Assembly: GCA_039973685.1 (NCBI GenBank)
Contig: JBDWKL010000005.1
Span: forward strand, 1-64,000
Source of the DNA: Hyphomicrobiales bacterium
Lineage (GTDB): Bacteria > Pseudomonadota > Alphaproteobacteria > Rhizobiales > JACESI01
Direction: 5' to 3'
DNA: 64,000 nt
Part shown: positions 1-64,000 of the stretch, piece after piece
Layout of the letters: each line of letters starts with the position of its first letter
How positions within the stretch are numbered: the stretch's first letter is position 1
Position numbers and translations under genes: made by a program
The notes under the pieces: model-generated
Database searches by the model: none
The model's input: the letters and a program-made list of their open reading frames with translations, nothing else
Told to the model about the DNA's origin: nothing

Positions 1-456
<456 letters not shown>

Positions 457-540
457 ATTAGTCGATATTTATTTGCACCTCACTAGTGTGAATAATCCAA
501 AAAAAATATGAGATAATAGACCTAATCTTTTGCATTTCAC

Positions 541-660
541 CGGCCCGGTGGTAATAGCGAGAAGCCCCCACCCGATCCCATCCCGAACTCGGAAGTGAAA
601 CTTCTCAGCGCTGATGGTACTTCGTCTTAAGGCGTGGGAGAGTAAGTCGCTGCCGGGCCT
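541..660 (+). rRNA. rrf: 5S ribosomal RNA
   Basis: About 120 bases with the typical 5S layout: helix I arms CGGCCCGG and CCGGGCC close the molecule, with the conserved CCCGATCCCATCCCGAACTCGG core between them. It lies about 85 bases after the 23S end. The flanks hold an 11-base perfect inverted repeat (527-537 with 664-674) that extends helix I and probably forms the precursor processing stem. No tRNA-fMet follows, although many Hyphomicrobiales carry one there. Confidence 0.96.
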
Positions 661-704
661 GTAAAATGCAAAAGAAATCTTTGAAAATTTCTCTATACAA
701 AATT

Positions 705-740
705 AAAAAAGCCTCCGATGGAAACATCGGGGGCTTTTTT
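705..740 (+). terminator. Rho-independent terminator of the rRNA operon
   Basis: A 10-base stem (GCCTCCGATG with CATCGGGGGC, one G-T pair) closes a GAAA tetraloop and is followed by six T. It lies 45 bases after 5S and ends the rRNA operon. The A-run before the stem could let it also act on the opposite strand. Confidence 0.93.
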
Positions 741-801
741 GCGTTCTAATTTTGAAAATTTCAGCTACATTATTTAAATTAGCGCCAATTAGGGAGTGAT
801 T

Positions 802-2325
802 TTGCATATTTTAATAGTAAATCCACCGCATCCTTCAATTGGAAGTCGTATTCCTGACGATCACCTTCCTCCTCTAGGGCTCCTCAGTATTGGGGGTCCC
901 CTAATAGACGACGGACATCAAGTTTCCCTCTTTGATGGTGAATTTGGTCCCGCATCTGACAAAGAAATCCAAGCCCATATAAAATCAATATCGCCGGATA
1001 TACTGCTTCTGGGCCATTCTGGATCCACTTCTGCTCATCCAATTGCCGCAAAAATCGCTAACGCCGCCAAAATTGATAACCCGCACCTCATCGTGGTCTA
1101 CGGTGGTGTTTTTCCAACATACCATTGGCGTGATATTCTGTCTGATGAACTCTATTTTGATTACATCGTTCGCGGTGAAGGTGAAGAAACTTGCCGCGCA
1201 TTAATTGACGCGATAGCCAAAACAACCTCCCTCTATTTGGTCCAAGGCATAGCGTTTCGCCATCAAGGTAAAGTTGTATCAACCTCTCCAAGGCCAATAA
1301 CCCAAGACCTCGATCAATTTCGGATCGGCTGGGAACTGATTGATTTTAAGAAATACTCTTATTGGGGAAAGAAGCGGGCAGTGGTGGTTCAATTTTCCCG
1401 AGGGTGCCCCCACCCTTGCAATTATTGTGGCCAACGGGGGTTTTGGACAAAGTGGCGTAACCGCAATCCCGAAACATTTGCCAAGGAAATCGCATATCTA
1501 CATCGAGAACACGGTGTAGAGGTGTTCAATTTTGCTGATGAAAACCCAACGTCTTCTAAAAAATTATGGAAACGTTTTCTTATAGCTCTGATTGCTGAAG
1601 ACGTAGATGTTACCTTGGTGGGCTCAACACGAGCAGACGATATTGTGAGAGATAAAGAGCATTTGCATCTCTATAAACAAGCTGGAGTAGAACGGTTCCT
1701 GATGGGAATGGAAAACACAGACGAAGATGTCTTACAAAAAATAAGAAAAGGCGGTTCAACGACAACGGACCGCGAAGCCATCAGATTAATGCGTCAACAT
1801 GGCATGTTGTCGATGGCAACTTGGGTTGTCGGATTTGAAGAAGAACGAGATCGGGATTATTGGCGTGTTTTAAAACAGCTCCTTTCTTACGACCCAGATC
1901 AAATCCAATCCGTCTATGTGACGCCCCATCGATGGACCCCATTTTTCAAAGAAGCTGAACATCGTGCGGTTATCCAAGGGGATCAATCAAAATGGGATTA
2001 TAAACATCAGGTTCTTTCAACCCGTTATGTGCCCCCATGGCGAGTATTCTTATGGGTTAAATTAATTGAATTGATCGTTCAGATGCGGCCTAAGGCGCTT
2101 GCCCGATTATTCTTTTTCAAAGATCCAAAAATCCGTCATGCTCAACGGTGGTATTATCAAATGGGCAGGCGTGTTTGGGTTCATGAAATGATCGGTTTCA
2201 TTTTCCGAGATACGCATTGGAAAAATGGCCCAACCGTCAAGCAGTTTTGGGGAGAAACCCTGGAACATGAAGAAAATGCACTCGCGTTGAAACCGAGAAG
2301 AGGCAAAATCCAACGGCTTATATAA
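802..2325 (+). CDS. bchE: Mg-protoporphyrin IX monomethyl ester oxidative cyclase, anaerobic type (BchE family)
   Basis: A cobalamin-binding radical SAM protein of 507 residues. BchE closes the isocyclic ring E of (bacterio)chlorophyll without oxygen, using SAM, a 4Fe-4S cluster and B12. The N-terminal B12-binding Rossmann domain covers about residues 1-140; the radical SAM cluster motif is C202-x3-C206-x2-C209, followed by GQRGFW, and the BchE-type C-terminal region ends near residue 500. The start HILIVNPPHPSIGSRIP and segments such as FADENPT, GSTRADDIVRD and ATWVVGFEEE match remembered BchE sequences closely. TTG at 802 is preferred because AGGGAG lies five bases upstream; GTG at 796 would overlap that site. 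No other bch, crt or puf gene is in the window, so it stands alone beside the rRNA operon. A related B12-radical SAM enzyme with another substrate cannot be excluded. Confidence 0.85.
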   Translation: MHILIVNPPHPSIGSRIPDDHLPPLGLLSIGGPLIDDGHQVSLFDGEFGPASDKEIQAHIKSISPDILLLGHSGSTSAHPIAAKIANAAKIDNPHLIVVYGGVFPTYHWRDILSDELYFDYIVRGEGEETCRALIDAIAKTTSLYLVQGIAFRHQGKVVSTSPRPITQDLDQFRIGWELIDFKKYSYWGKKRAVVVQFSRGCPHPCNYCGQRGFWTKWRNRNPETFAKEIAYLHREHGVEVFNFADENPTSSKKLWKRFLIALIAEDVDVTLVGSTRADDIVRDKEHLHLYKQAGVERFLMGMENTDEDVLQKIRKGGSTTTDREAIRLMRQHGMLSMATWVVGFEEERDRDYWRVLKQLLSYDPDQIQSVYVTPHRWTPFFKEAEHRAVIQGDQSKWDYKHQVLSTRYVPPWRVFLWVKLIELIVQMRPKALARLFFFKDPKIRHAQRWYYQMGRRVWVHEMIGFIFRDTHWKNGPTVKQFWGETLEHEENALALKPRRGKIQRLI

Positions 2326-2330
2326 AATAA

Positions 2331-2726
2331 CTAGACCATCATTGATATAGCGACTGCAACAACCAAGATACCCAACATAAACAATGCGATTGTTATCACC
2401 ATGCGCGCGCCAAACTTCCCGGATTTTGGTGATTGTTGTATGTGTTGGCTGCCGTTATCGCGTAAAGCATCTTCAATGGCTGTAAGTAAAGTTTCATAGC
2501 GAACTTCTAACCGTCTCAATCGTTCTGCTACGAATGCCATCAAAATAATTACTGCCCCGCCAGCAACTAAGCTGGGAGGTGCCGTGAGCATCTCATGGTT
2601 ATCGATGATTGCAGCCACAGACAAAAGAAGCGCGAAGAGAAATGCGATAGATTGCCAATACAGCTTCCCAAAATGTATGCGTTGATTGGCAAGAACTTGG
2701 TATTGAACTAGCAACGGATCGCTCAT
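2331..2726 (-). CDS. Small membrane protein of unknown function
   Basis: 131 residues with three likely membrane helices, at about 24-42, 52-66 and 108-130. A charged cytoplasmic-type segment with RLRRLEVRYETLLTAIEDAL lies between helices two and three. No family recognised. The gene is convergent with bchE and only five bases separate the two stop codons, so the two transcripts probably overlap. The ATG at 2726 is preceded by a weak AAGGAT-like site. The real-gene call rests on the coherent membrane topology, sensible codon use and tight packing. Confidence 0.72.
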   Translation of the reverse strand: MSDPLLVQYQVLANQRIHFGKLYWQSIAFLFALLLSVAAIIDNHEMLTAPPSLVAGGAVIILMAFVAERLRRLEVRYETLLTAIEDALRDNGSQHIQQSPKSGKFGARMVITIALFMLGILVVAVAISMMV

Positions 2727-2868
2727 TTTAAAAATCCTTAGTCACACATTTTCGAAGACACATGAGAGGCTTTTGTCCCCCATGTTTTGATCAAATTTTT
2801 GCGTTTCGCTTGTAGAAAATCAAGGTTAGGATTGGAATTCAATTATCCAATCAGCCGCTTTTCTTGCT

Positions 2869-4509
2869 TCACCCCTCCGCCTCATTCTCGCGAAGTTCCA
2901 CCCGTCTAATTTTACCCGAAATTGTCTTGGGCAATGTCGTTACAAATTCAATCTCACGCGGATATTTGTAGGGCGCTGTTAGGTTTTTGCAAAACTCTTG
3001 AATTTCTTTTGCAAGAGCAGGGGAGGCATCGTCCGCATTTGTTAAGACGATGTAGGCTTTGACAAGTTGGCCACGGGTTTCATCCGCAACACCAATTACG
3101 GCGCTTTCGACCACTTTTTCATGCTCGATGAGTGCGCTTTCAACTTCAAACGGGCTTATGCGATATCCAGCTGATGAGATCAGGTCATCGGAACGGCCAA
3201 CAAACCACAAATACCCATCTTCATCTCGTTTTGCCGTGTCACCAGTATAATACCAACCATTGCGGAACGATGACGTATCAAGGTCCCCATCCTTAATATA
3301 ACCCGTGAAGAGCCCAGCTGGCCATTCTCCTGATGTGTTTACGGCGATATGCCCAACTTCGCCTGAAGGAAGGATCGCGCCCGCATCATCAACTATATCA
3401 ACGTCAAAGCCTGGGACAGGTTTACCCATTGAGCCGAAGCGAGTTTCCACATCGGGGAAATTGCCGACAATGTTGATGGTCTCGGTTTGGCCATACCCAT
3501 CCGCAATCAACGTGCCAGTGTGTTTTTGCCAATAGCGAATAACTTCTGGATTAAGCGGTTCACCTGCACCAAGGCAGCGTCTTAATGAGGTCAAATCATA
3601 TTGGCCGAGGTCAAGTTGCGCAAAAAGACGGTAGACGGTTGGCGGTGCGCAAAAGGTTGTCACGCCAAGCTCTTTGATTGTGTGTAAATGAGCTTCCGCA
3701 TCCATGCCAGGTGCATCGTAGAGAATGGTTGTGACACCGATCAACATTTGTGGAAATAACATTCCCCATGCTGCTTTCGCCCAGCCTGTATCAGTCAGCG
3801 TCCAGTGAATGTCACTTTCTTGTAGGTCCATCCAAAACAGGCCGGTAGCCGCGTGGGCTAATGCATAGCCAAAATCGCGCCCGACCATTTTGGGCAAGGC
3901 CGTGGTGCCAGATGTGAAATAGATCATCATGGTGTCGGTCGCCTTGAAGGGCGGTAGATCATCAGCGTTTAAGTCGGCGTCTTGGCCAGCGCATAGGTCT
4001 TCATAAGAATGCCAATCGCCGGAGGCGCTGCCAACGACAATACGATGTTGCAATGTTGGGCAATCGTCGAAAATTTCGTCGACCTTCGTAACATGCTGTT
4101 CTGAGACGATTACAGCTTTCGCGCCTGCTTGATTGACACGGTAGGCGATGTCTTTTGCGGTAAGAAGATTAGTACCCGGCATGGAAATAACGCCGGCCTT
4201 CATGCAACCAAACAAAACTGAATGCCATTCAGCTTGGCGGCCAATCACAATACAGGCTGCATCGCCGCGCTCTAGGCCTAGCGCCATTAAGGCTTTGCCG
4301 AAGCGGGCTGAGCTATTGGAAAGATCAGAGTAGGACACAGTCGTTTGCGTATCAGCCTTAACATTGATCGCAATCAAGGCTGCTTTGTCGGCTTCCTTTG
4401 CGCGCTTATCGAGCACATCAAAGGCGAAATTAAAGTGCTCAGGAATGTCTAGCGAGTAATTCTCGCGTGCATTCTCATACGAACGATCAAATGTGCTGAA
4501 ATCCATCAT
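2869..4509 (-). CDS. Acyl-CoA synthetase, AMP-binding family (medium-chain/AcsM-like)
   Basis: 546 residues. Adenylate-forming enzymes activate a carboxylic acid with ATP to an acyl-AMP and then pass it to CoA. Visible motifs are the P-loop FTSGTTALPK, the YGQTE adenine motif, YYTGD, the hinge GRSDDLISSAGYRISPFEVE and the C-terminal catalytic lysine in PKTISGKIRR. The layout fits the acetyl/medium-chain acyl-CoA synthetase branch (AcsM-like) more than fatty-acid FadD. The substrate cannot be told. Start chosen at the ATG at 4509, eight bases after AGAGGG; the longer reading from 4542 has no ribosome site. It stands alone, followed by no close neighbour on its strand. Confidence 0.9.
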   Translation of the reverse strand: MMDFSTFDRSYENARENYSLDIPEHFNFAFDVLDKRAKEADKAALIAINVKADTQTTVSYSDLSNSSARFGKALMALGLERGDAACIVIGRQAEWHSVLFGCMKAGVISMPGTNLLTAKDIAYRVNQAGAKAVIVSEQHVTKVDEIFDDCPTLQHRIVVGSASGDWHSYEDLCAGQDADLNADDLPPFKATDTMMIYFTSGTTALPKMVGRDFGYALAHAATGLFWMDLQESDIHWTLTDTGWAKAAWGMLFPQMLIGVTTILYDAPGMDAEAHLHTIKELGVTTFCAPPTVYRLFAQLDLGQYDLTSLRRCLGAGEPLNPEVIRYWQKHTGTLIADGYGQTETINIVGNFPDVETRFGSMGKPVPGFDVDIVDDAGAILPSGEVGHIAVNTSGEWPAGLFTGYIKDGDLDTSSFRNGWYYTGDTAKRDEDGYLWFVGRSDDLISSAGYRISPFEVESALIEHEKVVESAVIGVADETRGQLVKAYIVLTNADDASPALAKEIQEFCKNLTAPYKYPREIEFVTTLPKTISGKIRRVELRENEAEG

Positions 4510-4773
4510 AATGTTGTCCCTCTCCCATAATTCATCCAACACCTACCCATGTTGAAATGTCTTTAGAAGGTAGCGAACCTAAGCGGTGAGGAACAGGGGA
4601 CAATTATCAAAACGAATTGGTATTTTTAAGTGATTGGCTGATAGTTCAGGTTCATCATCGCATGCGCCTCGAAATTTATGATGATGATGCTCTTATTGCG
4701 GATTGAAACAATGGAAACCCATTCGTTGCTTATGCGCGCATGAACATTTGAAATGGGGCTTCTTTTCGTTGTC

Positions 4774-4812
4774 GGCAAAAAAAAAACCGACGCTCGAAAG
4801 CGCCGGTTTTGT
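4774..4812 (-). terminator. Terminator after the chemoreceptor gene
   Basis: Read on the minus strand, AAAACCGGCGCT pairs with AGCGTCGGTTTT around a TCG-type loop and runs into ten T. It sits 24 bases after the stop codon of the methyl-accepting protein at 4836. Confidence 0.88.
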
Positions 4813-4835
4813 CTGCATATATATTGAGCGCCTTG

Positions 4836-7001
4836 CTACACGTTCACGACGTTCTTAAGGAAGCTCTCGACATTGCTCTTAAGCCCCGCCGTTTTTTCGC
4901 TCAGTTGAACCGAAGCTGTTGACATTTCATCTGAGTGGCTGTGGTTTTCACCTACCCGTTGTTTGATGTTTGTCACATAAGTTGCTGCTGACGATGTGCT
5001 GTCTGCGGCACTAGAAGCATGATCAGAAATGTCGTTGATCGCAGTGCTTTGCTCGCGCATCTTGGAGAGAATTTCATCGGCTTGGCCGTGAATCGTGCCG
5101 ACCATTTCCGCGATGTCATTGATGGCAAAAACAGCGCTATCTGTTAGGCCCTGAATTTCTGAAATCTGACTGGAGATTTCTTCCGTGGCCGTTGATGTTT
5201 GTGAAGCAAGTGATTTTACTTCAGATGCAACGACTGCAAAACCACGTCCAGCTTCACCTGCACGGGCTGCTTCAATAGTTGCGTTTAAGGCAAGCAAGTT
5301 AGTTTGTTCTGCGATGTCAGAAATCAAACCAACAACATCACCAATTTTTTGAGCGTTTAGCGCAAGGCCACTGATGTTGTCGTTTGTGGTGCGTGCTTTC
5401 TCATTACATTGTTGGATCATTTCGCTTGCTGAGACGAGTTCACTGGTTGTTTGTTTAACTGAATCGTTCATCTGCGACGCAGCCGCCGCTACAGAATCCA
5501 CATTGCCAGATGCTTGCGTTGATGATGCGTCTGCATTTTCAGCTTCTGAAGATGTCGTGCTGATGCCAGCATTTAGAGTGTTCGCCTTTTCACCAATCAT
5601 TTCTGTGATCTCATGCACGACACTAAATGTCTCGGTCATTTCGTCGCGGAAATCGTTGATCATTTGATCAATTTTAGTCTGGCGATTATCACGAGCGATG
5701 TGATTTTTCCTGCGTTCTTCGGACGATTTTTTCTGCTCAATAGCATTATCGCGAAACACGGTGAGAGCTTGGGTCATTTGGCCGATCTCATCTTCTCTCG
5801 TTGTTTCTGCAATGTCGATATCAAGGTCGCCATCTGCAAGTCGACGGGCAACTTTAACCTGCGAGGCTAATGGAGCAAGAAGTCTATTTGTTTGCCAGAA
5901 AATAAGACCGATGATGACGATAAGGCAAAGTAAGCCGTAGATAGACTGTTGGGTTACAATTTTGATGCTGGATGCTTCCAGATCATCATTGGCTATCGTT
6001 TCTAGGAGACTAACCTCTTGGCCATTGATTGACATTTTGCTGCCAACGACTGTTGTTGTGACATCCTCAATCTTTGTTGATGCCGTGATCGACCGACCTC
6101 CACTTATGCCTGCTACAATAGCGTCGGATAGCTTGATCGTGCTGGTAACCTTGCCCATATCATCAAAAGAAAATGCAGAGCCGTCTTTGTTCACAATAAA
6201 GGTTTTCTCTGTGCTGCCGAGACCTGTTGATGCATTCAGTACGGAAGACAAGAGCGTTTGATCAATGCTGATGATCATAACGCCGATATAACGACCACTA
6301 TAAGAAACTGGGCTTGCTAGTGAGAGACCGAGGGTTTGGTTCTTTTGCGTCACAATACCGGATGAATAAACTTGGCCAGTATAATCTTGACGCATTAGTT
6401 CTTTTTCTTTGTCGAACCAAGCATCCTTTGATGCGATTGTTTGTTCGTATGCACCAACGCTAGCTATGCCCTTTAATTCAGGACTATCCGAAGGGCGGGC
6501 AAAATCCTGGCCTTTGGAGTAGGTGTAAATGAAGTTACCCTTAGGATCGACAAAGGCAATATCTGCAAATCCGTATGACTTCATCATGCGGTCGATCATG
6601 GTGTGATATTCTGCGTGGTTTGACGCGTAATAATGCTTCGCACCTTCAGCTTCGACCATAAGGTGTCGCTTACCGAGCTCGTTTGGATTTTTAGTGATGT
6701 AAGTGTCGCGCAACACATCTGTTGCTGTATCTTTGAGCTGAGCCCAACCAGCGCTAAACCTTACAAAACTCCGCGCAGCTTCTGACGATGCCGCGAAAGC
6801 TTGAAGGCTTCCTGCCATGTTCACCATCGTTCTGTTGAGTGCGTCACGTTTATTTTCAACACTGTTGACGAAGGCTTGTGTGCCTTGTTGTTTGGAAATG
6901 TTGAAAGCGGTGAAGCCTGCGACAGCTAACAAAAGCAATGTTAACGTTACGGCGCCCGCAAAAAAACAAACGACGATTCTTGGTACAATATTTTTGCTCA
7001 T
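4836..7001 (-). CDS. Methyl-accepting chemotaxis protein with periplasmic Cache-type sensor
   Basis: 721 residues, a transmembrane chemoreceptor. A first membrane helix lies at about 8-33, then a large periplasmic ligand-binding region of about 310 residues with dCache-like features ([21 protein letters not shown] and [15 protein letters not shown] type strands), a second helix near 350-370, a HAMP domain ([17 protein letters not shown] type sequence), and a long signalling domain. The signalling hairpin tip [19 protein letters not shown] is fully conserved and would contact CheA and CheW. No C-terminal CheR-binding pentapeptide is seen. ATG at 7001 follows GAGGGTC; an in-frame TTG sits directly before it. 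It is probably the last gene of a run ggt-MOSC-mcp. The ligand is unknown. Confidence 0.93.
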
Positions 7002-7054
7002 CAAAAGACCCTCTATGCTGGGTTAAAGATAAGGCAGCTATGTTTAATTATGAA

Positions 7055-7546
7055 TTAATTCTCGCTGTTGTCGTAAGAGATAACCGGCTCGTTTATTGCA
7101 ATTAACCCGTCTTCTAGTACTTCTGCACAAATTCCGCCGTGCCCCCGCATTGCATTATATCCGCCATGTCCCAGTTCTGTTTCCATTCGCGAGCAGGGCG
7201 CGCATAAACCTGAACCTCTTAGAAGGACATTTCCGATCCGAAACTCTCGATTGCGTAGGCCCATAAGGGAGATGCCGCTAACGACAATGTTGCGGCGGAG
7301 GCGCGCAGGATCTATTGGGGATGTCTCATCAGCACATAGACTTGCGATTACGCTTAAGTGTTCTGCTTGGATAAGCGTCACGGTTCTTTTGCCGGGTTTT
7401 GTGCGGTGGTCGCCTTCAATGCCAGTGACGTTGATCTTGGCACTTGATAATGAAATTAGCGGTTCCTTGCGGGCAGGGCGAACGCCGATCCATTCTACTT
7501 TTCCAGCTTTTGCAAATTGAGCGACGAGGGTTGCGATGGTTTGCAC
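7055..7546 (-). CDS. MOSC domain-containing protein
   Basis: 163 residues, almost all one MOSC domain (molybdenum cofactor sulfurase C-terminal fold). Such stand-alone proteins bind or handle molybdenum cofactor or its sulfur through a conserved cysteine; here the candidates are C115 and C118 in GSGLCAPCSRME, and the RRNIVVSG strand near residue 85 is also typical. Start is GTG at 7546, nine bases after AGGAA. It lies 19 bases after the gamma-glutamyltransferase stop on the same strand, so the two are likely co-transcribed. YiiM-like detoxification of N-hydroxylated compounds is one possible role, not shown. Confidence 0.88.
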   Translation of the reverse strand: MQTIATLVAQFAKAGKVEWIGVRPARKEPLISLSSAKINVTGIEGDHRTKPGKRTVTLIQAEHLSVIASLCADETSPIDPARLRRNIVVSGISLMGLRNREFRIGNVLLRGSGLCAPCSRMETELGHGGYNAMRGHGGICAEVLEDGLIAINEPVISYDNSEN

Positions 7547-7565
7547 AGTCGTTGGTTCCTTATGC

Positions 7566-9377
7566 CTATTCGGCTATTACCACGCCTTCACGCCGTCGGT
7601 CTGCGGCGCCTATAAGGGTGTTGTCTTTGATCGTGATGCCGTGGAGACCTGAATTCAGTGATATTGATACGGTCCTATATCCCATGGCCTCAAGCGGTGC
7701 TTGTAGCTCTATGGCTTTCGTGCTGGCCTCAAGCGCGAAGGTGCCAAAGCGATTGGTTATGTGTGGGTTGTCAAAGGCTTCTTGTATCGACATATCCCAA
7801 TCAATCACGGCAATGATTGCCTGCGCAACATAAGAAATTATCCGACTACCACCAGGGCTACCTAGGGCCATGACCGGCTTGCCATCTTTAAAGATAATGG
7901 TTGGCGACATTGATGAGCGTGGTCGCTTTCCCGGCGCAATGCTATTGGCGATTAAGCGATGGTCAACATGGGTTCTAAAGGAAAAATCCGTTAGTTGATT
8001 ATTGAGCAAAAACCCGCCAGCCATCAGATTGGAGCCAAAGGCACTTTCTATCGATGTTGTCATGGAGACGATGTTGCCGTCACTGTCGCGAATGGTGAAG
8101 TGGGTTGTTGAGGGTAATTCGATTGCTTCATCATCAGCATAGTTGAACGCATGGTCGAATGCTGGTGTGCCGGGGTTTGCTTGCTTGAGGCGATCTCCAG
8201 CCTTCAGATTTTGAGCCCGTTTTTGCAAGTAGGAGGTTTCAAGCAACCCTTTCTTTGGGACGACGATGAAATCTTCATCAGCCACATAGCGGCCACGGTC
8301 TGCGAAGGCGAGCCTTGTTGCGTCACCAATTAGTTGCCAAGCTGTTGGATTGTTAGGGCCGAGTGCTTTTAGATCGAAAGGTTCGAGCGTGCCCAGAATT
8401 TGCCCAATCGCGATAGCGCCAGAAGAAGGTGGCCCCATGCCACAAATTGAGTAGCCACGGTAAGGGGCGCAAACTGGCTGGCGCTCTTTGGCTTTGTAGT
8501 TTTGCATGTCACCAAGGGTCAAGGTTCCGCCGCTGTCTTTTGCGTTTTGAACAGCATCGACAATCTGGCGGGCAATCCGTCCTTTGTAAAAGACATCAGC
8601 GCCTTCTTTTTGGAAATCCAAAAGGCTTTGAGCGTAAGCTGGGTTTTTAAGCAATGTGCCTCTGCGAAGGGGCTTGCCATTGTCATCCATGAAATAGGCA
8701 CGCGTGGTGTCAAACCGGCTTAATCCAGTTGCACGCCGCTCAATAAGTCCCGCCATTCTTGGTGACACTTTAAAACCATCTTCTGCCAGTTTAAGCGGAT
8801 TGCTAAACAGATCTTCCCAAGCTTTGTTGCCAAATTTTTGATGCGTTTGATGGAGTAGTTTTGGCAAGCCTGGAACACCAACGGAGCGACCGCTTACCAC
8901 TGCGTCAAAAAATTTCAGTGTTTTACCACTCGCATCCAGAAAGTGTTTTGGATTTATGTTTTGAGGTGCGGTTTCGCGACCGTCAACGGAATGCAATTTT
9001 TGAGCTTTGTTGTCCCAATAGAGTAAAAACCCACCACCGCCGAGACCAGAAGATTGTGGCTCAACAAGGCCAAGGGTCAGCTGCACCGCAACCATTGCAT
9101 CAACAGCATTGCCACCAGCGCGCAACACGGCAGCGCCTGCTTCTGCTGCATGAGGATTTGCCACGGAGACGATCCATTTTTCACCGGTCGCTGATTTTTT
9201 GTTGGGGCTTGAGGCAACTGAGGTTTGTTCTTCAGGCTGAACTTGATCAGCTGCTTGTTGGGCAGTTGCAAGGTGTGGCGGAAAAATAAATGCAGCACCT
9301 GCTGTGACGGTGAGTGTCAAAGCAATGAAAAGACGGGTTTTCATTCGGATTGATGAAAATAGGCTGGGTAATTGCAT
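7566..9377 (-). CDS. ggt: Gamma-glutamyltransferase, periplasmic
   Basis: 603 residues made as a proenzyme that cuts itself into two chains before the nucleophilic threonine. It removes or transfers the gamma-glutamyl group of glutathione and related compounds in the periplasm. Seen: an N-terminal signal region (a hydrophobic stretch at about 15-36 ending near ATAQQA), DGRETAP with the substrate-binding arginine at 134, the self-cleavage site STTHFT with nucleophile T424, and PRSSMSPTI plus GSPGGSRI in the small chain. Start ATG 9377 gives a longer signal region; the ATG at 9344 (MKTRLF) would give a more ordinary signal peptide, and neither has a strong ribosome site. Followed closely by the MOSC gene. 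Confidence 0.95.
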   Translation of the reverse strand: MQLPSLFSSIRMKTRLFIALTLTVTAGAAFIFPPHLATAQQAADQVQPEEQTSVASSPNKKSATGEKWIVSVANPHAAEAGAAVLRAGGNAVDAMVAVQLTLGLVEPQSSGLGGGGFLLYWDNKAQKLHSVDGRETAPQNINPKHFLDASGKTLKFFDAVVSGRSVGVPGLPKLLHQTHQKFGNKAWEDLFSNPLKLAEDGFKVSPRMAGLIERRATGLSRFDTTRAYFMDDNGKPLRRGTLLKNPAYAQSLLDFQKEGADVFYKGRIARQIVDAVQNAKDSGGTLTLGDMQNYKAKERQPVCAPYRGYSICGMGPPSSGAIAIGQILGTLEPFDLKALGPNNPTAWQLIGDATRLAFADRGRYVADEDFIVVPKKGLLETSYLQKRAQNLKAGDRLKQANPGTPAFDHAFNYADDEAIELPSTTHFTIRDSDGNIVSMTTSIESAFGSNLMAGGFLLNNQLTDFSFRTHVDHRLIANSIAPGKRPRSSMSPTIIFKDGKPVMALGSPGGSRIISYVAQAIIAVIDWDMSIQEAFDNPHITNRFGTFALEASTKAIELQAPLEAMGYRTVSISLNSGLHGITIKDNTLIGAADRRREGVVIAE

Positions 9378-9450
9378 GAATGAACCATTTTGAGAGAAGT
9401 CCCTGCGACCCTATCATCATAAATCACTGGCACAAATGCTTTAGGAAAAA

Positions 9451-9513
9451 TTGAAGTTCAACTTTGCGGGATTGGAAATTTGCAACTTGCCAAACTGTGG
9501 ACAATCAGGTCCA
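9451..9513 (+). promoter_or_regulatory. Possible operator region before the nitrile hydratase genes
   Basis: Two short inverted repeats lie in the 156-base space between ggt and the nitrile hydratase alpha gene: TTGAA-G-TTCAA at 9451-9461 and TGGAC-AATCAG-GTCCA at 9498-9513. Either could be a regulator site or an RNA hairpin. No regulator gene is adjacent, so this is weak. Confidence 0.3.
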
Positions 9514-9539
9514 AATGGTAATCAAACAAGGAGATGACA

Positions 9540-10163
9540 ATGGGCCATGATCATGACCACGGTGAAGGATCCGAATTATCTGAGACCGCGTTAAGAGTGC
9601 GAGCTTTAGAGTCTTTGTTGACTGAAAAGGGCTATATTGACCCTGCAGCTCTTGATGTAATTGTCGACACTTATGAAAATCAGGTCGGCCCGCGCAATGG
9701 CGCTGAGGTTGTTGCGAAAGCGTGGTCTGATCCAGAATTTTTAGCTTGGCTACGAACAGATGCAACGGCGGCGGTTAATTCTCTCGGCTTTGAAGGGCGA
9801 CAAACAGAACATATGAAGGTGGTCGAAAACACTGACAATGTTCACCACATGGTCGTTTGTACGCTTTGTTCTTGTTATCCTTGGCATGTTTTGGGCTTGC
9901 CACCGATTTGGTATAAATCGGCCCCTTATCGCTCTCGTGCCGTCATGGACCCGCGCGGTGTGCTCGCAGATTTTGGTGTTACGCTGGATGATGATGTTTC
10001 CGTTCAAGTTTGGGATTCAACAGCTGAGCTTCGTTATCTCGTCATCCCCAAAAGGCCTGAGGGGACCGATGGTATGAGCGAGGCTGATCTTGCTGATCTC
10101 GTCACACGCGATTCCATGATTGGGACTGGCGTGGCGCTCAACGTTGGTGAGGTGGCGTCATGA
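9540..10163 (+). CDS. nthA: Nitrile hydratase alpha subunit, cobalt type
   Basis: 207 residues. With the beta subunit it hydrates nitriles to amides. The metal claw C107-T-L-C110-S111-C112 has threonine at the second position, which in this family marks non-corrin cobalt rather than iron; two of these cysteines are normally oxidised. The downstream [18 protein letters not shown] segment is typical. The N-terminus [10 protein letters not shown] is rich in His and could sit near a metal, though this is common in the family. ATG at 9540 lies six bases after AAGGAG; the ATG at 9534 is too close to that site. Its stop overlaps the beta start by four bases (ATGA), so translation is coupled. Confidence 0.96.
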
Positions 10164-10819
10164 ATTCAGGGCATGATCTAGGTGGTATGCAAGGCTTTGG
10201 CCCCGTCATCGGCGAACCAGTGAAACCTGTTTTCCACGGCGAATGGGAAGAACGCGCTCTTGCAATTGTTATTGCGATGGCCGCATCGGGCAAGTGGAAC
10301 CTTGATAAATCACGCCATGCGCGCGAGAGCCTGCCGCCGCCGCAATATCTTAATTCAAGCTATTATCAAATTTGGATTGCGGGCCTAGAGCGCTTAATGG
10401 TTGAGGTTGGTTTGGTGACGAGCGAAGAGCTTGAAACAGGTGAAATGTCGACGCCAGCCATTCCTGTAAAAGGTGTTTTGAAGGCTGACGCGGTAGAAGG
10501 TGTTTTAAAAGCTGGCGGTCATTGCGATCGGCCAATTTCCAACGCTGCAGAATTTGAGATTGGTGATGAGGTGCGGGTTAAAAACTTTCACCCGATGGGC
10601 CATACACGCGCACCGCGTTATGTTCGCGGGCACGTTGGCACCATCATATCAGCCCATGGCGGTTATGTTTATCCAGACAGCAATGCGCGCGGGGATGGTG
10701 AAGACCCGCAATGGCTCTACACTGTTCAATTTGCGGCGGATGAACTTTGGGGTGATGAAGCACGACGTGGTGACCATGTGATGGCGGACCTATGGGAGCC
10801 TTACCTTGAGCGCGCTTGA
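10160..10819 (+). CDS. nthB: Nitrile hydratase beta subunit
   Basis: 219 residues, the usual size. The N-terminal half is helical and wraps the alpha subunit ([16 protein letters not shown] is the standard start); the C-terminal half is an SH3-like barrel with [23 protein letters not shown] and [12 protein letters not shown]. It supplies arginines that hydrogen-bond to the oxidised cysteines of the alpha claw. Coupled to the alpha gene by an ATGA overlap, and to the next gene by a 14-base overlap. Confidence 0.96.
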
Positions 10820-11171
10820 TAAGAATGCGGCTCATTCTGCATTGTTAAAACTTGATAATCTACCCGTGGATGAAGTGGGTGCAGTTTTTGAAGAACCTTG
10901 GCACGCGGAAGTGTTTTCAATCGTTCATCTGCTTGTTGATCGCGGGCAATTTACCGTGAACGAATGGGCGGAAATGCTTGGGGGCGTTATCAAGGAAAAA
11001 CCAGATAATGAGGGCTACTACCAGTGCTGGTTGACGGCTTTGGAACGAATATCTTTGCAAAAAGGGCTTGTTGAAACAGACCCATTGAGTGAACGAAAAG
11101 ACGCATGGGATCGCGCCGCGAGGGCAACGCCGCATGGTGAGCCAATCGTTCTTGGGCGGGATGTAAGTTAG
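10806..11171 (+). CDS. Nitrile hydratase accessory (activator) protein
   Basis: 121 residues, resembling the N-terminal half of a beta subunit: FEEPWHAEVFSIVHLLVDRGQFTVNEWAEML and GYYQCWLTALERI match the beta-subunit helices. Proteins of this kind (P14K/NhlE type) carry cobalt into the alpha subunit by swapping alpha between activator and beta. The TTG start at 10806 follows GGGAG and overlaps the end of the beta gene. The metal-carrying C-terminal tail is short here, and no cobalt transporter of the NhlF type is in the window. Confidence 0.88.
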   Translation: MSALDKNAAHSALLKLDNLPVDEVGAVFEEPWHAEVFSIVHLLVDRGQFTVNEWAEMLGGVIKEKPDNEGYYQCWLTALERISLQKGLVETDPLSERKDAWDRAARATPHGEPIVLGRDVS

Positions 11172-11188
11172 AAAAATCAGGGATTAAT

Positions 11189-12502
11189 ATGAGCGGCAAC
11201 TCTAGTATTTACGGTATGCTTTCAAGTGTTTTTGAACGGGCAATCGTCTTTTCAAAATCGACTGATAAACGCTCCACCTCGGAGCTTTGTGACGCATTGT
11301 TGTCTGGGCGCGGTGAAGCGTCGGGCACCAAGATTGCACACGCCTTATTCACTAAATATGAGACGTTGAGCGTTGAGGAGAAGCAGGAGTTCTTTTTTTA
11401 TCTCAATGAAAACCTTGATGTTGCGACAGATGACGCGACTGCGGCAGCAACGGAATATGCAGCGAACAGATCAGCGGATGCGCTGAAAAACCTTCGCAAA
11501 TTGTGTGAACCAAAACGGCTTGATTTGTTGCGCCAATTAAACAGTGCACCAGGTGGGACTGAGCGGTTGGTTCGTATGCGGGAAGATTTGTTGGGCATGT
11601 TGAACGATGCCTCGCGCCTCAAGCGTACCGATGCTGATTTTGAATATTTGTTTTCCTCTTGGTTCAATCGCGGCTTCCTCGTGTTGCGCCCCATTGATTG
11701 GACGACACCAGCTCATATTCTTGAAAAAGTAATCTCTTATGAGGCAGTCCACGAAATTTCCAGCTGGGATGATTTGCGCCGCAGGCTCTTACCTGAAGAT
11801 CGACGCTGCTATGCGTTTTTTCATCCGGCGATGCCCGATGAGCCTTTGATCTTTGTCGAGATTGCACTCACCAATGAGATTGCAACGTCTATCCAAACTG
11901 TTTTGGCGGAAGGCCGTGATGAAATAGCGGCGGAAGAGGCGAGTGCTGCTGTTTTTTATTCAATTTCTAATTGCCAAAAAGGCCTGCAAGGTGTGTCCTT
12001 CGGCAACTTCTTGATTAAACAAGTTGCCAGTGATTTGGCGCATGATCTGCCGAATTTGAAAACTTTCGTGACACTCTCCCCAGTGCCGACTTTTTCGCGA
12101 TGGCTTTCAAAATCCTCGCAAGAGGAACCCGATGGCAAAGCACATGAAGCGTTGGGAGCTGTTCAATCAATTGAAGACGGGCAAGGGCTAGAACGCATTG
12201 TTGGTTTGAAAGATAATCTGACGGAATTAGCGGCACACTATTTCATCAATGAAAAACGGCCTGACGGCATGCCGATTGATCCGGTGGCGCGATTCCATCT
12301 TGGTAATGGTGCAAGCTTATTGCAGATTAATTGGGCGGGTGATGTTTCAATGAAGGGGCTGAAACAGTCGGCAGGTTTGATGGTGAACTATCTCTATAAC
12401 CTTCAAGATGTGGAAGCTAACCACGAAACCTATGCGCAAGACCGCGTTGTGGTGGCTCATAAATCTGTAAAAACATTGGCTGACAAGGCGCTGCGATCTT
12501 AA
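11189..12502 (+). CDS. Malonyl-CoA decarboxylase
   Basis: 437 residues. Converts malonyl-CoA to acetyl-CoA and CO2. The N-terminal helical domain covers about residues 60-150; the catalytic GNAT-like domain shows VFYSISNCQKGLQGVSFGN, LKTFVTLSPVPTF with the active-site region, and FHLGNGASLLQINWAGD near the end. Start ATG 11189 is 17 bases after the nitrile hydratase activator stop with AGGGAT-like spacing, so it is probably in the same operon. Malonyl-CoA decarboxylases are usually found with malonate uptake and malonyl-CoA synthetase genes; neither is here. Confidence 0.95.
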   Translation: MSGNSSIYGMLSSVFERAIVFSKSTDKRSTSELCDALLSGRGEASGTKIAHALFTKYETLSVEEKQEFFFYLNENLDVATDDATAAATEYAANRSADALKNLRKLCEPKRLDLLRQLNSAPGGTERLVRMREDLLGMLNDASRLKRTDADFEYLFSSWFNRGFLVLRPIDWTTPAHILEKVISYEAVHEISSWDDLRRRLLPEDRRCYAFFHPAMPDEPLIFVEIALTNEIATSIQTVLAEGRDEIAAEEASAAVFYSISNCQKGLQGVSFGNFLIKQVASDLAHDLPNLKTFVTLSPVPTFSRWLSKSSQEEPDGKAHEALGAVQSIEDGQGLERIVGLKDNLTELAAHYFINEKRPDGMPIDPVARFHLGNGASLLQINWAGDVSMKGLKQSAGLMVNYLYNLQDVEANHETYAQDRVVVAHKSVKTLADKALRS

Positions 12503-12524
12503 GCCTTAGGGCTTTGACCTGAAA

Positions 12525-12776
12525 TCAATCGCCGCCGCCTGCGTCGCCGCCTCCGTCACCACCGTAATATCCGCCATAGTATCCGCCAATACCGCCATCA
12601 CCATCATTTCCCCAACGTCTGCCTGAACGCTTGGGCGCGCGCTTGTAGTATAAGAATTCTTTGTTGGCGAGATCATCAAATATGGATAAATTAATCCCAA
12701 GAAGTTTCAGATTGATTATTAGTACGAAAGCGACAATTCCAATAAGAAGAAGGCCATCCATATTTTTATCTTTCAT
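12525..12776 (-). CDS. Small membrane protein with Gly/Tyr/Asp-rich tail, unknown
   Basis: 83 residues: one hydrophobic helix at about 9-26, a basic stretch YYKRAPKRSGRRWG, then a tail made almost only of Gly, Tyr and Asp with repeated GGYYGG and DGGGD units. No family recognised. It is convergent with malonyl-CoA decarboxylase, 22 bases apart. The ribosome site is weak, so the start is unsure (ATG 12776 or 12761). Proteins of this shape may be secreted or wall-associated, but nothing more can be said. Confidence 0.5.
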   Translation of the reverse strand: MKDKNMDGLLLIGIVAFVLIINLKLLGINLSIFDDLANKEFLYYKRAPKRSGRRWGNDGDGGIGGYYGGYYGGDGGGDAGGGD

Positions 12777-12966
12777 TTTTGAATTTGAAAATTGAATTTC
12801 AAATTAAATATTGTCATAAATTCCTTTATTAGGGATTTAGGGTGATAAAAATAAGGTCTAATATTTAATTTGTTTTGATTTATAATTGGAATTATTGCTG
12901 ATATAATTAACAGTAGGTTTTGATGTTGATTAAAGTCTGTGATTAAAGGCAATATAAAGCACGGTT

Positions 12967-13581
12967 TCAGCAAGTTGTTTTTTTGAAAATGACTGAAAGA
13001 TTGTTGGCTGGCATCTCGATGATCGTTGGCGGGGTAAAACCTTTTTCAATGCCGAGTGCTGTCATGTCATCAATATGACGCAGCCCGCCGCCCGGATTTT
13101 CTGCATGTAACTTTGCATCAAAAGCCACGTTGCTTGGGGCGGTCTCAATGTCACTGCGATGGAACGGACCATAGAAAAACAAAGGCGCATCACTCGGGAG
13201 TAATTGGCCCGCCAGTTTAAACAGCGCGACCGTTGCAGCCCATGGTGCTATGTGGATCACATTGGCAGAGATCACAGCATCTGCCTTTTCAATCGGGGCG
13301 TCATCTTCTAGCAGGTCAAAAGCAAAGGGGTGACGAATGTTGGGAAGTTTAGTTTCCTCAGTCCATGCTATTATGCTTTCCAGTTTTACAGGGTCGCGTT
13401 CGGTCGGCTGAAAGGTAAGGTTGCCAAATTTTTCAGCAAAATGAATGACATGTTCACCCGTGCCTGACCCAATTTCCAATACCACGCCGCTGTCTGGTAA
13501 GACTGACTGCAAAATGTTCGCGATGGTTTCACGGTTTCTAAGGGCTGAGGGGGCTGAACGACGTTGATCTTGCTGGGTCAT
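12967..13581 (-). CDS. Class I SAM-dependent methyltransferase, DUF938 family
   Basis: 204 residues. The SAM-binding motif is VLEIGSGTGEHVIHFA near residue 35, followed by FQPTERDP and ADAVISANVIHIAPW, all typical of the DUF938 family. The substrate is unknown. Start ATG at 13581 is chosen because AAGG lies seven bases upstream and because it makes an ATGA overlap with the stop of the ureohydrolase gene, a sign of translational coupling. The longer frame to 13644 would run far into that gene. Confidence 0.9.
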   Translation of the reverse strand: MTQQDQRRSAPSALRNRETIANILQSVLPDSGVVLEIGSGTGEHVIHFAEKFGNLTFQPTERDPVKLESIIAWTEETKLPNIRHPFAFDLLEDDAPIEKADAVISANVIHIAPWAATVALFKLAGQLLPSDAPLFFYGPFHRSDIETAPSNVAFDAKLHAENPGGGLRHIDDMTALGIEKGFTPPTIIEMPANNLSVIFKKTTC

Positions 13582-14552
13582 CGTGAAGCCTTGCTTGAAA
13601 CGAGTTGGCATAAAAGCTCGAACATGATGGAAGCGCCGACCCAAGCTGTGCCGCCTGATTGATCAAAGGGTGGGGAAACTTCTACCAAGTCGGCACCGAT
13701 CAAATTCAACCCGTCCAAATGTCGCACCACTTGCTGTGCCTGCCATGTGTTTGGCCCGCCAATTTCTGGTGTGCCGGTACCGGGGCAAAAGGCGGGATCG
13801 ATAAAATCAATATCGTAGCTGACATAGGTTGGCTGGGTGCCAACAACTTGCCGTGCTTCGCTCATGACATCATCGATGCCGCGTGTCATGAAGTCATCAA
13901 TGGTGATGATCGTCACCCCTTGTTCGCGACCCCACCGAATATCTTCATCATCATACATGGTGCCGCGAATACCAATTTGTATAACGCGCTTAGGATCAAG
14001 CAACCCTTCTTCAATCGCACGGCGGAACGGGGTGCCGTGGGTATATTGGGTGCCATCAAAGTAGTCTTTGAATAGGTCAGTGTGCGAATCGAAATGAACC
14101 ATTCCAACAGGACCATCACTCGCAAGCCCACGTAAAATAGGAAGGGAGATCAAATGATCGCCGCCTGCTGTGAGCGGTATAATGCCGTCGCGCTTGAGAT
14201 CAGTATAGGCAGTACTCACCCGTTGCATGGAATCATCAAGGTCAGCAGGGTTTGGGCCAACATCACCAAGGTCAGCACAATTGAACATCTCAAAAGGGCG
14301 CAGGCCAGAGACAGGATGGGCTGCGCGGATCATCGTGGAAAGATCTCTCAACTGACGCGGACCATGGCGCGCGCCGGGCCTATTGGTGGTTCCACCATCC
14401 CAAGGAACGCCAATAATGCCAATATCCACTTTCCCATAATCAGGATCGTCCGCACTTATATAAGGCAGGCGCATGAATGTTGGTACGCCAGCAAATCTTG
14501 GAAGGTCGAAACCTGAAATTGGTTGAAAACGTGGGTCACTTTTTTTGGTCAT
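13578..14552 (-). CDS. Agmatinase-like ureohydrolase (arginase family)
   Basis: 324 residues of the arginase/agmatinase/guanidino-acid hydrolase family, which split urea from a guanidino compound with two Mn (or Ni) ions. Metal motifs are all present: GGDH, HFDSHTD and SYDIDFIDPAF, followed by GTGTPEIGG. Agmatine, guanidinobutyrate, guanidinopropionate or free guanidine are all possible substrates and the motifs alone do not decide. Start ATG 14552 has AAGG seven bases upstream; the ATG at 14579 is an alternative. Coupled to the DUF938 methyltransferase and divergent from a RidA gene. Confidence 0.93.
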   Translation of the reverse strand: MTKKSDPRFQPISGFDLPRFAGVPTFMRLPYISADDPDYGKVDIGIIGVPWDGGTTNRPGARHGPRQLRDLSTMIRAAHPVSGLRPFEMFNCADLGDVGPNPADLDDSMQRVSTAYTDLKRDGIIPLTAGGDHLISLPILRGLASDGPVGMVHFDSHTDLFKDYFDGTQYTHGTPFRRAIEEGLLDPKRVIQIGIRGTMYDDEDIRWGREQGVTIITIDDFMTRGIDDVMSEARQVVGTQPTYVSYDIDFIDPAFCPGTGTPEIGGPNTWQAQQVVRHLDGLNLIGADLVEVSPPFDQSGGTAWVGASIMFELLCQLVSSKASR

Positions 14553-14689
14553 CAGATAGCCTTTGCAATTCGTCGTCATCTTACCCGTGAATTAGTCGTC
14601 GTCCACGTAAATTGTGCAGCCAATTAAAAAATCATAGGCTAAGGTGTTCCCTATTAGGCTGGAATGCGAAAATAAGAATGAGGGCAAAT

Positions 14690-15127
14690 ATGGGCAAAAT
14701 TGAATTTCACCAAATCGCAAAGGCACCTAAGGGCGTTGCGCCATTTTCTCACGCCACTGAGGTGGACGGGTTTATCTTTGTAACAGGGCAAATGCCAACT
14801 TGGCCGGGTGAGCCGGATCGGGCTTTGCCCGAAGGTATTGAAGCTCAAACCCGGCGCGTGATGGATAATCTCATCATCGTCTTGGAGGGCATGGGGTTGG
14901 GCCTTGATGACGTGGCACAGTGCCGCGTTTACATAACCGAATTTGAGCGTGATTATGAGGCGATGAACAAGGTCTATGCCTCTTACTTTCCCGCGGATCG
15001 TTTGCCTGCGCGAACCTGCATTGGCGTTACTGGACTTGCAGTTAAGGCGTTGGTTGAGATTGACATGGTTGCAAGGAGGCCCGATAAATCTGATAATTCA
15101 GATCCGTTACTACTAATGATAGGATGA
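14690..15127 (+). CDS. RidA family (YjgF/YER057c) imine deaminase
   Basis: 145 residues. RidA proteins hydrolyse reactive enamine/imine intermediates released by PLP enzymes. The carboxylate-binding arginine is R108 in LPARTCIGVTGL, and FVTGQMP is the usual strand. Start ATG 14690 follows GAGGG at six bases. The stop lies only four bases before the next gene. Several RidA subfamilies lack deaminase activity; with the arginine present, activity is plausible. Its place beside an aminotransferase gene operon fits the role. Confidence 0.9.
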   Translation: MGKIEFHQIAKAPKGVAPFSHATEVDGFIFVTGQMPTWPGEPDRALPEGIEAQTRRVMDNLIIVLEGMGLGLDDVAQCRVYITEFERDYEAMNKVYASYFPADRLPARTCIGVTGLAVKALVEIDMVARRPDKSDNSDPLLLMIG

Positions 15128-15131
15128 GAAT

Positions 15132-17909
15132 TTGGAATTTGGTTTGGCGATTATTATTGGCCTCATATTTCTAATTGGTGCTCCATTAGGCTGGGTTTCA
15201 TTTTTTAAAATTAATACACAAGCTAGAAAACTCGACGAATTGTCGGGTGAACTTTTCAAGTTAAAAAATCTCGTTGCGAAACTTGAACAAGACGAAGGCT
15301 TATCTTCGCTTTCAGGTGAAGAAACATCTTCTCAAAACATTGCCGAAGAAGGTGCTGCTGATCAGATTGTTCAAGAAGAGGTGGAAAGCGTTGATGCCGA
15401 ACCCACTTTTGATGAGAGCGAAACGGATGAGTTAAGCGCGGCCGCAATCAATGAGCCTGAAAATGTGCCGCCTATTGCCGTTGCTGCTTCTAACAATGCT
15501 GAAAGCACTATCGGCGGTAAACTCAGCGTTTGGGTTGGCGGTGTCACGATGGCGTTGGGGTCAATCTTCCTCGTGCGCTATGCGATTGAAGCTGGTTTCT
15601 TGGGGCCAGCGGCGCGCATTATGATGGGTATCTTATTTGGTGCGCTACTGTGCGGTGTTGGCGAATTCATGCGACGCCGAAATCCTGAGCAGAAGATCGC
15701 AGGATATGAATGGGCTGGTGTGCCTGAAATCTTGACCGCTATTGGCACGTTCGCCCTGTTCGCTGCTATCTTTGCGGCCCATACTTTGTATGAGCTGATT
15801 GGACCGACCACGGCCTTCATCGCCTTAGGCGTGATTGCATTGGCCTCCATGGCAAGCGCCATGTTGCATGGTCCAGCGCTCGCGTCTTTGGGTCTCATTG
15901 GGGCGTTTTGCGTGCCGTTCTTGATAACATCAAGTGACCCGAAAATAATGCCCATCGCGATCTATATCCTCATCGCGGGCGCTGCGGCGATCACGGTTGC
16001 GCGGCTTCGGTTGTGGCGGTGGTTGGCGTTCGCTGCGGCAATTGGCTGGCTGTTTTATGCGTGGCTCTTTCAGAGCGTCGCGCAGAGTAGCGATCAATTC
16101 ATCGTCTTAGGGTTTTTGATGGCTGTATCAGCAGGCGTAATTTTCACCTTTGTGATGTCACTCTATCCGCGCTCACTGGCGATGGTGCAACCGATTGATA
16201 AAATGGCAACCGTGCTGCTCTCGCTGTTTGCTGTACCTTGGATTGCACAAGTACAATTTGCGCATCATTCCTTCATTGCAACGGCTGAAATTATTCTACT
16301 GGTCGCGGTGCCAATGGCGCTTGCCTGTTATTATTCGGCTGTACGCTATGTGGTGTTCTTGCCGATTTTGGTGGCTCTCATTCGCTTTGCTCAATTTGAT
16401 GCGTCAACGATTGCCTTGGTCGATATCGACGCAGCCTTACAACACAGAGCGCCAGCGGACTTCTTGTCGCGCATTGATCTGTCTGTGCTTGGTTGGGTCT
16501 CGCTCTTCTTGTCGCTTGCCACTTTTACTGGTGCTATATGGGCAAGTTTGAATTCTGTCTCACGCGCCGTGGTAGCCTCTGGCGCGATGGTGTTCTTGGT
16601 CGGCATTTTTGTCATCACCTATGGACGCGTGGACGGCTTTGAAACTTCCACCTTGTTCGCCCTTATTGCCCTTGCAGGCTTTGTTGCTTGTCGTGCAGGG
16701 GGTGAATATTTGTCGAAGGCCTTTGGTGACGTAGATGATGAACAGTCTAAAAGTAGAAGCGGTTCGCTTGCGGCTTTCCTTGTCGGATCGCTTGTGTTCT
16801 TGGCTCTTGCCGCCGCGATCTTTTTTGAAAAAGCATCACTCACCGTCGCAATGGGGCTGCTGGTTCCTGCGATGGCATTCACCTATTGGCAGCACAGACT
16901 TTATGTCTTGCGGGCGCTCACACCGTTTTTTGTTATTCCTTATGGATTGCGTCTCTTTGCTGATCCCCTCATTTCGCAAAGTGATTTGAGCGAAACGCCA
17001 TTCTTCAATGTGCTGACCTATGGGTACGGCGTGCCGATGATTGGATTCATCTATGCAGCCCTTGTTCTAACGTCACAGGGACGAGATTTTTTCGCACGGT
17101 TGATGCAGGCGATTGCGATTGCCTCTGTGTCCGTCACGACTGCTATGATAGCGCTGCATTTGGTGGAGCCAGACTTCCGCTTTGTGCAGAATGATAAACA
17201 ACTGCTTTTATGCGCTGTGCTTGTTTTGGTTGGCGGTGGTATCTCACTTGGCCTGACGCGGCTTGCTTCTAAAACATCTGATCATTTTCTCACGTGGGGA
17301 AGTATCGGCATCAGCCTTGCTGGTGTTGCGATGGGTGCATTGGGTCTGTTTGTCTGGCAAAATCCAGTTTGGAATAATGTTGCAATCTCGCAGGGCTTGA
17401 TCCTCAACGAGTTGAATTTTTCTTACCTCTTGCCGTTCTTGCTTTATGGACTGATTGCTTGGCAATCGAATGACAAACGCCCGCGCTGGTATGTTGTTAT
17501 CATCAGTGTCTATTCGGCACTCTTGGGTGCTGCTTGGGTAAATTTCTTAATCCATCATATTTTCCATCCGGGGAATTTCTCATCAAGAATCATTCAAGAT
17601 GCCCAGCAATACACTTACTCTGCTGTATGGCTTTTGATCGGTATTGCTGTCCTCGCTGTCGGTCTCTACACCCGCTCTAAAACATGGCGTGCCGTTTCAG
17701 GTTTGTTGATCGCGGTTGTGGTGGTGAAGGTGTTCTTGGTGGACATGTCAGAACTAACGGGCTTCCTGCGTGCGCTTTCGTTTATTTCGCTCGGTGCCGT
17801 ATTGATGGCGATTGGCTATTTTTATCAACGCATTTTGTCGGGCCAGATGGTGACCTCTGACGGGACAGACGAGGAGCTGGTTGCCAAGCCAAGCGCAAAC
17901 GATGAATAG
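15132..17909 (+). CDS. Large multi-pass membrane protein, DUF2339 family
   Basis: 925 residues. An N-terminal helix at about 4-24, a coiled and acidic cytoplasmic-type stretch to about residue 130 (rich in Glu, Asp, Ala), then IGGKLSVWVGGVTMALGSIFLVRYAIE, the hallmark start of the DUF2339 membrane domain, and more than 20 further membrane helices. Function is unknown across the family. The TTG start at 15132 sits seven bases after AGGA. It lies between RidA and a dehydrogenase gene with gaps of 4 and 23 bases, so it is likely in one operon with them. Confidence 0.9.
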   Translation: MEFGLAIIIGLIFLIGAPLGWVSFFKINTQARKLDELSGELFKLKNLVAKLEQDEGLSSLSGEETSSQNIAEEGAADQIVQEEVESVDAEPTFDESETDELSAAAINEPENVPPIAVAASNNAESTIGGKLSVWVGGVTMALGSIFLVRYAIEAGFLGPAARIMMGILFGALLCGVGEFMRRRNPEQKIAGYEWAGVPEILTAIGTFALFAAIFAAHTLYELIGPTTAFIALGVIALASMASAMLHGPALASLGLIGAFCVPFLITSSDPKIMPIAIYILIAGAAAITVARLRLWRWLAFAAAIGWLFYAWLFQSVAQSSDQFIVLGFLMAVSAGVIFTFVMSLYPRSLAMVQPIDKMATVLLSLFAVPWIAQVQFAHHSFIATAEIILLVAVPMALACYYSAVRYVVFLPILVALIRFAQFDASTIALVDIDAALQHRAPADFLSRIDLSVLGWVSLFLSLATFTGAIWASLNSVSRAVVASGAMVFLVGIFVITYGRVDGFETSTLFALIALAGFVACRAGGEYLSKAFGDVDDEQSKSRSGSLAAFLVGSLVFLALAAAIFFEKASLTVAMGLLVPAMAFTYWQHRLYVLRALTPFFVIPYGLRLFADPLISQSDLSETPFFNVLTYGYGVPMIGFIYAALVLTSQGRDFFARLMQAIAIASVSVTTAMIALHLVEPDFRFVQNDKQLLLCAVLVLVGGGISLGLTRLASKTSDHFLTWGSIGISLAGVAMGALGLFVWQNPVWNNVAISQGLILNELNFSYLLPFLLYGLIAWQSNDKRPRWYVVIISVYSALLGAAWVNFLIHHIFHPGNFSSRIIQDAQQYTYSAVWLLIGIAVLAVGLYTRSKTWRAVSGLLIAVVVVKVFLVDMSELTGFLRALSFISLGAVLMAIGYFYQRILSGQMVTSDGTDEELVAKPSANDE

Positions 17910-17932
17910 TGTTCCCCACAGGGGATGCATAA

Positions 17933-19240
17933 ATGAACTATGTGAAACGAGCAGAAGCAGAAGCTGAACAAGAAGATCAACGTATTCGCGAGAGTGTTGA
18001 AAACATGATCGCGGACATCCGCGCGAATGGTGAAACGGCTGTTCGCTCTTATGCTGAAAAGTTCGATGGTTGGGTTGGCGATTTTGTTCTGTCTGCTGAA
18101 AAGAAGGCGGCCTTGATTGCTCAGGTGTCTGACCAAGAAAAAGAAGACATCCAATTTGCTTTTCGCCAAGTGACCCGTTTTGCCGAAGCGCAGCGGGCAA
18201 GCTTAAGCGAATTCTCCATTGAGACTGAACCGGGCGTTGTACTGGGACAAAAAGTTGTGCCCGTAAATTGCGCTGGTTGCTATGTGCCAGGTGGCCGATA
18301 TTCTCACGCGGCATCTGCCATTATGAGCGTTGCAACGGCGAAGGTTGCGGGCGTTCCTTTTGTGGTCGCCGCTAGCCCGCCGCGTGGTGATAGCATTGCG
18401 CCCGCTGTCGCTTATGCGATGGATATTGCTGGTGCTGACGTGATTTTGGAAATGGGCGGTGTTCATGCCATTGCAACCATGGCCTTCGGACTATTTGGCG
18501 CTGAGCCAGCGGATATTTTAGTTGGACCGGGCAATGCCTATGTGGCAGAGGCCAAGCGCTTGTTGTTTGGTGAAGTCGGTATCGACGTTTTTGCCGGCCC
18601 AACAGAAAGCGCGATCATCGCCGATGAAACGGCGGACCCGATGACGGTTGCAATCGACCTTGCCAGTCAAGCAGAGCACGGCACCAATTCTCCCGTTTGG
18701 CTTTTTACAACGTCGCAAGAATTGGCAGACACTGTAAATCGTATCTTGCCAAAGATAGCAGACGACATGCCAAGCGGCGAGGTGGTGAAGGCTGCTTGGG
18801 CAAATCATGGTGAGATTATTGTTGGCGAGAGCGATGAAGAAGTAGCCGCTATTTCTGATCACTATGCCAGCGAGCATTTGCAGGTGATTACCAAGAATAA
18901 TGATTGGTGGAAGGCGCGGCTTAAAAACTACGGCTCCCTATTCGTCGGCGAAGGTGCGACCGTGACGCACGGTGATAAGTGCTCTGGCACCAACCACATT
19001 CTGCCGACCAAAAAGGCGGCTCGTTATACAGGCGGCTTGAACGTCATGAAGTTTTTGAAAATCCTGACATGGCAAGAAATCAGCGAAGAAGCGAACCTTG
19101 CTTTTAGCGCTGCCGGTTCTCGCATAAGCCGCATTGAAGGCATGGACGGTCATGCGCGCGCTTGCGATTGGCGCTTGCGCAAATACCATGAAGGCACCAA
19201 TTGGGACTTCGAAGTGACGGACCAAAAGCGATATGACTGA
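17933..19240 (+). CDS. HisD-family dehydrogenase, HpsN-like (sulfopropanediol dehydrogenase branch)
   Basis: 435 residues. Histidinol-dehydrogenase-fold enzymes oxidise an alcohol to an acid in two NAD steps using zinc. The catalytic and metal residues are kept: SQAEHG, SEHLQV, HGDKCSGTNHILPT and the last His in EGMDGHARACDWR. The segment VNCAGCYVPGGRYSHAASAI is that of the HpsN branch (which acts on 2,3-dihydroxypropane-1-sulfonate), not of biosynthetic HisD, where different residues follow YVPGG. The C-terminus carries about 16 more residues than I remember for HpsN. Substrate unproven. It overlaps the next gene by eight bases and follows DUF2339 by 23. Confidence 0.88.
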   Translation: MNYVKRAEAEAEQEDQRIRESVENMIADIRANGETAVRSYAEKFDGWVGDFVLSAEKKAALIAQVSDQEKEDIQFAFRQVTRFAEAQRASLSEFSIETEPGVVLGQKVVPVNCAGCYVPGGRYSHAASAIMSVATAKVAGVPFVVAASPPRGDSIAPAVAYAMDIAGADVILEMGGVHAIATMAFGLFGAEPADILVGPGNAYVAEAKRLLFGEVGIDVFAGPTESAIIADETADPMTVAIDLASQAEHGTNSPVWLFTTSQELADTVNRILPKIADDMPSGEVVKAAWANHGEIIVGESDEEVAAISDHYASEHLQVITKNNDWWKARLKNYGSLFVGEGATVTHGDKCSGTNHILPTKKAARYTGGLNVMKFLKILTWQEISEEANLAFSAAGSRISRIEGMDGHARACDWRLRKYHEGTNWDFEVTDQKRYD

Positions 19241-20435
19241 CACGGTGTTCAACAAGCCCTTTACGCAACAAGAAGCAATCCCAGAAGTGGCGATTGAACG
19301 CGCTGTCGACATTCTGCGCGGTGGGCGTTTGCATCGTTATAACACGCTGGCCGATGAGACGGCTGAAGTCTCGCTGCTAGAAGAAGAATATGCCGCCTAT
19401 CAAGAAGCCAAATATTGTCTGGCGGTCACCTCTGGCGGACAGGCGATGCAGATTGCGTTGCGAGCGGCGGGTTTGAAGGCAGGGGACAAAATTCTCGCCA
19501 ACGCCTATACGCTCGCCCCTGTGCCTGGTGCTATTCACGTTGCAGGCGGTGTGCCTGTGTTTGTTGAAACGGGGCAAGATTGGCGCGTTGATATTGCAGA
19601 CCTTGCGGCCAAAGCAGAGGAGAGCGGCGCGAAGTTTTTTATGCTGTCCCATATGCGCGGCCACATTGCAGATATGGATGCCATCGTTGAAATTTGTGAA
19701 AAGTACGACATCACGCTGATTGAAGATTGTGCCCATACAATGGGTGCGCGATGGAAGGGTGTTCGCTCTGGAAACTTTGGGCGTGTCGCGTGTTTTTCAA
19801 CGCAGACTTATAAGCATATCAATTCTGGCGAAGGCGGTTTTCTCACTACCAATGATGAAGAACTAGCTGCTCGCGCAGTCATCATGTCGGGTTCGTATAT
19901 GCTTTATGGCCGTCATGGTGCGGCGCCATCTGAAGCAGCGTTTCATCAGGTGCGATTAGAAACACCTAATTGTTCCGCACGGCTAGATAATTTACGTGGC
20001 GCACTCCTTCGCGCTCAACTGTCTTTGTTGGATGACAATATTGCGCGATGGAACGAGCGTTACCGTGCCCTTGAGGTGGGATTGAAATCCGTTGCTGGTG
20101 CGCAAATCGTGGAGCGGGCGCAGCATGAAGCATTCGTTGGATCGTCGTTTCAATTTCACGCTTTGGGCGTTGATGATATTCCGACCTTTGTTGCTCGCCT
20201 TGCAAAACGCGGTGTGGAGCTTAAGTGGTTTGGCGCGGATGAGCCCGTGGCCTTCACCAGCCGCTATGATAGCTGGCAGTATTTTGATGACCTGCCAGAC
20301 CTCGTGCAGACCAAGCAGGCACTCGCCACGACATTGGACATGCGTGTACCGCTCACCTTCAGTGTTGAGGACTGTTCGCTTATTGCAAGCATTATTGCTG
20401 ACGAATTGGGCCAAGTATCTACCGCTAGGGCCTAG
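19233..20435 (+). CDS. DegT/DnrJ/EryC1/StrS-type PLP aminotransferase
   Basis: 400 residues of the fold-type I sugar-aminotransferase family. PLP residues: AVTSGGQAMQIAL for phosphate binding, EDCAHTMGA with the pyridine-N aspartate, and the Schiff-base lysine in STQTYKHINSGEGGF. These enzymes usually aminate keto-sugars, but some act on other ketones. Here no sugar-nucleotide gene is near; the partners are an HpsN-like dehydrogenase (eight-base overlap) and RidA, which suggests a small-molecule pathway. Start ATG at 19233 lies inside the end of the preceding gene. Confidence 0.92.
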   Translation: MTDTVFNKPFTQQEAIPEVAIERAVDILRGGRLHRYNTLADETAEVSLLEEEYAAYQEAKYCLAVTSGGQAMQIALRAAGLKAGDKILANAYTLAPVPGAIHVAGGVPVFVETGQDWRVDIADLAAKAEESGAKFFMLSHMRGHIADMDAIVEICEKYDITLIEDCAHTMGARWKGVRSGNFGRVACFSTQTYKHINSGEGGFLTTNDEELAARAVIMSGSYMLYGRHGAAPSEAAFHQVRLETPNCSARLDNLRGALLRAQLSLLDDNIARWNERYRALEVGLKSVAGAQIVERAQHEAFVGSSFQFHALGVDDIPTFVARLAKRGVELKWFGADEPVAFTSRYDSWQYFDDLPDLVQTKQALATTLDMRVPLTFSVEDCSLIASIIADELGQVSTARA

Positions 20436-20502
20436 ACGTTCACCGTGCCGTTTGTTTATAAGGTTTTGAACGAAGAAACGAGACAAAGCGCGAGAACGCA
20501 TC

Positions 20503-21249
20503 ATGGCAGGCCACAGTAAATTTAAGAACATCCAGTACCGCAAAGGTGCGCAGGACGCGAAACGCTCTAAGATGTTCTCAAAGCTATCAAAAGAGATCAC
20601 GGTTGCAGCCAAAATGGGCGGCGGCGATGTGGACGGCAATCCGCGCCTTCGCCTTGCTGTTCAAAACGCGCGCGGCCAGTCGATGCCGAAAGACAATATC
20701 GAACGCGCCATCAAAAAAGCTGAGGGCGGCGACGCGGATACATACGAAGAAATTCGCTATGAAGGCTACGGCCCCGGCGGTGTTGCTGTTATCGTTGAAT
20801 GCTTGACGGATAACCGCAACCGTTCTGCCTCTTCTGTTCGCTCAACCTTCACGAAGAATGGCGGCGCGATGGGTGAAACTGGTTCTGTCGGTTTCATGTT
20901 CAACCGCGTTGGCGAAGTCGTTTATCCCGCAGATGCGGGTGATGCTGATAGCATTATGGAAGCAGCCATTGAAGCGGGTGCAGAAGATTGCGAAAGCGAT
21001 GAAGATGGCCACTTTATTACTTGCGCCTTTGAAGATCTCGGCGATGTGTCAAAAGCACTCGGCGAAGCCTTGGGTGAAGCAGAAAGCGTGAAGCCAAACT
21101 GGAAGCCGCAAACGCTGACACCACTTGATGCGGATAAAGCGGGCACCTTGATGAAGCTCATCAACACTTTGGAAGATGATGACGACGTGCAAAACGTCTA
21201 TTCAAACATGGAAGTTGATGACGAAGTGCTGGCGGCTCTCGAAGGCTAG
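20503..21249 (+). CDS. yebC: YebC/PmpR family regulator (translation factor TACO1-like)
   Basis: 248 residues, full length. Starts [21 protein letters not shown], with the family [20 protein letters not shown] and [16 protein letters not shown] motifs. Long called a DNA-binding regulator; recent work on the family supports a role in easing ribosome stalling. It is normally the neighbour of ruvC in alphaproteobacteria, and here it precedes ruvCAB with an inserted Lrp-LysE pair. Its stop overlaps the end of the convergent Lrp gene by four bases. Confidence 0.96.
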
Positions 21250-21698
21250 CCTCTTTCATCCTTGGATGATCCCATAACGAAGTGTGAGGTGATGGTGGCA
21301 ACTTGTTCCACCGTGCCTAATGTATCGGTATGAAAAGTTTTGTAGCTTTCAAGGTCTGCCGTTTCGACCCGCAGTAAATATTCAAACGTGCCCGAAATAT
21401 TGTGACATTCGCTGACCTCAGGCGCGATGGACATGGCGCGTTCGAACGCTTGTTGATCTTGCTTTAAATGCCGCGACAAACCCACCGTTACATAAACAGT
21501 TAAACCTTTGCCCAACGCCTTGCGGTTGAGCGTTGCGCGATACCCCTCAATTATGCCTGAGCGCTCAAGCTCCTGCACGCGGCGCAAGCAGGCGGAGGCG
21601 GACAGGTTTATGCGGTCGGCGAGTTCCGCATTGCTGATACGGCCCTCTTTTTCCAAAATGCGCAATATTCTACGGTCTATATCGTCAATGTCGGTCAT
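21246..21698 (-). CDS. Lrp/AsnC family transcriptional regulator
   Basis: 150 residues: N-terminal helix-turn-helix ([38 protein letters not shown]) and a C-terminal RAM ligand-binding domain. Divergent from a LysE-type exporter 93 bases away, the common arrangement in which the regulator senses an amino acid and switches on its exporter. AT-rich spacer with inverted repeats (see 21699-21791). Confidence 0.93.
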
Positions 21699-21791
21699 TA
21701 ATTGCGTATTATATTTATATAGAGCAATAATTGCAATTAAATTTGGTGTGACATAGGCTATTGTTGCGGAAATTGGAGATTTGACGCAATT
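21699..21791. promoter_or_regulatory. Divergent Lrp/LysE control region
   Basis: 93 AT-rich bases between divergent genes. They hold GCAAT-A-ATTGC (21724-21734) and a wider AATTGC ... GCAATT pair, the sort of dyads Lrp proteins bind. Sites are guessed from symmetry only. Confidence 0.4.
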
Positions 21792-22385
21792 ATGACGCTA
21801 GAAACCCTCATCGCCCTTGCCACATTCGCCGTTGCGACCTCTGTCACGCCGGGTCCGAATAACTTGATGCTCTTGGCATCTGGCGTGAATTTCGGCTTTT
21901 GGCGCACCGTGCCACATATGCTGGGCATTTCCATTGGTTTTGGCTTTTTGGTTTTTTCTATGGGGTCAGGCATTGGGGCGTTGATTGCGTTTAGCCCGAA
22001 CTTTCATCTGATCTTGAAAATCATAGGTGCGACCTATCTGCTCTATCTTGCATGGCGTATCGCTACATCAACCAGCCTTGGACAGGGCAGCGCTAAATCG
22101 CGACCGATGAACTTTCTTGAAGCTGCCGCTTTTCAATGGGTGAACCCGAAAGCATGGTCGATGGCACTTTCTGCCATTGCGCTTTTTAGTGATCCTGAAG
22201 GAACCATTTGGTCGACAATGCTTTTGTCCTTGGTGTTTGTATGCTGCAACTTTCCGTCTGTCATGGTGTGGACAGGGTTTGGCACAGTGATGCAGCGCTT
22301 CTTGTCAAACCCGACGCGCCTGCGGGTTTTCAACATCACAATGGGTATTTTGCTGGCGCTTACCGTTATTATGGTGGTGCGCTGA
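21792..22385 (+). CDS. LysE/RhtB family amino-acid exporter
   Basis: 197 residues with six probable membrane helices. The signature [15 protein letters not shown] lies at the end of helix one and the region [13 protein letters not shown] is also typical. Exports an amino acid or derivative; the substrate is not readable from sequence. Divergent from the Lrp gene that likely controls it. The pair interrupts the usual yebC-ruvC neighbourhood. Confidence 0.92.
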
Positions 22386-22411
22386 GGGCAAAGGGCGCTA
22401 TCGTCTGCCCC

Positions 22412-22927
22412 ATGAGTGAAACGATTCGAATTTTGGGCATTGATCCGGGCCTGCGCAACACCGGCTGGGGCGTGATTGATGTGAAGGGGAACGGGCTTTC
22501 CTTCGTGGCGGCAGGCACGATTAAGGCGGCGACTGATGCTGACCTTGCTAACCGTCTGCTTGAAATATTCAACAGCCTCACCGCCGTGATTGGTGAGTGG
22601 CAACCGCAGGAAGCAGCGGTTGAAGAAACCTTCGTCAACAACAACCCGCGCTCCACATTGAAACTTGGCCAAGCGCGCGGCACAGCGCTTTTAGCGCCTG
22701 CGAAAGCGGGCTTGCGCGTTGGCGAATATGCGCCCAATCAAGTGAAGAAGAGTGTGATCGGCGTTGGTCACGGTGACAAGAAACAAATCAAAATGATGGT
22801 CGGTATTTTGTTGCCGAAAGCAAAATTTGACAGCGATGATGCGGCTGATGCTTTGGCGATTGCCATTTGTCACGCCCATAACAGGCAAACACTGGCCCAA
22901 CAAATGAGAATGGCAGCAGCACAATGA
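22412..22927 (+). CDS. ruvC: Crossover junction endodeoxyribonuclease RuvC
   Basis: 171 residues, as expected. Cuts Holliday junctions symmetrically. Acidic catalytic residues are in [14 protein letters not shown], in [10 protein letters not shown] and in [15 protein letters not shown]. Start ATG 22412 is chosen over the longer frame, whose first 68 residues overlap lysE. The stop overlaps ruvA by four bases (ATGA). Confidence 0.96.
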
Positions 22928-23541
22928 TTGGGAAGCTCAAAGGTGTGGTGGATAGTTATGGTGATGATTATCTGATCCTCGATGTGCAAGGCGTCGGGTA
23001 TCAAGTGCATTGCTCGGTGAAAACACTGGGCGCATTACCCCAAGCGGGTGAAGCTGCGACGCTCGCCATTGAAACCCATGTACGCGAGACAGAAATCAAA
23101 CTGTTTGGTTTCGCCTCTGACCTAGAACGCGAATGGTTCCGTCTGTTGCAAAACGTGCAAGGTGTTGGCGCGAAAGTGGCACTTGCGATTTTAGGCACGT
23201 TGACCGCCAGCGAACTTGCATCCGCCATTGCGCTGCAAGATAAAGCGATGGTCTCTCGTGCCCCCGGTGTTGGGCCGAAGGTCGCGCAGCGCATTGTGCT
23301 GGAACTTAAAAACAAAGTGCCTGCCATGTCAGGAGACGCGACAGGTACAATTGGCCTGCAACAAGAACTCGGCGAGGGTGTTGCCTCTTCTGCCGTATCC
23401 GATGCCGTATCAGCACTCACGAATTTGGGTTACAGCGCTCAGCAAGCAAGCGGTGCGATAGCTGCCGTTGTTCAACGTGAGGGTGAAGACGCGGATGCTC
23501 AAACACTGATTAGGTTGGGGCTGAAAGAACTGGCGAGTTAG
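22924..23541 (+). CDS. ruvA: Holliday junction branch migration protein RuvA
   Basis: 205 residues: OB-fold domain I ([21 protein letters not shown]), two helix-hairpin-helix motifs ([18 protein letters not shown] and [17 protein letters not shown]), and a C-terminal RuvB-contact domain. The ruvA tetramer holds the junction for RuvB. Coupled to ruvC; separated from ruvB by two membrane-protein genes. Confidence 0.96.
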
Positions 23542-23648
23542 TGTCCACAATGGTGGTATGGAGCAAAATTCGACGGGTTATTTTTTAGGAGACCACAAGT
23601 CTTGTTGACGGCTCTCCTTATTGTTTGGCGCTATTTGCGACCTAAAAA

Positions 23649-24191
23649 ATGGGTGTGGCCATGATGCCATTTTTACGATGGTCTATATTTCATTTCGTTG
23701 TCTGCTTGATTGTTGCAACGGCATTGAGCGCGGTTCTTCTTTCTCTCGTCACGAATTTTGATTATCTGCTGCCAATAAAAATTAAGACGGCTGTCGTCAG
23801 TGATGTTTCTTTTTGGCAGCTCATTTGGAACATAATCAAAGCCGCGAGCCTTTATTTTGCGCTCGGATTATTTTTCGCAGGCTTCGGGTTTGGCAGTTTT
23901 GCGCTTGGCTTGAGCATTGGCTTGTGCGCGGTTTACTATTCTTTGCGTGGGTTCCTTGATACGTGGATCGTTATCGGTTCCGCGTTCCTCGCCTGCTCAT
24001 TCGTTTCCATCCCTGCTTGGCAGGCAATAATTGAACGCAGTCTTTCTGGAAAAGGGGCTTTCAATTTTTTACTCAACCTACCGGTGGCAGCAATACCCGT
24101 GATTGGCCCGTTGGCTGCTTATATCGTCTGGATAAAGCGGCCAAGGCGTTTTATTGGTCCGCTGACTTTTGAGGAAAAAGAAACTTTATAA
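23649..24191 (+). CDS. Membrane protein, paralogue of the next gene, unknown
   Basis: 180 residues with about four membrane helices. The end reads IVWIKRPRRFIGPLTFEEKE, closely mirrored by [17 protein letters not shown] in the next protein, so the two are tandem paralogues. No family recognised. Lies between ruvA (107-base gap) and its paralogue (21 bases). Start ATG 23649 or the internal ATG five codons on. Confidence 0.75.
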   Translation: MGVAMMPFLRWSIFHFVVCLIVATALSAVLLSLVTNFDYLLPIKIKTAVVSDVSFWQLIWNIIKAASLYFALGLFFAGFGFGSFALGLSIGLCAVYYSLRGFLDTWIVIGSAFLACSFVSIPAWQAIIERSLSGKGAFNFLLNLPVAAIPVIGPLAAYIVWIKRPRRFIGPLTFEEKETL

Positions 24192-24212
24192 GATGACAAA
24201 GGTTTTGGTACA

Positions 24213-24749
24213 TTGATCTCAGGCACTGATTATAAAAAGCGCACGCGCACACGGTTTGTCATTTATGCCGTGGTTGCTGGCCCGCTTATGGGGCTGGGCT
24301 TGTGCTTATGCCTTCTTATTCCGTTTGGCTTGTTTGAGAAGTTTTTTGGTCTTGAGCAACACCGCGCCATTGCCTTTTTACCCGTGAAGCTTGCTGTTCA
24401 ATGGTTCTTTCCAATTGGTACGGGCCCTGCGTTGTTAACAGGGCTTGTTGCGATGGCGCGGTTTATTAAGAAGCAGGGCATTGAGATTGGTGATGTTTTG
24501 GTTTCGTCAGCAATCGGCGCGGTTCTGGGCAATTCAGCAGCCATGGTTTTAGCGTTGCAGCTTTGGCAGGGCGAGCGCTCGGATGTGGTCTCCCTACCCG
24601 TTTTGGTGTTCCTCATCGCGCTGCCCTTGGTGCTTGGGCCGATTGTCTCCGCGATATTGTGGCTTTCTCGACCTAAAGAATGGATTGGGCCGCTGACAAA
24701 AGAAGAACTTGCCGTTTGGCGTGGCGAACAAGACGCGGTAAACCAATGA
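24213..24749 (+). CDS. Membrane protein, paralogue of the preceding gene, unknown
   Basis: 178 residues, about four membrane helices, with a C-terminal [18 protein letters not shown] motif shared with the upstream protein. TTG start at 24213 is the only reasonable one in frame. Its stop is one base before ruvB, so it is almost certainly co-transcribed and perhaps translation-coupled with ruvB. Function unknown; nothing links it directly to recombination besides position. Confidence 0.75.
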
Positions 24750-24750
24750 C

Positions 24751-25803
24751 ATGAGTGATTCATACGAAGACGCAGACCGCATTATTACGCCTGAAGTCCG
24801 TGAGGACGATGATACGTCGATCCGCCCGTTAGCGATTGACGAGTTCACGGGCCAAAAAGAAGCGCGGGAAAATTTGAAGGTTTTCATCGGAGCGGCGAAA
24901 GCGCGCGGCGATGCGTTGGATCATGTTCTTTTCGTTGGCCCGCCCGGTCTTGGCAAGACGACGCTTGCGCAAATTGTTGCTCGTGAGTTGGGCGTTAATT
25001 TCCGTTCTACCTCAGGGCCAGTGATTGCAAAATCTGGCGATCTTGCAGCGCTGCTAACCAACCTCGAAGAAAACGATGTTCTCTTCATTGATGAAATCCA
25101 TCGGTTAAGCCCTGCGGTTGAAGAAATTTTATATCCCGCGATGGAAGATTTTCAGCTTGATCTAATTATCGGTGAGGGGCCAGCGGCGCGCTCTGTGAAG
25201 ATTGATCTTGCAAAATTCACCCTTGTTGCCGCGACCACTCGCTTGGGTCTTCTAACAACGCCATTGCGCGATCGTTTTGGCATTCCAATCAGGCTTAATT
25301 TTTACACGGTTGAGGAGCTTGAAGGCATCGTCACCCGTGGCGCGCGGATTGTGGGCATTGGCATGACGCCGGATGGCGCCAAAGAAGTAGCGCGGCGCTC
25401 TCGTGGTACACCGCGGATTGCGGGCCGCTTGCTTCGTCGTGTGCGTGATTTTGCAATTTATGACGGGGCAACAGAAATCACTGCAGAAATTGCAGATAAA
25501 GCACTGCAACGCCTCGATGTCGATCAGCGTGGGCTTGATGCTTTGGATAAGCGCTATCTCAACCAGATCGCGCTGAATTTTGGTGGTGGACCTGTTGGCA
25601 TTGAGACAATTGCCGCTTCCTTATCAGAACCGCGTGATGCGATTGAAGAGATTGTGGAGCCTTATCTTATCCAGCAAGGTTTCGTGCAGCGCACCCCGCG
25701 TGGTCGTTTATTGACACCGGCAGCATTCTCTCATCTTGGCCTTGCTGTGCCAGAAGGCGGCGGGACGGCTCAGTTTGGTTTGTTTGCTGAAAGTGACGAA
25801 TAA
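24751..25803 (+). CDS. ruvB: Holliday junction branch migration ATPase RuvB
   Basis: 350 residues. AAA+ motor: Walker [11 protein letters not shown], Walker [10 protein letters not shown], sensor ATTRLG, arginine-finger area PLRDRFG and a C-terminal winged helix ([14 protein letters not shown]). Forms hexamers on both sides of the RuvA-junction complex. Confidence 0.97.
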
Positions 25804-25901
25804 TTCGGCAAATTAGTTTTGTCAGATCTGTTACTTTCCAAGGCTGATTTAATCTTGTAATAAAGCGCGAGAAAATCCTCCGAATTTTGGAACAATAAAC
25901 G

Positions 25902-26879
25902 ATGACAGACGACATTCGCCACGATTGGACTTTGGCTGAGGCTGAGGCGCTTTTTAACAAGCCATTCAATGACCTCTTGTTTGATGCACAGGTGATGCAT
26001 CGCCGTTATCACGATCCTAATGCGGTTCAAATTTCCACGCTCATCTCCATTAAGACAGGCGGTTGTCCTGAAGATTGCAAATATTGTCCGCAATCGTCGC
26101 GTTATAATACGGGGCTTTCTGCTGATAAGTTGATGGAAGTTGAGAAAGTGCTAGAGGCAGCACAGCGGGCAAAGTCTGCTGGCGCGTCGCGGTTTTGTAT
26201 GGGTGCTGCTTGGCGCTCTCCGAAAGATCGCGACCTTGATAAAGTCAAAGCGATGGTGTCAGGCGTTAAAGCACTTGGTATGGAAACCTGTGCGACCCTT
26301 GGTATGGTGACGATTGATCAGGCCTCTGAGCTGCGGGACGCAGGTCTTGATTATTATAACCACAATATTGATACGGGCGAAGAATACTATGAAGAGGTGA
26401 TCACTACGCGCACCTTTGAAGACCGTATGAATACACTTTCTAATGTGCGCGATGCGGGCATTAATGTGTGCTGTGGCGGTATTATCGGTATGGGCGAAAA
26501 AGAAACCAACCGCGCCTCAATGCTCACGACTTTGGCAAACCTTGAAGAACATCCCGATTCAGTGCCAATCAACATGCTGGTAAAAGTGCCTGGTACACCG
26601 TTTGAGGTGAACCAAGATGTTGAAGGCGTTGATTTCGTGCGCGTGATTGCGGTTGCACGCATCATGATGCCACAGGCTGTTGTGCGGTTGTCGGCAGGAC
26701 GTGAAGAAATGAATGATGAGATGCAGGCGCTTTGTTTCTTGGCTGGTGCAAACTCAATCTTCTACGGTGAGCAATTGCTTACAACGCCAAACCCTAAAGC
26801 TGAGAAAGATCAGCTCCTCATGGAAAAGCTAGGCATTAAGCCGCTTGTTCCTGAAGGGGTATCTATCGCTGCTGAATAA
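25902..26879 (+). CDS. bioB: Biotin synthase
   Basis: 325 residues. Radical SAM enzyme that inserts sulfur into dethiobiotin. The SAM cluster is [16 protein letters not shown]; other cluster ligands lie in [18 protein letters not shown] and [12 protein letters not shown], with the arginine in VRLSAGRE. Stand-alone gene facing bioY across a shared terminator; the rest of the bio operon is not in the window. Confidence 0.97.
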
Positions 26880-26910
26880 CAGAGCGCGCTTTAAGTGAAC
26901 AGATCAAACA

Positions 26911-26943
26911 AAAAAGCCCCGCTCAATGAGCGGGGCTTTTTCT
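26911..26943. terminator. Bidirectional terminator between bioB and bioY
   Basis: A 10-base stem AGCCCCGCTC / GAGCGGGGCT with an AAT loop, flanked by A-run and T-run, works on both strands for the convergent bioB and bioY genes. Confidence 0.92.
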
Positions 26944-26961
26944 TGTTCAATAATTGTTGGC

Positions 26962-27561
26962 TTACTTGTTGCCGATCATCTTCCAAATCATTGGGAAGAG
27001 TGCCGCTGCAAGTGCCACTTTTACAAGGTCAGCAATGATGAAAGGCTGAAAGCCAAACTCAATTGCTTTTGCAAAGCCGATGCCGCCAAATTCTGTGATT
27101 GGCAAGAACGGTGCTGCAAGCCACAAAACGCCTAGAGCGTAGATTGCGGCAAGGCCGAAGAGCATCGCAAGTGCTGTGGTTACAAAATTGCGGTCCCAAC
27201 CACGTTCTGCAAGTGTACCTGTAATGAAGGCTGCAACAACGAAGCCAATAAGGAAGCCGCCTGTTGGGCCAGCCATGTAAAGAAGGCCGATGCCTTTTTC
27301 AGGAGTGCCAGCAAAAACTGGAAGGCCAGCAGCGCCTTCTGCAAGATACAAAAGAACAGTTGCAACACCAAGGCGCGAACCGAATGCGGCACCAATTGCG
27401 AGGATCACGAAGACCTGCATTGTCATTGGTACTGGGTAGAATGGAATTTGAATTTTTGCTGAAACCCAAATGGCAAGAGAGCCAAGAATTGCAAGCGTGA
27501 TATTCTTAAGGAGGGAAGGGCTGGCGAACTGTTGCGCAAGCACCGGATTAGCTGTGGTCAT
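26962..27561 (-). CDS. bioY: Biotin transporter BioY (S component)
   Basis: 199 residues with six membrane helices. The conserved VSAKIQIPFYPVPMTMQ loop and the LYLAEGAAGLPVFAG segment mark BioY. Imports biotin, alone or with an ECF energy module (bioM/bioN not present here). ATG at 27561. I looked for a BioR site (TTATCTATAA type) before bioB and bioY and did not find one. Confidence 0.95.
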   Translation of the reverse strand: MTTANPVLAQQFASPSLLKNITLAILGSLAIWVSAKIQIPFYPVPMTMQVFVILAIGAAFGSRLGVATVLLYLAEGAAGLPVFAGTPEKGIGLLYMAGPTGGFLIGFVVAAFITGTLAERGWDRNFVTTALAMLFGLAAIYALGVLWLAAPFLPITEFGGIGFAKAIEFGFQPFIIADLVKVALAAALFPMIWKMIGNK

Positions 27562-27813
27562 AATGGCCTCATTGGTTGGCTATATCGTTGGTTTCCTTTT
27601 AGCGCTTCATGGGGCCATGACGCAAGTGCGAGATGTGAGTAATTATGCAGAGTGGATTTGTGTGGAATGTTTGGTATTTAGGATTTTGTGGCCGCATGGG
27701 ATGTTTTGGTCCACATTGCTGAACTTTCGATGTTTTTCTTCGAGTTAGAGCGGCATGAAAAATGCCCTGCTCGCGACGAACAATCAATTGCATCGAAGGT
27801 TCGATGATGTTGA
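27562..27813. other. Intergenic region between bioY and the alanine symporter
   Basis: About 250 bases with no convincing gene. Contains the bioY promoter side and small hairpins: CATCGAA-GG-TTCGATG (27791-27806) and GGCAT / ATGCC around 27752-27766. ORFs across it overlap bioY antisense and are rejected. Confidence 0.5.
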
Positions 27814-27850
27814 AGAAAAAGCAGACGGCGCCAGAGTTGGCGCCGTCATT
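27814..27850 (-). terminator. Terminator of the alanine symporter gene
   Basis: On the minus strand a perfect 10-base stem GACGGCGCCA / TGGCGCCGTC (27824-27847) with loop of four, then TGCTTTTT. Seven bases after the symporter stop. Confidence 0.88.
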
Positions 27851-27856
27851 TTTGTT

Positions 27857-29410
27857 TTAATTTTTGAACTTTTTGATCTCACCGGATGCAAGGCGAGAGC
27901 TGTATGATTTCAGTTCAACGCGCACGACTTTCATCAAGAAGTAGAGTGCGAAAATGTTCACCACAGCCATGGCGAAGATCGCGGCATCTGAGAAGTCGAT
28001 CACAGGGCCGAGGCTTGCTGCTGCACCGATAACGATGAAGATGCAAAAGATAATCTTGAAAGTTAGCTCAGAGGTTTTTCCTTCACCGAATAGATACGTC
28101 CAGCTCTTCAATCCGTAATACGACCAAGAAATCATGGTCGAAAATGCGAACAGTACGACTGCAATCGCTAGCACGAATGGGAACCAAGAGATGGATGCTC
28201 CAAATGCTGCTGATGTTAGGTTGACGCCAGAAACATCACCAACAGTTTTGATAGCAGTTCCTGCTTCATTTAGTGCGAATTGACCAGAAGCTTGGTCGAT
28301 GACCAGCTGCCCAGAAATTGTGATGACGAGCGCCGTCATTGTGCAAATAACAACTGTATCGATCAACGGTTCGAGAAGTGAAACGAAACCTTCAGTGATC
28401 GGTTCTTTTGTTTTTACCGCTGAGTGCGCGATCGCTGCTGAACCAACACCAGCTTCATTTGAAAAGGCAGCGCGTTTGAAGCCTTGAATAAGGGCTCCAA
28501 CAAAACCACCTGCAACACCAAGACCAGTAAAGGCGCCTTCAAAAATCTGGCCGAAAGCCCAACCAATTTTATCGAAGTTGAAAAGAAGGATAACCAAAGC
28601 AGCACCAACGTAAAGGATACCCATGAACGGGACGACCTTTTCTGTTACGCGCGCGATAGATTTGATCCCACCGACGATGACGGCAAAAACGATGGCCGCA
28701 AATACCACACCAGTGATCCAACCTGGATAGTCACCAACGATGCCGCTGATTTGTGCGTGTGCTTGATTGGCTTGGAACATGTTGCCGCCGCCAAGTGCAC
28801 CAAGAATACAGAATACAGAAAACAGCACAGCAAGGAATTTACCACCAGGTAGGCCAAGTTCTTTAAAGCCTTTGGAGATGTAGTACATCGGGCCACCAGA
28901 AACCGTTCCGTCTGGGTATTCGTTGCGGTATTTCACGCCGAGTGTACATTCTGTGAATTTCGACGCCATGCCCATAAGGCCCGCGAGGATCATCCAGAAT
29001 GTTGCGCCAGGGCCACCAATGCCAACAGCAACGGCGACGCCTGCAATGTTACCTAGGCCAACGGTGCCTGAAAGGGCGGTCGCTAACGCTTGAAAATGGC
29101 TCACTTCACCAGCATGATTAGGATCAGAATAATCGCCTTTTACCAAGCTGACTGCATGATTAAAGAAGCGAAATTGTACAAAGCCGAAATAGAGTGTGAA
29201 AACAGTTGCGGCTACAACTAGCCACATCACAATCCAAGGAAAACTCGTTCCGGGGAACGGTGCGAAGATGAGGCTAACAAATGGGCCTGTTGCAGCGGCG
29301 AAGACTTCATTCACCTTTTGATCAAGTGTTGCAGTTTCCTGCGCAATGGCGGGGCTTGCAAGACTTGCTGAGGCCAGTAGTGCCAAAATTGTTTTTGAGA
29401 TGTTTTTCAT
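27857..29410 (-). CDS. Alanine/glycine:sodium symporter (AGCS family)
   Basis: 517 residues, about 11 membrane helices after an N-terminal signal-like segment (MKNISKTILALLASASLA, ending PAIAQE). Family signatures: ATALSGTVGLGNIAGVA, GPGATFWMILAGL and AFSNEAGVGSAAIAHSA. Couples Na+ (or H+) to uptake of alanine or glycine. Start ATG 29410 follows AAGGTAG; 10 bases after the universal stress protein stop, so the two are one operon. A divergent Lrp gene is the likely regulator. Confidence 0.93.
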   Translation of the reverse strand: MKNISKTILALLASASLASPAIAQETATLDQKVNEVFAAATGPFVSLIFAPFPGTSFPWIVMWLVVAATVFTLYFGFVQFRFFNHAVSLVKGDYSDPNHAGEVSHFQALATALSGTVGLGNIAGVAVAVGIGGPGATFWMILAGLMGMASKFTECTLGVKYRNEYPDGTVSGGPMYYISKGFKELGLPGGKFLAVLFSVFCILGALGGGNMFQANQAHAQISGIVGDYPGWITGVVFAAIVFAVIVGGIKSIARVTEKVVPFMGILYVGAALVILLFNFDKIGWAFGQIFEGAFTGLGVAGGFVGALIQGFKRAAFSNEAGVGSAAIAHSAVKTKEPITEGFVSLLEPLIDTVVICTMTALVITISGQLVIDQASGQFALNEAGTAIKTVGDVSGVNLTSAAFGASISWFPFVLAIAVVLFAFSTMISWSYYGLKSWTYLFGEGKTSELTFKIIFCIFIVIGAAASLGPVIDFSDAAIFAMAVVNIFALYFLMKVVRVELKSYSSRLASGEIKKFKN

Positions 29411-29420
29411 GATTTCTACC

Positions 29421-29855
29421 TTAACTAACAACTGTTACAGGCACATCAGCACTCATAACCAAATTTGATGTTGAACTGCCAAACATGCGTTTAACAAAAC
29501 CGCCTTCAGAAGCGCGGCCTACGATAATTTGAGCCGCCCCTTGTTCCTTAGCGATTGCGTTCAATGCATCTGCCACATCGCCGTGGCGAACGACCCCTTC
29601 AACTTTCATCTCAGCTGATGTGAGTTTTTCTATCGCTGGATTGATAATGCGTTCCATAGCGGTAGTTATTTCTTCTTCGCGACGCTTGTGACGCTGTTCA
29701 TTTTCTTCTGGGGTTTGAAATGAATAGGGCGACCATTCGATGATATAGGCAACCACGAGACTGCAATTCCCGATCAATTTAGCCAATTGCTGTGCATGAT
29801 CTAGGGCTCTTTCCCCAGAGTCATGACCATCAAGGCCGATCATTAAAGTTGTCAT
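29421..29855 (-). CDS. Universal stress protein, UspA family
   Basis: 144 residues. USP fold with MIGLDGHDSGERALDHA at the start and the ATP-binding GRASEGGFVKRMFGSSTSNLV at the end (G-2x-G-9x-G-S/T pattern), so an ATP-binding type. ATG at 29855 lies seven bases after GAGGAG. First gene of the operon with the alanine symporter; USP genes beside membrane transporters often encode partners of that transporter. Confidence 0.92.
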   Translation of the reverse strand: MTTLMIGLDGHDSGERALDHAQQLAKLIGNCSLVVAYIIEWSPYSFQTPEENEQRHKRREEEITTAMERIINPAIEKLTSAEMKVEGVVRHGDVADALNAIAKEQGAAQIIVGRASEGGFVKRMFGSSTSNLVMSADVPVTVVS

Positions 29856-30039
29856 TGTTTTTCTCCTCGTGGACCCTTGTTCCACCTCTTGTTTTTACGT
29901 TGGATTGGCTTTTGTGGGTGTAACCACGCACCCCTTCCAACCTTCTATTATGGTAGAAATTCCTAGACTTAGGGCCTGTAATTTGATATTTCATAGAACT
30001 AAAGTCTATTTTATTAAAAAATTTAGGAAATAAGACTGA

Positions 30040-30510
30040 ATGCAGCGAAATCTTGATGCAATTGATAAAAAACTTCTTTCCGAGTTGCAGCGTAACGGAA
30101 GAATTTCTGTTGTTGATCTCGCTAGCAGAGTTAATTTGACTAAAACACCTTGTTCAGAGCGCGTAAAAAAGCTGGAAGTTTCCGGAGTAATTTCCGGTTA
30201 TTGTGCGCATGTAGATGCCGCCAAAGTCCACCAAAACCACGTTACGATTGTTCATGTGATTATGGCGCAATCGAATGGTAGTGCTTATGAAAGTTTTTGC
30301 GAGGCGGTGAGGAGTATTCCGGAAATTCAAAGTTGCATGATGATAGCGGGTTCATTTGATTACATGCTGAAAGTTCGCACTCGTGACATCACTGAGTTTC
30401 GTTCATTGTTGGGCCGCAAAATTAGCAAGTTACCAAATATCGAAAAGACGCATTCTTTTACTGTTCTAGAAACGGTGAAAGATAGCGATTTTATTGATGT
30501 GACAATTTAG
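30040..30510 (+). CDS. Lrp/AsnC family transcriptional regulator
   Basis: 156 residues with N-terminal helix-turn-helix (LLSELQRNGRISVVDLASR) and C-terminal RAM domain (AGSFDYMLKVRTRDI). Divergent from usp-symporter (184 bases between starts), which it probably controls in answer to an amino acid. AT-rich upstream region. The best remembered relatives include PutR-like activators, but I cannot fix the effector. Confidence 0.92.
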   Translation: MQRNLDAIDKKLLSELQRNGRISVVDLASRVNLTKTPCSERVKKLEVSGVISGYCAHVDAAKVHQNHVTIVHVIMAQSNGSAYESFCEAVRSIPEIQSCMMIAGSFDYMLKVRTRDITEFRSLLGRKISKLPNIEKTHSFTVLETVKDSDFIDVTI

Positions 30511-30545
30511 GTCGTGACCCTAGATTTGGTGCGCCGCATCTTCTT

Positions 30546-31082
30546 TTACCCATCAATTGAAGCACGAAGAAAACCAGCTAGCTCTCGTCTGTATTCGCCG
30601 CTTTGATGGGGCGGCATTCCGTCTAATTTGAGAGATGTTTCTGCGATGTGCAGCCCTAACACAGCGGCACTGAAACGGGTTGCTTTTGCTTTTGAGCCTA
30701 AGATTTTTTCGAGCGATTGATACCACGTGCGCTTGTAGAGCTCTCGCACCATCTCGCCGACTTCCGGGTCTGATGTATTTCGCAAGATGAGCGATGTCGC
30801 CGTGGCGTTGTTGCTGTCGCGCGGTGCTGTGGTGAATAGATTGACCACTTGTTCAATGAGTTGGTCGGCGTTTTTGACTGCGTCGGTATTGAGTAATGGA
30901 AAACCTTGTAATGTGGTTTCAAAAAGCCCCAGTTTCGATCCGAAATAGCGCGAGATTAACGCCACATCTACTCCCGCCGCTTTTGATATATCCCTGACTG
31001 ATACATTGGAATAACCATACGACCAGAACAAATTGCGTGCTTCTTGGAGCAAAGCTTCTTTGGTTTTTTGAGATCTCGACAT
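30546..31082 (-). CDS. TetR family transcriptional regulator
   Basis: 178 residues. TetR-type DNA-binding N-terminus (LFWSYGYSNVSVRDISKAAGVDVALISRYFGSK, with the usual TYYHF position reading ISRYF) and a variable helical C-terminus like the TetR_C_17/AefR groups. Stands alone between an Lrp gene and the thiamine operon, so its target may be itself or a distant gene. An inverted repeat TCAAC-GCTT-GTTGA lies just upstream at 31114-31127. Confidence 0.9.
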   Translation of the reverse strand: MSRSQKTKEALLQEARNLFWSYGYSNVSVRDISKAAGVDVALISRYFGSKLGLFETTLQGFPLLNTDAVKNADQLIEQVVNLFTTAPRDSNNATATSLILRNTSDPEVGEMVRELYKRTWYQSLEKILGSKAKATRFSAAVLGLHIAETSLKLDGMPPHQSGEYRRELAGFLRASIDG

Positions 31083-31113
31083 GATCTCAACTTGATGTTT
31101 TTGCGTAATTTTG

Positions 31114-31127
31114 TCAACGCTTGTTGA
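31114..31127. promoter_or_regulatory. Possible TetR operator
   Basis: TCAAC-GCTT-GTTGA, perfect arms of five bases, 32 bases before the TetR start codon. Position suits autoregulation; proposed from symmetry only. Confidence 0.4.
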
Positions 31128-31173
31128 ATTAAAAGCTTAGTCCATTCTACGCGTCAATTGGCGGACGGAGTTC

Positions 31174-31797
31174 TTAGCCCTTTTGTCGTGTGAGTTGCAG
31201 CCACTGCGTGCAGCGCTCCTCTGGCGTGTCACTCAATAAAATATCGGTCACAACGGAGACAATGTCTGCGCCGGCATCAAAGCAGCCCGCCGCGCGGTCT
31301 TGGTTGATGCCGCCGATGGCACAAAGGGGAATATCGCCCACTTGCTTTTTCCAGCGGGTGATTTTGTCTAAGCCTTGGGCTTCCCATTTCATCTCTTTTA
31401 GAATGGTCGGATAGATCGGGCCAAGCGCGATGTAATCGGGATTGCAGGCGAGCGCGCGTTCTAGTTCGGCTTCATCATGGGTGCTGACGCCAAGTTTAAT
31501 GCCTGTTTTGCTGATCGCTTTTAAGTCAGCATCGTCTAAATCTTCTTGGCCCAAGTGCACATAGTCGCAACCTTCATCAATCGCGATTTGCCAAAAATCA
31601 TTCACCACCAATTGGCAATTCGCCTCTTTGCACAAATCACGGGCACGAATGATTTCGCTCTTGCGCCTTGCTTCATCGGGAATATTGCCGTGGCGGTCTT
31701 TCATGCGCAACTGCACGAGTTTGATGCCTGTTGGTAATAGCTTTTCTAACCAATTTGCATTGTCGACGATTGGGTAGAAGGGATCGAGTTTTGTCAT
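31174..31797 (-). CDS. thiE: Thiamine phosphate synthase
   Basis: 207 residues. Joins the pyrimidine and thiazole halves to thiamine phosphate. TIM-barrel motifs: [47 protein letters not shown] and CAIGGINQD. Last gene of thiO-thiS-thiG-thiE; start overlaps the thiG stop by four bases. Confidence 0.94.
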
Positions 31798-32576
31798 GAT
31801 AAAAATGCTTTTCCAAGAACAGGCGTTGAGGGTTCGGCCATGTCGCGTTCTTCCATCGGGTCGGCGAGATTAGCTTTGCGTCCAGAAATGATTGCCTCAG
31901 CAAAGGCTTCGGCCATAAGGGCAGGGTCGCCTGCTTTTGCAACGGCGGTGTTGAGCAAGATTGCGTCATAACCCAGTTCCATTGCGTGGGCTGCATGGGA
32001 TGGTTTGCCAAGGCCCGCATCAACCACCAATGGCACATCTGGAAAATGTGCGCGCATGGCACGAAGGGCAAACGGGTTGTTGATCCCGCGACCTGATCCA
32101 ATCGGTGCACCCCAAGGCATCAGCACTTCGCAGCCAGCTTCAAGTAAGCGTTCGGCAACGACAAGGTCATCTGTGGTGTAAGGGAAAACTTGAAAGCCTT
32201 GGTTTGTCAGCTCATTGGCTGCTTCCACCAATCCAAAAACATCGGGCTGCAATGTGTCGGCTTCCCCAATTACTTCAAGTTTGATCCATGGCGTGCCGAA
32301 GACCTCGCGTGCCATCATGGCGGTTGTGATGGCTTCTTTTGCGGTGTGGCAACCGGCTGTGTTTGGTAGAACTTTTAGATTGAGATTTTTGATGATTTCC
32401 CAAAATTCTTGTCCCTCACGACCAGAACCAGATTCGCGCCGAAGCGATACGGTGACAATCTCGCAGGCAGAGCGCTTGATCGCATCGACCATAATGGCGG
32501 GCGATGGATAAAGAGATGTGCCCAGCATGAAGCGGGATGTGACTTCGGTATCATAAAGGGTGAGAGTGTCATTCAT
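31794..32576 (-). CDS. thiG: Thiazole synthase
   Basis: 260 residues. Makes the thiazole ring from DXP, dehydroglycine and ThiS thiocarboxylate. Schiff-base lysine in WIKLEVIGE, plus [12 protein letters not shown] and [13 protein letters not shown]. Five bases after thiS and overlapping thiE. Confidence 0.96.
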
Positions 32577-32581
32577 ATGCG

Positions 32582-32779
32582 TTACCCACCTTTCATCGGT
32601 GCGAGAATTTCGATTTTGTCACCGTCTTCTACGTGTTCTGCATCACGACTATGAGCGCTGACAAATTCGCCATTGCGAGCGGTTGCGACTGTTGCATCGC
32701 TGTATCCAAGCTCTTCAAGCAATGCCGTTAGTGTAACGGCATCGCTCTTATGCGCTTGTCCGTTGACGGTAAGGTTCAT
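32582..32779 (-). CDS. thiS: Sulfur carrier protein ThiS
   Basis: 65 residues, ubiquitin-like, ending in the Gly-Gly that is thiocarboxylated. Start ATG 32779 is chosen because AAGGA lies eight bases upstream; it overlaps the end of thiO by about 30 bases. Confidence 0.94.
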
Positions 32780-33779
32780 CGTCATTGTCCTTGTGAATGA
32801 AAAGTTCTGGTTCGGCATTTTCAACAATCGCTTCGCGGGCCATGCGCGCTAAAGCAGGGGCAAGCAGAAAGCCGTGTCGGTAAAGGCCGTTTAGATAATA
32901 GATGCCATCTTGTTTGATGACGCGGGGAAGGTTGTCGGAGAAAGCAGGGCGCACATCGGTGCCAATCTCAACAATCTCCGCTTCGCCAAAAGCGGGGTGT
33001 AGCGCGTAGGCAGCTGACAAAAGTTCAATCATCGAGCGGGCCGTAATGCGCCCTCGTTCATTACTCTCAATCATCGTTGCGCCAACCATAAAATGGCCGT
33101 CTGCACGAGGCACAATATAAAGGGGAATACGAGGGTGAAGCATTCGCACAGGTCTTGATAGGCGTACTTCATCGGTTTTGATGATCAACATTTCACCTTT
33201 TACGCCGCGAAGGTCGGCCAGCTCTTTGCTGGCAGAAAGGCCGCGTGCGTCAATGGTGATGTCAGCGCGTGGCGCGTCAAAACCGTCTTGTTCAAAATGG
33301 AAGTTAGCCCCTTTATCTTCAAGATAGTTAGCAAGCTTTGCCAAGGCGTCACGCGGGTTTAAATGGGCCTCACTTGGAAAAGAGAGGGCTTTTCGAAAGC
33401 GGCCTTCTAAATCCGGTTCAAGATTTTTTATACCTTCACCGTCCAACCATTCAAATTTGTCTGTTCTCCTAGCAAAGCGCATAAGATCGTTTGCGTCGCG
33501 TGGTTGGGCTAAAACGAGGCTACCGTTGTTTTCGACGAGGTTTGTGCGCTGTTGCCACCACTGAGCCGCTTCGCTGCCAAGGCGGGCAACGGCTTCATCT
33601 GCGCTTTCGCGTTCGCACCAAGGGGCCAACATGCCGCCTGCGAACCAAGAACAGGAAGCCGCACCAATATGTGTGCCCTTGTCATAAAGAGAGACGTTAT
33701 AGCCGTGCTCAATTAGTTCGGCCGCAACGGTTAAACCCGCAACGCCTGCTCCAATAATGTTCACACTCTCATCGCGCAT
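32748..33779 (-). CDS. thiO: Glycine oxidase ThiO
   Basis: 343 residues. FAD enzyme (DAO family) oxidising glycine to the imine used by ThiG. FAD motif NIIGAGVAGLTVAAELIEHG; C-terminal YYLNGLYRHGFLLAPALA typical of ThiO. First gene behind the TPP riboswitch. In many rhizobia thiC comes first in this operon; it is absent here. Confidence 0.95.
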   Translation of the reverse strand: MRDESVNIIGAGVAGLTVAAELIEHGYNVSLYDKGTHIGAASCSWFAGGMLAPWCERESADEAVARLGSEAAQWWQQRTNLVENNGSLVLAQPRDANDLMRFARRTDKFEWLDGEGIKNLEPDLEGRFRKALSFPSEAHLNPRDALAKLANYLEDKGANFHFEQDGFDAPRADITIDARGLSASKELADLRGVKGEMLIIKTDEVRLSRPVRMLHPRIPLYIVPRADGHFMVGATMIESNERGRITARSMIELLSAAYALHPAFGEAEIVEIGTDVRPAFSDNLPRVIKQDGIYYLNGLYRHGFLLAPALARMAREAIVENAEPELFIHKDNDDEPYRQRTSA

Positions 33780-33861
33780 AAAAATTGCTCAAAGACCAAG
33801 GTTTGATGATGTGGATTAAAAGGCGTATCGCAAAGCGCTTTTGAAAAGCAGCGCTCGTCAA

Positions 33862-33957
33862 TCGTCCCTTCGCCAGCATCATCTGGATCAGGTTTTAAGG
33901 ATCGCGGTGGACTACTAAACCGCCTCTCAGAACCCTTGCCGGGGACTCTCCTCGATT
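33862..33957 (-). ncRNA. TPP riboswitch (THI element)
   Basis: On the minus strand: GGGTTCTGAGAGG with the conserved CTGAGA, then CCTGATCCAGATGATGCTGG and CGAAGGGA, the P2-P5 pattern of TPP aptamers, closed by a GGAGAGTCCC type arm. It lies about 80 bases before thiO and would shut the operon when thiamine diphosphate is high. Ends estimated. Confidence 0.95.
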
Positions 33958-33959
33958 AC

Positions 33960-34297
33960 ATTTGAAATTAGTAGAAACCACCCTGTTGTCAAGCAAAGAA
34001 GACGAATGTCCTTGAATGTGCATTGGTGCACACCATCATGCACCATGGCTGGTTATATTAAGATCATACCAAACGAAAAAATTAAAAAGACCCAAGAATA
34101 CTGGAAGCATAAAGACGAACAATAATGACGATACTGTCAATCACAACCGCCGCCACTTCTTGGCCTCAGACGTAGCGGCGTTGCAATCAGTTTGGCTCAG
34201 TCTCCCAACAAATCTTCTGAGCCAGTTTTCGCTCTCGTGTTCTTGCGGGAGCGAAAACGTTTTGACATAGTAAAAGGCGAAACAACGGGAGACTGCT
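33960..34297. other. Intergenic region with a strong hairpin
   Basis: About 340 bases with no supported gene. Holds the thi promoter side and, at 34225-34258, a hairpin of 10 perfect pairs (GTTTTCGCTC / GAGCGAAAAC) plus three more inner pairs, followed by GTTTTGACAT. It stands 40 bases before the ABM gene and could be a terminator or leader structure. A frame at 34016-34270 looks non-coding. Confidence 0.6.
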
Positions 34298-34594
34298 ATG
34301 GCGATCGTGATTGACCTGCATTTGAAAGCGAAAGATCGAGAGAATTACGACGCGCTTTTTAAAACACTTCAAGCCATCTTACCCGATACAGCCGCTTATG
34401 ATGGGGCGCATCTGATTTCTTGTTCTGCGAATGAAGAGACGATGAGCTTTATTGTTCATGAAGTTTGGGAAAGCCTCGAGCATCAGCAGGCTTATCTAGG
34501 CTGGCGTGCTGAGCGTGGTGATATTGATACACTTGGCTCCATGCTTGGGGCCGCGCCTGAATTTATTCAGCGTGAACATCTGGCCTTCGGCTAA
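34298..34594 (+). CDS. Putative quinol/antibiotic-biosynthesis-type monooxygenase (ABM domain)
   Basis: 98 residues of the dimeric alpha-beta barrel (ABM) fold: IVIDLHLKAKDRENYDALFKTL, FIVHEVWESLEHQQAYL and the C-terminal EFIQREHL. Members include small monooxygenases, dehydratases and signal proteins; substrate unknown. Ribosome site GGGAG at about ten bases. Probably not part of the tol operon but only 14 bases from ybgC, so possibly co-transcribed. Confidence 0.85.
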   Translation: MAIVIDLHLKAKDRENYDALFKTLQAILPDTAAYDGAHLISCSANEETMSFIVHEVWESLEHQQAYLGWRAERGDIDTLGSMLGAAPEFIQREHLAFG

Positions 34595-34608
34595 AATTAG
34601 GGTCGAAA

Positions 34609-35052
34609 ATGCAAAACCCACAATTGGATGCGCTGTCAGGCGAGTTGATACCTGACGGCCATAAGCTTCCTGTCCGCATCTATTTTGAAGATACCGATTT
34701 TTCTGGCGTTGTTTATCACGCCCGCTATTTGCATTTTTTTGAGCGGGGGCGATCTGATTTCTTGAGGCTCAAAGGGGTGCACCACAACGAATTACAAGAA
34801 GGGCTTTACGGCGAACCTTTGTTCTTTGTGGTGAAAGGTATGACACTCGATTTTGTGCAGCCAGCCAAAATTGATGATGTGGTTCATGTCACCACGAAAA
34901 TTGAAAGCATCAAGGGTGTGCGGGTTTTAATGAAGCAGATCATCGAGAAAGAGAATCAGTTGATTGCAACCGCCGATGTGAGCGTCGTTTTAATCAACGA
35001 AAAGGGGCGTCCAAAGCGACTTCCTGAAGGTTTAACCCAAGCCCTCACATAA
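34609..35052 (+). CDS. ybgC: Tol-Pal associated acyl-CoA thioesterase YbgC
   Basis: 147 residues, hotdog fold. The 4-hydroxybenzoyl-CoA thioesterase signature YFEDTDFSGVVYHARYLHFFERGR is present, with catalytic Asp in DTD. First gene of the tol-pal cluster in most proteobacteria, as here; 275 bases before tolQ. Confidence 0.95.
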   Translation: MQNPQLDALSGELIPDGHKLPVRIYFEDTDFSGVVYHARYLHFFERGRSDFLRLKGVHHNELQEGLYGEPLFFVVKGMTLDFVQPAKIDDVVHVTTKIESIKGVRVLMKQIIEKENQLIATADVSVVLINEKGRPKRLPEGLTQALT

Positions 35053-35327
35053 ATTTCAACGTGAAAATGGATCGTTTGGCCGTGTTTGCCCAAATGCTTA
35101 CTGTTTATTAACCATAAAAATGGCTTTCTCATCTTGTGTGGCTCGATATTTTCGTCTTTGGCGAGGATTTGGAGCTGCTCGCCGTTGTTCTGCCAAATTT
35201 GGGCGTAACAGAGACGGGGCTAATGCGAAGAACGAAGCTCATGGCTGAAGCAACGCGCAAATGACCCGCTCATCGCCCAAAATGCAGCGAGCAAATGAAA
35301 TTTATTCAGTCTTGAGGAAAGACATAC

Positions 35328-36044
35328 ATGGCTAATCCAATTGATATCACGAGCGTTGCGCTCTCCGCCCCGAGCGAGATTTCTCTGCTCGGTTTGTTCT
35401 TGGAGGCACATATTGTTGTGAAGGCCGTCATGGTCGGTCTGGTTTTTGCTTCTGTTTGGTCATGGGCGATCATTGTCGACAAGGCGCTGCTATATGGTCG
35501 CACTAAACGACAATTAGACAGGTTTGAATCGGTGTTTTGGTCAGGCCAATCGCTTGAAGAGCTTTATCGCTCGCTATCCTCGCGCACCACGCATGGTATG
35601 GCAGCCCTTTTTGTGGCGGCGATGAAAGAGTGGAAGCGCAGTCACGAATCGGGAGCAAGTTCCTTCATTGGTCTGCAGACCCGCCTTGATAAAGTATTAG
35701 ACGTTACCATTTCCCGCGAAGCAGAGCGTTTAGAAAACCGCCTCTTGTTCTTGGCAACGGTTGGTTCTGCTGGTCCGTTTGTTGGCCTGTTCGGAACGGT
35801 TTGGGGCATTATGCAAAGTTTCCAAGCGATTGCTGCTTCTAAAAATACAAGCCTTGCCGTTGTGGCACCCGGCATTGCCGAAGCCTTGCTTGCAACGGCA
35901 ATGGGTCTTGCTGCTGCGATCCCTGCGGTGATTGCCTACAATAAATTGAGTAGTTCCGCCGGTAAATTGACGGGCCGCATGGAAGGCTTTGCTGACGAAT
36001 TTTCTGCCATCCTTTCTCGTCAAATTGACGAGAGAAAGAGCTAG
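35328..36044 (+). CDS. tolQ: Tol-Pal system protein TolQ
   Basis: 238 residues, three membrane helices of the MotA/TolQ/ExbB fold. The last two helices carry LLFLATVGSAGPFVGLFGTVWGI and ALLATAMGLAAAIPAVIAYN. With TolR it forms the proton-driven motor that powers TolA. Three bases before tolR. Confidence 0.97.
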   Translation: MANPIDITSVALSAPSEISLLGLFLEAHIVVKAVMVGLVFASVWSWAIIVDKALLYGRTKRQLDRFESVFWSGQSLEELYRSLSSRTTHGMAALFVAAMKEWKRSHESGASSFIGLQTRLDKVLDVTISREAERLENRLLFLATVGSAGPFVGLFGTVWGIMQSFQAIAASKNTSLAVVAPGIAEALLATAMGLAAAIPAVIAYNKLSSSAGKLTGRMEGFADEFSAILSRQIDERKS

Positions 36045-36047
36045 CTC

Positions 36048-36509
36048 ATGGGCATGTCTGTTGGATCATCTGGTGGTGGCGGTAGACGCGGACGCAGACG
36101 CGGACGTGGTGGCTCTGCCGTAATGAGTGAAATCAACGTCACACCCTTTGTGGATGTGATGCTGGTGCTTTTGATTGTCTTTATGGTAGCAGCCCCGCTG
36201 CTTACATCAGGCGTTCCGGTTGATTTGCCGAAGTCGGAAGCCAAAGCACTTAACATTGATGCCAAGCCAATCACGGTGACAATCAATGCTGAAGGACAAT
36301 TATTCTTGCAAGAAGATGAAATTACCGAAGCCGATCTCGTTACCAAACTGACAGCGCTCACAGAAGCGGGTGCGGGTTTGGAAGAGCGGGTTTTAGTGCG
36401 CGGTGATCGTCAATCTAATTATGGTCTGATTTTGAAGATAATGGGTACGATTAGTGCGGCCGGTTATACAAAAATTGGTCTGCTTTCGATTAATGAGAAT
36501 GGCGGTTAA
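36048..36509 (+). CDS. tolR: Tol-Pal system protein TolR
   Basis: 153 residues. N-terminal Gly/Arg-rich tail (GGGGRRGRRRGRGG), then SEINVTPFVDVMLVLLIVFMV with the proton-path Asp, and a periplasmic domain. Partner of TolQ. Confidence 0.96.
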   Translation: MGMSVGSSGGGGRRGRRRGRGGSAVMSEINVTPFVDVMLVLLIVFMVAAPLLTSGVPVDLPKSEAKALNIDAKPITVTINAEGQLFLQEDEITEADLVTKLTALTEAGAGLEERVLVRGDRQSNYGLILKIMGTISAAGYTKIGLLSINENGG

Positions 36510-36518
36510 AGAGATTTA

Positions 36519-37604
36519 ATGCGCGGAACCGGACACGCAATATCATTTGTTGGCCATGCAGCTTTGCTGACATGGGGCCTCGTGTCGTTCGCGCCTGACC
36601 CCTTTGATGAGCCACTTGTGGAAACGATCCCGATTGAGTTTGTGACGATTTCTGAGGTGACGGATGTTACCAAAGGTGTCAAAACCGCCAAAGAGGTGAT
36701 CGACAGCGAAGAAACGACGGAAACACCTGACGTTGAAACGCCTGAAGTTGCTGAGGATCCGGGCCCGGCTGAAAAGCCTGCGGAAGAGCCAAAGCCGGAG
36801 CCTGTAAAAGAAGCCGCTAAAAAGCCTGTAGAAGCAACACCGCCTGAGCCAAAAGCTGAGCCAGTGCCAGAGCCTCCAAAACCAGAGCCTCCAACGCCTG
36901 AGCCCCCAAAACCAGAGCCACCGAAACCTGAGCCGCCAAAGCCAGCGCCGGTACCAGCACCGCCACCACCACGGCCTGAGCCACCAAAACCTGAGCCTGT
37001 AAAAGAGGTCAAGCCAGCACCTGAACCGCCAAAGTTGGTGGAAGTTGCTAAAGCACCTGATGCGAGCGCGCTTGAGGATTTGATTGCGGAAGAATTGAAA
37101 GAGCCTGCAAAGGTTGAAGCGGCAAAGCCTGTGGCAGAAGCGCCAAAAGCGCCGTCTGCTCCAGCACCGCGCCTAAACCCACGTCCAAAAATCAAAACGG
37201 CGTCTGCAAAGCCGACTGAACTCTTGGATAAGAAAAAGCCAAAATCGTCAGCCTCCGGTAAGCCAAAGAAAAAGGCCTCAGTCGGCACGAAAACAGGCCG
37301 CAAAGGCGCACCTCTTACCCAATCTGAGTTGGATGGTTTGAGCGATTCCATCAAGCGATGCTGGAACCTGCCGCAAGGCTATACGGCTGGCAAAGATTTC
37401 CAAGCGAAGGTTCAAGCTAAGCTTGCAAAAGACGGAAGTGTCGTTGGTAAAGTTAAAGTTCTAAGCGTTACCGGATTTTCTGGTGGCAATTCATTCCTCA
37501 TCAAGAATGCGGTGAATGTAGCCATTAAAAAATGCGCGCCTTACAAATTGCCAGCAGCTAAATATGATGAATGGAAAGACCTCGTCGTTAACTTCCATCC
37601 GTAG
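36519..37604 (+). CDS. tolA: Tol-Pal system protein TolA, Pro/Glu/Lys-rich
   Basis: 361 residues. One N-terminal membrane helix (AISFVGHAALLTWGLVSFA), a long extended arm dominated by Pro-Glu-Pro-Lys repeats (about residues 85-180), a basic linker, and a C-terminal domain from about residue 265 (LTQSELDGLSDSIKRCWNLP ... VNFHP) that contacts TolB/Pal. Alphaproteobacterial TolA uses a proline-rich arm instead of the helical one of E. coli. Confidence 0.93.
   Translation: MRGTGHAISFVGHAALLTWGLVSFAPDPFDEPLVETIPIEFVTISEVTDVTKGVKTAKEVIDSEETTETPDVETPEVAEDPGPAEKPAEEPKPEPVKEAAKKPVEATPPEPKAEPVPEPPKPEPPTPEPPKPEPPKPEPPKPAPVPAPPPPRPEPPKPEPVKEVKPAPEPPKLVEVAKAPDASALEDLIAEELKEPAKVEAAKPVAEAPKAPSAPAPRLNPRPKIKTASAKPTELLDKKKPKSSASGKPKKKASVGTKTGRKGAPLTQSELDGLSDSIKRCWNLPQGYTAGKDFQAKVQAKLAKDGSVVGKVKVLSVTGFSGGNSFLIKNAVNVAIKKCAPYKLPAAKYDEWKDLVVNFHP
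36860..37030 (+). repeat. In-frame Pro-Glu-Pro-Lys coding repeats in tolA
   Basis: Degenerate 9-15 base units coding for EPPKPEPP and PAPVPAPPPPRPE. They make the DNA look repetitive and produce a long Gly/Ser-rich antisense frame. This is coding low complexity, not a CRISPR or satellite. Confidence 0.85.
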
Positions 37605-37736
37605 GGAAAAATTATGGATTGTTTATTGCGGCTGAAAAAAGTTGAACATTGGAAAAAAATTGAAGACACATTTCGCCCATAAAACTGTATAAGCATATGG
37701 GTTGTGAAAGCTGAAAGAAACGGTACGGACTATATT

Positions 37737-39050
37737 ATGACATTCGCGAAGAAATTTTACCTACTAGTTTTGAGCATCCTGACAGCGGTCTTTATTGCTT
37801 CTGGGCCCGCTTGGTCAAAGGTCGAAATCGATGTGCGCGGTGCCAATGTTGAGCCGCTGCCAATCGCTTTGCCGATCTTAACGGGCAATGCTGATTATTC
37901 TCAGCGCATTACTGATGTTATCGCAGCAGACCTTGAACGATCTGGATTTTTCAAATCTGTTGATCGCAATACATTCCTTGAGAACATCACGGACCCAAAC
38001 GTCGCGCCAAAATTCGATGATTGGAAAGTAATCAACGCCAAAGCATTGATGACAGGTGCCGTGACACTTTCAGGTGGGCAGATTACGGCTCAGTTCAGAT
38101 TGTGGGACACATTTGGTTCTGAACAGATTGATGGACAGCAATTTTCTTCAACGGAGAAAAACTGGCGCCGTGTCGCGCATATTATTGCTGATGCAATTTA
38201 TGAAAAGCTGACAGGTGAGAAAGGGTACTTTGATACCCGCGTTGTGTTCGTTGATGAGACAGGGTCAAAACAACGACGCAAGAAGCGTTTGGCCATTATG
38301 GACCAAGACGGTGCGAATGTTCGTTACCTCACCAACGGTACTGATCTTGTGTTGACCCCGCGCTTTAGCCCAACCAGTCAAGAAATCACTTATATGTCGT
38401 TCATCCCTGGTCGCCAGCCAAAGGTGTATTTGTTGAATATTGAGACAGGCCAGCGCGAGATTGTTGGTAATTTCCCAGGCATGACGTTCAGCCCACGCTT
38501 TTCTCCAGATGGCAACCGTATTGTTATGAGCCTTCAACAAGATGGTAATGCAAACATATATGCAATGGATATTCGCTCTGGCGCGACATCTAGGTTGACC
38601 AATTCAGCGTCCATCGACACATCACCGTCTTATTCACCAGATGGCAGCGCCATTGTTTTTGAATCAGATCGTGGTGGACGTCAGCAGCTTTATAAGATGG
38701 CAGGCTCAGGTGGCGGTGCGCAGCGTATCTCATTTGGGGCAGGGTCTTATTCAACGCCTGTATGGTCTCCTAATGGAGAATGGATTGCCTTCACAAAACA
38801 AACTGGCGGCAAATTCTTGATTGGTGTGATGAAGCCTGATGGCTCAGGCGAGCGCATTTTGACAGAAGGCTTTCATAACGAAGGACCAACATGGGCACCT
38901 AATGGCCGTGTTTTGATGTTCTTCCGTGAGAGCCCTGGTGCAAGTGGTGGATCAAAACTGTGGTCTGTTGATGTAACTGGCTATAATGAGCAGCGAATTC
39001 CAACGCCGAACTTCGGTTCTGACCCTGCTTGGTCGCCGCGTAGTAATTAA
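37737..39050 (+). CDS. tolB: Tol-Pal system translocation protein TolB
   Basis: 437 residues, periplasmic. Signal peptide [21 protein letters not shown] ... [11 protein letters not shown]-terminal alpha/beta domain, then a six-bladed beta-propeller with repeated PRFSPDG and SPSYSPDGS type motifs. Binds Pal and is released by TolA. ATG 37737 is chosen as it starts at the signal peptide; GTG 37704 would add 11 polar residues. Confidence 0.96.
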
Positions 39051-39403
39051 TTTTCGCAAATTTTTTGCCAAAATCTTGAAACCGGTCATGCAAATGGCCG
39101 GTTTTATTAATTGTGCCCTCGATAATTCATGTATTTTGAAAGACTCTGTTTACCATAACAGAACCTAAAAATGGGCTGATTGTCCTATTTGTTGCAAAAA
39201 CAGCACTGATTTCGTGCAAATCGGTCGAATTCCACCAATTTTCCGTCACAATTGAGGCTCTTATAGCGTTTCGAGCAGGGTCGTCATGGCTTTACATTTT
39301 GTTTACCAGTTCTTTGAACCCCGCCTTAACTAGCAATGACGTATTCCTTTTAACCATAAGGTTGGGGACGTTGAGTTTCCTGGGATAAAGTGGAGTTCCC
39401 ATT
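39051..39403. other. Intergenic region before pal
   Basis: About 350 AT-rich bases without a gene. A terminator (39079-39106) ends tolB, so pal has its own promoter here, and AACC-ATAA-GGTT is a small hairpin near 39353. No sequence match to a known RNA was seen. Confidence 0.6.
39079..39106 (+). terminator. Terminator after tolB
   Basis: AAACCGGTCA / TGGCCGGTTT, 10 pairs with one G-T, loop TGCAAA, then TTTATT. Placed 29 bases after tolB. Confidence 0.82.
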
Positions 39404-39919
39404 ATGATGATGACTATTAATTCTAAGCGCGGCCTATCAGTTGCGCTCTTTATGACAGCAGCTGTTGCTCTCGGTGCGTGCGCCAAAAAGCCAAAAGATG
39501 CTGTAAACGGAAGCCTGTCTGGTGCTGGTGCGAGCAGTTCAACTGCTAAACCTGGCTCAGCTCAAGATTTTGTTGTGAACGTCGGCGATCGTGTCTTGTT
39601 TACAACGGATTCAAGTTCAGTGAATGCTGATGGTCGTGTGATCCTTGATCGTCAGGCGCAATGGTTGAACCAGTATGGTCAATATACATTCACGATTGAA
39701 GGCCACGCAGATGAGCGCGGCACACGAGAATACAACTTGGCACTTGGTGCACGTCGTGCAACAGCTGTTAAGCGTTATCTCGTTTCTAAAGGTGTTAGTT
39801 CTGGCCGTATGAAGTCTTTGTCTTTCGGTAAAGAACGTCCAGTTTCAGTTTGTAATGACATTTCGTGCTGGTCACAAAACCGTCGTGCTGTAACTGTTTT
39901 GAACGGTGCTGGCAGCTAA
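39404..39919 (+). CDS. pal: Peptidoglycan-associated lipoprotein Pal
   Basis: 171 residues. Lipobox LGAC (acylated Cys about residue 26) after a hydrophobic signal; OmpA-like peptidoglycan-binding domain with TIEGHADERGTREYNLALGARRA. Anchors the outer membrane to the wall and binds TolB. Three ATG codons lie in a row; 39404 has GGAG eight bases upstream. Confidence 0.97.
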   Translation: MMMTINSKRGLSVALFMTAAVALGACAKKPKDAVNGSLSGAGASSSTAKPGSAQDFVVNVGDRVLFTTDSSSVNADGRVILDRQAQWLNQYGQYTFTIEGHADERGTREYNLALGARRATAVKRYLVSKGVSSGRMKSLSFGKERPVSVCNDISCWSQNRRAVTVLNGAGS

Positions 39920-39952
39920 TATCTGCTCATTGTTTTCAATACGATTTTTTTG

Positions 39953-39990
39953 ACAAGGCGCTGCATTTGCAGCGCCTTGTTTCGTTTTTT
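39953..39990 (+). terminator. Terminator after pal
   Basis: Strong stem ACAAGGCGCTGC / GCAGCGCCTTGT, then TTCGTTTTTT. 34 bases after pal, so cpoB is transcribed separately. Confidence 0.92.
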
Positions 39991-40138
39991 GGCAAATTTT
40001 GCGTGATCATGGACAAATTTTGGTCCAACTCCTCGCTCATTGTGATAAACAATTCATGAGATCGCGCCGTGATGGCGATTGACTGTTGTAATTGCGTTCT
40101 AATGATACGCCCTTATTATATGCCGAAGAGATACATCG

Positions 40139-41263
40139 ATGACACGCTTTAAAACTGCATTTTTGAATTCCGTTATGGTCGCAGGCATTGCTGCTAGTTT
40201 GACCGTTTCAGTTACAGTCGCACCGGCTGCCGCTGCTGATGGGTTTGGCTCTAAGATCGCCTCAACCTTTGGTGGCTTCTTTAAAGGGGAAGAAGAAAGC
40301 AAGGCGCCTGTCGCTGTTGCGCCTGCTCCAAGCCCGCGTGAAACCGCGCTGCTTGTTCCCGCGCCTGTGCCTCAAGCCGACCTTCTCAAAGACGGTGAAC
40401 AGGGTGCTAGCATTATCAAAGTGCAATCAAAACGTGAGCTTGGAACCGCAATTAACATCAATTCACGAGCAATTGGTGAAAACACAATTCGGGTTCAAGA
40501 GCTTCAAGAACAAATGCGCCAGATCACGGGTCGTGTTGAACAATTGGTTTTTGATTTGCAACGCATTCAAGAGCAGCTTCGCATCATGCAAGAAGATGCA
40601 GGTGTTACGCCGGAACCATCTTTGCAACAACGCGCTGACAATAGCAGTGAAAATGACAACCCTGATAGCAATGGTGGTGGCGATGCCAATCTTATTCCAC
40701 CGCCAGGCAGTGTTGGCGGATCGCAGATAGCTGCAGCACCCGCACCCTCTGTCGACGCGCCGCTTGATTTGAAACCGAATATTGGCGCGCAAGCAAATTT
40801 GGCGGAAACACAAAGCCGCGACCCTTTGTTGCAACCCAATGGAACGCCAAGCCTTGGCACATTGACCCTGCCTGATACTGACCCAGAAACACTTTACAAT
40901 TTCGGTTATAGCAAGTTGTTGAATGGTGATTATGTAGGGGCAGAGGAGAATTTGAGAAAGTTCGTTCAATCTTATCCAAACCACCAATTGGCTCCAAATG
41001 GCCGCTATTGGCTGGCGGAAACTTTTTATGCGCGCGGGCAATTTGCTGATGCGGTTGAGGAGTTTTCTGGAACTTACAAAGCATTCCCAGCAAGCACCAA
41101 AGCACCTGATAGCTTGTTGAAGCTTGGCCTCTCGCTCGCGCGATTGGAAGAGCATGATGCAGCCTGTGCAACTCTTGCAGAAGTGTTTAGCCGTTTTCCC
41201 GAAGCATCACGCTCTATCCACATAGCTGCCCGCGACGAACAGGCTCGTTCGAACTGCATTTAA
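40139..41263 (+). CDS. cpoB: Cell division coordinator CpoB (YbgF)
   Basis: 374 residues, periplasmic. Signal peptide to about residue 33 (APAAAADG), a trimerising coiled coil (RVQELQEQMRQITGRVEQLV), a low-complexity linker, and three TPR-type repeats (LYNFGYSKLLNGDYVGAEENLRKF, AETFYARGQFADAVEEF, LGLSLARLEEHDAACATL). Links Tol-Pal to septal wall synthesis. Directly followed by tilS. Confidence 0.94.
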   Translation: MTRFKTAFLNSVMVAGIAASLTVSVTVAPAAAADGFGSKIASTFGGFFKGEEESKAPVAVAPAPSPRETALLVPAPVPQADLLKDGEQGASIIKVQSKRELGTAININSRAIGENTIRVQELQEQMRQITGRVEQLVFDLQRIQEQLRIMQEDAGVTPEPSLQQRADNSSENDNPDSNGGGDANLIPPPGSVGGSQIAAAPAPSVDAPLDLKPNIGAQANLAETQSRDPLLQPNGTPSLGTLTLPDTDPETLYNFGYSKLLNGDYVGAEENLRKFVQSYPNHQLAPNGRYWLAETFYARGQFADAVEEFSGTYKAFPASTKAPDSLLKLGLSLARLEEHDAACATLAEVFSRFPEASRSIHIAARDEQARSNCI

Positions 41264-41264
41264 G

Positions 41265-42611
41265 GTGGTGAGTGCGCCTTTACATAAGGCGAATTTATCG
41301 TGCGGTCTCTTTGATGTGCACGCACTATTTTATTCCATTCGTGATCAAGAAAAAATCGCCGTCGCTGTATCCGGTGGTAGCGATTCTTTAGCTATGTTGT
41401 TGATGTTGGCAGAATGGGCCAATGAGCAGGGAAAATATCTCCACTGTTTAACTGTCGACCATGCTTTGCGGGCAGCGTCTCGCGATGAAGCATTGATGGT
41501 TGGCAAGCTTTGCACCAAGCTTGGTATTCCTCATGACATTTTAACGTGGGATGATGAAAAACCTTCGACCGGTCTTTCAAACGCGGCACGTGATGCGCGC
41601 TATGAATTGATGGCTGAGCGGTGCCTTGCTCTTGGTGTTTTTGATTTAGTGCTTGGGCATCAGCGTGATGATCAAGCTGAAACATTATTGATGCGCCTTT
41701 CAAGAAGCGATCAAGGGGGGCGCGGGCTTGCTGGTATGCCTTTGAAAACGGAATATCGCACGGATTTGAATGGCCCAATCACATTGCATCGTCCTCTTCT
41801 TGGTTTGGCGCGCGCTGATTTGCAGGGTTTTTTATCAGCCCGTGCGGTTAACTGGGTATCCGACCCGACGAATGACAACGACGCCTATGAGCGCGTTAGA
41901 ACGCGGACGGTATTGGGAAATAACCAGATACTGAGCGAACAATTGTTGGCCTATGCCAAAGTATCCGCGCGTTACCGAAGCGCGATGTCGTTGGAGGTGG
42001 CGCGGTTTATCTCAAAACATGTCGATAGGATCCGCTTTGGCGGGCTTGTCGTGGATAAAGCCGCATTGAAAGCTCAGCCAGAGCCAGTTGCCGTTCTTGT
42101 TTTACAGACTTTGCTTTCGGTGATCGGTGGGCGGGATTATCTGCCATCAGTTGCCGACGTTCAAAGAGTGTTGGAGGGTATCGGCGGCCAAACCCTTGCT
42201 CGGGTGCGTCTTCATGGTGAGGGTTCTAGCCTCTACTTAACCCGTGAAGTCCGCAATTTACCGTGCGTTCAAAAGCTCGGCGACTTGGCTCATTCTTGGG
42301 ATAGACGGTTTGTCATTCAAACATCGCATTTCAACGCGGAACTCGTGTCTGGTTCTGACCTTGATGCAGACATCGTCAAAGACTTTGTCGAGACCGCACA
42401 ATCGCCCCTATCTAAGTTTGAGAAAATTGCGCTCCAATCTTCTCCCTTTGTAACTTTTCAGCAGCATGGCAAAATTAATGCAGCATCGTGCTTGGAAGAG
42501 GATAATTCTAACTTGGTAAGTGTTCGGCCTCTTTTTGGAGGCTTTCAGCGCTTTTGTGGGGCGTTTGATCTGCCTATTAAGCGCGCTGTGGAACGTTTGT
42601 TAACCATGTGA
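41265..42611 (+). CDS. tilS: tRNA(Ile)-lysidine synthetase
   Basis: 448 residues. PP-loop ATPase with VSGGSDSLAML near residue 35 and the HQRDDQAETLLMRLSR segment. Puts lysine on the CAU anticodon of tRNA-Ile2 so that it reads AUA. The GTG start at 41265 lies against the cpoB stop and its ribosome site is poor, so a start a few codons away is possible. tilS-ftsH order is conserved in alphaproteobacteria. Confidence 0.93.
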   Translation: MVSAPLHKANLSCGLFDVHALFYSIRDQEKIAVAVSGGSDSLAMLLMLAEWANEQGKYLHCLTVDHALRAASRDEALMVGKLCTKLGIPHDILTWDDEKPSTGLSNAARDARYELMAERCLALGVFDLVLGHQRDDQAETLLMRLSRSDQGGRGLAGMPLKTEYRTDLNGPITLHRPLLGLARADLQGFLSARAVNWVSDPTNDNDAYERVRTRTVLGNNQILSEQLLAYAKVSARYRSAMSLEVARFISKHVDRIRFGGLVVDKAALKAQPEPVAVLVLQTLLSVIGGRDYLPSVADVQRVLEGIGGQTLARVRLHGEGSSLYLTREVRNLPCVQKLGDLAHSWDRRFVIQTSHFNAELVSGSDLDADIVKDFVETAQSPLSKFEKIALQSSPFVTFQQHGKINAASCLEEDNSNLVSVRPLFGGFQRFCGAFDLPIKRAVERLLTM

Positions 42612-42745
42612 GTTCACTTTGACGAGATAATCATCGTGACAGGCCTCTACTTTAGGGTGATAACACTTTAAATATGGGTGTTCCTTGCCTATGTTCATAA
42701 GGAAAGAAGTGCCTTGATGCGGCGCTGGGATGAAAAGGGTTTTTA

Positions 42746-44665
42746 ATGAATTCCAATTTGAAAAATTTTGCGCTTTGGGTTGTGATCTTGCTGCTGGTTG
42801 TAGCGTTGTTCCAACTCTTCCAAAACCCCAACCAAACTGCGGGTGCGCGTGAAATCGCTTATTCGGTGTTTACATCGGAAGTTGATACGGGACGAATTGA
42901 TAAAGTTACGATCCAGGAAAATGTGATCACGGGTAACTATTCAAATGGCACCCAGTTTACGACCTATGCACCCGATGATCCCAATTTGATTGCACGTCTT
43001 GAAGCTAAAGGTGTGACGATTGTTGTTGAACCTGAGACAAAAGGGTCGCCAGTGTTGAGCGCTTTGATCTCATGGTTCCCAATGCTGCTTTTGATTGGTG
43101 TGTGGATTTTCTTCATGCGTCAAATGCAAGGTGGCGGCGGCAAGGCGATGGGCTTTGGTAAGTCGAAAGCGAAGCTTTTGACAGAAGCCAATGGTCGCGT
43201 TGTTTTTGATGATGTTGCCGGTGTTGAAGAAGCCAAAGAAGACCTTGAAGAAGTTGTTGATTTCCTGCGTGAACCGCAAAAATACCAACGTCTTGGCGGT
43301 AAAATTCCAAGAGGTCTTCTGCTTGTTGGCCCTCCAGGTACGGGTAAAACACTTATTGCGCGTGCTGTTGCAGGTGAAGCGAATGTTCCTTTCTTCACAA
43401 TTTCAGGTTCTGATTTTGTTGAAATGTTTGTGGGTGTCGGTGCATCGCGTGTGCGTGACATGTTTGAGCAAGCAAAGAAGAATGCTCCTTGTATCATTTT
43501 CATTGATGAGATTGATGCTGTTGGTCGCCATCGTGGTGCCGGCATGGGCGGCGGCAATGATGAGCGCGAGCAGACCTTGAACCAGCTTTTGGTTGAGATG
43601 GACGGTTTTGAAGACAACGAAAACGTCATCATTATCGCAGCGACAAACCGTCCTGACGTTCTTGATAAAGCGCTCCTGCGTCCTGGTCGTTTTGACCGTC
43701 AGGTGCAAGTGCCAAACCCTGATGTTTCAGGCCGTGAGAAAATCTTGAAAGTGCATGTGCGTAAAGTGCCACTTGCACCCGATGTAGATTTGAAAGTTCT
43801 CGCACGCGGAACACCTGGTTTTTCTGGTGCTGATTTGATGAACCTTGTGAACGAAGCAGCCCTTCTTGCCGCACGCCGCTCTAAGCGTCTTGTGACAATG
43901 AATGAATTTGAAGATGCCAAAGACAAAGTGATGATGGGCGCAGAACGCCGTACGCTTGTTATGGGCGAAGAAGAGAAAAAACTCACAGCTTACCATGAAG
44001 CAGGCCACGCTCTTGTGACCATTCATATGGAAGCATCGGACCCAATCCATAAGGCAACAATTATTCCACGTGGTCGTGCGCTTGGTATGGTGATGCGCCT
44101 TCCTGAGAAGGATCAGGTCTCACTGACACGGGCAAAATGCTATGCCGACCTCGCGGTTGCGATGGGTGGCCGTGTTGCTGAAGAAATCATCTTTGGCCAC
44201 GAGAAAGTAACGTCTGGCGCATCTGGTGATATTCAAATGGCAACCAGACTAGCAACTGCCATGGTGACCCAATGGGGTATGTCTGACAAACTTGGCATGA
44301 TCGATTACGGCCCAGATGAGCAGTCAGCTCAGTTTGCTGGTCGTACCGGCAATATATCGCCTGCGACACTTGTAACGATTGAAGAAGAGATCAAAAATTA
44401 CGTTGACGAAGGCTACACTGAAGCCAAACGTATTTTGACTGATTACAATGATCAATTGCATGCAATCGCAAATGGCCTGCTGGAATATGAAACATTGTCT
44501 GGCATAGAAATCCAAAATCTGTTGGACGGTAAGAAGCCAACGCGTGATGATGATGGTGATGAAACGCCGCCAACACGTGGTTCGGCTATTCCAAAAACGG
44601 GTGGTAAAAAGCCAAAAGACGACGCATCTGACGTCGATGGTTTGGAGCCGCAACCGCAAGGTTAA
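42746..44665 (+). CDS. ftsH: ATP-dependent zinc metalloprotease FtsH
   Basis: 639 residues, inner membrane. Two membrane helices (about 6-24 and 101-122), AAA+ domain with Walker A GPPGTGKT, Walker B IIFIDEID and the SRH ([21 protein letters not shown]), then the zinc site HEAGH. Degrades membrane and soluble proteins such as RpoH and LpxC. C-terminal tail is acidic and disordered. Confidence 0.98.
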
Positions 44666-44688
44666 GTCGTATAATTGACAAATTTTAA

Positions 44689-44718
44689 GGCCCCGATTTC
44701 TAGTCGGGGCTTTTTTTA
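44689..44718 (+). terminator. Terminator after ftsH
   Basis: GCCCCGA / TCGGGGC with a seven-base loop and seven T, 24 bases after the ftsH stop. Confidence 0.92.
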
Positions 44719-44861
44719 TGCGTTTTTGGATATTTTATCGCTCACGAAACCTAACAGGGCCGTTGCTTTAATTGTTTTTGCACCAATTGCGGTAACATTC
44801 TATAAATCAAATTAGCGAAATGCCCGTTGAGGGATTTTGCAGGTTTTGCGGAGACTACATA

Positions 44862-46208
44862 ATGGTGCGGAAGTATTTTGGGACGGACGGCATTCGCGGT
44901 ACGGCTAACACATGGCCGATGACTGCTGAAATTGCCATGAAAGTTGGTATGGCTGCTGGCCTTATCTTCAAGAACGGCGACCACCGTCACCGGGTGATCA
45001 TTGGTAAAGATACCCGTCTTTCCGGTTACATGATCGAGAATGCTCTCGTGGCAGGTTTTACAGCTGTGGGTGTTGATGTCTTCTTGTTAGGACCAATTCC
45101 AACACCTGGCGTTGCGATGCTAACTCGCTCTATGCGTGGTGATATTGGCGTGATGATTTCAGCCTCGCACAATGCTTTTGAAGACAATGGCATTAAGTTA
45201 TTTGGTCCTGACGGATACAAGCTCTCTGATGAGATTGAGCAGCGTATCGAACGGATGATTGACGAAGATCTTACCAGCCAGTTCGCCAATAGCGCAAACC
45301 TTGGCCGTGCCAAACGTGTTGATGGCACGCTTGAGCGTTACGTTGAGTTCGCAAAACGCACGCTACCGCGCCACATTAGTTTTGAAGGTCTTCGTGTTGC
45401 GATAGATTGTTCTAATGGTGCCGCTTACAAGGCTGCTCCTGCGGCTTTGTGGGAACTTGGTGCTGATGTTATCCAAATTGGTGTCGAGCCAAATGGTAAG
45501 AACATCAACAAAGAATGCGGCTCAACCAATCCGGATATTCTTCGCCGCAAGGTGAATGAAGTGCGTGCCGATATTGGTATTGCGCTTGATGGCGATGCGG
45601 ATCGTGTGATCATCGTTGATGAAAAAGGCAATGTGGTTGATGGCGACCAGTTAATGGCTGTTATTGCGGAAAGCTGGAAGAAGAGTGAACGTCTTTCAAA
45701 CAACGGTATTGTGGCAACGGTTATGTCCAACCTAGGTCTTGAGCGTTTCTTGGTCGATCAAAAAATTGAACTTGCTCGCACCAAAGTAGGCGATCGCTAT
45801 GTGGTTGAGCATATGCGTGAACACGGCTTTAATGTTGGTGGTGAGCAGTCTGGCCATATTGTGCTGTCTGATTATTCAACAACAGGTGATGGCCTTGTTG
45901 CTGCTTTGCAAATTATGGCTGTGGTTGTGCGTGAAGGTAAGCCGGTGAGTGAGGTATGTCACCGCTTTGAGCCAGTACCGCAAATTTTGAAAAATGCCCG
46001 TTATGCAGGTGGTGAGCCGTTGGAAGACGATCACGTTAAGCAAGCAATCGATGATGGTCGCTCAAAGCTTGGTAATGCTGGGCGTTTGGTCATTCGTAAA
46101 TCTGGTACAGAACCGCTTATCCGCGTTATGGCGGAAGGTGATGATGACGGTGTTGTTGAAAGCGTCGTTGATGAGATTATTGATGCTGTAAAGAAAGTCG
46201 CTGCTTAG
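44862..46208 (+). CDS. glmM: Phosphoglucosamine mutase
   Basis: 448 residues. Converts glucosamine-6-P to glucosamine-1-P for UDP-GlcNAc. Start [10 protein letters not shown], phosphoserine loop [14 protein letters not shown], metal loop DGDADRV and sugar-binding [21 protein letters not shown] 44862 follows GCGGAG; the frame upstream to 44820 is unlikely. Confidence 0.97.
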
Positions 46209-46730
46209 AAGCGCTTTCGATTTCATTTTTCCAAGAAAAAAATATTGCGTCCGCTTAATGCGAGCGGATGCGAGGGCAGGGCGTTGAATATGCGCCCTGC
46301 ACGTTGCATTGCGATGTAATGTTGATCTGCAAAATACATAAATTATCGTTGCGAAGGTTCGCGGGTAGGATTGCTAAATAATAGCATCATGGCTGGCGGT
46401 TCTTTCTCAAAAAACGTGGGTCGCCATTCTTTAGCGTGGGCGGCGAAGGCTGCTGGGTTTTTAGCTTTTTGATCATCAAGACTAGTCGGCTTCGTCGTTG
46501 ATTTAAAAAGCGCCGTGGTATGCGAAATTAACAACTTAGTAATCTAGGTTAAATTAAATTTAATCTATTAGGCGGAATTTCAAGTAATTGAGATGTCTTT
46601 CGTCTTAATTATTAACTATAGTTAATGAATACGCTTAATTTTCTTAGTTAATCCACTCTTAAGTATTTGGGGGCATAGTAGTTACGAGCGCCAATTATGG
46701 CGAGGTGTATGTAGCAAAGAGGAATATTCC
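46209..46730. other. Structured, AT-rich intergenic region between glmM and the outer-membrane barrel
   Basis: 522 bases without a convincing gene. Two tandem stem-loops lie at 46249-46269 (GTCCGCT / AGCGGAT) and 46276-46300 (GCAGGGCG / CGCCCTGC). Near the downstream gene it turns very AT-rich, with perfect palindromes ATTAAATTTAAT (46553-46564) and ATTAACTATAGTTAAT (46611-46626). A minus frame of 63 codons (46343-46534) and a plus frame of 27 codons (46388) have no ribosome site and are doubtful. Confidence 0.6.
46611..46626. promoter_or_regulatory. Perfect 16-base palindrome, possible operator
   Basis: ATTAACTATAGTTAAT is fully self-complementary and sits 105 bases before the outer-membrane barrel start. 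This suits a regulator binding site, but the regulator is unknown. Confidence 0.4.
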
Positions 46731-47594
46731 ATGAGCCGTTTACTAAAAGTCGGCATGGGCGCGTTGGCCGCAGTCGCAATGTCTGCCCATCTATCAGCAG
46801 CTGCGGATTTAGATCCGCCAGCCCCAATCATCGAACATAAACCAATTTCAGCTGGTGGTGGTTTCTACCTACGCGGTGATATTGGTTATTCGCGTTGGAA
46901 AGATCCAGATTTGGCTTTCCGTAACGACGTAAGTGGTATCACGAACGTTTTCGAAAACACAGACGGTGACGATGCACTCGTGATCGGCGGTGGTGTTGGT
47001 TATAAATTCAACAAGTATCTACGAACAGATTTGACGTTCGATATACGCTCAAACAAAGACATCACAGGTGATGCTCGTTGTGGCTGTGTTCCTGGAATTA
47101 TTCCGAACAACTTTGAATTTCAGCCACAAAGCACGACGCTTGATCTTTATACATTCTTCGCGAATGCGTATTTGGATGGTGGCACATATGCTGGCTTTAC
47201 GCCATACATCGGTGGCGGCGTTGGTTTCGCTTATGTGAACTACGGTTCATATACGAGTGCTAATAACCCAACAACAAACAACACTGGTTTGACATCGGCT
47301 CAGGTTAGCCCGACAAATCCATCAAATGTTGAGAACCAGCTCTTTAGTGGCGAAAATGACATCCGCTTTGCTTGGAACCTTCAAGCTGGTGCGTCTTATG
47401 AGATCGCTAACAACCTAGCGCTTGATGGTAGTTACCGTTACACACGCGTTGCTAATGGTGATGTTTCAAACATCGCAAACGTTGGTTTTGTTGAAGAGAC
47501 AAGAGACCTTGTTGGTCATGAATTCCGCTTAGGTCTTCGCTACACATTTGGTGGCGGTAAGAAAAGCTACGGTGGCAATCAAGTCTTTAAATAA
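46731..47594 (+). CDS. Outer membrane beta-barrel protein, Omp25/RopB-like
   Basis: 287 residues. Signal peptide to about residue 24, mature end ADLDPPAPI as in rhizobial Omp25-type proteins, then eight or so beta strands with alternating polarity (GFYLRGDIGYSRW, DALVIGGGVGYKFNKYL, LDLYTFFANAYLD, GHEFRLGLRYTFGGG). The C-terminus is not the usual terminal aromatic; it ends VFK after a Gly-rich tail. A Cys pair (CGC) in an outer loop may form a disulfide. Structural role in the outer membrane; exact function unknown. Confidence 0.88.
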   Translation: MSRLLKVGMGALAAVAMSAHLSAAADLDPPAPIIEHKPISAGGGFYLRGDIGYSRWKDPDLAFRNDVSGITNVFENTDGDDALVIGGGVGYKFNKYLRTDLTFDIRSNKDITGDARCGCVPGIIPNNFEFQPQSTTLDLYTFFANAYLDGGTYAGFTPYIGGGVGFAYVNYGSYTSANNPTTNNTGLTSAQVSPTNPSNVENQLFSGENDIRFAWNLQAGASYEIANNLALDGSYRYTRVANGDVSNIANVGFVEETRDLVGHEFRLGLRYTFGGGKKSYGGNQVFK

Positions 47595-47618
47595 GACTGT
47601 TTGACCAATCAATATTCT

Positions 47619-47650
47619 AAGGCGGGCCTAGTGCCCGCCTTTTTTATTTT
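47619..47650 (+). terminator. Terminator after the outer-membrane barrel gene
   Basis: AAGGCGGGC / GCCCGCCTT with a short loop and TTTTT; 25 bases after the gene. Confidence 0.92.
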
Positions 47651-47717
47651 TGGGTCAAAGCAAAAATAATTGCCTATTTGCGACATGATGCGTTGACATT
47701 GTGTCGCCCAGTCATTA

Positions 47718-47772
47718 GTTCCCGCAGTGGGACACCCTTCCCCAACGAAGGGCAACTATCTGTGAGGATAGA
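47718..47772 (+). ncRNA. serC leader RNA motif
   Basis: Just before serC three small hairpins follow each other: TCCCGCAGTGGGA, CCCTTCCCCAACGAAGGG and CTATCTGTGAGGATAG. The last one holds the ribosome site GAGGAT in its 3' arm. This matches the layout of the serC leader described by comparative genomics in alphaproteobacteria. Ligand or trigger of this motif is not known to me. Ends are approximate. Confidence 0.78.
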
Positions 47773-47776
47773 ATAC

Positions 47777-48940
47777 ATGACTGATATGACGAAACCGGCT
47801 GCGCGGCCGGCTAACCCGCGTTTTTCTTCTGGCCCTTGCGCCAAACGACCAAACTGGTCCCTCGATGCTCTTAAGAATGCTCCCCTTGGACGTTCGCATC
47901 GCGCTAAACCAGGTAAAAATCAATTAAAACAAGCAATCGACCTAACACGTGAAGTGCTAAACGTGCCTGATGACTATCTCATCGGTATCGTGCCAGCTTC
48001 AGACACGGGTGCTTATGAGATGGCCATGTGGACCATGCTCGGCGCACGTGGTGTGACCATGATGTCATGGGAAAGCTTCGGTGCTGGTTGGGTGAGTGAC
48101 GTTGTAAAACAGCTCAAACTCGACAATGTAACAACAATGGACGCGCCTTATGGTGAGCTTCCTGATCTTGCAAAAGTCGACTTTAATACGGACGTTTGCT
48201 TTACATGGAACGGCACGACATCTGGCGTGAAAGTGCCAAACGGCGACTGGATCCCAAGTGACCGCCAAGGTCTCACACTTTGTGATGCGACTTCTGCAGC
48301 CTTCGCTCAAGACTTGAGCTGGGACAAGCTCGACGTTGTGACATACTCTTGGCAAAAAGTGCTTGGCGGTGAAGCTGCCCACGGCATGCTGATTTTATCA
48401 CCACGTGCTGTAGAGCGTCTCGAAAGCTATACGCCTGCATGGCCGTTGCCGAAAATTTTCCGCCTTACAAAAGGTGGCAAGCTCATCAAAGGTATCTTTG
48501 AAGGTGCGACCATCAACACGCCGTCGCTGCTTTGCGTTGAAGACTATATTGATGCGCTTAACTGGGGCAAAGGCCTTGGTGGTTTGCAAGGTTTGATGGG
48601 CCGTGCTGATACCAATGCAGGTGTCATCACCGATTGGGTCTCAAAAACGGCTTGGGTTGATTTCCTTGCGAAAGACGAAGCAACGCGTTCCAATACATCG
48701 GTTTGCTTGGTCATTTCTGACCCAGACGTTTTGGCAATGGATGATGAGGCGCAAGCAGCCTTTGCAAAGAAAATTGCCACGCTGCTCGATCAAGAAGGTG
48801 TTGCTTTTGACATTGGTGCTTACCGTGATGCGCCTGCTGGTCTTCGTATCTGGGCTGGTGCAACTGTTGAAGCATCCGACCTTGAAGCGCTCACTTCATG
48901 GCTCGATTGGGCGTTTGAAAACGTCAAGTCTGCAAGCTAA
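47777..48940 (+). CDS. serC: Phosphoserine transaminase, alphaproteobacterial type
   Basis: 387 residues. Aminates 3-phosphohydroxypyruvate to phosphoserine. PLP lysine in [15 protein letters not shown], start [18 protein letters not shown] 47777 lies after the GAGGAT site in the leader; the longer frame would run through the leader RNA. Followed by serA after 85 bases, so the two form an operon. Confidence 0.96.
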
Positions 48941-49025
48941 CTCACTCAAATTTTCACTTTTCTATAGCAACCAGTCCCTCCCAAGTTGACTGGTTGCCAG
49001 ACCAAAACAATCAAAGGAAACCAAC

Positions 49026-50612
49026 ATGGCTCCTCGCGTTCTAATCTCTGACAAACTTTCACCAACCGCCGTTCAAATCTTTAAAGACTACGGCCTAGAT
49101 GTCGATTTTCAGCCAGATCTTGGCAAAGACAAAGACAAGCTTCTTGAAGTGATCGGTCAATATGACGGGCTTGCAATTCGCTCTGCCACCAAAGTGACTG
49201 AGAAAATTATTGCTGAAGCCGCAAACTTAAAAGTTATTGGTCGCGCCGGTATTGGTGTCGACAATGTTGATATTCCGAAGGCATCAGCCAAAGGTATCAT
49301 CGTGATGAATACGCCTTTTGGTAACTCAATCACAACGGCAGAACATGCGGTTGCGATGATGTTTGCTGTGGCGCGCCAAATCCCTGCTGCGGATATTTCT
49401 ACACAGCAAGGCAAATGGGAAAAATCTAAATTTATGGGTGTTGAGCTAACCTCTAAAACACTCGGCATTATCGGCGCAGGTAACATTGGTTCCATCGTTG
49501 CCGAACGTGCTCTTGGTTTGAAAATGCGCGTTGTGGCTTTTGATCCATTCCTCACGGTTGAGCGAGCGGCTGATCTTGGCATTGAAAAAGTTGAATTAGA
49601 TGACCTTTTCGCCCGTGCTGATTTCATCACCCTGCACACACCGCTTACTGAGAAGACAAAAAACATCGTGGGTGCTAGCGCATTTCCAAAGATGAAAGAT
49701 GGCGTGCGGATTATCAATTGTGCCCGTGGTGGTTTGATTGATGAAGCAGCTCTCGTTGAAGCATTGAAATCTGGCAAAGTTGCTGGTGCAGCCATTGATG
49801 TTTTTGAAACGGAGCCTGCAACAGAAAACGAATTGTTTGGCCTTCCAAACGTTGTTTGTACCCCGCACTTGGGTGCTGCGACGACGGAAGCGCAAGAAAA
49901 TGTTGCGATACAAGTTGCTGAACAAATGTCGGAATATTTGATGAAGGGTGCTGTTTCAAATGCCCTCAACATGCCGTCTATCACGGCGGAAGAAGCGCCG
50001 AAACTTACACCGTTCGTAACCTTGGCTGAAAAGCTTGGTCTATTTGCTGGCCAGCAAACAGAAAGCGGCATCAAAGCTATTCGTATTGAATATGAAGGTG
50101 ATGTTGCCGAAATGAATGTGAAGGCGCTTACTGCTGCAGCCCTTTCTGGGTTGATGCAACCGCTCTTGCAGTCTGTCAACATGGTGTCAGCCCCTGTGAT
50201 GGCGCGTGACCGTGGTATTAAAATTGAAGAAGTGCGTCGTCAGCAAGAAGGTGCCTATGACAGCTATATTCGTTTGACGATTGTAACGGAACAACAAGAA
50301 CGATCAGTTGCTGGTACAGTATTCTCAGACGGCAAGCCGCGTTTCATCCAGATTAAGGGCATCAATATGGACGGCGAGTTCGGCGAGAACATGTTGTACA
50401 TCACCAATAAGGATAAGCCGGGCTTTATTGGTCGTCTTGGTACGCTGCTTGGTAGCTATGACGTTAACGTCGCGACATTTGCCTTGGGCCGTAAAGAACA
50501 AGGTAGTGATGCAATCGCGCTTTTGTCTGTTGATGGCGAAGTGAATGAGGAATTGTTATCGGCAATCCACGCACTTGAAGGCGTTCTTGTCGTTAAGTCA
50601 CTGCAATTTTAG
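49026..50612 (+). CDS. serA: D-3-phosphoglycerate dehydrogenase
   Basis: 528 residues, the long type with catalytic/NAD domain, intervening ASB domain and C-terminal ACT domain (LYITNKDKPGFIGRLGTLLG). NAD motif GIIGAGNIGSIVAERA and active-site His in CTPHLGAAT. First step of serine synthesis; the ACT domain probably senses serine. Ribosome site AAAGGAAA. Confidence 0.97.
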   Translation: MAPRVLISDKLSPTAVQIFKDYGLDVDFQPDLGKDKDKLLEVIGQYDGLAIRSATKVTEKIIAEAANLKVIGRAGIGVDNVDIPKASAKGIIVMNTPFGNSITTAEHAVAMMFAVARQIPAADISTQQGKWEKSKFMGVELTSKTLGIIGAGNIGSIVAERALGLKMRVVAFDPFLTVERAADLGIEKVELDDLFARADFITLHTPLTEKTKNIVGASAFPKMKDGVRIINCARGGLIDEAALVEALKSGKVAGAAIDVFETEPATENELFGLPNVVCTPHLGAATTEAQENVAIQVAEQMSEYLMKGAVSNALNMPSITAEEAPKLTPFVTLAEKLGLFAGQQTESGIKAIRIEYEGDVAEMNVKALTAAALSGLMQPLLQSVNMVSAPVMARDRGIKIEEVRRQQEGAYDSYIRLTIVTEQQERSVAGTVFSDGKPRFIQIKGINMDGEFGENMLYITNKDKPGFIGRLGTLLGSYDVNVATFALGRKEQGSDAIALLSVDGEVNEELLSAIHALEGVLVVKSLQF

Positions 50613-50636
50613 GCTGATTTTAGCCAACAATAACGA

Positions 50637-50676
50637 GCGATTGGGCGTGTTTCGCCCAATCGCAAATACATTTTTT
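50637..50676 (+). terminator. Terminator after serA
   Basis: Perfect 11-base stem GCGATTGGGCG / CGCCCAATCGC, loop TGTTT, with a T-run 8 bases further on. It ends immediately before the rpoH promoter. Confidence 0.88.
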
Positions 50677-50687
50677 ATCAAATTTTG

Positions 50688-50717
50688 CTTCAAATTTCCG
50701 ACTTATTCCCCATATAT
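50688..50717 (+). promoter_or_regulatory. Sigma-32-type promoter of rpoH
   Basis: CTTCAA at 50688-50693 and CCCCATATAT at 50708-50717, 14 bases apart. The heat-shock consensus is CTTGAA and CCCCATNT, so there is one mismatch. It lies about 75 bases before the rpoH start and would let RpoH drive its own gene. Confidence 0.75.
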
Positions 50718-50792
50718 ATACAAAGGGAATAAAGGTGAGCGCTTGCTAAGTTGAGTTTTTGGTGCTCCTTTTAATGACGCAAAGGGATTTTC

Positions 50793-51740
50793 ATGTCTAA
50801 AGCAAATTTACCTGTCGCCAAAAGCAATCTACCAGCGCAAAAAGGTAGCTTGCCATCCATCCCTACGCCGGAGGGTGGTCTTTCACGCTATCTGGCAGAG
50901 GTGCGCCGCTTTCCAATGCTTGAACCACAAGAAGAGTTCATGCTCGCAAAGGCCTATCAAGAGCATGATGATGGGCCAGCAGCTGAACGTTTGGTTACCA
51001 GCCATTTGCGCCTCGTTGCGAAAGTAGCGATGGGTTATCGCGGCTATGGTTTGCCTATCGGTGAAGTGGTTTCAGAGGGTAATGTTGGCCTTATGCAGGC
51101 TGTGAAAAAATTCGACCCTGACAAAGGTTTCCGCCTTGCGACCTATGCGATGTGGTGGATTAAAGCATCCATCCAAGAGTATATTCTGCGCTCATGGTCT
51201 TTGGTGAAAATTGGTACGACGGCCAGCCAAAAGCGTTTGTTCTTTAACTTGCGCAAAGTCAAAGGTCAGATTCAAGCGGTTGAAGATGGTGATTTGAAAC
51301 CTGATCAGGTGACAACAATCGCTACCCGCCTTGGTGTGCCTGAGAAAGACGTTGTGTCGATGAACCAGCGCATGTCTGGCGACAAATCTTTGAATGCGCC
51401 GATCCGTTCTGAAGATGGTGCAGGCGAATTTCAAGATTGGCTTGTTGATGAAACAGATACGCCCGATGTTCTATTTGAAGAACAAGAAGAATTAGAACAC
51501 CGCCGTACTATGCTACGTGATGCGATGACGACTTTGGATGAGCGTGAAATCCGCATTTTCCAAGCGCGCCGTATGGACGACCCAGCTAAGACACTCGAAG
51601 CCTTGTCAGAAGAATTTGGTGTTAGCCGTGAACGTGTTCGTCAAATTGAAGTGCGGGCATTTGAAAAAATTCAACGTTCAGTAAAGCGTATGTCCCGTGA
51701 GCAAGCACAAGCTGCAAGCGCTGCGATGATAGAAGGTTAA
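50793..51740 (+). CDS. rpoH: RNA polymerase sigma-32 factor RpoH
   Basis: 315 residues. Sigma70 family without region 1.1; region 2 with GLMQAVKKFDPDKGFRLATYAMWWIKASIQEYI, the RpoH box QKRLFFNLRK, and region 4 helix-turn-helix SEEFGVSRERVRQIE. Directs heat-shock genes. N-terminal tail is short and Lys/Ser/Pro rich. Alphaproteobacteria often have two rpoH copies; only one is seen here. Confidence 0.96.
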   Translation: MSKANLPVAKSNLPAQKGSLPSIPTPEGGLSRYLAEVRRFPMLEPQEEFMLAKAYQEHDDGPAAERLVTSHLRLVAKVAMGYRGYGLPIGEVVSEGNVGLMQAVKKFDPDKGFRLATYAMWWIKASIQEYILRSWSLVKIGTTASQKRLFFNLRKVKGQIQAVEDGDLKPDQVTTIATRLGVPEKDVVSMNQRMSGDKSLNAPIRSEDGAGEFQDWLVDETDTPDVLFEEQEELEHRRTMLRDAMTTLDEREIRIFQARRMDDPAKTLEALSEEFGVSRERVRQIEVRAFEKIQRSVKRMSREQAQAASAAMIEG

Positions 51741-51781
51741 GACCGCGCACGGCTAAAGAGCGGCGCGACCTTAGGGATCCT

Positions 51782-51818
51782 AAAAGGCCAGTTGGTGTTT
51801 AACCTGCTGGCTTTTTAG
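51782..51818. terminator. Terminator between rpoH and the following convergent gene
   Basis: AAAAGGCCAG / CTGGCTTTTT with one G-T pair and a 15-base loop. It serves rpoH; its 3' arm overlaps the stop codon of the convergent gene at 51815. Confidence 0.72.
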
Positions 51819-53794
51819 TTTGTTGCCTGCCAAGATTTGAACGCTTCTTCAATTGCCTTTTTGCCGGCTGCGCCTTTTTCCAATGTTAGGATTGCGCGTT
51901 TTCCGCTTTTGAAGACCAGTGGAATATCAAACCAGTTTTGCTGCTGCAATGCATCAGTATTGGATGCAAGATCGGCTGCTTGTGCAGACATTGCCACCCA
52001 GAAAACCCGTTCAGAAACTTTGACGATTGCGCCTTTCAGCTGATTGCCATTCTTTTGTTCTTCTGGTTTGGCAATCACGCCAGCAATATTGTTGATCTCA
52101 TCACCATTAAACAATGGGCCAGGTGTGAACTCAAATTCAATAAGGTGACTTGCTGGTAGGTTAGGATCAAGGTTGCGCATGAGTTCAAAGCGTACCGCGA
52201 TATCGCGTGATTCAATGCGAGCGCTGCCTTTAACTGATGGAAGTCCTGTAGAGCCAATCGCCTCACTGCCTGTTGGTACTATTTCCCAAATGACATTGCC
52301 GGCAGAAACACCTGGTTGATTACTCTCAGGCCGTTCTTCGTAAAGGATGGCGCTTGATGAGAATAGATTTGAAGCTGGCGTCGTTGTTTGCGGCGCAGCG
52401 TCAGCCGCAGGAACTGTTTCACTGGTTGATGGCTGCGCAATGACAGATCCGCCCGCTTGCGTTGTTTCTGCCCCAGGACTCTCGGTACGTGATTGATCCT
52501 GTGTTGGTTCAGACGCTGGCGCTTGAGGGGTAATCACGACTGGATCAGTCGATGGTGTTGAATCAGGTAGCGTGATGCGCGTACCCGGCTGGATGTTGTC
52601 GTCTGTTCCGCCTGCTGTTGGAATGCGATCTTCGCTCTTAGCGTTGTCATCATCTGTGTCGACTGGCGGTTGAGTTGTTGGTGTCGCAGCTGGCGCGTTT
52701 GTTTCAGAACTTCCAAGCGAAGAAATGAAACCAGATACTTGGCCGGTGAACTGTGTCAGGACCGGGCCCACGACTTCACGTTGTGCCCAACCAAAAACAC
52801 CGCCGCCAATAAGGATAAGCAGAGCAAGAACCCAAAATAGGCCTTTGCCACTAGATTTTTTGGTTTCGACCGCAGCAATAGTCTCTTCTGGACTGAAAGA
52901 GGTTGGGTCTGGCGCTTCGAAACTTGAGAAATCTTCTTGAGGGGGCGTCGGGAATTCATCACTAACGGGTGGAATATCTATCCCATCAGCAGCCATTGTC
53001 TCGCGAAGTTCATCAAGCGGGGCAATTTCTGGCGTATCGACAGAAGGCAGTGCCAACTCAGCCGTTTTAATGTTGACGTCATCAGCGTCCACTTTCGGTG
53101 CCGCTATATCAACATCTGGTTTCGTCACTGGAGGAAGTGTAGGCTCCACGTCGACAGATGGAACATCAATCGGTGCGGGTTCAACATCTATCTCAGGGCT
53201 TTCCACCTTGACGCTTGGTGTCTCAACACTTGGTGTATCCATTGTTGGGACTTCAAGCACAGGCTCAGCAACATCAACTGTTGGTAGCTCTGGTGCTGCA
53301 GCTGGAACTTCAGGTTCAACCTTCGGTGTTTCTACAACGGCTGGCTCAGGCTCTGGGATTTTAGGTGTTGATGGCTCTACTGCAACTGGCTCTTCGATAA
53401 CAGGCTCAGGAGTTGAAACTTCTTCTGCAACTTTGGGTTCTTCAACAACAGGTTCAGCAGGAGCCACCGGTTCTGGATTAGTTGGCTCTGGAAGAGCTGC
53501 AGGTTCTGCCTCAACAACGTTGGCGTCTGCGCTCAAATCCAAATCACTAAGCGCATCGGAGACTGCATCTTCCAAAGCGCCCACACCTGTGAACTTACCT
53601 TCTGTCTCGCGAACAGCTTCTTCAAGTTGAAGACGTTGTTTGGAAATTTCCGCAGGAGAGAGGGCTGGTTGAAGCGACGACAGTTGTCGCATCAAAGCAG
53701 CCCGCGCTTTTTCATAAATAGCGCGGCGCGCTTCTTCTGTATTGTTCTGAAGCCCGTCAATTGCACGGTCTAGAATGGAACGGTAGTCAGCCAT
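51815..53794 (-). CDS. Membrane-anchored acidic Pro/Val/Glu-rich protein, alphaproteobacterial conserved
   Basis: 659 residues in three parts. An N-terminal domain of about 95 residues (MADYRSILDRAIDGLQNNTEEARRAIYEKARAAL type start), which I recall as conserved in Hyphomicrobiales proteins beside rpoH/purA; a long low-complexity acidic stretch (about 100-315) with VEVP, VDTPSVETPS and similar repeats; one membrane helix near 328-348 (KGLFWVLALLILIGGGVFGW); then a Ser/Thr/Pro linker and a folded periplasmic C-terminal domain from about 490. Probably an envelope-spanning structural or signalling protein. Function not known. Confidence 0.82.
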   Translation of the reverse strand: MADYRSILDRAIDGLQNNTEEARRAIYEKARAALMRQLSSLQPALSPAEISKQRLQLEEAVRETEGKFTGVGALEDAVSDALSDLDLSADANVVEAEPAALPEPTNPEPVAPAEPVVEEPKVAEEVSTPEPVIEEPVAVEPSTPKIPEPEPAVVETPKVEPEVPAAAPELPTVDVAEPVLEVPTMDTPSVETPSVKVESPEIDVEPAPIDVPSVDVEPTLPPVTKPDVDIAAPKVDADDVNIKTAELALPSVDTPEIAPLDELRETMAADGIDIPPVSDEFPTPPQEDFSSFEAPDPTSFSPEETIAAVETKKSSGKGLFWVLALLILIGGGVFGWAQREVVGPVLTQFTGQVSGFISSLGSSETNAPAATPTTQPPVDTDDDNAKSEDRIPTAGGTDDNIQPGTRITLPDSTPSTDPVVITPQAPASEPTQDQSRTESPGAETTQAGGSVIAQPSTSETVPAADAAPQTTTPASNLFSSSAILYEERPESNQPGVSAGNVIWEIVPTGSEAIGSTGLPSVKGSARIESRDIAVRFELMRNLDPNLPASHLIEFEFTPGPLFNGDEINNIAGVIAKPEEQKNGNQLKGAIVKVSERVFWVAMSAQAADLASNTDALQQQNWFDIPLVFKSGKRAILTLEKGAAGKKAIEEAFKSWQATN

Positions 53795-53837
53795 ATTGTT
53801 TCCAGATCTTTTTCAATAACTCGTTATTTGTTTAACT

Positions 53838-55130
53838 TTAGTCCTGAAATGGGTCTTGAACAAGAATAGTATCGTCACGCTCTGGAGATGTTGACAATAA
53901 AGCCACTGGCGTTTCGATTAATTCTTCAATGTGTTTCACATATTTAACAGCTTGTGCTGGTAAATCGTTCCAACTTCTTGCACCCACAGTCGTTTCACTC
54001 CAGCCTTCCAATGTTTCATAAATTGGGATGGCCCGCGCTTGTGCTCCCTCAGAGGCAGGCAGATAATCAATCCGCTCCCCGTCAAGCTCATAAGCTACGC
54101 ATATCTTAAGTTCTTCCATGCCGTCCAGAACATCAAGCTTTGTGAGCGCGATGCCTGTGATGCCTGAAATTTTGGATGTTTGACGCACCAAAACAGCATC
54201 AAACCAGCCACAGCGACGCTTGCGCCCTGTCACTGTTCCAAACTCGTGGCCTTTTTCCCCAAGGAATTGACCAACTTCATTATCTTGTTCTGTTGGGAAC
54301 GGACCTTCACCCACTCTTGTTGTGTAGGCTTTAGTGATGCCGAGAACATAACCAATCGAATCAGGGCCAATGCCAGAACCACAAGCAGCTTGTCCTGCAA
54401 TGGTGTTTGATGATGTTACGAACGGGTAGGTGCCGTGGTCGATATCGAGAAGAGCGCCTTGTGCACCTTCAAACAAAAGACGTGAACCGTCTTTGCGTTT
54501 TTGGTCAAGCAAGCGCCAAACAGCATCCATGTAAGGTAAAATTTTCGGCGCGATGTCTTCGAGTTCTGCGAAGATCGCATCAACGGAAATTTCTGGTTCA
54601 CCAAGACCACGGCGCAGTGGGTTGTGGTGGCCCAACATGCGCTCAACTTTGGCGCGGAGAGTTTTCATGTTGGCAAGGTCCATAACGCGGATCGCTCGGC
54701 GACCAACTTTGTCTTCATAAGCAGGGCCAATGCCGCGCTTTGTCGTGCCAATTTTTGTGCCTGTGCTGGAGCCTTCGCGGATGGCATCAAGTTCGCGGTG
54801 AAGCGATAAAATGAGCGTCGCGTTTTCAGCTAGTTTCAAATTGTCAGGGGAGACATTCACACCTTGTTCGCGCAGGCGGGAAATTTCTGCATCGAGAGCA
54901 TAAGGGTCAACAACCACGCCGTTGCCGATAACGCCGAGTTTGTCTTGGCGCACAACACCAGAGGGCAGGAGACTGAGTTTGTAGGAGGTGCCATCAATTA
55001 CGAGAGTATGACCTGCATTGTGGCCGCCTTGAAAACGCACGACAACGTCTGCGCGCTCTGAGAGCCAATCTACAATCTTACCTTTACCTTCATCGCCCCA
55101 TTGGGAGCCAACAACTGCTACATTTGTCAA
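53838..55130 (-). CDS. purA: Adenylosuccinate synthetase
   Basis: 430 residues. Joins IMP and aspartate with GTP, first step to [15 protein letters not shown]-loop, [21 protein letters not shown] and the [10 protein letters not shown]-terminal region are all present. Minus strand, 43 bases before the preceding gene's start, so the two may be co-transcribed. Confidence 0.98.
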
Positions 55131-55368
55131 CGATCGGTTTCCTACGTTTTTGTCATCCTGACACAGGATCTGTCTTCAATAAAAACCCGCCATAAATCAG
55201 CGTTCACGCTCTTATGTCGGGCCATCGGTTTATAGAAGCTTTGCGGCGAACTTGCGAGTGCCGAGTTTCATTTAGCACTCAATTCCATTTAAATCACTTG
55301 CTTTTCCCCTGCAAACAGCGATTTATCGACGCTGAATAGATGGTTGCGACTAAAAGGTACGATAAATT

Positions 55369-56286
55369 ATGACGCAAAAAGCATCAGGCTTGTCTGCAAT
55401 TGTGAACAATGGCGGGATCATGCTGCTCTTTGCTGCTTTTTTGTGGGGTGGCAATGCGGTTGCGGGTAAACTTGCTAATGGCGAAGTGTCGCCAATGTTA
55501 CTCACCTTTTTTCGCTGGTTTTTAGCCTCCATCATCGTTGCTTTTATTGCCAGAAAGCATTTGGTTGCAGATTGGAATGTTATTCGCGCGAATATTTGGT
55601 ATTTTGTGTTGATGGCGCCTATTGGCTTTACCCTGTTTAACTTGATGCTTTATTCAGCGCTTACTTACACCACAGCTCTTAATGTGACGATTGAACAGGC
55701 CGCGATGCCGATGTTCATTTTCTTGATCAATTTCATCGTCTTTCGTGCAAAACCTCTGCCAATACAATTGGTTGGTTATACGGTGACGCTGGTGGGTGTT
55801 TTGTTGACGGTAAGCGGTGGTGACTACAACCGCTTGCTTAGTTTGGAATTCAACCAAGGCGACGTCATCATGATTTTTGCTGCTTTTTCTTACGCGGGGT
55901 ATAGCGTTGGTTTGCGGGTAAAACCCAAAATGCATTGGATGAGCTTCTTATCTACCTTGATTTTCATTGCAGGCATCGTCTCAATACCGTTTGCCCTTTA
56001 TGAGTGGACAACAACAAAATTCATCTGGCCGCATTCAACGCTTGGTTGGGGTGTTGTTGCTTATGCTGCGATTGGACCATCTATCATTGCGCAGGCTTGC
56101 TTCATCAGGGGCAATGAACTGTTGGGTGCAAACAATGCTGCGCTGTTTTTGAACTCTGTGCCCATATTCGGCGCGCTGTTGTCTGTGTTGATACTAGGCG
56201 AAGCGTTCCGGTGGTATCATGCATTGGCGATGGTTTTGGTTTTAGGCGGTATTTTCGTGGCTCAGCATTTTGCTAAGAAGGCCTAA
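55369..56286 (+). CDS. EamA/DMT family transporter
   Basis: 305 residues with ten membrane helices in two EamA repeats (about 15-140 and 160-300). Drug/metabolite exporter of unknown substrate. Convergent with the pseudouridine synthase, two bases apart. Confidence 0.92.
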   Translation: MTQKASGLSAIVNNGGIMLLFAAFLWGGNAVAGKLANGEVSPMLLTFFRWFLASIIVAFIARKHLVADWNVIRANIWYFVLMAPIGFTLFNLMLYSALTYTTALNVTIEQAAMPMFIFLINFIVFRAKPLPIQLVGYTVTLVGVLLTVSGGDYNRLLSLEFNQGDVIMIFAAFSYAGYSVGLRVKPKMHWMSFLSTLIFIAGIVSIPFALYEWTTTKFIWPHSTLGWGVVAYAAIGPSIIAQACFIRGNELLGANNAALFLNSVPIFGALLSVLILGEAFRWYHALAMVLVLGGIFVAQHFAKKA

Positions 56287-56288
56287 AT

Positions 56289-57389
56289 TTAGAGTTTTCG
56301 AAGCGGTTCAAGTATAGCTGTAAGCTCACTTGGTAATTCACTTTCAAAGCGCATGGTTTCGCCCGTGATTGGGTGTTCAAACTGCAATAAAAATGCGTGC
56401 AGCGCTTGGCGTTTTAGTGTCTTGATTTTGCCGCCAATCGTATCTGGTAAGCGGTCTGACTTTGTTTGATACCCAGTGCCGTAAACTGGATCGCCAATAA
56501 GCGGGCAGGAGATATGGGTCATGTGGACGCGGATTTGATGGGTGCGGCCTGTTTCTAGATGGCAGGCGACAAGGCTCGCCATGGCGGTTCCATGGTTTGC
56601 TTCACGCCCAAAGGCTTCTAAAATATCGTAGTGCGTAATGGCCTCACGTCCACCAGCTGCAACCACAGCCATCTTCAAGCGATTGTTGACGGAGCGCGCG
56701 ATTTCCGTGTGGATCGTTCCTTTGGCGCGTGCTGGTTCGTTCCACACAATCGCTTTATACGCACGGCGTAGTGGGCCAGTTCTGCCGTGGTCGGCAAATT
56801 GAGCGGTAAGGCCTTGGTGGGTTTGGTCATTTTTAGCAACGACCAAAAGCCCGGATGTTTCTTTGTCGAGACGATGAACAATGCCGGGCCGTTTGATCCC
56901 GCCAATGCCTGATAGCGTATCACCACAATGATAGATGAGCGCATTGACCAAAGTGCCAGTCCAATTGCCAGCAGCAGGATGAACGACCATATTGGCGGGC
57001 TTATCCACCACGATTAAATCATCATCTTCATAGACAATGGTGAGTGGAATATCTTCACCCAGTGGCGTTGGGTCTTCAGCGGGCGGCATAATCAGGCCAA
57101 CAATTTCACCGGCTTTTAGGCGGGTGTTTGGTTTTGCCTGTTGTTTGCCGTCAATGGTTGTTTGTCCGCTCTTCACCAAGTCCTTCAAGCGATTGCGCGA
57201 AACACCTTCAATGACCATCGCTAAAAAGGCATCCAAACGCGTGCCAGCATCCTCATCTTCCACAGCAAAAGAGAACTGATCTCCGCTTTCCAGAGATTTC
57301 ACATCCAAAGGGGTGCGCTTTGTTGAAAATTCGGATATGAGTTCGTCGGAACTTGGAGGCATTGCTTCCGGTGTTGGCTCTTCAGCCAT
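56289..57389 (-). CDS. rluD: RluA family pseudouridine synthase (RluD-like)
   Basis: 366 residues. S4 RNA-binding domain near 55-105 (TRLDAFLAMVIEGVSRNRLKDLVKSG), then the catalytic domain with the RLDKETSGLL motif containing the active Asp. Probably isomerises uridines in 23S helix 69. N-terminal extension of about 40 polar residues beyond E. coli RluD. Start ATG 57389 chosen; a longer frame to 57437 would overlap the divergent gene. Confidence 0.92.
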   Translation of the reverse strand: MAEEPTPEAMPPSSDELISEFSTKRTPLDVKSLESGDQFSFAVEDEDAGTRLDAFLAMVIEGVSRNRLKDLVKSGQTTIDGKQQAKPNTRLKAGEIVGLIMPPAEDPTPLGEDIPLTIVYEDDDLIVVDKPANMVVHPAAGNWTGTLVNALIYHCGDTLSGIGGIKRPGIVHRLDKETSGLLVVAKNDQTHQGLTAQFADHGRTGPLRRAYKAIVWNEPARAKGTIHTEIARSVNNRLKMAVVAAGGREAITHYDILEAFGREANHGTAMASLVACHLETGRTHQIRVHMTHISCPLIGDPVYGTGYQTKSDRLPDTIGGKIKTLKRQALHAFLLQFEHPITGETMRFESELPSELTAILEPLRKL

Positions 57390-57424
57390 TGGCGTTTCTT
57401 TCAGTGTAAGTAAACAGGTATACC

Positions 57425-57808
57425 GTGTCTGACCCATTCAATGACGAAAAACAAGAAGAAGAACTCGATCCTGCCATTCAAAATGTGCAAGTAAAGCTGA
57501 AACGCTTAATGTTGCGCTCAACGCTTGTAATGGTTTTGGGGCTTGGCGCTGTTGTTGCTGCGATCATCTATAAGATCAACCAAAGTGCTGAGCAAGAAGC
57601 CTCCGTCTATCAAGTGCCGGCGGTTGTGACCGATGCTGACGTGCGCCGTGCACGTTATCCGCTGCCTGATGGCGCTAACATTATCGATACATCTTTGTCA
57701 GGTGAAAACCTTGCCGTCAGCTATAATGATGCAAATGGCGGCGGTGTGTTGTTGATCCACGTACCGACATGGCAAGTTTATAGCGTTATGGAATTACCTG
57801 CGAAATAA
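57425..57808 (+). CDS. Small single-pass membrane protein, DUF6476-like
   Basis: 127 residues: acidic N-terminus, one membrane helix at about 32-50 and a periplasmic domain (YPLPDGANIIDTSLSGENLAVSY ... LLIHVPTWQVYSVMELP). Resembles a small alphaproteobacterial family that sits divergent from rluD; family name from memory. GTG start at 57425. Confidence 0.78.
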   Translation: MSDPFNDEKQEEELDPAIQNVQVKLKRLMLRSTLVMVLGLGAVVAAIIYKINQSAEQEASVYQVPAVVTDADVRRARYPLPDGANIIDTSLSGENLAVSYNDANGGGVLLIHVPTWQVYSVMELPAK

Positions 57809-57818
57809 GCGAGCAGTT

Positions 57819-59078
57819 TTAAGCTTTTTCTGTTTTCTTGGTCGCTGTGCCGCTGCTGGTTGACTGCGCTGTTTTGCTGCGGCTTTTCTCACTTTGAGAC
57901 GGAAGCGCTTTTTTGCGGGCACTCGAAGCAGGGGCACGTTTTGTCGCCGATTGTGGGCGAGCATCTTTTGCAAGCTTTAAACCTTTGACGTCAGGCATTT
58001 CAATTTTTGCCGTTTCAAGTTCTTTTGCAGGCTCATCTTTTTTGGAAGGTTCTGCTGGTTTAGCAGTGCTTGCCTGCGTTCCAGCCTGCGCCTTCAATGG
58101 CGTTTTACGTTTTGTTTTTGCGGCAGGCTCTTTTTCAGCATCCAATAAAGCTTTAATGCGCGCGCCTAGAGCTCCCTCAGAATTTGGCTCGGTATCCTTC
58201 AAAATCTTGCTAACCTTCGGATCATCCTCTTCTAATAAAGAAGTAATCGCGGTGAGGCTTGCTGCTAAGTCCAAAATTTGGTCTTGCACATCAGGATAGC
58301 GCTCTAATTTGTTTTCAGCCTGAATGGCATCTTCTGATCCACCAAGATTTTGGGGAACGGCGGCTTTTGGCAATTGTGCTTTGATATCACCAGCGTTGTC
58401 TTTTCCGGCCGCTAAGTTTTTCTTTAGCGTTTTGATTTGACGTTCTGCCACTTGGTTTTCGCGGCGTGCTTCACTCAAAGCCTCGCGCAAATGTTGGACT
58501 GAAAGCTCGCCCTCTTCTTTGGCAAGAGCAACATCGGCAATTGGTAGGCCAGATTTGCTGGTAGAAGGTCCCTTGCTGAGCGTCTTTTCTGAGCGTCCAG
58601 CCAGTATCGCTTTGATGTCCTTGCCTCCTTTTTGCAATTCCAGCTTCAATTCGCGGTTCTCGCGCAGCATTTGTCTGGATCGTTGTTCGAGGCCAGCATA
58701 TTGGGCATCTCGCTGACGAAGGCGCTCGTTAAGGTCGTGCTCTTTTGAGCGAATTTCTTCCAAAGCCAATTTGCTTGCTTTGCTAACCTTTGAGGCGCCA
58801 TTTAGCTTTTCGGTTAGTTTTCGAATGCTTATGTTTTGGCTCGCGACTTTTTCAGACTGTTTGGCGAGATCAATCTCAACCTTGCGAAGGGCGATCGCAA
58901 ACTCAGCTCTGAGTTGGTCTTTCTCTGCTGCCATCTCAGCAGTTGAAAACGGCAGCTTCGCTCTGAGTTTTCGCACAGCCGTGTTTGCGGCACGTCCCGT
59001 TAAAAAGGGAAGCGCCAACAATGCGATAAGCGCGGCTGTCAAAAAACCCGCAGAAACGTATAGGGCTATCTGTATCAA
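57819..59078 (-). CDS. Membrane-anchored coiled-coil protein, unknown
   Basis: 419 residues. N-terminal membrane helix (about 4-26), then RLRAKLPFSTAEMAAEKDQLRAEF, a sequence I recall from rhizobial hypothetical proteins, a long coiled coil (about 50-155 and 185-215), and a basic, Lys/Ser/Ala-rich tail (KKALPSQSEKSRSKTAQSTS). TTG start at 59078 is the only suitable codon before the helix. Possibly links the inner membrane to an internal structure; function unknown. Confidence 0.78.
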   Translation of the reverse strand: MIQIALYVSAGFLTAALIALLALPFLTGRAANTAVRKLRAKLPFSTAEMAAEKDQLRAEFAIALRKVEIDLAKQSEKVASQNISIRKLTEKLNGASKVSKASKLALEEIRSKEHDLNERLRQRDAQYAGLEQRSRQMLRENRELKLELQKGGKDIKAILAGRSEKTLSKGPSTSKSGLPIADVALAKEEGELSVQHLREALSEARRENQVAERQIKTLKKNLAAGKDNAGDIKAQLPKAAVPQNLGGSEDAIQAENKLERYPDVQDQILDLAASLTAITSLLEEDDPKVSKILKDTEPNSEGALGARIKALLDAEKEPAAKTKRKTPLKAQAGTQASTAKPAEPSKKDEPAKELETAKIEMPDVKGLKLAKDARPQSATKRAPASSARKKALPSQSEKSRSKTAQSTSSGTATKKTEKA

Positions 59079-59136
59079 TTCAGGCTAAACTCCAAAAACT
59101 CTCGCCTTTATACACGGATGAACAGAATTTTCGAGG

Positions 59137-59769
59137 TTAAAACGGGTTAATTGTAGGGTGAGTGGTGAATTTTAGATAACCAACGTTAACGCCCAACCTT
59201 GCGCCAACGCCGCTTCTGATGGGAACAACAATCATGTCGCCGCGTTTGCGAACCGACATTTCTACGCCGCCGATAACGACAGCAGAGCCACTAACGCCAG
59301 GAAAACGACGGTAAAGCGCTTCGATTGTTGATAAATTATAGACAAGCATCATCGTTCTGGTGCCAGCACCGCCAAAGTCCCAACCAAGCGTTGGCCCTTG
59401 CCAATAGGCTTTGTATTGCCCTGCGGATTTGGTGTGAAGGACACCCTCGCCATATTGAAGACCACCAACGAAGGCACCGGCGGCTTGTTCGCCCAAAATG
59501 TAGCCATTAGGTAAGCCGTATTTGGAAAAAGCGCGTTCTACAACGCTTGCAAGACTGCCCGATACGCCGCCAAAGAAGCGATGGCCTGTGTTGACGACCT
59601 CTTGGACACTGAACGTGTCATTGGTGTCAATTTGTGCCGCCTGTGCTTGTGCTTTTCCTGTATCTAAAACACTGACTATCGCAGTGGCTAGAAAAGCTGA
59701 TACCAGCGTTGCTCTAACCACCCGTTGGGCACCTTGCTTGACTATTGATTTAGCATTTATAAAATTCAT
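59137..59769 (-). CDS. eipA: Envelope integrity protein EipA (DUF1134)
   Basis: 210 residues, periplasmic. Signal peptide to about residue 42 (GKAQAQAAQ), then the DUF1134 domain with FFGGVSGSLASVVERAFSKYG, GWDFGGAGTRTMMLVYNLS and VGYLKFTTHPTINPF. In Brucella EipA supports envelope integrity and stress resistance. ATG 59769 preferred to the TTG before it. Confidence 0.92.
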   Translation of the reverse strand: MNFINAKSIVKQGAQRVVRATLVSAFLATAIVSVLDTGKAQAQAAQIDTNDTFSVQEVVNTGHRFFGGVSGSLASVVERAFSKYGLPNGYILGEQAAGAFVGGLQYGEGVLHTKSAGQYKAYWQGPTLGWDFGGAGTRTMMLVYNLSTIEALYRRFPGVSGSAVVIGGVEMSVRKRGDMIVVPIRSGVGARLGVNVGYLKFTTHPTINPF

Positions 59770-59894
59770 CAAAGGCTCTCATCATCCATATTTATCTAAA
59801 GTCGACCTATAAACGGGCCGGAATTTAACTGTTTGTCCAAAATGTCGGGCTAATATTTAGCCTCGAACCGAATCACTTACAGAGTCTAACCTAC

Positions 59895-60377
59895 ATGCAG
59901 TCGATCATTAAGTTTGTTCTGGGCATATTTGTGGCCATGCTGATGACCTTAGCATTTACGCCACGATCTTCGGTTGCAACAACATCAGATATTTATGTGA
60001 TCAATCCCTCAACGGGCATTGCCATGCATGGATATGATATTGTTTCGTATTTCACTGAGCAGCAAGCTATTGTGGGGCAAGATTCTCATGAAGTGGAGTG
60101 GGATGGCCATTATTGGCATTTTACCAATTCTGCGAATGCAGACCGTTTCCTTGATGCGCCAGAAGCGTTCTTGCCGCAATTTAATGGTTACGGCGCTTTT
60201 GCTGTCGCAACAGGGCGTTTGGCGGATGGTAATCCTTTGATTTGGGCTCTTTACGAGAATCAATTATTTTTCTTTCACTCTGTGAGTGCAAGAAACAAGT
60301 GGGCTTTAAAACCTACTAACTACGTAGAAAGCGGGCGGCTGGAGTGGAAAAAACTAAGTCCACAGCTTGTTCGTTGA
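59895..60377 (+). CDS. YHS domain-containing periplasmic protein
   Basis: 160 residues with a signal peptide to about residue 28. The body has the YHS-family pattern: GIAMHGYDIVSYFTEQQAIVG, WHFTNSANADRFL, and FNGYGAFAVATGR. Likely binds a metal or a small ligand; no clear role. Divergent from eipA by 125 bases. Confidence 0.86.
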   Translation: MQSIIKFVLGIFVAMLMTLAFTPRSSVATTSDIYVINPSTGIAMHGYDIVSYFTEQQAIVGQDSHEVEWDGHYWHFTNSANADRFLDAPEAFLPQFNGYGAFAVATGRLADGNPLIWALYENQLFFFHSVSARNKWALKPTNYVESGRLEWKKLSPQLVR

Positions 60378-60465
60378 ATTTAAGGGTGGTTTAGCGGTGC
60401 AAGACATCGTACCTCAACAATTATAAATGCGGATACGGGCTTTTGAGTGCCCTTTGGAGAAAAGT

Positions 60466-61107
60466 GTGAGCGATACTATTACTGAACTTTCAGCCAGTGA
60501 CCTTGGTGCATTATTGTGTAGCAAAGTTTGTCACGATATTATTTCTCCAGTTGGTGCAATCACCAATGGGCTTGAGCTAATGGATGAGGACATTGATGGC
60601 TCTATGCGCGACATGGCGATGGATCTGGTGCGCAGAAGTGCGACACAGGCGTCTGCCAAATTAAAATTTGCTCGCATCGCATTTGGCGCTGCTGGCTCAG
60701 CGGGCGCTCAAATTGATACAGGCGACGCCGAGGAAGTTGCACAAGGTTATGTGGTATCAGAAAAGCCAGATTTGGAATGGACGGTTACCCGCCAATTGCT
60801 GCCGAAGAACCAAGTTAAACTTATGCTCAATCTTGTCATGTTGGCGCTGAACTGCGTGCCGCAGGGTGGCAAAATTACCGTTTCGCAAGACGAGAGCGCA
60901 GATAAACCAAGCTTCAAACTTGTTTGTTCAGGACCAAAAGCACGTGTACCTGAAGAAGCGGCCAATATTGCAAAGGGTAAATTTGAAGACGGCAAGGTTG
61001 ATGCCCATAATGTGCAGCCGTATTATTGTTGGTTACTTGCAAAACTTTGCGAAATTCAAATCAATATTGTCAATGATGGTGATGATGTTGTGTTAACTGC
61101 GCAGTGA
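60466..61107 (+). CDS. chpT: Histidine phosphotransferase ChpT
   Basis: 213 residues. Carries phosphate from hybrid kinase CckA to CtrA and CpdR in alphaproteobacteria. DHp-like dimerisation domain with the phospho-His in VCHDIISPVGAITNGLEL, and a degenerate ATPase-like C-terminal domain. GTG start at 60466 with GGAGA six bases upstream; the longer frame from 60427 is not favoured. Confidence 0.94.
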   Translation: MSDTITELSASDLGALLCSKVCHDIISPVGAITNGLELMDEDIDGSMRDMAMDLVRRSATQASAKLKFARIAFGAAGSAGAQIDTGDAEEVAQGYVVSEKPDLEWTVTRQLLPKNQVKLMLNLVMLALNCVPQGGKITVSQDESADKPSFKLVCSGPKARVPEEAANIAKGKFEDGKVDAHNVQPYYCWLLAKLCEIQINIVNDGDDVVLTAQ

Positions 61108-61285
61108 GTTTCACTACGCAGTAAAACGGACGTTAATTGGGAAAATTTTCAAAAAAAATCTATCTAAGTACGATATTTAGACATTTTTCACCTTAAATTT
61201 TAGCCTATGTTAACAGTTTGAATGGAAACTCAACGCTGATCAAAACCGTCCGGATTGCCGGAAATAGACATTGGTGGCGTTGGTA

Positions 61286-63988
61286 ATGGATGACCTACTT
61301 CAAGAATTTCTGACTGAGACTTCTGAAAGTCTCGATGTTGTGGACTTGGAACTTGTTCGCTTTGAGCAAGAACCAAACAACGAGAAGATACTCGATAATA
61401 TTTTTCGATTGGTACATACGATAAAAGGTACCTGTGGCTTCTTAGGCTTGCCTCGATTGGAAGCTCTTGCCCATGCTGGCGAGACCCTTATGGGGAAGTA
61501 TCGAGATGGCAAACCGGTTACAGAAGATGGTGTTTCCTTTATTCTCCAATCGATCGATCGGTTGAAAGAAATTCTCGTCGGTCTTGAAGAATCTGATGGT
61601 ACGGAACCTGAAGGCAGCGACGACGACCTTATCGATTCCCTCAACGCTATTTCAATGGCTGATGAAATTGCAGCAGCCGCCGCTGCAGCAGCCGCACCAA
61701 AGCCAGATAAAACAGATGATGATGCTTCAGCAGAAGTGGAAGATGATCCACTTGTCGTTCAAGAACTAGAACGCGACTTGCGTCCTGGCGAAGTCTCACT
61801 AGATGAGCTTGAACGCGCATTTATGGAAACTGAAGTCGAAGAAACACCAGTTGTCGAAGAGGTTGTGAAACCTGTCGCAGCCAAAAAAGAACCAAGTGAG
61901 AAAGCTGAAGGCACGGCTAAACCTGTCAGTCAGCAATCGCTCCGAGTAAATGTTGATACGCTGGAAAACCTGATGACCATGGTGTCAGAACTGGTTTTGA
62001 CCCGTAATCAGCTTTTAGAAATTGCCAGACGCCATGAGGAATCTGAGTTTAAGGTTCCTCTCCAACGTCTCTCGAATGTAACGGGTGAGTTGCAAGAAGG
62101 CGTTATGAAAACGCGCATGCAGCCAATTGGTAATGCATGGCAAAAACTCCCTCGTATCGTCCGCGATCTAGCAAACGAACTTGAAAAAGACATTGATCTG
62201 CGCATGGTTGGTGCAGAAACTGAATTGGACAGGCAAGTCCTTGATATGATCAAGGATCCTTTGACCCACATGGTTCGCAACTCTGCAGACCATGGTTTGG
62301 AAACGCCGGATGAACGTCGTAAATCTGGGAAACCAGAAAAAGGTGTGATCGAGCTTTCTGCTTACCATGAAGGCGGTCATATCATCATTGATATCGTCGA
62401 TGATGGACGCGGGTTGAACCTTGAACGGATCAAAGAGAAGGTGATCTCCAACGGTCTTGCGACCGAAAGCGAAATCGCAAGCATGCCTGAGAGCCAAATT
62501 CAAAAATATATCTTCAATGCAGGCCTCTCGACAGCGCAAGAAGTAACCAGTGTTTCTGGGCGTGGTGTTGGCATGGATGTTGTTCGCAACAACATTGAGA
62601 CAATCGGTGGCACGATTGACGTGAAATCCATCACAGGCAAAGGGTCAACCTTTACCATCAAAATTCCACTCACTTTGGCGATTGTTTCCGCGCTTATTGT
62701 TGAGGTTGCTGGCGATCGTTACGCGATCCCACAATTGTCTGTTGTTGAGCTGGTTCAAGCTGAAAGCAATAGCGAACATCATATTGAACGCATCAAAGAA
62801 ACGCCTGTTTTGCGATTGCGCAACAAGCTGTTGCCGTTGGTGCAAATGGGCCGCTTGCTGGGGATTTCCTCAGAAGGGGACGAGGTTAACGATAAGGAAA
62901 TTTCTGATGAGAGCGGCTTCATCGTCGTAATGCAGGTGGGTTCACAATCATTCGGCGTTGTTGTTGATGGTGTGTTCCACACTGAAGAAATTGTCGTTAA
63001 GCCAATGTCTACCGTGTTGAGAAATGTCAATATGTTCTCAGGTAACACGATTTTGGGTGATGGTAGCGTGATCATGATCGTTGATCCGAATGGCGTTGCC
63101 GAAGGCGTGAGCACAAGTGCTGCTGACGAGGCTAATCGCAAGAGCGAACAAGAGCAGATCGTTACGAGCAACGAAAATCAAACAACTTCTATGTTGCTTT
63201 TCCGCGCTGGTTCAAACACACCAAAAGCTGTGCCATTGTCACTTGTAACACGCCTCGAAGAGGTGAATGTTTCTGAAATTGAGAACTCAAATGGACGCGA
63301 TCTTGTTCAATATCGCGGAACTTTGATGCCACTCGTTTATGTTGATGACGAAATGCAGCGTCGCGAAGATGGATCACAGCCAATGTTGGTGTTCTCGGAT
63401 GCTGGCCGCTCTATGGGGCTTGTTGTTGATGAGATTGTCGACATTGTTGAAGACCAACTTGATATTGAAGTTACGTCAGAAAATGTCGGTGTGGTTGGTT
63501 CTGCGGTTATCAAAGGTAAGGCAACTGAGATCCTCGATATTGGTCATTATTTGCCACTTGCATTTGAAGATTGGTTTACTCACTCAGACACGTCAGATGA
63601 TAAACGGGTTCGCAAACTTCTGTTTGTTGAAGAATCTGAATTCTTTAGAAATATGTTGACGCCAATCATGCAGGCAGCAGGTTACCGCGTAACAACAGCT
63701 TCAAGCGTTCATGTTGCAAAAGAAATTTTGAACGAGGCTCATGTCTTTGATGTGGTTGTTGCCGACGTTGAAATGCGCGGATCAAACGGTTTTGATCTTG
63801 CCAAGATTATTCATGACAAACCGAGCTATGGTTGTCCTGCACTTCTTGCAATTTCATCGGTATGCACACCATCCTTGGTTGAGCGTTGCCGTGAAAGTCA
63901 GTTTGATGATTTTGTCGCCAAATTTGACCGTCCTGGTTTGATTGCATCCCTTAAAGAACTTTCTAATGAGCTGGAGTTGGCGGCATGA
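61286..63988 (+). CDS. cheA: Chemotaxis histidine kinase CheA, hybrid with two CheW-like domains and a receiver
   Basis: 900 residues. Hpt domain with phospho-His H44 (LVHTIKGTCGFLG); an acidic linker (about 135-210) in place of a clear P2 domain; dimerisation helices; ATPase domain with N box HMVRNSADHG, G1 DDGRG and GRGVGMD; a CheW domain (about 435-560), a second CheW-like domain (about 630-760), and a C-terminal receiver with phospho-Asp in VVADVEM and Lys in FVAKFD. The receiver's acidic pair reads FVEESEFF instead of DD. ATG 61286 is chosen over TTG 61271. 178 bases after chpT. Confidence 0.94.
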   Translation: MDDLLQEFLTETSESLDVVDLELVRFEQEPNNEKILDNIFRLVHTIKGTCGFLGLPRLEALAHAGETLMGKYRDGKPVTEDGVSFILQSIDRLKEILVGLEESDGTEPEGSDDDLIDSLNAISMADEIAAAAAAAAAPKPDKTDDDASAEVEDDPLVVQELERDLRPGEVSLDELERAFMETEVEETPVVEEVVKPVAAKKEPSEKAEGTAKPVSQQSLRVNVDTLENLMTMVSELVLTRNQLLEIARRHEESEFKVPLQRLSNVTGELQEGVMKTRMQPIGNAWQKLPRIVRDLANELEKDIDLRMVGAETELDRQVLDMIKDPLTHMVRNSADHGLETPDERRKSGKPEKGVIELSAYHEGGHIIIDIVDDGRGLNLERIKEKVISNGLATESEIASMPESQIQKYIFNAGLSTAQEVTSVSGRGVGMDVVRNNIETIGGTIDVKSITGKGSTFTIKIPLTLAIVSALIVEVAGDRYAIPQLSVVELVQAESNSEHHIERIKETPVLRLRNKLLPLVQMGRLLGISSEGDEVNDKEISDESGFIVVMQVGSQSFGVVVDGVFHTEEIVVKPMSTVLRNVNMFSGNTILGDGSVIMIVDPNGVAEGVSTSAADEANRKSEQEQIVTSNENQTTSMLLFRAGSNTPKAVPLSLVTRLEEVNVSEIENSNGRDLVQYRGTLMPLVYVDDEMQRREDGSQPMLVFSDAGRSMGLVVDEIVDIVEDQLDIEVTSENVGVVGSAVIKGKATEILDIGHYLPLAFEDWFTHSDTSDDKRVRKLLFVEESEFFRNMLTPIMQAAGYRVTTASSVHVAKEILNEAHVFDVVVADVEMRGSNGFDLAKIIHDKPSYGCPALLAISSVCTPSLVERCRESQFDDFVAKFDRPGLIASLKELSNELELAA

Positions 63989-64000
63989 ACGAACAAGAAC
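63985..64000 (+). CDS. Start of the next gene, probably cheW (partial)
   Basis: ATG at 63985 overlaps the cheA stop (ATGA), so a translation-coupled gene begins here; only MNEQE is inside the window. In related genomes cheW follows this cheA. Identity is inferred from context. Confidence 0.55.

Follow-up and report, generated by a model that had tools for sequence, protein, structure and literature searches.

An HpsN-like dehydrogenase and a DegT-family aminotransferase form a recurrent pair that probably handles small amino-sulfonates

Do six genes packed into two divergent operons of a Hyphomicrobiales bacterium serve a single pathway, and if not, which of them belong together? The genes lie in the window, i.e. 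the whole stretch of 64,000 nt that was analysed (contig JBDWKL010000005.1). Pfam profile searches recovered all six, and their families and measured gaps agree with those given in a preliminary description of the locus. On the minus strand, the gene for a ureohydrolase (13578–14552; PF00491 Arginase, 302 bits) overlaps by 4 bases (ATGA) that for a DUF938 SAM-dependent methyltransferase (12967–13581; PF06080, 201 bits). A divergent intergenic region of 137 bases (14553–14689, assigned to neither strand) separates the likely ATG starts of the two operons (14552 and 14690), as read from the sequence. The plus strand encodes a RidA-family protein, presumed to be an enamine/imine deaminase (14690–15127; PF01042 Ribonuc_L-PSP, 97 bits), followed after 4 bases by a large DUF2339 membrane protein with a TTG start, assigned to the operon by its spacing (15132–17909; PF10101, 321 bits), and after a further 23 bases by an HpsN-like sulfonate dehydrogenase of the HisD fold, presumably zinc- and NAD-dependent (17933–19240; PF00815 Histidinol_dh, 437 bits), whose gene overlaps by 8 bases that for a DegT-family PLP aminotransferase (19233–20435; PF01041, 190 bits). 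The tight packing is thus real. In a sequence scan of positions 12500–20600, promoter- and terminator-like matches did not exceed chance level, and no promoter-like match was listed within the divergent intergenic region.

Conservation of this order elsewhere divides the locus. The six-gene set had no second occurrence among the fetched neighbourhood loci, a table of 52 DegT loci and the best 11 other ureohydrolase loci, while the HpsN–DegT pair recurs. The conserved core consists of the HisD-fold dehydrogenase and the DegT aminotransferase; the remaining four genes look like local neighbours.

The dehydrogenase had previously been labelled HpsN-like, and rightly so: its residues 121–125 form a GRYSH motif, the GRY[A/S]H signature separating HpsN from HisD (PMC11382572), and its best PDB sequence is a sulfopropanediol 3-dehydrogenase (HpsN; 8v35, 499 bits; best HisD, 236 bits). 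It is 55% identical to the plasmid-encoded HpsN of Cupriavidus pinatubonensis (Cp) and shares with this enzyme and that of Ruegeria pomeroyi the HisD fold family, the motif and the catalytic residues (E314/H315 and D348/K349 in the window protein). In Cp numbering, the catalytic and sulfonate-binding residues E318, H319, D352, K353 and H126 are all present, and the alignment showed Q248, H251 and H411, together with E318, H319, D352 and K353, to be kept in the window dehydrogenase and its clade. Unlike the two reference enzymes, the window protein falls into a separate clade, has no adjoining hpsO or hpsP and is paired with DegT. That clade (support 100/100) comprises 12 rows of the tree, 11 of them beside DegT, and excludes four hpsO-linked HpsN references; CuyAB-linked HpsNs split over two separate supported clades. 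As the window clade also holds an HpsN without DegT (locus L035), and as the DegT-linked HpsN of locus L081 groups with C. pinatubonensis HpsN, DegT linkage is no marker of a single HpsN type. Cp position 321 at first seemed to indicate the substrate, when four hpsO-linked rows were compared with 21 DegT- or cuy-linked rows, but failed on a wider set, in which 5 of 19 further hpsO/P-linked HpsNs carried H or Q, like DegT-linked HpsNs. The published survey of HpsN neighbourhoods kept only 272 of 1000 retrieved HpsNs, namely those that had hpsO and hpsP as neighbours (PMC11382572, section 2.8), and would therefore have missed the DegT-paired type.

In the aminotransferase, the presumed Schiff-base lysine, Lys194, lies in the subfamily stretch QTYKHxNSGEGG; the lysine is kept in all 48 aligned rows and QTYKH in 45. 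The DegT of locus L026 (31% identity) scored too low to enter the DegT tree, yet was included in alignment A2. An AlphaFold2 model (pLDDT 87) had exclusively DegT-type aminotransferases among the 50 Foldseek matches listed (TMq 0.74–0.83); the predicted structure confirms the family and does not reveal the substrate. Fold and PLP-lysine context resemble those of DegT/DnrJ/EryC1/StrS aminotransferases (scyllo-inositol transaminase, AHBA synthase, Fic25), whereas the best PDB sequence match reached just 112 bits and the window subfamily recurs beside sulfonate genes.

Across the 52 DegT loci, we found HpsN in 25, CuyA in 20, CuyB in 16, and CuyZ (the YeiH-family exporter of CuyA/CuyB-type clusters) and TauC in 10 each. 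HpsN was absent from the stretch read in the other 27, some of which are short contigs, and misses in the retained short contigs L013, L017, L023 and L025 are soft. The table leaves out L026 and the duplicates L021 and L063, as well as loci without DegT (L001, L002, L035, L040, L041 and L043), and three of its members (L036–L038) entered through HpsN. Proximity of HpsN and DegT spans alpha-, beta- and gammaproteobacteria as well as plasmids. All ten plasmid DegT records have HpsN within 5 kb together with CuyA, a racemase and an importer, the HpsN match of one (L095) being in two pieces with no annotated gene. CuyA and CuyB exceeded the NCBIfam equivalog cut-offs in all five plasmid clusters scanned (of 11), and also in L019. 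Some clusters additionally contain a conserved FAD/GcvT demethylase, MttB and an OpuAC-type importer. At the level of whole genomes, 20 of 385 from the class had DegT, 30 had HpsN and 18 had both (Fisher p = 4e-21, without phylogenetic correction; 12 of 13 DegT families), with the two draws made at different E-value limits (1e-110 and 1e-130) and the identity of the 385 genomes deduced from agreeing counts. Among the 30 HpsN matches from the class, one (genome G366, locus L161) lacks the GRY motif, and hpsO or hpsP is present at 19 of the 30 loci.

Since other bacteria, too, have the pair next to cysteate-breakdown genes, the dehydrogenase and DegT probably act on small amino-sulfonates, an example being cysteinolic acid, an algal osmolyte; recurrence beside CuyA, CuyB, CuyZ and sulfonate-type importers also bears out the earlier suggestion that a sulfonate might be involved. 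For both enzymes, we infer substrates and direction as follows. Acting on a propane-1-sulfonate that carries OH or NH2 at C2, the HpsN-like enzyme would use two NAD+ to oxidise the adjoining primary alcohol to the acid; it would prefer cysteinolic acid, histidinol's counterpart among the sulfonates, and convert it to cysteate. DegT would move the C2 amino group, most likely interconverting cysteinolate and the alpha-hydroxyketone 3-hydroxy-2-oxopropane-1-sulfonate; this step is the least certain, as the conversion of cysteinolate to cysteate does not need DegT. In complete clusters, CuyB would then racemise cysteate, the D-cysteate sulfo-lyase CuyA would yield pyruvate, ammonium and sulfite, and CuyZ would export the sulfite. 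Of this set the window has the two core enzymes only, with RidA perhaps clearing imine by-products. We tentatively favour this reading, in which the two enzymes form a module for C3-(amino)sulfonate metabolism, and give it nearly an even chance. CpHpsN is reportedly inactive on L-histidinol (PMC11382572), and RpHpsN has an efficiency on it 691-fold below that on R-DHPS, so that known HpsNs do not obviously tolerate an amino group at C2. A further proposal, which we regard as possible but doubtful, is that hpsN-like–degT–cuyB–cuyA(–cuyZ) constitutes the bacterial gene set for catabolism of cysteinolic acid, a major osmolyte of algae, with DegT newly recruited to sulfonates, and that versions with the demethylase, MttB and the OpuAC-type importer consume N-methylated (betaine) cysteinolic acid.

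Alternatively, the dehydrogenase could be an ordinary R-DHPS 3-dehydrogenase and DegT the missing sulfopyruvate aminotransferase, in a route from DHPS via sulfolactate and sulfopyruvate to L-cysteate (by DegT) and on to CuyB and CuyA. In keeping with such a route, PMC11382572 states that R. pomeroyi's aminotransferase and CuyB have yet to be identified; the gene signature would also bear on this aminotransferase, a reported gap in the CuyA route. In 8 of 10 plasmid clusters, moreover, DegT is flanked immediately by CuyA on one side and the racemase on the other, and three loci (L012, L016 and L078) have DegT and CuyA with no HpsN in the stretch read. SuyB, for which a UxaA-family protein from the C. 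pinatubonensis hpsN locus was taken as the query (65–68% matches in 5 of 8 genomes), is present in four relatives with window-type HpsN. However, HpsO, HpsP, SuyB, ComE and an SlcD-like gene (the sulfolactate dehydrogenases SlcC/ComC fell outside the search) were each found in none of the 52 DegT loci, window included, even when the identity limit was relaxed to 40% and further references were added. Applied at 50% identity to 34 control HpsN loci, the same search recovered HpsO in 20 of them and HpsP in 22, with ComE, SlcD-like and SuyB recovered only in their own source records. In one DegT locus (L097), an Ldh-family oxidoreductase is encoded about 7 kb upstream of the aminotransferase. DegT enzymes, from what is known of the family and its structural neighbours, usually act on alpha-hydroxyketones rather than 2-oxoacids. 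Locus L102 carries LysR–CuyA–CuyB–HpsN without DegT or a nearby annotated sulfolactate dehydrogenase, a set that is therefore enough for cysteinolate but not for DHPS. On balance, we consider the DHPS route unlikely.

Biosynthesis has to be taken seriously as an alternative to catabolism, if in our estimate an unlikely one: in an anabolic or salvage setting, DegT would make an amino-sulfonate (cysteinolate, as an osmolyte or lipid head group) and the HpsN-like enzyme would balance it with DHPS or sulfolactate. Roseobacters carry an aminolipid with cysteinolic acid as its head group, and are said both to produce and to metabolise this acid (PMC11631085); on this account we lowered the module reading slightly, from an even chance, and raised the biosynthetic one by as little. 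R. pomeroyi contains cysteinolic acid, the biosynthesis of which is given as unknown in PMC8319176. In four genomes of one family, the genes next to DegT are a phosphatase, glmU and glmS, identified by eye, and catabolic genes lie elsewhere. The window genome itself, in contrast to relatives sharing a cluster with the cysteate pathway, lacks CuyA (NF052482; best 34.6 bits, cut-off 450; no BLAST match with the L018 enzyme) and CuyB (NF052483; 34.2 bits, cut-off 190), as well as ComE, the sulfopyruvate decarboxylase (34.5 bits, cut-off 221.5), and SuyB (no match at 1e-30). Xsc (953 bits) was the sole desulfonation gene found there among those sought, leaving an Xsc plus ComE route for C3 sulfonates incomplete. 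Two congeners scored for CuyA (G001, 544 bits) and ComE (G002, 232 bits), respectively. Against an anabolic role, the plasmid clusters with importer, LysR, CuyA, racemase and, in several, an annotated exporter point to catabolism.

That all six genes form one guanidino-compound pathway, as first proposed, we now consider very improbable. Besides tight spacing and the divergent start, this idea draws on the ureohydrolase, which by sequence appears closest to 3-guanidinopropionase (GpuA, 3nip, 402 bits; guanidinobutyrase 3nio, 312; agmatinase, 193), and on a ureohydrolase of another type near DegT in 3 of the 52 loci (L011, L036 and L078), accompanied in L011 and L036 by a DDAH/ADI-like gene. 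The guanidino link is accordingly weak but not nil; the L011 and window ureohydrolases, however, are only 30% identical. None of the best 11 other matches to the window ureohydrolase (59–75% identity) keeps any of the other five genes, the HpsN–DegT pair included, within about 1.4 kb. A congener (L042) retains an 85% identical RidA immediately upstream of DegT and a 58% DUF938 ortholog beside them, without ureohydrolase, DUF2339 or dehydrogenase; ureohydrolase and DUF938 are thus separable neighbours. RidA, which scores below its NCBIfam cut-off (TIGR00004; 92 of 106 bits) and keeps at residue 108 what we take to be the catalytic arginine, stands near DegT in 2 of the 52 loci, and DUF2339 had no homolog among the other clustered neighbourhood loci. 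Chance neighbourhood with no shared role, in line with a six-gene set confined to the window genome among the loci examined, may hold for ureohydrolase, DUF938 and DUF2339, but is strongly disfavoured for the HpsN–DegT pair given its taxonomic spread and genome-wide co-occurrence, and as an account of the whole locus has very little probability.

In algal cells, cysteinolic acid can be more abundant than DMSP (PMC8703288). No gene for its breakdown is named in the literature surveyed; a 2022 review of its metabolism (Burchill and Williams, cited in PMC11631085) may already do so, and novelty of the gene set is provisional. The signature of HpsN without HpsO/HpsP, together with DegT, CuyA and CuyB, would make bacterial cysteinolic acid flux testable and trackable in metagenomes. 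It also calls into question the label 'histidinol dehydrogenase' that HpsN-like genes bear in plasmid records. In one DegT locus (L097), an Ldh-family oxidoreductase is encoded about 7 kb upstream of the aminotransferase.

The patch comprises two divergent operons, one on the minus strand carrying the DUF938 (12967–13581) and ureohydrolase (13578–14552) genes, and one on the plus strand carrying the genes for RidA (14690–15127), DUF2339 (15132–17909), a HisD-fold, HpsN-like dehydrogenase (17933–19240) and DegT (19233–20435). This arrangement, the gene families and the spacings agree in full with the preliminary description, whose interpretation as a single guanidino- or amino-compound pathway, possibly of a sulfonate, was partly right: the sulfonate association of the HpsN–DegT pair stood, while the six-gene unit was not borne out, as the genes separate in other loci. 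In a congener (L042), RidA directly overlaps DegT and DUF938 is divergent, with the ureohydrolase, DUF2339 and dehydrogenase genes absent from the locus; two further congeners had no DegT at 1e-60. None of the five remaining genes lay within ~1.4 kb of the best 11 other ureohydrolase matches (59–75% identity), and RidA was found near DegT in 2 of 52 DegT loci. Outside the HpsN-like/DegT pair, the patch is an ordinary neighbourhood. At 9534–12502 the window carries genes for the two nitrile hydratase subunits (alpha and beta), one more gene that has a beta-N domain, and then malonyl-CoA decarboxylase; L042 retains both subunits and the decarboxylase. A small ORF at 12525–12776 has a hydrophobic N-terminal stretch, a Gly/Tyr-rich tail and no Pfam or NCBIfam family match. 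The genome itself is a draft (55 contigs, 3.23 Mb), and the named records nearest by DegT are mostly alphaproteobacteria.

By bit score, the window dehydrogenase is nearer to HpsN (499 for 8v35, 449 for 8wwe) than to histidinol dehydrogenase (236). It carries GRYSH, matching the G-R-Y-A/S-H motif that distinguishes HpsN from HisD in Burchill et al. (PMC11382572), and keeps E318, H319 and D352 (C. pinatubonensis HpsN numbering), there described as important for catalysis, as well as K353 and H126, which contact the sulfonate. In a 30-row tree, midpoint-rooted only and with the genome's own histidinol dehydrogenase on a very long branch, the window enzyme fell within a 12-row clade (support 100/100). 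DegT adjoined in five of the six rows of its alphaproteobacterial half and in all six of its gammaproteobacterial half, five of which also had CuyA and/or CuyB. Four hpsO-linked HpsNs lay outside this clade, the CuyAB-linked HpsNs of alphaproteobacterial plasmids formed a separate clade shared with three hpsNOP-type HpsNs, and the DegT-linked HpsN of L081 clustered with that of C. pinatubonensis. As the starred branches require three changes of the CuyAB label, this association is not limited to one HpsN lineage. A single residue position that at first seemed diagnostic proved not to be so. The genome also encodes, on contig C19 (L043 8549–10617), a second HisD-fold paralog (48% identity to the window enzyme), in which GKFPM replaces GRYSH and after which comes an SDR-like gene.

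Across the 52 DegT loci (window included), which are not independent and of which L036–L038 were fetched via HpsN, we found HpsN in 25 (27 having none in the stretch read), CuyA in 20, CuyB in 16 and CuyZ in 10. A CuyA-like gene, a gene labelled amino acid racemase, an HpsN-like gene (matched in two pieces in L095) and an importer of the TauABC, other ABC or TRAP type were present in the stretch read of every one of the 10 plasmid records that have a DegT relative (E up to 1e-60); six of these records also carry an annotated YeiH-family 'sulfate exporter'. CuyA and CuyB exceeded NCBIfam equivalog cut-offs in all five plasmid clusters scanned (L090–L093 and L102, out of 11) and in L019. In a class sample of 385 genomes, DegT occurred in 20, HpsN in 30 and both in 18 (Fisher p 4e-21, ignoring shared ancestry); counted by family, co-occurrence was 12/13. 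As far as could be seen, the pair represents a new form within known sulfonate metabolism.

HpsO, HpsP, SuyB, ComE and SlcD-like genes were each found in 0/52 DegT loci, even at 40% identity with more references, the zeros for SuyB, ComE and SlcD-like genes being weaker because their control was positive only in source records; the HpsO, HpsP, SuyB and SlcD-like references are named by position in hpsN clusters rather than by tests. Applied at 50% identity to 34 HpsN loci as a control, the same search picked up HpsO in 20 and HpsP in 22. With an hpsNOP-type query, 19 of 30 HpsN loci had hpsO or hpsP, and DegT was found in none of these 19 (stretch of ~4 kb).

According to PMC11382572, HisD and HpsN bind their substrates' amino group and C2 hydroxyl, respectively, on zinc at the same site, and imidazole or sulfonate at the other. 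Cysteinolic acid combines the amino group of the HisD substrate with the sulfonate of the HpsN substrate, from which we directly infer that the HpsN-like enzyme would oxidise it to cysteate. For the next steps the clusters carry CuyB and CuyA, whereas HpsO/P and SlcD-like genes were not found in them. In L102, a Ruegeria sp. SCSIO 43209 plasmid, LysR, CuyA, CuyB and HpsN-like genes (4170–7197; the last three annotated as D-cysteine desulfhydrase, amino acid racemase and histidinol dehydrogenase) occur without DegT, hpsO or hpsP, a set that would suffice for cysteinolate without DegT. The DegT protein shows its family's fold and lysine context for PLP; the 50 structural matches listed share at most 27% identity with it. 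Cysteinolate oxidation combined with DegT-mediated amino transfer at C2 is our tentative reading, put slightly short of an even chance. The accessible portions of sources since 2019 (PMC8703288, PMC9695272, PMC8319176, PMC11131964, PMC8027193, PMC11631085) named no catabolic gene for cysteinolic acid, which appears in PMC8027193 only in a reference title; literature searches on cysteinolate, on cysteate together with DegT and on degradation returned nothing useful, the Burchill and Williams 2022 review and most subscription journals being outside their scope.

Several results weigh against it. L-histidinol reportedly elicited no activity from CpHpsN (PMC11382572) and, from RpHpsN, a 691-fold lower efficiency than R-DHPS, and the literature covered yielded no test of cysteinolate on known HpsNs. 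As the genome lacks CuyA, CuyB, ComE and SuyB, with Xsc alone present among the desulfonation genes sought, the local pathway would be truncated or end otherwise; among its congeners, CuyA and SuyB occur in G001 and ComE in G002. SuyB is present in four relatives whose HpsN belongs to the window's clade, which is compatible with plain DHPS use. Alternatively, DegT could act anabolically, making an amino-sulfonate. Cysteinolic acid is the head group of a roseobacter aminolipid (PMC11631085), in support of this option, because of which we raised its odds slightly, leaving it unlikely, and lowered those of the main reading slightly from an even chance. In four genomes of one family (L071, L073, L075, L077), DegT homologs with 55–57% identity to that of the window lie beside phosphatase, glmU and glmS genes (assigned by eye) and away from sulfonate genes, where they perhaps serve cysteinolate synthesis.

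FAD/GcvT demethylases (8 of the 52 DegT loci) and MttB (7) near DegT each form one ortholog group (59–68% identity of L036 to L010, L090 and L092, and 60% between L036 and L092, respectively), often alongside an OpuAC importer (9), which speculatively hints at an N-methylated form of the substrate. L036 (6173–19780) contains a run of OpuAC importer, LysR, MttB, FAD/GcvT demethylase, HpsN-like, DDAH/ADI-like, DegT and ureohydrolase genes; in L078, the surroundings of DegT include an OpuAC importer, MttB, the demethylase, a ureohydrolase and CuyA, but no HpsN in the stretch read. These runs suggest an N-methylated, perhaps guanidino, sulfonate. Elsewhere in the window's own genome (L105, contig C3, 12500–32400), Xsc and a phosphotransacetylase-like gene lie close to a branched-chain-type ABC importer (assigned by eye) and to another arginase-family gene, an MttB and an FAD/GcvT demethylase (Pfam). 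In L011 (14038–17465), genes of HypB-like type (cobW family) and, judged by eye, of HypA-like type accompany two arginase-family genes, a group that resembles the guanidine hydrolase (GdmH) set and is located 3–6 kb from an HpsN–DegT pair.
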